This document shows positions 1-27,719 of a stretch of 27,719 bases of DNA, piece by piece. This stretch comes from an uncultured Lachnospiraceae bacterium (GTDB lineage Bacteria > Bacillota > Clostridia > Lachnospirales > Lachnospiraceae). The notes under the pieces were generated by a model that worked only from the letters and a program-made list of their open reading frames with translations, ran no database searches and was not told the origin of the DNA. The DNA lies in NCBI GenBank assembly GCA_937915975.1, contig CALGGL010000362.1:1-27719 (forward strand), given 5' to 3'. Positions within the stretch are counted from its first letter, which is position 1, and each line of letters starts with the position of its first letter. Made by a program: the position numbers and the translations under genes.

Positions 1-54
1 TCGCTCGGACAGTTCGGTTTCTGAGCAAATATATGCGATGCTTCATTGCTGATT

Positions 55-85
55 TTGCACAAATCGGACAAAATGCTGTTATAAC
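55..85 (+). promoter_or_regulatory. Possible extended -10 promoter
   Basis: TTGCAC at 55-60 is followed after 19 bp by TATAAC at 80-85, and the bases TGT directly before it make an extended -10 (TGnTATAAC). It lies about 100 bp before the first gene. The long spacer makes the -35 assignment weak; the -10 is the better part. The rest of positions 1-187 holds no gene I can support: two short + frames run in from the edge and stop at 52 and 95, but neither is recognisable. Confidence 0.3.
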
Positions 86-187
86 CCGTTATTAATCATA
101 ATTTCGTATCATATCAGATAATAATAAGTGTGTCAGAAGGAATTATCCCCCTGACATATTATATGTAGGATTTTTGTAGGATTTTGT

Positions 188-901
188 ATGAAGACTTTTA
201 AAAAGATTGTTAAGATATTTGCTATTGGTATCGGTGCGGTTGTGCTTGTGGTGATTGTTTTTACCGTGGGTATTAATGCATTTGTGAGACTTAGCACGAA
301 GAATAGAATAATAGATGCGGATGAGGCGGCAGACCTTACTGATGTGGATTGTATTATCGTGCTGGGTGCTTCGGTTAAGCATGGCGATACGCCGAGTCTT
401 ATGCTTAGTGACAGGCTCGATAGGGCGATTGAGTTATATAAGGCGGGTGTGGCACCTAAGATTATTATGAGCGGAGACCATGGCAGTAAGTATTATAATG
501 AGGTTCAGGTTATGAAGGATTATGCCATAGCAAGAGGTGTTCCTTCGGAGGATATATTTATGGACCATGCCGGATTTTCCACCTATGATACCATGTATCG
601 GGCAAAGGAGATTTTCGGTGCCGGGAAGGTTGTTATAGTAACACAGAGATATCATCTGTACCGCTCGGTTTATGTTGCAAAAAAACTTGGTATGGATGCA
701 TACGGTGTGGCAGCAAAGGATGCCAGATACCACGGACAGACCAAGAGGGATTTCAGAGAGATAGTCGCGGTTGACAAGGATTTTATCTGGTCAATCTTTA
801 AATTCAAACCCACATTTCTTGGTGATAAGATTCCGCTCGACCAAAGCGGTGATGTGACCAACGATCAGGGTGGGGATATTATTAAGGATGGCGACCAATA
901 G
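188..901 (+). CDS. ElyC/SanA/YdcF-family (DUF218) membrane protein
   Basis: A 237-residue protein of the DUF218 family, which includes E. coli SanA, ElyC and YdcF, proteins linked to envelope integrity and vancomycin exclusion. One hydrophobic segment at about residues 8-30 would anchor it in the membrane with the domain outside. The domain follows: VLGA at 58-61, the SGD motif at 95-97, the conserved acidic block MDHAGFSTYDT at 125-135, and VTQRYHLYR at 151-159, all placed as in the family. The C-terminal tail (about 215-237) is Asp/Gly-rich and probably disordered. The Shine-Dalgarno sequence is poor (TAGGAT), but the start gives a normal signal anchor. It is apparently a single-gene unit. 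The exact substrate of the family is not settled, so I give no gene symbol. Confidence 0.85.
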   Translation: MKTFKKIVKIFAIGIGAVVLVVIVFTVGINAFVRLSTKNRIIDADEAADLTDVDCIIVLGASVKHGDTPSLMLSDRLDRAIELYKAGVAPKIIMSGDHGSKYYNEVQVMKDYAIARGVPSEDIFMDHAGFSTYDTMYRAKEIFGAGKVVIVTQRYHLYRSVYVAKKLGMDAYGVAAKDARYHGQTKRDFREIVAVDKDFIWSIFKFKPTFLGDKIPLDQSGDVTNDQGGDIIKDGDQ

Positions 902-1007
902 AGCAATTATATATGGCAGTTATTACCGACAGGTTTGGAAAACGGTTATGATAAAAACAGCACAGGCTGCTGATTTATATACAAGATAGAATATGGAGGT
1001 TTTTTTG

Positions 1008-1721
1008 ATGGAAATGTTATCACTTGCAAAAGAGTTAAAGGAGAACGCTTACCCGGGAAGAGGTATTGTAATCGGAGTTTCCGAGGACGGTACCAAGGCA
1101 GTAACCGCTTACTTCATAATGGGAAGAAGCTCTAACAGCAGAAACAGAATATTTGTGGAAGAAGGAGAGGGCATACGTACCGAAGCCTTTGATCCTTCCA
1201 AGCTTGAGGATCCAAGCCTCATAATATACGCACCTGTAAGAGTGCTTGGCAATAAGACCATAGTTACAAACGGTGACCAGACGGACACTATCTATGACGG
1301 TATGGACAGACAAAATACCTTTGAGCAGTCACTCCGTTCACGTGAGTTCGAGCCGGACGGTCCGAATTACACTCCGAGAATATCGGGAATAATGCATATC
1401 GAAAACGGACGTTACAACTATGCCATGTCAATTTTAAAGAGCAATAACGGAAATCCTGATGCGTGCAACAGATATACCTTTGCATACGAAAATCCGGTAG
1501 CGGGCGAGGGACATTTCATCCATACATATATGCACGACGGCAATCCGCTCCCAAGCTTCGAGGGCGAACCGAAGTGGGTCAAAATATCAGGCGATATCGA
1601 CACCTTCACAGATGAGGTCTGGACAAGCTTAAACGAAGACAACAAAGTATCTTTATTCGTAAGATACATCGATATCGCAACCGGTAAATACGAAACCAGA
1701 ATAGTAAATAAGAATAAGTAA
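1008..1721 (+). CDS. IMP cyclohydrolase, PurO-like
   Basis: This would be the last enzyme of de novo purine synthesis, closing FAICAR to IMP in the cytoplasm. At 237 residues it resembles the stand-alone IMP cyclohydrolase family (PF07826, PurO-like) and not the N-terminal domain of bifunctional PurH. The N-terminal part reads YPGRGIVIGVSEDG and then YFIMGRSSNSRNR (about residues 35-47), a typical block for this family. I prefer the ATG at 1008 over the upstream ATG at 993, because GGAGG at 995-999 overlaps the upstream codon and lies 8 bp before 1008. The next gene encodes the preceding step, AICAR formyltransferase, so the two split functions are adjacent. A long hairpin separates them. Confidence 0.85.
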   Translation: MEMLSLAKELKENAYPGRGIVIGVSEDGTKAVTAYFIMGRSSNSRNRIFVEEGEGIRTEAFDPSKLEDPSLIIYAPVRVLGNKTIVTNGDQTDTIYDGMDRQNTFEQSLRSREFEPDGPNYTPRISGIMHIENGRYNYAMSILKSNNGNPDACNRYTFAYENPVAGEGHFIHTYMHDGNPLPSFEGEPKWVKISGDIDTFTDEVWTSLNEDNKVSLFVRYIDIATGKYETRIVNKNK

Positions 1722-1754
1722 GAACATTAATTTAACCCGAATTGATAATAAGTA

Positions 1755-1842
1755 TTCTGACTGACTTTATATAAAATGTGCTAAGCATGGCGTTAAGCGA
1801 CAGCGTGCCATGCGAGTACATTTTATATAGAGTCAGTCAGAA
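1755..1842 (+). repeat. Long near-perfect inverted repeat between the two purine genes
   Basis: Arms 1755-1779 and 1818-1842 are 25 bp each and complementary except for one G-U pair. A second inner stem pairs GCATGGC (1785-1791) with GCCATGC (1807-1813), leaving a loop that contains AAGCGACAGC. There is no U-run after the right arm, so it is not a standard Rho-independent terminator. The right arm ends about 10 bp before the AGGAGG of the next gene. It could be an mRNA processing or stabilising hairpin, a bidirectional terminator, or a MITE-like intergenic repeat. Confidence 0.75.
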
Positions 1843-1863
1843 GTAGAAATTAGGAGGAAAGAT

Positions 1864-3042
1864 ATGAGAGAAATCGAATTAAAGTACGGATGCAATCCGA
1901 ATCAGAAGCCATCAAGAATATATATGGAGGACGGAAGCGAGCTCCCTGTTACAGTTTTAAACGGCAAGCCGGGATATATCAATTTCCTTGATGCATTTAA
2001 CGGCTGGCAGTTGGTTAAGGAATTAAAGGCTGCGACTAACCTTCCGGCAGCTACTTCATTTAAGCATGTATCACCTGCAGGTGCTGCAGTAGGACTTCCG
2101 CTTTCGGATACACTTGCAAAGATTTACTGGGTAGATGATTTGGGCGAGCTTTCACCGCTTGCATGCGCATATGCAAGAGCAAGAGGCGCAGACAGAATGT
2201 CTTCCTTCGGTGACTTTATCGCACTTTCTGATGTGTGTGATGTAGATACAGCAAAGCTTATCAAAAGAGAGGTTTCAGACGGTGTAATCGCTCCGGGTTA
2301 TACGGATGAGGCACTTGAGATTTTAAAGGCTAAGAAGAAGGGTAACTACAATATTATTCAGATAGATGAATCATATGTTCCTGCTGCACTTGAGAAGAAG
2401 CAGGTTTACGGAATTACATTTGAACAGGGAAGAAATGAGCTGGATGTAAACGGTGATTTGCTTTCCAATATAGTTACAAAGAATAAGGAAATACCTGATT
2501 GGGCGCTTATCGATATGAAGATTTCACTTATCATTTTAAAGTACACTCAGTCAAACTCCGTTTGTTATGTAAAGAACGGTCAGGCAATCGGTATCGGTGC
2601 CGGACAGCAGTCAAGAATTCATTGTACAAGACTTGCCGGACAGAAGGCTGATAACTGGTTCTTACGTCAGTCACCTCAGGTGCTTGGTTTACAGTTTATC
2701 GACTCACTTGGACGTGCAGACAGAGACAATGCAATCGATGTATATATGGGTGATGAGTACGAGGATGTTCTTCGTGAGGGTGAATGGCAGAAGAGATTCA
2801 AGGTTAAGCCTGAGGTATTTACACGCGAAGATAAGAAGGCATGGCTAGAGAAAAATCAGGACGTTACTCTCGGTTCTGATGCGTTCTTCCCATTTTCAGA
2901 TAATATCGAAAGAGCTAAGAAGAGTGGCGTTAAGTATATCGCTCAGCCGGGCGGTTCGGTTAGAGATGACCTTGTAATCGAGTGTGCCGACAGCTACGAT
3001 ATGGTAATGGCATTTACAGGAATAAGATTATTCCATCACTAA
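1864..3042 (+). CDS. Phosphoribosylaminoimidazolecarboxamide (AICAR) formyltransferase, stand-alone
   Basis: This enzyme transfers a formyl group from 10-formyl-tetrahydrofolate to AICAR, the penultimate purine step. The 392-residue protein corresponds to the C-terminal AICARFT half of PurH (PF01808) without the cyclohydrolase half. The family signature Lys-His is present as FKHVSPAG at residues 66-73, and the conserved block QSNSVCYVKNGQ followed by GIGAGQQSRIHC lies at about 229-255. The C-terminus has the usual FPFSDNIE and PGGSVRDD segments (from about residue 340). TAGGAGG sits 7 bp before the ATG. It pairs logically with the PurO-like gene upstream, which supplies the missing cyclisation. 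I avoid purH as a symbol because only one of its two domains is here. Confidence 0.92.
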   Translation: MREIELKYGCNPNQKPSRIYMEDGSELPVTVLNGKPGYINFLDAFNGWQLVKELKAATNLPAATSFKHVSPAGAAVGLPLSDTLAKIYWVDDLGELSPLACAYARARGADRMSSFGDFIALSDVCDVDTAKLIKREVSDGVIAPGYTDEALEILKAKKKGNYNIIQIDESYVPAALEKKQVYGITFEQGRNELDVNGDLLSNIVTKNKEIPDWALIDMKISLIILKYTQSNSVCYVKNGQAIGIGAGQQSRIHCTRLAGQKADNWFLRQSPQVLGLQFIDSLGRADRDNAIDVYMGDEYEDVLREGEWQKRFKVKPEVFTREDKKAWLEKNQDVTLGSDAFFPFSDNIERAKKSGVKYIAQPGGSVRDDLVIECADSYDMVMAFTGIRLFHH

Positions 3043-3052
3043 GGATGATAAA

Positions 3053-3706
3053 ATGAACCGGAAAAGACTTTTTTTGGAATGGATAAGAATAGTGTTTGGG
3101 CTCCTCGTGTTTGCACTGGGAGTCCATATGACGATATATGCCAATATCGGACTTGCTCCGTGGGATTGTCTGGGGATGGGTATGGCAAAGCATACACCGT
3201 TTAATTATGGAATTTCTATGACGATTATGGCAGTAATTATTCTTTTGATTGATGTTTTGCTTAAAGAAAAGATAGGCTACGGAACAATCATAGATGCGCT
3301 CCTTACGGGTAATTTTGTGCAGATGTATAACAGCCTTAATCCGTTTCCTGAAAATAATAATCTCTGGTTGGGTATTGTTATAATGCTTGTGGGATTTGTA
3401 TTTATGGCGCTCGGAATGTGGATATATATGAGTGCGGAGCAGTGCTGCGGACCGAGGGACGCACTTTTGGTGGGACTCGGAAAGAGGATGTCAAGGATTC
3501 CGATAGGCATAGTTGAGGTAATGCTTTGGGCTGTGGTTTTGCTGGCGGGGTATCTGCTTGGAGGCTCGGTAGGAATCGGAACTCTGATAAGTACATTCGG
3601 AGCGGGACTTGTGATGCAGCTTGTGTATTATCTGATAAAATTCGAACCGAGAGACCTTAAGCATAAGGGAGTTATTGAGGTATCGAAGGTACTGGTGGGA
3701 AAGTAA
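3053..3706 (+). CDS. YczE/YitT-like integral membrane protein
   Basis: A 217-residue polytopic membrane protein resembling the YczE/YyaS family (COG2364). About five hydrophobic stretches are visible: near residues 10-30, 45-65, 100-125, 150-170 and 175-195. The family-like block YANIGLAPWDCLGMGMAK lies at about 28-45, and a second related block, SAEQCCGPRDALLVGLGKR, lies in the middle, suggesting an internal duplication common in these proteins. The function of the family is unknown; some members are suspected transporters or transport regulators. It starts 10 bp after the AICARFT stop with AAGGAT as a ribosome site, so it may be co-transcribed with the purine gene. Confidence 0.8.
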   Translation: MNRKRLFLEWIRIVFGLLVFALGVHMTIYANIGLAPWDCLGMGMAKHTPFNYGISMTIMAVIILLIDVLLKEKIGYGTIIDALLTGNFVQMYNSLNPFPENNNLWLGIVIMLVGFVFMALGMWIYMSAEQCCGPRDALLVGLGKRMSRIPIGIVEVMLWAVVLLAGYLLGGSVGIGTLISTFGAGLVMQLVYYLIKFEPRDLKHKGVIEVSKVLVGK

Positions 3707-3726
3707 AACAGGGAAGAAGGTAAAGT

Positions 3727-3999
3727 ATGAAAAAAACAACCAAAACAAAACTGATAGCGGCAGCATTGACCAGTGGAGTATTTCTGGCGGGATTTACAAG
3801 CTGCAGGTCGCATAAAGATGATAACACGACGGCTGCGCCGACCACAACCGAGGACATCGAGATAACGGAGCCGGCGACGGTGTATGGTCCGCCGACAGAC
3901 TTTGATGATACAACTACGGAGGAGACAACTACCGAGAAGTATAATCCGGAGGATGAAGTACCGGAGGACGTGTACGGACCGCCGGAGGATTTTGAGTAG
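3727..3999 (+). CDS. Small lipoprotein with paired VYGPP motifs, probable radical SAM partner
   Basis: A 90-residue secreted protein. It has a basic N-terminus, a hydrophobic stretch (about 8-22) and a plausible lipoprotein cysteine at C26 (FTSC, a slightly non-canonical lipobox). The mature part is low-complexity Thr/Glu/Asp with two copies of one motif, VYGPPTDF at 52-59 and VYGPPEDF at 82-89, the latter at the very C-terminus. A weaker echo, KYNPEDE, lies at 71-77. Directly downstream (51 bp) is a radical SAM/SPASM enzyme. Short lipoproteins beside a dedicated radical SAM enzyme are a known arrangement (rSAM/lipoprotein systems), so the YGPP motifs are candidate modification sites. That last step is inference. 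Confidence 0.75.
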   Translation: MKKTTKTKLIAAALTSGVFLAGFTSCRSHKDDNTTAAPTTTEDIEITEPATVYGPPTDFDDTTTEETTTEKYNPEDEVPEDVYGPPEDFE

Positions 4000-4050
4000 T
4001 GAGATCTGTCGGGCGATAATTACGCCTAAGGATTATATGGGGTAATTTGC

Positions 4051-5124
4051 ATGTTAAATATTGATACAAAATATAAACACATGGAGCAGCTTGCTGAGTA
4101 TAGGGAAGGACTCAAGAAAAAGCCGTTACTCAAGAATCTGTTTCTGGAGCTTACACTTCGGTGTAATGAGCGTTGCCTTCATTGCGGAAGCTCCTGCGGA
4201 GATGTAAAAAGCGAAGAATTAACTTTAGAGCAGTACAAAGCATTTTGGGATGAGGTAAAGGAAGACTTCGGTACCAAGGGATATATGTTCTGTATAACCG
4301 GTGGAGAACCGCTTCTTCGAAAAGACTTTTTTGAGATTATGAGCTATGCTCATATGCTTGGATTTAAGTGGGGAATGACCAGTAACGGTACATTGATTAC
4401 GCCTGAAATCGCTCGTAAGCTATACGAGGTCGGTATGAGTACCATATCCGTCAGCATAGACGGTTTGGAGGAAACTCATGATGCTTTCAGGCAGACTCCG
4501 GGCGGCTACAGGAAGGCCATGGAGGGTATCCAAAATCTTATAAATGTCGGCAAGTTCAAAGCCATTCAGGTTACGACCGTGGTTACCCATCAGAATATAG
4601 GCGAGTTGGATGCACTTTACGAAATATTTGACAAGATGGATATCGATTCCTGGAGAGTAATAAATATCGAGCCTATGGGAAGGGCGAAGCTTCATCCGGA
4701 GCTTATCTTAACCAAGGAGGATTATCGGTATCTGATGGAGTTTATCAGAAATAAGAGGATGGCAGGTGAGCCTGTGGAATACGGCTGCAGTCACTATCTG
4801 GGCGCCGAGTACGAGCATGAGATACGGGATTGGTACTTCATATGCTCGGCAGGTCTTTACGTCGCAAGCATAACCGCAAACGGAGACATAATAGCGTGCC
4901 TTGATATCGAGAGAAGACCGGAGCTCGTGCAGGGAAATATATTAAAGGACAGATTTAAGGATGTCTGGGAAAATGAATTCAAAGAATTCAGAATCGACCT
5001 AAGCGACAAATGCACCAAATGTCAGGACTGCGGTGAAAAGGACAGATGCCACGGAGATTCCTACCATAGCTGGGACTTCGTTAGGAACGAACCGATACTT
5101 TGTTTTAGAGATATATTGTTTTAA
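4051..5124 (+). CDS. Radical SAM/SPASM-domain enzyme
   Basis: A 357-residue cytoplasmic iron-sulfur enzyme. The radical SAM cluster motif CNERCLHC spans C38, C42 and C45, and the SAM-binding GGEP motif is at 84-87. The C-terminal third carries a SPASM-type set of cysteines (C246, C265, C283, C321, C324, C327, C333, C351), expected to hold auxiliary 4Fe-4S clusters. SPASM enzymes typically modify ribosomally made peptides or proteins. The neighbouring VYGPP lipoprotein is the obvious candidate substrate, and the pair looks like an operon. No peptidase or exporter gene is adjacent, which fits a secreted lipoprotein target better than a classic RiPP. The chemistry cannot be told from sequence alone. 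Confidence 0.9.
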   Translation: MLNIDTKYKHMEQLAEYREGLKKKPLLKNLFLELTLRCNERCLHCGSSCGDVKSEELTLEQYKAFWDEVKEDFGTKGYMFCITGGEPLLRKDFFEIMSYAHMLGFKWGMTSNGTLITPEIARKLYEVGMSTISVSIDGLEETHDAFRQTPGGYRKAMEGIQNLINVGKFKAIQVTTVVTHQNIGELDALYEIFDKMDIDSWRVINIEPMGRAKLHPELILTKEDYRYLMEFIRNKRMAGEPVEYGCSHYLGAEYEHEIRDWYFICSAGLYVASITANGDIIACLDIERRPELVQGNILKDRFKDVWENEFKEFRIDLSDKCTKCQDCGEKDRCHGDSYHSWDFVRNEPILCFRDILF

Positions 5125-5127
5125 AAA

Positions 5128-5210
5128 GAATTTTTGACAAAAAAGAGAGTTTTTTGATGGGATTTTTGACAAAAAAGAGATTTTTTTGATGGAATTTTTG
5201 ACAAAAAGTT
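5128..5210. repeat. 32-bp tandem repeat, about 2.6 copies
   Basis: The unit starts GAATTTTTGACAAAAAAGAG and ends TTTTTTGATG. Copies begin at 5128, 5160 and 5192 (the third is cut after GACAAAAAG). The first two differ at only a few positions. It begins 3 bp after the radical SAM stop codon and ends where the truncated DUF4143 frame opens, so it marks a rearrangement junction. Confidence 0.85.
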
Positions 5211-5212
5211 AA

Positions 5213-5647
5213 AAAATTAAATTGTATCTTTCTGATGTTGGAATGCTAACATCAGTTTATGGAATGAATACTAAAACGAAGATATTAAATAATGATAATA
5301 ATTTAAATGGTGGCGGAATATATGAAAATGCTGTTGCTGAAGAGCTTATAAGTAAGGGCTTTAATGTTTATTATTATAATTCAAAACGGCAGGGAGAGTT
5401 GGATTTTGTTATAGAATATAACGGCAAATTAGCACCTATTGAAGTTAAGAGCGGTAAGGATTATACAAAACATTCAGCACTAAATAATTGTTTGAATAAT
5501 AAAGAATATGGTGTTGATGAGGGATTTGTATTTGCAAATTGTAATGTATCAAAAGAGGGAAAGATTAGTTATTTACCTATATATATGGCATCATTCATGG
5601 ATAGTAAAAAGGACAAGGATTACTTCGCACATAGGATAGTGTTTTAA
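5213..5647 (+). pseudogene. Truncated DUF4143 ATPase (C-terminal fragment)
   Basis: An open frame of about 144 codons matching only the C-terminal third of the ATP-binding DUF4143 family (normally about 400-450 residues). It opens with KIKLYLSDVGML, an internal family motif (usually FKLYLSDVGLL), and continues through a PD-(D/E)XK-like core: GELDFVIEYNGKLAPIEVKSG, with D and E-x-K in the expected places. The N-terminal AAA ATPase part is missing. The frame is closed by a TAA at 5210-5212 right after the 32-bp tandem repeats, and there is no ribosome site; the only early start would be TTG at 5222. Base composition is clearly more AT-rich than the neighbours. I read it as a decayed gene remnant, although translation of the stub is not excluded. 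Confidence 0.8.
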
Positions 5648-5660
5648 TACTATTTATTCT

Positions 5661-5689
5661 TTGACAATATAGCTTTAATGGAGTATAAT
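5661..5689 (+). promoter_or_regulatory. Consensus sigma-A promoter for greA
   Basis: TTGACA at 5661-5666 and TATAAT at 5684-5689 are separated by exactly 17 bp, a perfect match to the housekeeping consensus. It lies about 95 bp before the greA start, leaving an untranslated leader of roughly 90 nt. Confidence 0.85.
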
Positions 5690-5783
5690 TGTTGCATTGA
5701 ATTTTTGTGAATAATATGATGAATGATATGACAAATGATACGAATCTAAATTCATTCATCGATATGTAGAAAGGGATTTTGAT

Positions 5784-6263
5784 ATGGCAGAGAAGAAAAA
5801 TATTCTTAGTTATGAAGGTCTTAAAGAGTTAGAGGATGAGTTACAGGAGTTAAAGGTCAATAAAAGACAGGAGGTTGCTCAGAAGTTAAAGGAAGCAAGA
5901 GCACAGGGTGACTTATCTGAAAATGCTGAGTATGATGCTGCTAAGGATGAACAGCGTGATATCGAGGCAAGAATTGAAGAAATAGAAAAAATCCTTAAAA
6001 ATGCTGAGGTATTTGATGAGGAAGAGTCAGAGGCAGGAACTGTAAACTTCGGTTCAAAGGTTGTGCTTCATGATATCGATATGGACGAGGTTGTTGAGTA
6101 CAAGATAGTAGGTTCAACCGAGGCAAACTTCCTTAAGGGTAAAATCTCAAATGAATCACCTCTCGGTGCAGCAATTATGAGAAAGAAAATCGGTGATATA
6201 GTTACCATCGAAGCTCCGGACGGAGAGTTCCAGTACAAGATACTTGATATAAGGAAGAAGTAA
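5784..6263 (+). CDS. greA: Transcription elongation factor GreA
   Basis: At 159 residues this is normal length for GreA, which enters the RNA polymerase secondary channel and stimulates cleavage of backtracked transcripts. The N-terminal coiled coil (about 8-75) carries the acidic tip GDLSENAEYD at 42-51, whose Asp and Glu position the catalytic magnesium. The C-terminal FKBP-like domain (about 80-159) includes VNFGSKVVLHD and the SPLGAAIMRKKIGD block. GAAAGGG precedes the ATG. It is driven by its own consensus promoter and is followed by lysS, a gene order seen in many Firmicutes. Confidence 0.97.
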   Translation: MAEKKNILSYEGLKELEDELQELKVNKRQEVAQKLKEARAQGDLSENAEYDAAKDEQRDIEARIEEIEKILKNAEVFDEEESEAGTVNFGSKVVLHDIDMDEVVEYKIVGSTEANFLKGKISNESPLGAAIMRKKIGDIVTIEAPDGEFQYKILDIRKK

Positions 6264-6343
6264 TTGATTATAAAATGTAAGTAGAAACAGCTTGAACTTT
6301 TTTAAGGCTGAGGTTACTTAAGGTAAATGAAGTATGATGATTA

Positions 6344-6376
6344 ATCGGTTCCTTTTTTGACTAAGAAGGAACCGAT
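6344..6376 (+). promoter_or_regulatory. Perfect 11-bp hairpin in the greA-lysS spacer
   Basis: ATCGGTTCCTT (6344-6354) pairs exactly with AAGGAACCGAT (6366-6376) across an 11-nt loop. It stands 34 bp before the lysS ATG. It has no U-run behind it on either strand, so it is more likely an mRNA leader structure than a simple terminator. No T-box motif is evident. Confidence 0.55.
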
Positions 6377-6410
6377 AATAAATTAAAGAAAAAGTTAGGA
6401 AAGAAAAGAT

Positions 6411-8033
6411 ATGGCAGAAAACCAAAATAAGAACAACAACGAACAGCCAAAGGAGCAGGACATAAACCAGCTTCTTAAGGTAAGAAGAGAAAAGCTTGCA
6501 GAGCTTCAGGCAAACGGCAAGGATCCATTTGTAATAACCAAGTATGATGTGACACATCATACTTCCGACTGTGTAGCTTTATATGAGAAATTAGAGAGCG
6601 AGTTACTTGCAGGCAGAACTCCTGTGGACGTAACAGGACTTCCTGAGGAGGAGGCAAGACCTCTTAGAAAGAAGGACTATGAGGAGCGCCGTGCCATCAT
6701 GGATGCTTCACCTATCGAGGTAAGCATAGCAGGCCGTCTTATGAGCAAGCGTATCATGGGAAAGGCTTCATTTTCAAATATACAGGACAAGCTTGGCAAT
6801 ATTCAGATATACGTTGCAAGAGACAATATCGGCGAGGAAAACTACGCAGAATATAAGAAATACGATGTGGGCGATATCGTTGGTATAAAGGGATATGTGT
6901 TCAGAACCATGACCGGTGAGATTTCAATCCATGTAAATGAGGTTACACTTCTTACCAAGTCACTTCAGATACTTCCGGAGAAATATCACGGACTCACCAA
7001 TACTGACATGAGATACAGACAAAGATATACCGACCTTATCATGAATGCGGATGTTAAGGATACATTTATCAAGCGTTCCAAGATAATCGCAGCCATAAGA
7101 AAGTTCCTTGCAGGCAAGGACTTCATGGAGGTTGAAACTCCGATGCTCGTATCAAATGCGGGCGGTGCTGCAGCAAGACCGTTTGAGACACATTTCAACG
7201 CACTCGGCGAGGACCTTAAGCTTCGTATCTCACTGGAGTTATACTTAAAGAGACTTATCGTCGGCGGACTTGAAAGAGTGTACGAGATAGGTCGAGTATT
7301 CAGAAATGAAGGACTTGATACAAGACACAATCCTGAGTTCACACTTATGGAGCTTTATCAGGCATACACCGACTACAACGGGATGATGGATCTGACTGAG
7401 GAAATGTATCGCTACGTGGCACAGGAGGTGCTTGGCACAACCACCATCACCTATCAGGGCGTGGAAATGGATCTCGGCAAGCCGTTTGAGAGAATAACCA
7501 TGATTGACGCTGTTAAGAAGTACGCAGGCGTTGACTGGAATGAGATAAAGACACTTGAGGATGCAAGAAAGATTGCAGACGAAAAGCACGTAGAGTATGA
7601 GGACAGACACAAGAAGGGCGACATACTTAACCTCTTCTTCGAGGAGTATGTAGAGGAGCACCTTATCCAGCCTACATTTGTAATGGATCACCCTATCGAA
7701 ATCTCACCTCTTACCAAGAAGAAGCCTGATAATCCGGAATACGTAGAGCGTTTTGAAATGTTCATGAACGGATGGGAGATGTGTAACGCATACTCAGAGC
7801 TTAACGACCCGATCGACCAGAGAGAGCGTTTCGCCGAGCAGGATAAGCTCGCCGACGCAGGTGACGAGGAAGCAAACCACACCGACGAGGACTTCTTAAA
7901 CGCACTTGAAATCGGTATGCCTCCTACGGGTGGTATCGGTTATGGAATTGATAGGTTGTGTATGTTGTTGACGGATAGTCCGGCGATAAGGGATGTTCTT
8001 CTTTTCCCGACAATGAAAAGTCAAAAGGACTGA
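6411..8033 (+). CDS. lysS: Lysyl-tRNA synthetase, class II
   Basis: This enzyme charges tRNA-Lys with lysine in the cytoplasm. The 540-residue protein has an N-terminal OB-fold anticodon-binding domain (about 85-200, including [22 protein letters not shown]) and a class II catalytic core. Visible landmarks are motif 1 around [11 protein letters not shown] (about 237-247), motif 2 [15 protein letters not shown] (about 297-311), the family-specific [12 protein letters not shown] (about 425), and motif 3 [13 protein letters not shown] (about 507-519). The extreme N-terminus is an Asn/Gln/Lys-rich extension of about 17 residues. The gene is intact. The conjugative element begins shortly after its stop codon, so the 3' end or the region just beyond may be the insertion site. 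Confidence 0.97.
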
Positions 8034-8059
8034 AAAGCCAGTATTTAAGCCGGTTTTTT
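8033..8059 (+). terminator. Probable lysS terminator
   Basis: AAAAGCC (8033-8039) can pair with GGTTTTT (8052-8058), with one G-U pair, across a 12-nt loop; the right arm is itself a run of six T. It starts on the last base of the lysS stop codon. The stem is short and weak. Confidence 0.45.
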
Positions 8060-8188
8060 GAGACGAAATTGTAATAAATACGGCAGGAGTAATGCAAAAT
8101 TCCGCATTACGATACCTAATAATTACCAATAATGCTTTTTTCGCATACTAATAAGAATACTTGAATTAAGATTCAAGGAAGTGATTAG
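8060..8188. other. Host-element junction region with small hairpins
   Basis: This stretch between lysS and parB has no gene. It holds small inverted repeats: GTAATGC (8089-8095) with GCATTAC (8104-8110), and CTTGAAT (8160-8166) with ATTCAAG (8171-8177). The left end of the conjugative element should lie here, because lysS is the last housekeeping gene and parB the first element gene. I cannot place the attachment site without the right end. Confidence 0.4.
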
Positions 8189-8231
8189 AAGTCACATTTC
8201 TAAAAGAAATTTTAGAAATGTGACTTTTTTT
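8189..8231 (+). terminator. Strong Rho-independent terminator before parB
   Basis: A perfect 17-bp stem (8189-8205 with 8210-8226) closed by a GAAA loop and followed by a run of seven T (8225-8231). It would isolate the element's first gene from transcription coming out of lysS. Because the left arm is preceded by few A residues, it works best on the + strand. Confidence 0.9.
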
Positions 8232-8272
8232 GTTGGAACTTGAACTCCCGAAAAAAATTGAGGTGAAGCATT

Positions 8273-9250
8273 ATGGAAGAAAGAAGCAGAAAACGAGTAA
8301 AGATAATCGGTTTTGATGGTGTATTTGGAATGGATCACACCGAAGAGGATAAGGTAATGGATATTGAATTATCCGAGCTGTATGAATTCAAGGATCATCC
8401 GTTCCGAGTATGTGATGATAAGAAGATGTATGATCTGGCAGAAAGTATCAAAACATATGGCGTTCTTACTCCGGGGATTGTTAGACCGAGGAAAGGTGGC
8501 GGATATGAGATTATTTCCGGTCACAGACGAAAGCGTGCATCAGAGATAGCAGGTAAATCTAAGATGCCTGTATTTTGCAAGAATTATACAGATGATGAAG
8601 CAACCGTTGTTATGGTAGATGCCAATCTCCAGAGGGAAGAAATTGTACCGAGTGAAAAGGCTTTTGCCTACAAGATGAAATATGAGGCTATGAAAAGGAC
8701 TAAGAAAAGAGGCGATGGCAGGACATTACATAATATAGGAGTCCAAAATGGAGAGAGTCAGAAAACCATACAGAATTATATATGGCTTACAAGACTTAAT
8801 TCTGAACTGATGGGTATGGTAGATGCAGGAGAGATTGGAATTAAACAGGCGGTAAATCTTTCGTTTATCAGTATAAAAGGGCAGGAGATTATAAGGGAGA
8901 TATTGACAGAAAATAATTGCAATATATCTTATGGAATGTCAAAGCGATTGAGAGAGATTACGGAAGATGAATTTACGAGAGACAATGTGTTGAAAATCAT
9001 AAATCCGGCGCATGCTACAGCCAAGCAAGAAATCCGGAAAGACATACATATAGATTTTACAGCAGATGAAATAAAATGCTTTTTCCCAAACGATAGTTCT
9101 GTAGAAGAAATAAAGGAAAGTATCATAGAAATGCTTAATGAGAAGTGTGGCAACGGTTGCCACAAATCAGATACAGAGAAGTGTGGCAACGGTTGCCACA
9201 AATCAAACAATGGAAAGAGTCAACAGGATACGAATATGAAAGGGGAATAA
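8273..9250 (+). CDS. ParB-family partition protein with a duplicated C-terminal Cys/His unit
   Basis: A 325-residue ParB/Spo0J-type DNA-binding protein, expected to load on a centromere-like site and help segregate the excised element or regulate it. The N-terminal ParB domain covers about residues 30-125, with the CTP-binding motif in the form GHRRKRAS at 83-90 and NLQREEI at about 118-124. A helix-turn-helix region follows (about 130-200: KTIQNYIWLTRLNSELMGMVDAGEIGIKQAVNLS). GAGGTGA stands before the ATG. The C-terminus is odd: the 12-residue unit EKCGNGCHKSDT occurs at 290-301 and again as EKCGNGCHKSNN at 302-313, each encoded over a perfect 19-bp DNA palindrome. Canonical chromosomal Spo0J lacks this tail. 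It is the first gene of the element. Confidence 0.85.
   Translation: MEERSRKRVKIIGFDGVFGMDHTEEDKVMDIELSELYEFKDHPFRVCDDKKMYDLAESIKTYGVLTPGIVRPRKGGGYEIISGHRRKRASEIAGKSKMPVFCKNYTDDEATVVMVDANLQREEIVPSEKAFAYKMKYEAMKRTKKRGDGRTLHNIGVQNGESQKTIQNYIWLTRLNSELMGMVDAGEIGIKQAVNLSFISIKGQEIIREILTENNCNISYGMSKRLREITEDEFTRDNVLKIINPAHATAKQEIRKDIHIDFTADEIKCFFPNDSSVEEIKESIIEMLNEKCGNGCHKSDTEKCGNGCHKSNNGKSQQDTNMKGE
9140..9205. repeat. Two direct repeats, each with a perfect 19-bp palindrome, inside parB
   Basis: A 30-bp sequence occurs at 9140-9169 and, identical, at 9176-9205 (period 36 bp). Each copy contains TGTGGCAACGGTTGCCACA, at 9146-9164 and 9182-9200, which is two 9-bp arms around a central G. It is not the Spo0J parS consensus. 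I saw no third copy in the window. It may be the binding site for the ParB that it lies within. Confidence 0.9.
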
Positions 9251-9254
9251 TCAT

Positions 9255-10691
9255 ATGGGACAAATGCTTATAGAGGTACATCCGGAGTTAGAGAGTGAGT
9301 GGTCAGATAAGAATGAAGGAATAAATATTATGGATATAAGCTATGGCTCAAATAAGGAAATCTGGTGGAAAGGTTCTTGTGGGCATGTTTGGCAGGCTTC
9401 ACCAAAGAGCAGATCAAATGGTAGTGGTTGCCCCTATTGTTCTGGCAAACAAGTGTTAAAAGGCTTCAATGACCTTGCAAGTAAGTTCCCGGAGTTAAAG
9501 GAGGAATGGTCTAAAAAAAATAGTATTCTTCCTGATAGTGTAACCACTGGTTCCCATAAGAAGGTTATTTGGAAAGGCAGATGTGGTCATGAATGGACAG
9601 CAATCATTAAGAATCGTGTAAAAGGTGCAGGATGCCCTTATTGTGCAAGTGTTAAGGCATTAAAGGGATTTAATGATTTACAGAAAATCAGTCCGGAAAT
9701 TGCAGAAGAATGGTCTGACAGAAATAAGTTAAAACCATACGAAGTCTTACCTAATTCTAATCAGAAGGTATGGTGGAAATGTAAAAATGGTCATGAATGG
9801 CGAACGACACCGGCAATTAGAATGATGGGGAGCAGATGTCCATATTGCAGCAATATACGGGTAATGGGAGGATTTAATGATATAACGGTAACTAATCCTC
9901 TTATAGCAAATGAATGGAGTGAAAAAAACGAGCCAATTCAAGCTAACACTATAAGAAATACTAACAGACAAAGATTCTGGTGGAAATGCAGTTCTTGTGG
10001 TTATGAGTGGAAGAAATCACCTTACTCAAGAGTGAATGGTTCAGGATGCCCCGTGTGTGACGGAAGAATTGTGCAAGAGGGTATCAATGATTTAGGGACG
10101 ATAGCACCGGATATTGCCAAAGAATGGCATACATATAAAAATGGAGAGCTAACCCCGTCATCTGTCAGCGGAAAGTCGGCAAAATATGTATGGTGGAGAG
10201 GCAGATGCAAACATGAATGGCGGGCGAGGGTTGTTGATAGAGCATATGGTAAGGAACCATGTCTTATCTGTCAAAAAGAGTATGAGTATAACAAAGATAA
10301 ATTCATTACGGAATATTATTTGACGAATAATGAAGTAGCTTTCATAGACAATGATATGGAAGAAATTGGAATACCGATTGATTTATACATACCGGATAAG
10401 AGAATAGCAATTATTTATAGGAAGCAGAATCCAACAACCTATTATGAGGAAAGAAAGGAGTTTGTCAAAAAAGAACTGTGTAGGAAAGCTAAAATACGAA
10501 TGATTTATGTATTAGAGAAAGGGGTGATAGCCGACAAGAATGTTATATGTATTTCAAAGGAAGATGATTCCATCGAAGCAACAGAAGATGTAATGTATAG
10601 TCTTTGTGAAATCATTGGATTGCGGATGCAAATTAACATTAAGGAAGATAGTAGTGAAATTATGCGTAGATTTTTTGAAGAAAGAAAATAG
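9255..10691 (+). CDS. Five-repeat zinc-ribbon protein with degenerate PD-(D/E)XK-like C-terminus
   Basis: The 478-residue protein starts 4 bp after the parB stop, so it is probably co-expressed. Residues 6 to about 340 are five repeats of about 65-70 residues, each with an xxEWSxKN start, a WWK segment, a C-G-H-E-W half-site and a CPYC half-site. Metal ligands: C42/H44/C59/C62; C110/H112/C127/C130; C176/H180/C195/C198; C245/C248/C265/C268; C318/H320/C336/C339. This matches the probable zinc-ribbon family PF14311 (DUF4379). The C-terminal part (about 345-478) has IPIDLYIPDKRIAIIYRK, which resembles the core of VSR/PD-(D/E)XK nucleases, but the usual second acidic residue is Ile and no downstream W/H motif is seen, so it may be inactive. 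Role unknown; nucleic-acid binding is likely. Confidence 0.8.
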   Translation: MGQMLIEVHPELESEWSDKNEGINIMDISYGSNKEIWWKGSCGHVWQASPKSRSNGSGCPYCSGKQVLKGFNDLASKFPELKEEWSKKNSILPDSVTTGSHKKVIWKGRCGHEWTAIIKNRVKGAGCPYCASVKALKGFNDLQKISPEIAEEWSDRNKLKPYEVLPNSNQKVWWKCKNGHEWRTTPAIRMMGSRCPYCSNIRVMGGFNDITVTNPLIANEWSEKNEPIQANTIRNTNRQRFWWKCSSCGYEWKKSPYSRVNGSGCPVCDGRIVQEGINDLGTIAPDIAKEWHTYKNGELTPSSVSGKSAKYVWWRGRCKHEWRARVVDRAYGKEPCLICQKEYEYNKDKFITEYYLTNNEVAFIDNDMEEIGIPIDLYIPDKRIAIIYRKQNPTTYYEERKEFVKKELCRKAKIRMIYVLEKGVIADKNVICISKEDDSIEATEDVMYSLCEIIGLRMQINIKEDSSEIMRRFFEERK

Positions 10692-10788
10692 GGGCATTAA
10701 AGTACCCTAAGTTTCAAAAATGAGTATTGGCAGTCGCTTACTTATGCTACGAGATGTGATATTTTATTATTAATAAATTAAATATTGC

Positions 10789-11085
10789 AATACAAGCTTA
10801 GTTACGAAAGTAATCGTAGGAGCAGATATTCGGTAATGAGCCAGACAAAATCCGGTCATAATGTGCGAAGCGGTTGAAGGATATCAATAGCCGAAAGGCA
10901 TAGCACAAAAGGTAAGGTTAAGTAGTTACTGAATGGATTCTCACAATGGGCGGCAATCCCGTCCTAATCCTCAAAATGGCATAAGAGGAAATCAATGGAT
11001 TGTGAAAGTCTCAGCTTGTATTCCCAAGTGTACGGGCGACGAGGAACAAGGTACACATACATAGCCTAAAAGGTTAATTGCTATG
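10789..11085 (+). ncRNA. Candidate structured RNA in a 418-bp gene-free stretch
   Basis: Positions 10692-11109 contain no credible gene but many consistent helices. A 10-bp closing helix pairs AATACAAGCT (10789-10798) with AGCTTGTATT (11013-11022). Inside it lie TTAC-GAAA-GTAA (10802-10813), TGTGC/GCACA (10862-10866/10903-10907) enclosing GCC-GAAA-GGC (10890-10899), TCACAAT/ATTGTGA (10941-10947/10999-11005) and TCCTC/GAGGA (10968-10972/10985-10989). After it come GTGTAC/GTACAC (11028-11033/11051-11056) and CATAGC/GCTATG (11060-11065/11080-11085). GTCGC (10733-10737) may also reach GCGAC (11036-11040). It ends just before the ribosome site of the Cys-rich gene, so it may be a long regulatory leader, an independent RNA, or a group II intron relic (GTGCG at 10863 but no domain V seen). 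Family not recognised. Confidence 0.5.
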
Positions 11086-11109
11086 AAATAGACGACGAGG
11101 AGGGCATGT

Positions 11110-11658
11110 ATGATGACCAGAGAAGAAATGATTGAGCAACCTGTGACAGAACAGGGGACTTCCTCCGATAAGCTTAGAAACAATCATAGGATATTAGATG
11201 ATTTGTTAAATAAAGAGTTTGATATAGATGCGTATGATGTTTTAAAGGAAGAAGTCTTTATCGGAATTATTGACAGCATCAATATGAAGATAAAAATCGG
11301 CAACAAAGGAAAGCCAAAAAATGAGCAGGAAGAATATCTCAATAAGGAATATCTTTTAAGCAGATACCGTAAAATCCGACGAAAGCAGGAAATACAAAAA
11401 TTTCGGGAGTTACATGACTGCAAATATTGTACGAGATATAGAGAAACAAATTCTTGCAAAGCGGTTGAACAATGTCCATTTGATGATGGGTATCGTAAAG
11501 ATGATAAGGTAAAGGATCAAACCTGTTCAAAACATCCGGATGGCAGATGTCCATATGCAGGAGAAAACGGAACTTGTATAGGATTTTGTATGCTTGATAT
11601 CTTAAATGTCATGGGAAAACAAAGAAAACGATATGCAAAGGAGATACAAGATGGATAA
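11110..11658 (+). CDS. Cys-rich hypothetical protein upstream of parM
   Basis: I do not recognise this 182-residue protein. The N-terminal half is helical and charged, with a basic stretch around 86-100 (RYRKIRRKQEIQK). The C-terminal half is a compact eight-cysteine region: C104, C107, C116, C122, C139, C147, C156 and C160, with CKYC, CPF and CPY motifs, which suggests two metal sites (zinc or Fe-S). GAGGAGGG at 11097-11104 serves either ATG at 11110 or the next at 11113. Its last 8 bp overlap the parM start, indicating translational coupling and a role linked to partition or its control. The structured RNA lies directly upstream. Confidence 0.75.
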   Translation: MMTREEMIEQPVTEQGTSSDKLRNNHRILDDLLNKEFDIDAYDVLKEEVFIGIIDSINMKIKIGNKGKPKNEQEEYLNKEYLLSRYRKIRRKQEIQKFRELHDCKYCTRYRETNSCKAVEQCPFDDGYRKDDKVKDQTCSKHPDGRCPYAGENGTCIGFCMLDILNVMGKQRKRYAKEIQDG

Positions 11659-12559
11659 CATAGAAGTAATAGGAATTGATCATGGATTTAGTCAAATGAA
11701 AACAGTAAGTTCCACATTTACAAGTGGTGTGGCAGAGATAACGACTGAGCCGGCGTTCTTTGATGATGTTCTTGAATATAAGGGCAGGTTTTATAAGATA
11801 GGCGGATCAAGAATGGAGGTAAGAGCTACAAAGACAGAGACAGATGAATATTATCTGCTTACATTGGCTGCAATAGCAAAAGAGCTTCATAAGCGAGGTA
11901 AAAGAAAAGCAAATGTTGTGTTGGCGGTAGGTTTACCGGCCACACGTTACGGAGACGAGAAGCAGGATTTTATAGATTACTTATCAAGAAATAAAGACGT
12001 ATGCTTCAGATTTGAACAGTATGACTATCATGTAAATATCGTTAAGGTTTCTGCATATCCTCAATGCTATGCAGCAGTAGTAGATCGAATTGGAACATTT
12101 GGTACAAAGGTCGTGGTTGTTGATATCGGCTCATGGACGATAGATATTATACCGGTAATTAACAGAAAGCCGGACGATGCTAAGACAAATACCATTCAGC
12201 AGGGCTTGATTACCTGTATGAGAGATATTAACAAGCAGAGTGTCCGAAAGCTTGGTGATGAAATAGATGAAACAGATATACAGCATTACATGATACACGG
12301 AACAAGTTCATTGCCGCAAGAGTACATCGAAATCATAGATAAGTCTTTAAAAGAATTTACAGCTATGATATACAATTCTTTGAGAGAAGAAAAATATAAT
12401 ATGAAGACCACACCATTTGTATTCGTCGGTGGTGGAGCAGTAGTAATGAAGAACTTCGGAGGATATGAGCAGGGAAATATCAGTTATAATTTTGATGTCA
12501 GGGCAAATGCGAAGGGTTATGAGACATTAGCAAGGATATCAATGAGAAAGGAATTGTAG
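11651..12559 (+). CDS. parM: ParM-like actin-family segregation ATPase
   Basis: The 302-residue protein resembles ParM/StbA-type actin-like ATPases, which form filaments that push plasmid copies apart. The phosphate-1 loop is VIGIDHGFSQMK at 6-17, phosphate-2 is VVVDIGSWTIDI near 153-164, and the adenosine-binding FVFVGGGAVVM is near 255-265. A longer frame opens at 11606, but I place the start at 11651 because AAAGGAG lies 6-7 bp before it and the protein then begins just ahead of the first actin motif, as in the family. It overlaps the Cys-rich gene by 8 bp and is followed 12 bp later by a ParR-like gene, the usual parMR arrangement. Confidence 0.9.
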   Translation: MDNIEVIGIDHGFSQMKTVSSTFTSGVAEITTEPAFFDDVLEYKGRFYKIGGSRMEVRATKTETDEYYLLTLAAIAKELHKRGKRKANVVLAVGLPATRYGDEKQDFIDYLSRNKDVCFRFEQYDYHVNIVKVSAYPQCYAAVVDRIGTFGTKVVVVDIGSWTIDIIPVINRKPDDAKTNTIQQGLITCMRDINKQSVRKLGDEIDETDIQHYMIHGTSSLPQEYIEIIDKSLKEFTAMIYNSLREEKYNMKTTPFVFVGGGAVVMKNFGGYEQGNISYNFDVRANAKGYETLARISMRKEL

Positions 12560-12571
12560 GGAGGCGGTATT

Positions 12572-13021
12572 ATGAATGGAAAAAATGTTGTGCAGCATAA
12601 TCTCAGATTGAGTTTGTACAATCCGGAGCATGTGTTGATACATCAAACTTTAAAGGATTTAAACCTTGATATTCATAAATCCATCAATAATTTTATCATT
12701 GAAGCACTCTTGCATTACATTAAAGGAACTGCACCTGAACAGCTTACCAATTCTGCCAAAGAGGATGAGGAAAACAGGCAGGGATATCTGACGAGAAAAG
12801 AGTTTGATGATGCTGTACCATCAATTATTAATTCTGTTATTGCAAGAGTAAACAAAGAACTTTTATCCACCTTGTTTACAACAATGATAAGAGAAAATAT
12901 TAAAGTGCCGGATAATAGCAGAGCAATGATTGAAAATTATGAAACAGATAATGCTGCAGAATATGGAATGTCTAAAGAGGTTGCAGATACTTTATCGGCT
13001 CTTGCTGATCAATGGTCATAA
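12572..13021 (+). CDS. ParR-like adaptor (putative ribbon-helix-helix protein)
   Basis: A 149-residue protein placed directly after parM, where the ParR centromere-binding adaptor normally sits. The first 50 residues (NLRLSLYNPEHVLIHQTLKDLNLDIHKSINNFIIEALLHYI) have the look of a ribbon-helix-helix fold: a short strand, then two amphipathic helices. The rest is polar and helical, as expected for the filament-contacting tail. GGGAGG at 12560-12565 precedes the ATG. Identification rests on position and fold pattern rather than on a clear sequence motif. I did not find an obvious set of short direct repeats (parC) upstream of parM. Confidence 0.65.
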   Translation: MNGKNVVQHNLRLSLYNPEHVLIHQTLKDLNLDIHKSINNFIIEALLHYIKGTAPEQLTNSAKEDEENRQGYLTRKEFDDAVPSIINSVIARVNKELLSTLFTTMIRENIKVPDNSRAMIENYETDNAAEYGMSKEVADTLSALADQWS

Positions 13022-13067
13022 GCAAGATGTGTTTTGACAGGTTGTGTATGAAAGGAGGTGTATTCCT

Positions 13068-13151
13068 ATGTATAAACTATTTCGAAGCTATTTGAAGAAG
13101 AGGCGGCTTGTACGATATTATTTCGCATATTGCAAGATGATTGGCGTATAA
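13068..13151 (+). CDS. 27-residue basic peptide, possible leader peptide
   Basis: A short frame behind an ideal ribosome site, AAAGGAGGTG at 13051-13060. The peptide has 27 residues, begins MYKLFRSYLKKRRLVRYY and is strongly basic and aromatic (five Tyr, eight Lys/Arg). It does not look like a membrane toxin because it lacks a hydrophobic run. The frame sits between the ParR-like gene and the lipoprotein gene. GCGGCTT inside the frame (13103-13109) can pair with AAGCCGC just after its stop (13154-13160), and a GNRA hairpin follows, so translation could influence downstream folding. Confidence 0.5.
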   Translation: MYKLFRSYLKKRRLVRYYFAYCKMIGV

Positions 13152-13177
13152 ATAAGCCGCAAATGCATGTAAACTGA

Positions 13178-13203
13178 ATATAGTCTGCGAAAGTAGACTG
13201 TAT
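13178..13203 (+). promoter_or_regulatory. GNRA-capped hairpin in the lipoprotein leader
   Basis: ATATAGTCTGC (13178-13188) pairs with GTAGACTGTAT (13193-13203) through 11 bp including two G-U pairs, capped by GAAA. No U-run follows. It lies between the 27-residue peptide and the lipoprotein start. Confidence 0.5.
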
Positions 13204-13248
13204 GTGAGGAATCGCCAGTTTATCTTTCGCAGAGAAAGGATACTGGTG

Positions 13249-14040
13249 ATGATTATGAAAAAGAATATTATGATAATGATATCTGTAATGATGATAGCTC
13301 TTTCCGGATGTGGAAAGGTCAATGATATAGAAGTAGTCAGTGCCGATACGGAACAGGCTATAGTAACCGGAGAAGAAGATGCGAAGATCACAACTGTTGA
13401 AGCCGATGTTGTCAGCACAGAGGAGATAGGGTATGAAGATATAACAACTGACGAAGTTTCGACAGTAGAAAAGGAAGTTGCAGGCTCGTTGAAAAAACAA
13501 GAAGAGCCAGCAAAGGATCTTAATAAGTCAGAGGATGCAACAACCGGTGCAAGTCAAATGTCAAGTGACACAGGTACTACGGAAGAATATATTGCACCAG
13601 TGACGGAGACAACGGTTTCAGATGTTCCGACAACAGAAGAACAGACAACAGAAGCGAATGTGACAGAAGCTCCGGTCTCTTATATAGCTGCATACAGTCC
13701 TCAGAGTGTGGTATCTCTTGCTACATCTAAATGCATAGCCGGTGGAATGATACGAACAACAGATAATCTTGATAATCTGCTTGCTGAAGGTTCAATCACG
13801 CAGGAAGAGTATAATTCTTATTATCCGTATGATGGACTTGGCTACTACAGTGTATTTGTAGAAACTGACCTTAATATCGCCGCTACGGTGTCTGGCAGAT
13901 CTCTTAGGAGCGAGGATGAAATAGCTACACACATTGCGAATATGCTTTTGCTTGAGCGTGAGCCATATTTCCTGATTGAGTATGCTGGTGTATATAATTC
14001 CGGAGGTACGGATTTTTACGAGTTTCGTTGTTACAGATAA
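13249..14040 (+). CDS. Lipoprotein with Thr/Glu-rich linker and C-terminal domain
   Basis: From the ATG at 13249 (AAAGGA 8 bp upstream) the product has 263 residues; a longer frame begins at 13204 but would bury the signal peptide. The signal is short and Met/Ile-rich and ends in a classic lipobox LSGC with C21. Residues about 25-145 are low-complexity (Thr, Glu, Val, Asp), a typical wall-spanning linker. The last 120 residues form an unrecognised globular domain (from about VSYIAAYSPQSVVSLATSKC to the end) with no catalytic motif visible. It directly precedes the sortase-anchored adhesin, so a surface role linked to it is plausible. Confidence 0.75.
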   Translation: MIMKKNIMIMISVMMIALSGCGKVNDIEVVSADTEQAIVTGEEDAKITTVEADVVSTEEIGYEDITTDEVSTVEKEVAGSLKKQEEPAKDLNKSEDATTGASQMSSDTGTTEEYIAPVTETTVSDVPTTEEQTTEANVTEAPVSYIAAYSPQSVVSLATSKCIAGGMIRTTDNLDNLLAEGSITQEEYNSYYPYDGLGYYSVFVETDLNIAATVSGRSLRSEDEIATHIANMLLLEREPYFLIEYAGVYNSGGTDFYEFRCYR

Positions 14041-14070
14041 TCAAATATATAAATAAACAATCACATTACG

Positions 14071-14110
14071 AAGAAGATATGAGCCATAAGGTTTGTATCT
14101 TCTTTTTTTT
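14071..14110 (+). terminator. Terminator between lipoprotein and adhesin
   Basis: A 15-bp stem with several G-U pairs (14071-14085 with 14090-14104) around an ATAA loop, followed by eight T (14103-14110). Its loop region CCATAAGG resembles the hairpin after the adhesin gene. Confidence 0.85.
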
Positions 14111-14133
14111 ATGCAAAAGGGAGGATTGATAGC

Positions 14134-17100
14134 ATGAGAATAAAACATAAGTTCAAACGATATTTAGCAGGTCTGCTTGCAATCGTAACATTAGTGACAT
14201 CAATGGTGGGGTATGTTCCGGTTTATGCAGCAAGTGAGACATCTACAATCGGACTCTGGTATGCATCGGCAAGACCACATGCTGCTGTAAATGAATTTAA
14301 TTCAAGTCATACTGGACATATCTTTTATACAAAGGTAGATAATCAGGTTGGTTATTGTATGAATTTTGGCTTGGAGGCTCATAGTGGAAGATTATACAAT
14401 AGTTCCGATCAGACGATGCTTACAACATTGTCAGATAAGCAGGACAAGCTGCTTGCATACTGTTTATACTATGGACACTCAAAAGATAATATAAGCACAG
14501 GACCGTCGAATGCTGAAAGCAATGAATATATAGCAACGCAGGCTGTAGTCTGGATTATAATGTATGACATATTCGGAACATCCGGGGCGGATAGTGCTGC
14601 TTATACACTTTGTCAGAGTGCTCCTGATCCATCAGCGTCTTATGAGTATTATAAGTCGTTAAGGGATAAAATTAGTACAGCTTATAACCAGACTATTCCG
14701 AGTTTCGCATCAAAAAGGAAGAGTTCAGCAGAAACCTATGAGCTTAAATGGAATGAAACAAATCAGAGATTTGAGATTACCTTAAACGACCAGAACGGTA
14801 TTTTATCTGAGTTTGACTTTGCTATCAGTGGATATAATGTCGAGAAAGATGGTAATAATCTAACCATTTCTAAGGCAACTGTTGATACAACTGTTACAGA
14901 GGGTAGTTTTACATCTAATAACGGTAAGGTTGAGGCAACATCAAGTGTTGTCTTTTGGGTGTGTGGGGATGCTTCACAACAGGAGTTCGCATCTGACAGA
15001 CCACAGGTTGATCCGCTATATGCTTATATCAATGTCAAGACAGAAGAGATTGGCTATGGATATTTAATTAAAGTGGATAGTGAAACTGGATCTAAGCTCC
15101 CGAATGCCACTTATGGCATTTATTCGGATAGCGGATGTAGTAAGTTAGTAGATACGCTTGTTACCGGTACAGATGGCACAGCTAAGTCAAAGGAGTTAGT
15201 AGCAGGAACATACTATGTTAGGGAAATCAAGGCACCACAGGGATATGTATTAAGCCCGGATATCCATACAGTTGTTGTTAAGGCCGGACAGACAACCGAA
15301 TTTACCGAAAAGGACACAGAGCAAAGAGGAGCTATTACCATCTATAAAGAGGGAGAAGTTCTTACAGGGTGGAACGGAACAAATTTTGTATATGAGTTGA
15401 AACGATTACCGGGTGCTACATTTAAGGTAACAGCGGGTGCAGATATCATCAGATCAGACGGTACAAAAGTATATAACAGAGGCGATATCGTCAGAGAGGG
15501 ACTTGTTACCGGAAGTGACGGTAGTGTAGTGCTCAATAATCTGTATTTGGGTACTTATGTAGTGACTGAGACAAAGAGCATAGACGGATACACAATCAAC
15601 AATACGCCTATGACAGTTACGATTACTTATAAAGATCCGACAGCAACCGTACAATACGAGTCAGCTACAATAAAGAATAATAGACAGAAAGCGGAAGTGA
15701 ATGTAATCAAGACTGATGGTACAACATCCAATCCGTTAAAGGGTGGAGAATATACACTGTATGCCGGAAATGATATTAAGAATTATGCAGGCACAACGAT
15801 TATGTCAAGAGGAACGAAGATACAAACCGTAACAACAGGGAGTGATGGCAATGCGAAATATACTGTAGATATACCGGTTGGGAACAGTTATTATATCAAC
15901 GAAACAAAAGCTCCATATGGGTATGTTAGAAATTCGTCAGATACTTTTAATTTCTCTTTTACACCATTAAGCCAGAGTGAAGCAAAGGCATATTTCAAGC
16001 ACACATTTAAGAATGATTGTGTTACAGCTAAGATTCATCTTTATAAGATAGACAAGGAAACCGGAAAGGCTGTTCCACAGGGCGATGCGAGATTAGAGGG
16101 GGCAAAATATGGGTTATATGCGAGAGAGGATATCGTACATCCTGATGGGACAACGGGAGTGATTTATAAAAAGGATTCTCTGATTGCAGAACTTACAACA
16201 GATAAGAATGCGGAAGCAGAGATAAAGGGCTTATATCTTGGGAAATACTATATCAAGGAAATTGAGCCACCGGTTGGTTATAATCTGGATACAGAAGAGC
16301 ATGATGTAGAGTGTTCTTATGAGGGAGATAAGGTAACAGAGGTTTCTCGAACTACCACTTCTAAAGAAACTGTTATTAAGCAGCCGTTTCAGCTTATAAA
16401 GGTATCGGAAGATGGTAATGAAACAGAAGCAGAGGTGTTAAAAGGAGCCGGATTTACTGCATATCTGAAGTCCTCTCTTACTAAAGATAGTGAGGGGCAT
16501 TATGATTTTACTCAGGGGATTCCAGTTGTGATTGGAGAGAATGGGGCAACAACGATTTATACGGATGAAAAGGGATATGCAAAAACAATTCCGATTCCAT
16601 ATGGAACATATATCGTTGTCGAGTCTGTTACGCCGCATAACATGGATACGATTAAACCTTTTGAAGTTGTTATCTCTAAGAACAGTCCAAATGAGCCGCA
16701 GGTATGGAGAATTTTCTTAGATAGAGAATTTTCGGCAAAACTGCGAATCGTAAAAAAGGATGCGGAGACCGGAAAGACGATTCTTCTTCCGGATACGGAA
16801 TTTCAGATCTATAACAAGGATACCGGAAAGTATGTTGAGATTATCACAACTTATCCGTCAAAGGTAGTGCATAAGACATTTGTAACGGATGAGGATGGAG
16901 ATTTGATATTACCGGAAACATTACCGATAGGTAATTACAGGATAGAGGAACTTCATGCTCCGGATGGATATATAAGAAATAGTAATTTCGCGGATGTAAC
17001 GATTGATTCTGATACATTTCATGAGGTTGATCCGGATACCTTTGAGGCGATTATTACAGTAGATTATAAAAATGAATCGGCAAAGGGAGAACTTACGGTA

Positions 17101-19527
17101 GAAAAGAAAGGCGAGGTACTTGATGACTATGAGGGCGGCTGGTTTGCGGACTCTGAAGAAAAGACTTTTACCTATCGAATGGGAAGCCTTGCAGGTGCGG
17201 AGTTTGAGGTGAGAGCTGCCGAGGATATCTATACTCCTGATTATCAGTTGGACAAAAACGGAAACCGAATAAAGATATATGCCAAAGGGGACTTAGTTAC
17301 AAAGTTGACTACAAACGAAACAGGTAAAGCAAAAGTCGGAAATCTGCCGCTTGGAGCTTATAATGTAAAAGAGATAAAGGCACCATATGGATATTTGCTT
17401 TCTCCACAGGAGCAGACAGTGTTTTTTTCCTATGTTGATGAGGACACACCTGTTGTTTATGAAAGTCGTGTTTTTAGCGACGAGAGAGAAAAAGTAGAGA
17501 TTCAGGTTGAAAAAAGAGATGCAGAAGATGATAGAGCGATTGAGGGGGCTGTATTTGGACTATATGCAGCGGAAAATATAAAGAATGTAGATGGAACAAC
17601 CATTGTAGATAAGGGGGATCTTATTGAGCAGGCTGCTTCTGATAAAGATGGAGTGGTTATCTTCTTAAAAGATATACCATTTGCCCAATATGAGGTTAAG
17701 GAACTTGCTGCTCCTGACGGGTATGTATCCAGCGACGAGATATTATCCTATGAAACAAAATATGTAGCGCAGGATATTCCGGTTGCAAAGTATAGCAGTG
17801 TATTCCTAAATACGCCTACGACATTTGAGTTTAGTAAGGAAGATATTACAAGTGGAGCTGAGCTTGATGGTGCAACACTTTCTGTCCTTAATGAAGACGG
17901 AGAAGTTGTTGAGACATGGACATCAAAGGCGAAAGAAAAACATGTGATAAAAAGGCTTGTAGTCGGAAAGACATATACGCTTAGAGAAGAATTTGCTCCA
18001 TATGGATATCTTAGAGCTACAGATGTTACATTTACTGTCCTTGATGAAGAAACCGTTCAATCGGTGGTCATGCGGGATGAAGTTCCGACAGGTTCTATTG
18101 TAATCAATAAGGACGGAGAATTTCTGGCGGATGTTACTCTTGTAAAGGGTAAATGGTATGATGCAATATTTAACTATTTTAGAGATCCGGTTGATGGTGT
18201 TGAATTTGAACTATATGCAGCAGAAGATATTGTAAGCTATGATGGACTTGGAACTGTATATTTTCAAAAGGACGAGTTAGTTGATACTCTTATTACCAAT
18301 GAGAAAGGAGTTGCAGCAAAGGGCAATCTGCCAATAGGAAAATATTATCTGATAGAAACTAAAACAAAAGAGGGCTTTATTAGAGATACGGAGAGAAAAG
18401 AGGCTGATTTAAGCTATATCAATCAGGAAACAAAGGTAATATATGCCGGTATGCAGATCACAAACAATCGACAAAAGGTTAAAATCTCAATCCTTAAAAC
18501 TGATGCGGAGGACGGTGTTAAACTGGAGGGAGCAATCTTCGGTATTTTTGCAAAGGAGAATATTATCGGAAAAGATGAAAAGGTAGTCTTTGAAAAGGAC
18601 TGCGAGCTTGAAAGAGCTGTTACGGATTCAGAGGGAAGCATAATCTTTACAGCAGATCTTCCACTTGGTGAGTATTATGTCAAAGAACTGCAAGCTCCGA
18701 AAGGATATGCATCAACTGATGTTATATATGATATCTCTGCAACTTATCAAGGTGACGATATAGAGTTTATTGAGTTTTCTTACGAGTTTAAGAACAGTCC
18801 CATAACTGTTGAATTTAGCAAAACCGATATCACCGGAGATATCGAGCTTGAGGGTGCAAAGCTTATAATCATTGATGCAGATGGAAAGACTGTTGAAAGT
18901 TGGACTTCTACAAAGGATATTCATACAGTTAAAAGACTTGCGGTTGGTAAGTATATTCTTCGGGAGGAAACATCTCCGTATGGATATAAAATAGCAAATG
19001 ATATTGAGTTTGAAATCTTAGATTCCGGAGATATTCAGAAAGTGGAAATGCGAGATGAATATGTATTCGGTAAAATCAAGATTAAGAAGCGAGATGCAGA
19101 ACTTAGTCAGATACTTCTTGATGGAGTTACCTTTGAGATAAGAGATGCAGAGGGGAATGTTCTTGATACCATAACGACGGATCAGATAGGCGAGGCATTA
19201 TCAAAAGAACTGCCTATATGCACCTATATTGACGGAGTGTATGATAAGGATATCGTATATACAGTTGTTGAGGTAAAGACTAAAGAGGGGTATATTATTG
19301 ACTGTACACCGCATGAGGTTGTATTGAAGTATTCGGATACAGCGCCGGATATCATAGAATATACATTGGAACTTACCAACAAATCGGAAGTACCGAAAGT
19401 GCCAAAAACAGGCGATGATTTTAACCCGGTTATCTGGATACTGATTGGAACTACCGCATTACTCTTTGCTGTAATGGCGTTTATATTCCATATAAAAAAA
19501 GAGGATGAGGATCAACTCCCTGATTAA
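14134..19527 (+). CDS. Giant SpaA-repeat adhesin with N-terminal thioester domain and sortase signal
   Basis: The 1797-residue protein is a covalently wall-anchored surface adhesin. A signal peptide ends near residue 33 (VYAAS). Residues about 35-290 form a TQXA/thioester domain: the likely thioester pair is C75 (GYCMNFG) and Q136 in ATQAVVW; such domains bind host surfaces covalently in Gram-positive adhesins. About thirteen SpaA/Cna-B type domains follow, each with an E-box-like motif, for example YYVREIKAPQGY, YYINETKAPYGY, YNVKEIKAPYGY and YYVKELQAPKGY, expected to form intramolecular isopeptide bonds. A three-domain block is duplicated (residues about 985-1319 and 1320-1645). The C-terminus is a sortase signal VPKTG at 1756-1760, then a membrane helix and charged tail. 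GGGAGG precedes the ATG. No sortase gene is in the window. Confidence 0.92.
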   Translation: MRIKHKFKRYLAGLLAIVTLVTSMVGYVPVYAASETSTIGLWYASARPHAAVNEFNSSHTGHIFYTKVDNQVGYCMNFGLEAHSGRLYNSSDQTMLTTLSDKQDKLLAYCLYYGHSKDNISTGPSNAESNEYIATQAVVWIIMYDIFGTSGADSAAYTLCQSAPDPSASYEYYKSLRDKISTAYNQTIPSFASKRKSSAETYELKWNETNQRFEITLNDQNGILSEFDFAISGYNVEKDGNNLTISKATVDTTVTEGSFTSNNGKVEATSSVVFWVCGDASQQEFASDRPQVDPLYAYINVKTEEIGYGYLIKVDSETGSKLPNATYGIYSDSGCSKLVDTLVTGTDGTAKSKELVAGTYYVREIKAPQGYVLSPDIHTVVVKAGQTTEFTEKDTEQRGAITIYKEGEVLTGWNGTNFVYELKRLPGATFKVTAGADIIRSDGTKVYNRGDIVREGLVTGSDGSVVLNNLYLGTYVVTETKSIDGYTINNTPMTVTITYKDPTATVQYESATIKNNRQKAEVNVIKTDGTTSNPLKGGEYTLYAGNDIKNYAGTTIMSRGTKIQTVTTGSDGNAKYTVDIPVGNSYYINETKAPYGYVRNSSDTFNFSFTPLSQSEAKAYFKHTFKNDCVTAKIHLYKIDKETGKAVPQGDARLEGAKYGLYAREDIVHPDGTTGVIYKKDSLIAELTTDKNAEAEIKGLYLGKYYIKEIEPPVGYNLDTEEHDVECSYEGDKVTEVSRTTTSKETVIKQPFQLIKVSEDGNETEAEVLKGAGFTAYLKSSLTKDSEGHYDFTQGIPVVIGENGATTIYTDEKGYAKTIPIPYGTYIVVESVTPHNMDTIKPFEVVISKNSPNEPQVWRIFLDREFSAKLRIVKKDAETGKTILLPDTEFQIYNKDTGKYVEIITTYPSKVVHKTFVTDEDGDLILPETLPIGNYRIEELHAPDGYIRNSNFADVTIDSDTFHEVDPDTFEAIITVDYKNESAKGELTVEKKGEVLDDYEGGWFADSEEKTFTYRMGSLAGAEFEVRAAEDIYTPDYQLDKNGNRIKIYAKGDLVTKLTTNETGKAKVGNLPLGAYNVKEIKAPYGYLLSPQEQTVFFSYVDEDTPVVYESRVFSDEREKVEIQVEKRDAEDDRAIEGAVFGLYAAENIKNVDGTTIVDKGDLIEQAASDKDGVVIFLKDIPFAQYEVKELAAPDGYVSSDEILSYETKYVAQDIPVAKYSSVFLNTPTTFEFSKEDITSGAELDGATLSVLNEDGEVVETWTSKAKEKHVIKRLVVGKTYTLREEFAPYGYLRATDVTFTVLDEETVQSVVMRDEVPTGSIVINKDGEFLADVTLVKGKWYDAIFNYFRDPVDGVEFELYAAEDIVSYDGLGTVYFQKDELVDTLITNEKGVAAKGNLPIGKYYLIETKTKEGFIRDTERKEADLSYINQETKVIYAGMQITNNRQKVKISILKTDAEDGVKLEGAIFGIFAKENIIGKDEKVVFEKDCELERAVTDSEGSIIFTADLPLGEYYVKELQAPKGYASTDVIYDISATYQGDDIEFIEFSYEFKNSPITVEFSKTDITGDIELEGAKLIIIDADGKTVESWTSTKDIHTVKRLAVGKYILREETSPYGYKIANDIEFEILDSGDIQKVEMRDEYVFGKIKIKKRDAELSQILLDGVTFEIRDAEGNVLDTITTDQIGEALSKELPICTYIDGVYDKDIVYTVVEVKTKEGYIIDCTPHEVVLKYSDTAPDIIEYTLELTNKSEVPKVPKTGDDFNPVIWILIGTTALLFAVMAFIFHIKKEDEDQLPD

Positions 19528-19545
19528 AAAATAAATATGTGAATG

Positions 19546-19580
19546 AAAGAGGATGTAAGTCATAAACTTATGTCCTCTTT
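19546..19580 (+). terminator. Hairpin after the adhesin gene
   Basis: A 15-bp stem (19546-19560 with 19566-19580, two G-U pairs) around a CATAA loop. The right arm ends in TTT, then GTTTATT, a poor U-run, so termination may be partial. Confidence 0.6.
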
Positions 19581-19624
19581 GTTTATTAAAAATGAGGGTA
19601 ATAAGCTCTCGGAAAGGAGTAAAT

Positions 19625-20566
19625 ATGGATGTGCATGGTTTAGTTATGGTTATTGAAAACAATAAGGGTTATGAGTATAACTATCTGCTTGATGAAAAAA
19701 CTGCTATGAAGAAAATCATAGAATTAGCGGCTGATATGGATGATGAAGTGTACGAGTTTTTGATTGAGCTTCAGAGTTCCAATACGATTGCAGATATTCA
19801 GAGAAATAATAATGTTCCGCAATGGGCCACATTATATCTTAAGCCAAATGAGACCATATCTATTGCTATCCCGCATACGCAGGGAGAACTTGCAGGGTTC
19901 TTAAAGGGTGAATGTAACGACAAGGAGGATATGTGGGAGTTTAGCAAAGAACGTTGCAGCATATGGGCACTTGATATGCTGAATGCATTGAAAATAACAA
20001 CTTCCGGAGATGTTCTGGGATATCCGGAGTGCTCATATAAACATGTGAATTTTGAATTTAAGCAGGGGCAGGAGCTTATGAATCTGAATGGAAGCTGCTA
20101 CAAGATTCTACAAGTGCTGTCACCAACTAACTTATTACTGTTTGATATGAATAGTAGTCAGTTTGTAGTAGGACTTGGCACGAGCTTATTTGAAAGAAGA
20201 TATAAGCAGATGCCGGATGTTCTTCCGGTCTTTGGCATTGAGTGGGAAAGAGGTGTCTATCTTGGCAATACGCCATCATGTATAGATTTCTCTCTTATCA
20301 GGATGGAGTATGGAACTTATACGGAGCCGGAAACTCTTACAGAGTATAGGAAGAAAGTAAGTGAGGATTTCTTGGCTCTTCAGAAGATTACTGTGAATCC
20401 ATTTTATCCGGAAAAGGTACGGGAAGCAGCCAAAGACTCTATGTACCAACGCTATATGACCGGAAAGAGAGAAGTGTTTTATGACAATCTTGGTTCCGGT
20501 AAATATGACGATGGATTTCATCAGGAAAAAGATGAAGTGATCGAAGAAAAAAGCATTAGGAGGTAA
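19625..20566 (+). CDS. Conserved ICE protein of unknown function
   Basis: I do not recognise this 313-residue protein by function. The frame opens at 19592, but AAAGGAG at 19614-19619 points to the ATG at 19625 (MDVHGLVMVIENNKGY). It has no signal peptide or membrane segment and looks cytosolic. Visible features: a mixed alpha/beta body, YLKPNETISIAIPHTQGE near residue 80, and SSQFVVGLGTSLFERRYKQ near 180-200; the C-terminal 60 residues are charged and helical. It is separated by 7 bp from the DUF5688-like gene, so the two are probably co-translated. Position between cargo and the transfer genes suggests an element maintenance or accessory role. Confidence 0.7.
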   Translation: MDVHGLVMVIENNKGYEYNYLLDEKTAMKKIIELAADMDDEVYEFLIELQSSNTIADIQRNNNVPQWATLYLKPNETISIAIPHTQGELAGFLKGECNDKEDMWEFSKERCSIWALDMLNALKITTSGDVLGYPECSYKHVNFEFKQGQELMNLNGSCYKILQVLSPTNLLLFDMNSSQFVVGLGTSLFERRYKQMPDVLPVFGIEWERGVYLGNTPSCIDFSLIRMEYGTYTEPETLTEYRKKVSEDFLALQKITVNPFYPEKVREAAKDSMYQRYMTGKREVFYDNLGSGKYDDGFHQEKDEVIEEKSIRR

Positions 20567-20573
20567 ATTCGTT

Positions 20574-21584
20574 ATGATGAATTATGAGACTTTTAAGGGG
20601 ATTGTTGAGAATGAGTTTTTAGGTTCGATGGGACCTGAGTTTGAGGGAATGCAACTGGAGGTGATTCCGGTTCAGAAAGTAAATGTGACATTAGATGGAA
20701 TGTGTGTAAGAAATCCGTCCAATCCGGAGCAGATTGCACCGACCATATATATCAACGATATGTATGAGTATTACAAGCAGACCGGAGATTTGAAGCGCGT
20801 TATGAGTGAGACAGCCGAGACGCTAAAGAGATGTGAGGAGAAGGCTTCAGAGCTGAGGGATATAGTAACGAGTGATAGTATGAAGGAAAATGTAAAGGAT
20901 CAGATTTTCTTTCAGTTAATCAATAAGGAGCAGAATAAGGAGCTGCTTAGTGACTGTCCATATAGAACATTTGAAGATTTGGCTATTATCTATAGGATTT
21001 TAGTTTTAAAGGATCAGGATGGCATCACCAGTAGTGTTATTCATAACAATCTGGCAAAGAAGTATGGTATGAGTGAGACAGATCTGTTTCAGGCTGCGGT
21101 AGTAAATACTAAGAGACTTCTGCCTACTGTAGTCAAACCTATGGAAGAGGTTATGAGAGAGATATTCGTTTCTGATGGGATACCTGAAGATATGATTGAG
21201 CTTATGCTGCCTTCTTTGCCAAATGATATGCAGTTTTATGTTATCTCAAATAATCAGGGAATCAATGGTGCAGTAAATATGCTATATGAAGAGGAATTAT
21301 ATAAGCTTTCTCAGAAATTGAATGATAATCTTATCATTCTTCCGAGCAGTATCCATGAGGTTTTTGTATTGGCGGTAGGGAATAACGATGTGGAAGAGCT
21401 TGCAAATCTTGTTAAGGATGTAAATATGAATATTGTGCCAGTAAATGAGAGACTTTCCAATCAGGTATATATGTATGATGGAGATAAGAGAACATTGAAG
21501 CAGATTACGGATACGCCAAACAGGAGCCTTGTAGATGAGGTAACAGAACAGAATCTTATCTATAATCAGCAGCAATCGAGATAG
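20574..21584 (+). CDS. DUF5688-like protein
   Basis: The 336-residue soluble protein resembles the DUF5688 family found widely in Clostridia and their mobile elements; function unknown. The N-terminal segment (FKGIVENEFLGSMGPEFEGMQLEVIPVQKVNVTLDGM) and the central block ending MYVLPNDMQFYVISN-like, here LPNDMQFYVISNNQGINGA, fit that family, as does IILPSSIHEVFVL near the C-terminus. TTAGGAGG stands 9 bp before the first of two adjacent ATG codons. Some related proteins are described near transfer genes, but no enzymatic motif is visible. Confidence 0.7.
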   Translation: MMNYETFKGIVENEFLGSMGPEFEGMQLEVIPVQKVNVTLDGMCVRNPSNPEQIAPTIYINDMYEYYKQTGDLKRVMSETAETLKRCEEKASELRDIVTSDSMKENVKDQIFFQLINKEQNKELLSDCPYRTFEDLAIIYRILVLKDQDGITSSVIHNNLAKKYGMSETDLFQAAVVNTKRLLPTVVKPMEEVMREIFVSDGIPEDMIELMLPSLPNDMQFYVISNNQGINGAVNMLYEEELYKLSQKLNDNLIILPSSIHEVFVLAVGNNDVEELANLVKDVNMNIVPVNERLSNQVYMYDGDKRTLKQITDTPNRSLVDEVTEQNLIYNQQQSR

Positions 21585-21597
21585 GAGTGATGGTGTT

Positions 21598-21729
21598 ATG
21601 GAAAAACCGGAATTAACACAGGAGGATCTTATCCTTATGGTGAATAGTGCCGAGTATGAGTTCCTTATTTTGGTTCCTTTAAGCGAGGAGGGATATGATG
21701 GCAGCAAAGAAGAATCTGTTCAAACTTGA
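21598..21729 (+). CDS. 43-residue protein overlapping radC
   Basis: The frame starts 13 bp after the DUF5688-like stop, with TAGGAG at 21583-21588, and encodes 43 residues beginning MEKPELTQEDLILMVNSAEY. It is acidic and probably helical. Its final 32 bp overlap the start of the radC-like gene in another frame, which suggests translational coupling. No family recognised. It may be a small partner or only a coupling leader. Confidence 0.5.
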   Translation: MEKPELTQEDLILMVNSAEYEFLILVPLSEEGYDGSKEESVQT

Positions 21730-22246
21730 AAAGGTCTCGATCCGAATGGTATCGGATGCCCCGATTATGTCGGGGTACCCGATACATTCTGCTAAGGATG
21801 CAGTAAGGACTCTTGGTGATTTGTTGTGTGAGATGGACAGAGAAGTAATTTGTATTATCAATATGAAAACCGATGGTACGCCAATTAACTGTACGATTGT
21901 CAGTATAGGTGCGATTGATCAGGCAATCACAAATCCAAGAGAGATGCTGAAGGCGAGTATTCTTTCCAATGCTGCCAATATGCTTATACTGCATAATCAT
22001 CCGTCTGGTAACCTATCTCCGTCTAAACATGACACGATGCTGACTGACAGAATGGTGCAGGTATGTGATTTGATGGGGATTCCGCTTTTAGACCATATTA
22101 TTATTGGAGCAGATAATGAGAAGTATTTCAGTTTCCGAGAAAAGGATGTTATGCCTTATGCAAATATACATCTGGAAAATGATTATAATGCTATCAAATT
22201 ATCTGCTCCTATGGTTGCGGAACAACAAAAGAAAGAAGTGAGGTAA
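21698..22246 (+). CDS. RadC-like JAMM/MPN-domain protein
   Basis: The 182-residue protein belongs to the RadC family, common on mobile elements and once linked to DNA repair. The metal-binding JAMM motif is complete: HNHPSG at residues 99-104 (H99, H101) with D112 after SPSKH. The chromosomal helix-hairpin-helix N-terminus is reduced to a short segment, so it is the accessory type. Two ATGs stand at 21695 and 21698; GAGGAGG at 21685-21691 gives better spacing to 21698. It is followed 2 bp later by the Toprim gene, so they form one translation unit. A role in processing element DNA during transfer is inference. Confidence 0.88.
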   Translation: MAAKKNLFKLEKVSIRMVSDAPIMSGYPIHSAKDAVRTLGDLLCEMDREVICIINMKTDGTPINCTIVSIGAIDQAITNPREMLKASILSNAANMLILHNHPSGNLSPSKHDTMLTDRMVQVCDLMGIPLLDHIIIGADNEKYFSFREKDVMPYANIHLENDYNAIKLSAPMVAEQQKKEVR

Positions 22247-22248
22247 TC

Positions 22249-23220
22249 ATGGATGGAAGATTTACAAGCGAGGAACTCGCTATTGCAAAGTCAACAGATC
22301 TTGTGGAAGTAGCATCAAGACTTGGATATACGCCGCAGAAGATAGGAAAGTATTATACACTGAAAGAAATGGATTCCATACGTATCTATAACAGAAGTCA
22401 TTGGTATAGATGGTCTGGAAAGAATGTGAATGGACATAGTGGCGGATCACAGATTGATTTTTTACAGGAGTTTGCAGATATGGATGTAAAAGACGCTGTA
22501 TTCTGGCTGCTTGATTTATGCGGCTATAAGAGGTCGGAAAGTATAAAACCGGTATTGAAACATCAGATAAGTGCGATGTCTGCTCCGAGAAAGGAATTTG
22601 TATTGCCAAAGGCAAATATAGATAACAATCGCATTTATCAGTATCTGAGTAAGGACAGAGGACTTAGTAAGGATATTATAGATTATTTCGTAAATAAAGG
22701 TCTGATATACGAGAGTGAGAATTATCATAATGCTGTATTTAAAGGAAATGACAAGAATGGAGTAACAAGATTTGCGAGTATGAGAGGTATCTATGATAGA
22801 GACGGTAAGAAATTTCGATGTGATGTAGCAGGGAATGATAAAAGATATGGCTTTAATGTCCATTCGGAAGCAAGTGATGAGGTTAATGTCTTTGAAGCCT
22901 GCATTGACATGATGAGTTACATGGATATCTTTGGAGTAACGAATGTTAATTGTGTTGCACTTGGAATGACAGGCGATGCTCCTCTTGAAACATTTTTGAA
23001 GGAGTATCCGCATATCCGGTTAATTCGGTTTTGCCTTGATGGAGATGAGCCGGGAATGGATGCCATGATGAAATATCATCAGAAATACATTGCAGCAGGT
23101 TATGAAGTGATAGTCTCTCCACCACCGGTTGGACATAAGGATTATAATGAGTGGCTTGTCAGCACGAAAGGGAAGTTAAATACTATAAAAAAATCCTATG
23201 ATACAGAAAAAGTGCTATGA
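22249..23220 (+). CDS. Toprim-domain primase-like protein (DUF3991/Toprim)
   Basis: The 323-residue protein has an N-terminal primase-like region (about 5-85, with GRFTSEELAIAKSTDLVEVASRLGYTP and HSGGSQIDFLQEF) in which the CHC2 zinc cysteines are missing, a DUF3991-like middle (about 125-200), and a Toprim fold: the catalytic Glu in VFEACIDMM (about 214) and the DxD in CLDGDEPGMD (about 262). Such proteins are thought to prime complementary-strand synthesis of transferred DNA. The last 12 codons (IKKSYDTEKVL) already belong to the 32-bp repeat array that follows, so the C-terminal tail probably arose from, or gave rise to, those repeats. Confidence 0.88.
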   Translation: MDGRFTSEELAIAKSTDLVEVASRLGYTPQKIGKYYTLKEMDSIRIYNRSHWYRWSGKNVNGHSGGSQIDFLQEFADMDVKDAVFWLLDLCGYKRSESIKPVLKHQISAMSAPRKEFVLPKANIDNNRIYQYLSKDRGLSKDIIDYFVNKGLIYESENYHNAVFKGNDKNGVTRFASMRGIYDRDGKKFRCDVAGNDKRYGFNVHSEASDEVNVFEACIDMMSYMDIFGVTNVNCVALGMTGDAPLETFLKEYPHIRLIRFCLDGDEPGMDAMMKYHQKYIAAGYEVIVSPPPVGHKDYNEWLVSTKGKLNTIKKSYDTEKVL

Positions 23221-23396
23221 AAAAGTTCTATCATTTTGACAGAATGCTATGAAAAAGTCCTGCCATGATTTGAGTGTCAATGAAAGGTTGGAAACAGATG
23301 CTATAAAAAAGTCCTATCACTTTGGCAGAATGCTATGAAAAAGTTATATTACTTTGGAAAATTGTTATGAAAAAGTCCTACCATTATCGTTAAAAT
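23183..23396. repeat. 32-bp repeat array (iteron-like)
   Basis: Units with the core CTATGAAAAAGTCCTA begin at 23183, 23215, 23247, 23301, 23333 and 23365, so the spacing is exactly 32 bp except for one gap of 54, which holds a degenerate 22-bp unit at 23279-23300. The first twelve bases of each unit are best conserved. The first unit lies inside the primase gene. There are no spacers, so it is not CRISPR. Location just before the mobC region suggests an origin or protein-binding array. Confidence 0.92.
23217..23393 (+). other. Chain of four ATGA-coupled micro-ORFs within the repeat array
   Basis: Each repeat contains CTATGA, so the TGA of one frame overlaps the ATG of the next. The chain is: primase stop 23218-23220 overlapping ATG 23217; 23217-23252 (MKKFYHFDRML); 23249-23338 (29 residues, starting MKKSCH and ending IKKSYHFGRML); 23335-23370 (MKKLYYFGKLL); 23367-23393 (MKKSYHYR). 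Differences between copies are largely conservative or silent (H/Y, R/K, M/L). No own ribosome sites exist, so translation would need termination-reinitiation. A 32-bp repeat containing ATGA would generate such a chain by geometry alone, so translation is unproven. Confidence 0.4.
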
Positions 23397-23424
23397 TATA
23401 TTTAGAGTAAATATAGACGGGGTT

Positions 23425-23478
23425 TTAGGGGTGTCCCCTAACAAGAATGCGAAACCTATATAGGTTTTGCGTATCTTG
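23425..23478. other. Candidate oriT: two inverted repeats upstream of mobC
   Basis: First, TTAGGGG (23425-23431) and CCCCTAA (23435-23441) form a tight palindrome. Second, a stem from 23442-23459 with 23460-23478 (centre CCTATATAGG, two G-U pairs and one bulge) spans about 18 bp. Both lie 33-86 bp before mobC and after the repeat array, the usual place of oriT for MobC/relaxase pairs. The nick position cannot be given. Confidence 0.55.
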
Positions 23479-23510
23479 CAGTCCAACAGGGAATAGGAGG
23501 TGGTTAATAG

Positions 23511-23840
23511 ATGAGCGAGAAAAAAACGGTTCAAAAGCTAATTCTTATGACTAAAACTGAGGCACAGGAACTGGAGAAAAAAGCTAAAGAGGTTAATATG
23601 TCAGTCGGGGCTTATATAAGACTTAAAGTAAAAGAAAGACCGAATGACTATCCGGAGATAAGAAAACTTCTGGGAGATACAATCAATGAGATAAATCACA
23701 TAGGAAATAATATCAACCAGATAACAAAGAACAACAATTCCTCGCTCTATCTTCCGGAGGATAAGGAGAGGCTGATTGCTTACATGATGAGAGTGTCACA
23801 TCGTATGGATGAGGTGGTGAGGGAGCTTGGCAATATGTAA
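23511..23840 (+). CDS. mobC: MobC-like relaxosome accessory protein
   Basis: A 109-residue protein of the MobC family, which binds oriT and helps the relaxase open the strands. The N-terminal part (KKTVQKLILMTKTEAQELEKKAKEVNMSVGAYIRLKVKE) is a ribbon-helix-helix-like DNA-binding region. The C-terminal part contains the typical INEINHIGNNINQITKNNNS stretch (about 60-80). AGGAGGTGG stands before the ATG. Its end overlaps the relaxase frame by 14 bp, so the two are translationally coupled. The inverted repeat upstream is its likely binding site. Confidence 0.9.
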   Translation: MSEKKTVQKLILMTKTEAQELEKKAKEVNMSVGAYIRLKVKERPNDYPEIRKLLGDTINEINHIGNNINQITKNNNSSLYLPEDKERLIAYMMRVSHRMDEVVRELGNM

Positions 23841-25254
23841 GATACTTCATATGAAAGATTGTACGACAGCAGTTCATAGCAGGCATCTGAAAAGGACCAT
23901 TGACTATATTAAGAATGGTGAAAAGACGCAGGAACAAATAAAGGTAGGTGCGGTAAACTGTCAGCCGGATAATGCGTATGAAAAGATGATTGAAACTAAA
24001 AAGTATTTTGATAAGCTGGATGGCAGGCAGGGGTATCATATCATCATATCCTTTAAGGAGGGAGAGACCGATGCAGACACAGCCTATGAGATAACAGAAC
24101 AATTCGTGAATGAATATCTGAAAGATAATTATGAAACGGTTTTTGCAGTTCATGATAATACTGTTCATATTCATGCACATATTGTATTTAACAGTATCAG
24201 TTTTGTGACAGGTCTTAAATATCATTATAAGAAAAACGATTGGGCAAATGAGATACAACCGATTGTAAATCGAATATGTATGGAGCATGGACTATCTACT
24301 GTAGAGATTGATAAGGATGAGCCACATGACAGATACAAGGAATGGAACGATGTCAGAGATGGTGCATTTGTATGGTCGGATATGATAAAAAGAGATCTCG
24401 ATATTGCAATCGCTGAGGCAGACAGTTATGAGAATTTTATAAACATATTACAGGAGAGAGGATATGAGATAAAGCAGAATAAATATCTCGCTGTAAAGCC
24501 GAGAGGCATGACAAGATTTAGAAGATGCAAAACATTAGGCGATGATTATTCGGAGGAGGCAATCAGGGCACGAATACCAAAGGAAAATCTGTCAAATTAT
24601 AAAGGCGAAACCTTAGAGGAGGCAGAGCGAATTATATATTCCAGAATACCACGAGGGAAGCGTGCCAGACTTACACCGATACAGAAAAAATACTATACAA
24701 GGCTATACAGACTTGGACTTATTGCAAGGCGGCCATATAGTAAAGCGTGGATGTATAAAGATGATATTAAGAAAATGCACGCATTACAGAAGAAATATTT
24801 GTTTCTTGTGGAGCATGATATTGAGAGCCTCGAACAGTTAAGAGAAGTCAAGGATAGTATCTTGTCGGAAAGAGATAGCTTGTCGGAAGAGAGAAAACGA
24901 TTGAATGCGACAAAGAGAAAATGCAAAAGCCTGTTTCAAAAGGTCTCTGTTATGGAAAGATTATATGCTGCGAAGCAAGCTTATCAAAATGGAGACAAAT
25001 ATTTTGAAGAGGAACACATAAGATGGGTTGAACTTAGTAAAGAAGTTGCTAAAGAGGGTTATTCTTATGATGAAGTGCTCCGGTTAAGGGAGCATTACGA
25101 TAACGAAATTAAGCGTTATCAGGATGTTATAAAAGATGCATCAGACAAGGTTCATATTGCGGAGGCCATTATCAGAGATCTTGAAGAAGATGATATCGGC
25201 AGAAAGCAGGAAATTGAAGATAAGGAATTAGAGAAACAGCCAAAGGTAAGATAG
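23827..25254 (+). CDS. MOBP-type relaxase (mobilisation nuclease)
   Basis: This 475-residue protein nicks one DNA strand at oriT and pilots it into the recipient. The relaxase domain (PF03432-like) fills about residues 1-230: an N-terminal segment with candidate catalytic Y27 (TIDYI), and the metal-binding triad HIHAHIVFN with H114, H116, H118 and N122. The C-terminal half is helical, strongly charged and partly coiled-coil (about 320-470). The start is probably TTG at 23827, preceded by GTGAGGGAG, giving MAICKILHMKDC, a normal beginning for this family; an ATG at 23851 is the alternative. It overlaps mobC and is followed 27 bp later by the coiled-coil gene. Confidence 0.92.
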   Translation: MAICKILHMKDCTTAVHSRHLKRTIDYIKNGEKTQEQIKVGAVNCQPDNAYEKMIETKKYFDKLDGRQGYHIIISFKEGETDADTAYEITEQFVNEYLKDNYETVFAVHDNTVHIHAHIVFNSISFVTGLKYHYKKNDWANEIQPIVNRICMEHGLSTVEIDKDEPHDRYKEWNDVRDGAFVWSDMIKRDLDIAIAEADSYENFINILQERGYEIKQNKYLAVKPRGMTRFRRCKTLGDDYSEEAIRARIPKENLSNYKGETLEEAERIIYSRIPRGKRARLTPIQKKYYTRLYRLGLIARRPYSKAWMYKDDIKKMHALQKKYLFLVEHDIESLEQLREVKDSILSERDSLSEERKRLNATKRKCKSLFQKVSVMERLYAAKQAYQNGDKYFEEEHIRWVELSKEVAKEGYSYDEVLRLREHYDNEIKRYQDVIKDASDKVHIAEAIIRDLEEDDIGRKQEIEDKELEKQPKVR

Positions 25255-25281
25255 GCTGTTATTTTTTTGGAGGTGACTTAC

Positions 25282-26604
25282 ATGGAGAGTATTGCAGATA
25301 TTTCAGCAGCGTTAGAGATGATAAGAAAAAGAGATTGTCCGAAAAAGGAAGTCCTTGCATTGGTTGAAAAGGATTTATGTAGTGGATTATCCGTTGAGGA
25401 TGTGGAGGTTTATTACAAGAGAAAGATCAGCGTTGAGAGAATGAGACTTATATCAAAGTGCCTGCATGCAGGAGTACCAAAGGAGAAGATTACTCTTATG
25501 ATGCGGCATAAGGTAGAAGACGACGGATTAAGAGCCATATATGAATATACAGTTAATGGTGTACCATTTGCGATGATTGAGCCATATGTGGAGAGCAACC
25601 GTAGTGACAGATTTATCAAGATGGCTGATAGTTGCAGCAAGTATTTATCCGGCGATAGGAATAAGAGAGCATCTGATCCGGAACAGGCAGAGACAGTAGA
25701 CGAAACCGTAGAGAAAGTTGTAGAAGAAAAGGCGGAGGAAATTACTGAGCCAGTGCAGGAGCATTCGGAGACAGATAATAAGGAAATTACAGACGAGCGA
25801 AGTAAGACTGCTCCAAAGGAAACTAACAGTCCTACTCAGCCGGTGGTGCAATCTGTTGTGTTACCGGACGATGTTATTGAGTTGCTTACCGGAATGCAGA
25901 ATATGATCAAGAGTATTAGTGAACAGATGGAAAAGCATGAGCAGATGCTTGAGGCTGAGAAGAAGAATACAATTCACATGGAGGATAAGATCAGAGAGGA
26001 ATATATAGCGAAGCTTGAAGAAAAGGAGAAGCAGCTTCAGGCAAAGGATGCAGAGATGGAGGAGCAGCAAAACCGTATCAGAGAATTGAAGCGTGCGGAG
26101 CTTAAGGTCAAGGAAGAGTATGAAAAAAAGATTAAAGAGCATGAATATAAAGCGGAAGCAAGAAGTGAAGAAAAGGCAGACACGAGCATTGAAGTAAAGG
26201 CTAAGGAGACGGAGCCTGTTCCGGATATGCCTGTTCAGAAGATGGAGGAGGAAACCAAAGTGGTAAAGAGTGATATCCCGGTATCGTATTCAAGGATTAC
26301 TACTGATAGTAGCGGACAAGTGCTCGATGCTAAACCATTGGATGTAATGACACGCAGAAGAAGAGGCATTATGGCAGTTGGAAGTGCGTTGATTTTTAAG
26401 AAGAAATCACAGAGAGACATGGTTGACAGAGCTCTTGCGGGAGAGCTTACGGTTGAGCAGATTGCTCAGATCAGACATGGAATGGAACTTAACTTGAGAG
26501 AGGATCAGCTCTGTTCCATTATTAAGAGCAGATGTGATGCAAAGATTATGAAAGAAGTGATTGAAATGGCTGCTCTTCAGAATCAAAAGGGCTATTATGC
26601 ATAA
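25282..26604 (+). CDS. Coiled-coil conjugation-region protein of unknown function
   Basis: The 440-residue protein is unfamiliar. The true start is ATG 25282, since GGAGGTGA lies just before it; a TTG at 25267 is part of that site. Residues about 1-115 are short helical repeats (LSVEDVEVYYKRKISVERMRLISKCL, then a related turn). Residues about 130-195 are acidic low-complexity. A long coiled coil spans about 205-300 (EQMLEAEKKNTI, KLEEKEKQLQAKDAEMEEQQ). The last 70 residues again carry a helical repeat (LTVEQIAQIRHGMELNLREDQL) resembling the N-terminal ones. There is no membrane segment. Located between relaxase and PcfB-like gene, it may scaffold the relaxosome; that is inference. Confidence 0.75.
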   Translation: MESIADISAALEMIRKRDCPKKEVLALVEKDLCSGLSVEDVEVYYKRKISVERMRLISKCLHAGVPKEKITLMMRHKVEDDGLRAIYEYTVNGVPFAMIEPYVESNRSDRFIKMADSCSKYLSGDRNKRASDPEQAETVDETVEKVVEEKAEEITEPVQEHSETDNKEITDERSKTAPKETNSPTQPVVQSVVLPDDVIELLTGMQNMIKSISEQMEKHEQMLEAEKKNTIHMEDKIREEYIAKLEEKEKQLQAKDAEMEEQQNRIRELKRAELKVKEEYEKKIKEHEYKAEARSEEKADTSIEVKAKETEPVPDMPVQKMEEETKVVKSDIPVSYSRITTDSSGQVLDAKPLDVMTRRRRGIMAVGSALIFKKKSQRDMVDRALAGELTVEQIAQIRHGMELNLREDQLCSIIKSRCDAKIMKEVIEMAALQNQKGYYA

Positions 26605-26616
26605 GGGGGAGATATT

Positions 26617-27719
26617 ATGGCAGAGGAAATACAGGAAGCGGTGCAGATTATCAGAGTTGCCTTTGAGGGTGTAGAAGTTGCTATGAAGATTGGAAGCGGG
26701 GGAATCGGTGCGATGCAGAAAATGGCAGATTTAATCAAGGGGCTACTTGATTATGAGAAGTCGATAGGAAAAACGAATATGAGAAGCCTGCTTGTAAAAG
26801 GTGGCGATCTGCAAGTATTTCAGTTTGAAATGGAGGATATGAAGAAAGTTAAGAAGATGGCTAAGAAGTATGGGATATTATATTCCGTATTACCTCCAGT
26901 CAACAAAGAACAGGGCAAGGCTGAAATCCTGTTCCATAGTGAGGCGGTTCCACGAGTAAATATGATGGTACAGAAGCTCAGCAAGGGCAGAGTTACAACC
27001 TTTGAAGATTACTTAAAGGAAGAGGATGGTAAGCAGCTTGACACGATTATGGATTATCTGCATGAGGAGAAGAAAAAGGGAAACCTTGATGTCCACACTG
27101 AAGCAAACAAAGTCATTGATGACATGATTGAAAAGGTAGGAATGTTTGCGATGGAAAAGGATTCAATCAGTGTGGACTCTATCAAGGAAAACTTCTCTAT
27201 TCCACAGGAACAGGCAGAGGGGGTTGTTGGAAAGCTCGAAACAATGGGGGTACTTGCAAAAGGAAATGATACCGGGCATTATAAGGTGCTTATGGACAAG
27301 GAAGCATTCAAAAACCGTATCCGAGGATATCAGGATCTTGCTGAAAAGATGCGGGCAGTTGCTAAGTCAAAGGATACGAGTCTTGTGGATATTACGATTA
27401 GCAAGACATTGATTATCGAAGAAAATGAACTTGCGGTTAAAACACGCATTCCCGGAACATGGGGAGACAACGCAAGATATATCTGGATTCGTAAGGATGA
27501 TGTCATGGAGATTCATGGCGGTAAGACAATGCTTACTTTTATTGATAAGGATAAGGAATATAAGATGTATGATGCCGAAAACAGGGTTGCGTCAACCATG
27601 AAAGGCTCAGATCTTTATTCTAAGCATTATGACAGTGTAGAAATAGGTGTCCGCAAGCGTTATGAGAAGATGCGTAAGGAGAAAGACGAGAGAGAGAAGG
27701 CTGCTAAGGATATATCAAA
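26617..27719 (+). CDS. PcfB/DUF3801-family conjugation protein (cut by window edge)
   Basis: An open frame of 367 codons with no stop before the right edge. ATG 26617 follows GGGGGAG. The N-terminal 150 residues (EAVQIIRVAFEGVEVAMKIG, then SLLVKGGDLQVFQFEMEDMKK and a KKYGILYSVLPP segment) resemble the DUF3801/PcfB family, which accompanies the relaxase and coupling protein in Firmicutes conjugative elements such as pCF10 and Tn1549-like transposons. Around residues 175-225 lies a winged-helix-like stretch (DSISVDSIKENFSIPQEQAEGVVGKLETMGVL), probably DNA-binding. The visible end is a charged Lys/Glu/Arg helix. The protein is longer than the PcfB core alone. A VirD4-type coupling protein gene is expected next. 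Confidence 0.85.
   Translation, partial: MAEEIQEAVQIIRVAFEGVEVAMKIGSGGIGAMQKMADLIKGLLDYEKSIGKTNMRSLLVKGGDLQVFQFEMEDMKKVKKMAKKYGILYSVLPPVNKEQGKAEILFHSEAVPRVNMMVQKLSKGRVTTFEDYLKEEDGKQLDTIMDYLHEEKKKGNLDVHTEANKVIDDMIEKVGMFAMEKDSISVDSIKENFSIPQEQAEGVVGKLETMGVLAKGNDTGHYKVLMDKEAFKNRIRGYQDLAEKMRAVAKSKDTSLVDITISKTLIIEENELAVKTRIPGTWGDNARYIWIRKDDVMEIHGGKTMLTFIDKDKEYKMYDAENRVASTMKGSDLYSKHYDSVEIGVRKRYEKMRKEKDEREKAAKDIS

Follow-up and report, generated by a model that had tools for sequence, protein, structure and literature searches.

The window analysed here, 27,719 nucleotides of contig CALGGL010000362.1 from an uncultured Lachnospiraceae bacterium, combines chromosomal-looking genes with a set of mobile genes, from which we infer that it carries an integrative and conjugative element (ICE). 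Its main genes and features, all on the forward strand, are as follows.

6411–8033 (+): presumably lysS, a name given from its sequence; last of the chromosomal-looking genes
8273 (+): ParB-family gene
11606–12559 (+): actin-like ATPase gene (alp; Alp/ParM type), with Pfam matches
12572–13021 (+): ParR-like gene (149 amino acids), product predicted to be ribbon-helix-helix-like; proposed binder of the repeat array
14134–19527 (+): gene for a pilin-like LPXTG surface protein of SpaH/EbpB type (1797 amino acids)
20574 (+): DUF5688 gene
21695 (+): RadC gene
22249–23220 (+): DUF3991–TOPRIM primase-like gene (Pfam PF13154, PF13155)
23185–23396 (+): repeat array of six units in two triples, proposed parC-like ParR site
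23281–23302 (+): extra 22-bp spacer between the triples, from unit comparison
23418–23480 (+): oriT-like block, composed of a GGGGTTTTAGGGGTGTCCCCTAA hairpin, the inverted repeat GCGAAACCTAT/ATAGGTTTTGC and then GTATCTTGC, with a putative nic site
23511–23840 (+): MobC/NikA-like relaxosome accessory gene (PF21983, PF05713)
23827–25254 (+): MobA/VirD2-type relaxase gene (PF03432)

The LPXTG surface protein has matches in 35 of 52 related regions and thus perhaps belongs to the core of the element rather than to its cargo. The chromosomal part, outside the element, holds a second 32-bp tandem repeat (5128–5207, 2.5 copies, GAATTTTTGACAAAAAAGAGAGTTTTTTGATG), whose sequence is unlike that of the array between primase and oriT.

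The units of the latter array start at 23185, 23217 and 23249 and again at 23303, 23335 and 23367, giving steps of 32, 32, 54, 32 and 32 bp, and unit 1 consists of the last codons of the primase gene. The array is not a product of chance: a 24-base unit pattern (up to three mismatches) matched three times in the window and never in 100 shuffles, autocorrelation against shuffled bases reached z = 6.2 at lag 32 and z = 7.7 at lag 118, and Tandem Repeats Finder scored the array at 112. A first-pass annotation of this DNA had described six units at a 32-bp pitch beginning in the primase tail, and unit positions, shuffles and autocorrelation bear this out. Its additional degenerate 22-bp unit is instead the spacer that separates the two triples, so that there is no seventh repeat. 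A search of the window against Rfam gave no match, and nothing was found in viral contigs with either the unit pattern or the primase.

Array geometry in related elements

Genome contigs were scanned with a primase alignment; 122 relatives were detected, and the analysis continued with the best 80. Everything from the end of the primase gene to the oriT block was excised as the array, which yielded 78 (77 loci and the window) and, after merging similar ones, 47 distinct arrays; L026 and L065, where the primase end was not located, and L030, a false match where the contig breaks, had been left out beforehand. Units were located by a simple greedy search, some of whose picks are imperfect.

The pitch is conserved. 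A z score of at least 3 at lag 31–33 was found in 46 of the 47 distinct arrays, compared with 1 of 47 upstream and 2 of 47 downstream control stretches, and in the one exception (L016) the units are still 31–32 bp apart on direct comparison. The unit finder returned exactly two triples in 19 of the 47 arrays and two triples with extra upstream picks in 9 more; a distance of 43 bp separates the three triples of L073, and the remaining arrays are less regular. The step between triples, 54 bp in the window, is mostly 53–55 or 63–65 bp in the relatives. When the 80 spacings of up to 70 bp that lie outside 31–33 bp were analysed, longer ones being excluded, the best period was 10.45 bp (R = 0.58), as against R = 0.07 for 3 bp. 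A triplet-offset fit, covering 43 of the 47 arrays, adds little by itself because the offsets take mostly two values (about 118 and about 128). The core-to-oriT distances of the window and of L001, the closest among the best 80 of the 122 relatives, are 10 bp apart (37 versus 47).

By eye, each unit is built from short arms flanking an A-rich core. Many elements have inverted arms (for example, GGGGGC..GCCCCC and TGGCTAC..GTAGCCA), others have directly repeated ones (GGTGTAG, GAGTGG), and the two arms of the window are weakly related to each other; arm sequences vary widely from element to element.

We take the oriT-like block of the window to resemble MOBP nic sites. Such a block was seen in 78 of 81 sequences; of the other three, L030 is the false match, and L026 and L065 dropped out for want of a located primase end, although L026 has the block by eye. 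All 78 retained arrays are flanked by the primase gene and the oriT block, a placement that is partly by construction because these two landmarks were used for cutting. Among the 46 arrays with a recognisable core, the last core is 25–28 bp from oriT in 18. The helical phase of the array–oriT distance is suggestive only: the V-test (u = 2.19) used 17 of the 46 distances (37–77) and left out the 18 at 25–28, 10 above 77 and one of 6. Within the block itself, comparison by eye of the window and L001–L080 revealed that the letters CCAG, CTAG or CAAG before the inverted repeat covary with TATCTGG, TATCTAG or TATCTTG, pointing to base pairing over a longer stem around the putative nick site.

Covariation of the arms with the ParR-like protein

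To relate arms to proteins, regions of up to 20 kb were collected, for 52 elements at first and later for 87 (88 regions in all). alp, parR and the array occur together in 65 of the 88 regions. alp and parR are directly adjacent on the same strand in 63 of these 65 (of the other two, one has a parR frame that is too long and one an alp frame that is short), and the array lies downstream of the pair by a median of 9.4 kb (2.3–14.4 kb). No parR match was found in 20 of the 88 regions. Fifteen of these are shorter than 14 kb and five (L082, L111, L129, L141 and L161) span about 20 kb; in L082 and L111, Alp is encoded 17–19 kb upstream, and L129 (G018:C12) has primase and array, with no parR in its 20-kb region and no Alp on its contig.

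The Alp of the window passes the Pfam cut-offs for ALP_N, MreB-like_C and Alp7A_like_C (PF17989, 47.4 bits with a cut-off of 26.3; PF22128, 31.4 bits with a cut-off of 22) and matches ALP12 in the PDB (E = 4.6e-4), while its NCBIfam ParM match falls far below the cut-off of that family. The ParR-like protein of the window has no family match above cut-off, and one of 24 relatives gave an NCBIfam ParR match (E = 0.051). Its AlphaFold2 model consists of an extended N-terminus, helices at residues 18–28 and 38–52, a long helix and a further helix at the C-terminus; confidence is high for residues 11–50 only (pLDDT about 90–94; mean of the whole model, 66). Foldseek returned nothing for this model, and profile and fold searches gave no convincing solved relative. 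The ribbon-helix-helix fold is thus a prediction, drawn from a partly confident model with neither a family nor a fold match.

In 30 elements complete for every protein tested, arm similarity correlated best with the N-terminal strand of ParR (0.40; others, 0.27–0.37). Given primase, relaxase and Alp, the partial correlation was 0.25 for the ParR strand (p = 0.002) and 0.02 for the rest of ParR (p = 0.40), 0.00 for MobC, and 0.16–0.18 for Alp, primase and DUF5688 in the same 30 elements. A scan of 908 twelve-residue windows from 7 proteins placed ParR N-terminal windows at ranks 1–3 in 29 merged elements and at ranks 1, 2 and 7 in all 30, by a small margin (0.29, 0.27 and 0.27; next best, 0.27).

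Pairs of closely related elements isolate the difference further. Between L099 and L103, across about 16.4 kb (positions ~3550–19900), identity drops below 88% only at 6550–7000, which is parR, and at 16850–17200, which is the array. The two ParR proteins are 61% and the primase bodies 98.7% identical in amino acids, and DNA identity is 100% for oriT, 99% for the mobC gene and 98% for the relaxase gene. In a positive control, L098 versus L099, ParR is 99% and the array 97% identical.

A wider comparison took the 112 of 2145 pairs whose backbone proteins average 0.80 identity or more. All 42 pairs with different arms, which amount to about three independent contrasts, have ParR identities of 0.50–0.69, with Alp at 0.86–0.97, primase at 0.86–0.96, and relaxase, MobC, RadC and DUF5688 ranging from about 0.7 to 0.99. 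Among the 66 same-arm pairs the median ParR identity is 0.99, with 12 pairs below 0.75; 4 other pairs fall in between. To compare pairs at matched ParR identity (0.45–0.80), we used 36 pairs, not independent of one another, from 49 of 66 elements after merging. The strand was at 0.8 or above in 11 of 12 same-arm pairs and at 0.7 or below in 23 of 23 different-arm pairs, the pair of the window and L081 being intermediate. The area under the curve was 0.93 for the strand, 0.85 for whole ParR, 0.83 for the helices and 0.73 for the C-terminus. These comparisons of sequences support the ParR-like protein as the one that the arms follow best.

One pair runs counter to this pattern. L091 and L156 are identical (1.00) in array, MobC, primase, relaxase, RadC and DUF5688, but their ParR proteins are 45% and their Alp proteins 77% identical, the differing cassette occupying 5950–7350 of L091 as oriented. 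The alp–parR cassette of L091 has therefore changed without the array, possibly because both ParR proteins read the same array, because the swap is recent, or because the metagenome-assembled contig is chimeric.

Other candidate array binders, those named in the first-pass annotation, are disfavoured: MobC, given its partial correlation of about zero once the backbone is accounted for and no window among the top 15 of 908; the primase, given its nearly invariant body in L099 and L103 despite their different arms; and ParB, which has matches in 3 of 52 related regions, a weak exclusion because no more than 35 of these regions extend 14 kb upstream. A search for a second ParR site upstream of alp found that an array-like site stood out (rank below 0.1) in 1 of 34 elements, with a mean rank of 0.41.

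A candidate centromere and competing readings

We propose, with a probability of roughly 0.77, that an actin-type (type II) partition system on a Lachnospiraceae ICE uses the array as its parC-like centromere, a site detached from the operon and abutting oriT. ParR-like dimers (12572–13021) would bind both short arms of each 32-bp unit, and the six units, lying on one face of the helix, would assemble a ParR–DNA complex. Actin-like filaments (11606–12559) would then grip this complex, so that the excised circle is moved or held. In this way the array would serve the excised circle as its centromere and might have a further role at oriT. ParR binding, coupling to filaments and a function in segregation, and perhaps in transfer, are what we infer from the sequence comparisons.

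A tentative alternative keeps the same ParR site and gives it transfer as its main job, with the array docking or positioning the relaxosome, or regulating mobC–relaxase, and segregation being secondary. The location of the 78 arrays (in part a consequence of how they were cut) and the recurrent 25–28-bp distance from the last core to oriT are consistent with this, as is the report that ParM and ParR of R1 boost relaxase nicking and early transfer (PMC4949242). Likewise, the oriT region is bound by the ParR of NAH7, which is related to type I systems and resembles KorA (PMC12421886). However, R1 ParR lacks specific oriT binding (PMC4949242), and adjacency of array and oriT may only reflect a common non-coding slot.

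It is improbable that the units are replication iterons to which an initiator, or the primase whose gene lies just upstream, would bind. Element-specific tandem sites next to a primase-like gene do look iteron-like, and in similar-backbone pairs the primase tracks the arms as well as ParR does (0.79 versus 0.77), a correlation that is expected because the primase gene overlaps the array. Against this reading, the L099 and L103 primases are almost the same beside different arms, and, among the 7 protein families compared, the partial correlation of ParR strand windows slightly exceeds that of primase windows.

It is more improbable still that the units act as single-stranded hairpins, serving as priming sites for copying the transferred strand. 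Many units look by eye like inverted repeats round an A-rich loop (GGGGGC AGAAAGC GCCCCC), and the array lies beside oriT and the primase gene. Hairpins are not general, however, because some arrays have direct or weakly symmetric arms (by eye, directly repeated in L055 and L073 and of weak symmetry in the window), and spacing in helical turns points to duplex DNA.

The first-pass annotation had left a choice between an iteron-like array whose coding look is a by-product and a coupled series of MKKSYHFGRML micro-peptides, each short frame ending in an ATGA overlap with the next. The window has four such overlaps (23217, 23249, 23335 and 23367) and spells four peptides, MKKFYHFDRML, MKKSCHDLSVNERLETDAIKKSYHFGRML, MKKLYYFGKLL and MKKSYHYR; the last frame stops at TAA, so that the rule fails there. 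The chaining of these frames follows from an arm that reads CTATGA in the window element and a pitch of 32 (33 − 1). The comparison of homologous units that the annotation had called for went mainly against the peptides: the 32-bp pitch is kept and third codon positions are somewhat less conserved, but the ATGA chain is mostly lost and silent changes are no commoner than in the other two frames. Of the 47 arrays, 11 have ATG-start frames joined by one or more ATGA links, and only 5 have two or more (the window, with three; L001, with six; L015; L047; and L055). Silent and replacing single-base differences between units number 14 and 38 in frame in the window, versus 17 and 31 and 10 and 46 in the other frames, and 9 and 20 in frame in L001, versus 12 and 19 and 5 and 20. 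Over the 13 units of both, conservation is 0.73 at first, 0.76 at second and 0.63 at third codon positions, the sole result that leans towards coding. With the pitch kept, frame and ATGA mostly not, and spacing that follows helical turns and carries no 3-bp signal, the coding look is most likely a by-product of a DNA site, and a translationally coupled micro-peptide series is highly implausible.

Comparison with known systems and distribution

The candidate centromere can be set against known actin-type systems. The ParMRC of pCW3-like Clostridium perfringens plasmids is alike in its actin-like ATPase, its small adaptor (DNA-binding there and putatively so here), a repeated centromere of about 190–260 bp and many specificity groups among otherwise similar elements; the repeats recognised by the ParR proteins of these plasmids vary from family to family, which determines incompatibility (PMC9426499). 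There, parC has its usual place upstream of parM (PMC9426499), whereas here the array is 2–14 kb away, beside oriT, and its units differ in being 32 bp long, with two arms and helical-turn spacing. The srpMRC of SXT/R391 ICEs is also of actin type, and srpC shares an intergenic region with oriT; the hosts differ, and the array here is split from its operon (PMC4489591). A survey of chromosomal ParM systems sought ParR near ParM (PMC12270681).

The window Alp matches Alp7A/Alp12 actin-like proteins (PF22128; PDB 4apw), by remote similarity only. R1 parC belongs to the par operon. R1 parMRC resembles the present array in having two repeat groups (2 × 5), and its partition proteins also raise transfer (PMC4949242); it differs in its 11-bp repeats (PMC9426499). 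The novelty here lies in a putative centromere that has its fixed place at oriT, away from the operon, in its 32-bp, 3+3 layout with helical spacing and in the great diversity of its arms. In the literature searched, outside which most subscription papers fall, we found no description of an operon-detached centromere at oriT.

Of 397 genomes sampled from the family to which G024 belongs, 22 have a close primase homologue (E ≤ 1e-90), as do 3 of 392 genomes in an order-wide sample. Judged by these homologues, counted by primase rather than by array, the element family is not rare in one bacterial family. The Lactococcus garvieae plasmid pLG1267-optrA (L168) has a primase, a 32-bp-pitch array (lags 32, 64 and 128) and an oriT block at about 15900–16480; it also carries resistance genes and IS elements, and no alp–parR pair is annotated in the stretch fetched. 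Several elements of the family occur in single assemblies (G005, G006, G008, G014, G018, G021, G031, G041 and G046). Arms were common to none of 13 co-resident element pairs (G036 and G427, each with one array missing, were left out), a result that is uninformative on incompatibility because only 5.1% of all pairs share arms.

A more speculative extension of the proposed centromere is that it is a conjugative one. ParR beside oriT might let actin-like filaments move or hold oriT, so that a single site would both segregate the excised circle and bring oriT to the transfer channel, and the fast-changing arms might be incompatibility types that keep co-resident elements apart. The natural pairs in which array and ParR have been swapped make recognition directly testable.

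The usual picture of an integrated element is that it travels with the host chromosome. The diversified centromere of a conserved actin-type partition system, fixed beside oriT, would suggest either that the circular stage of these elements lasts so long or becomes so crowded that segregation is needed, or that segregation and transfer have common machinery.
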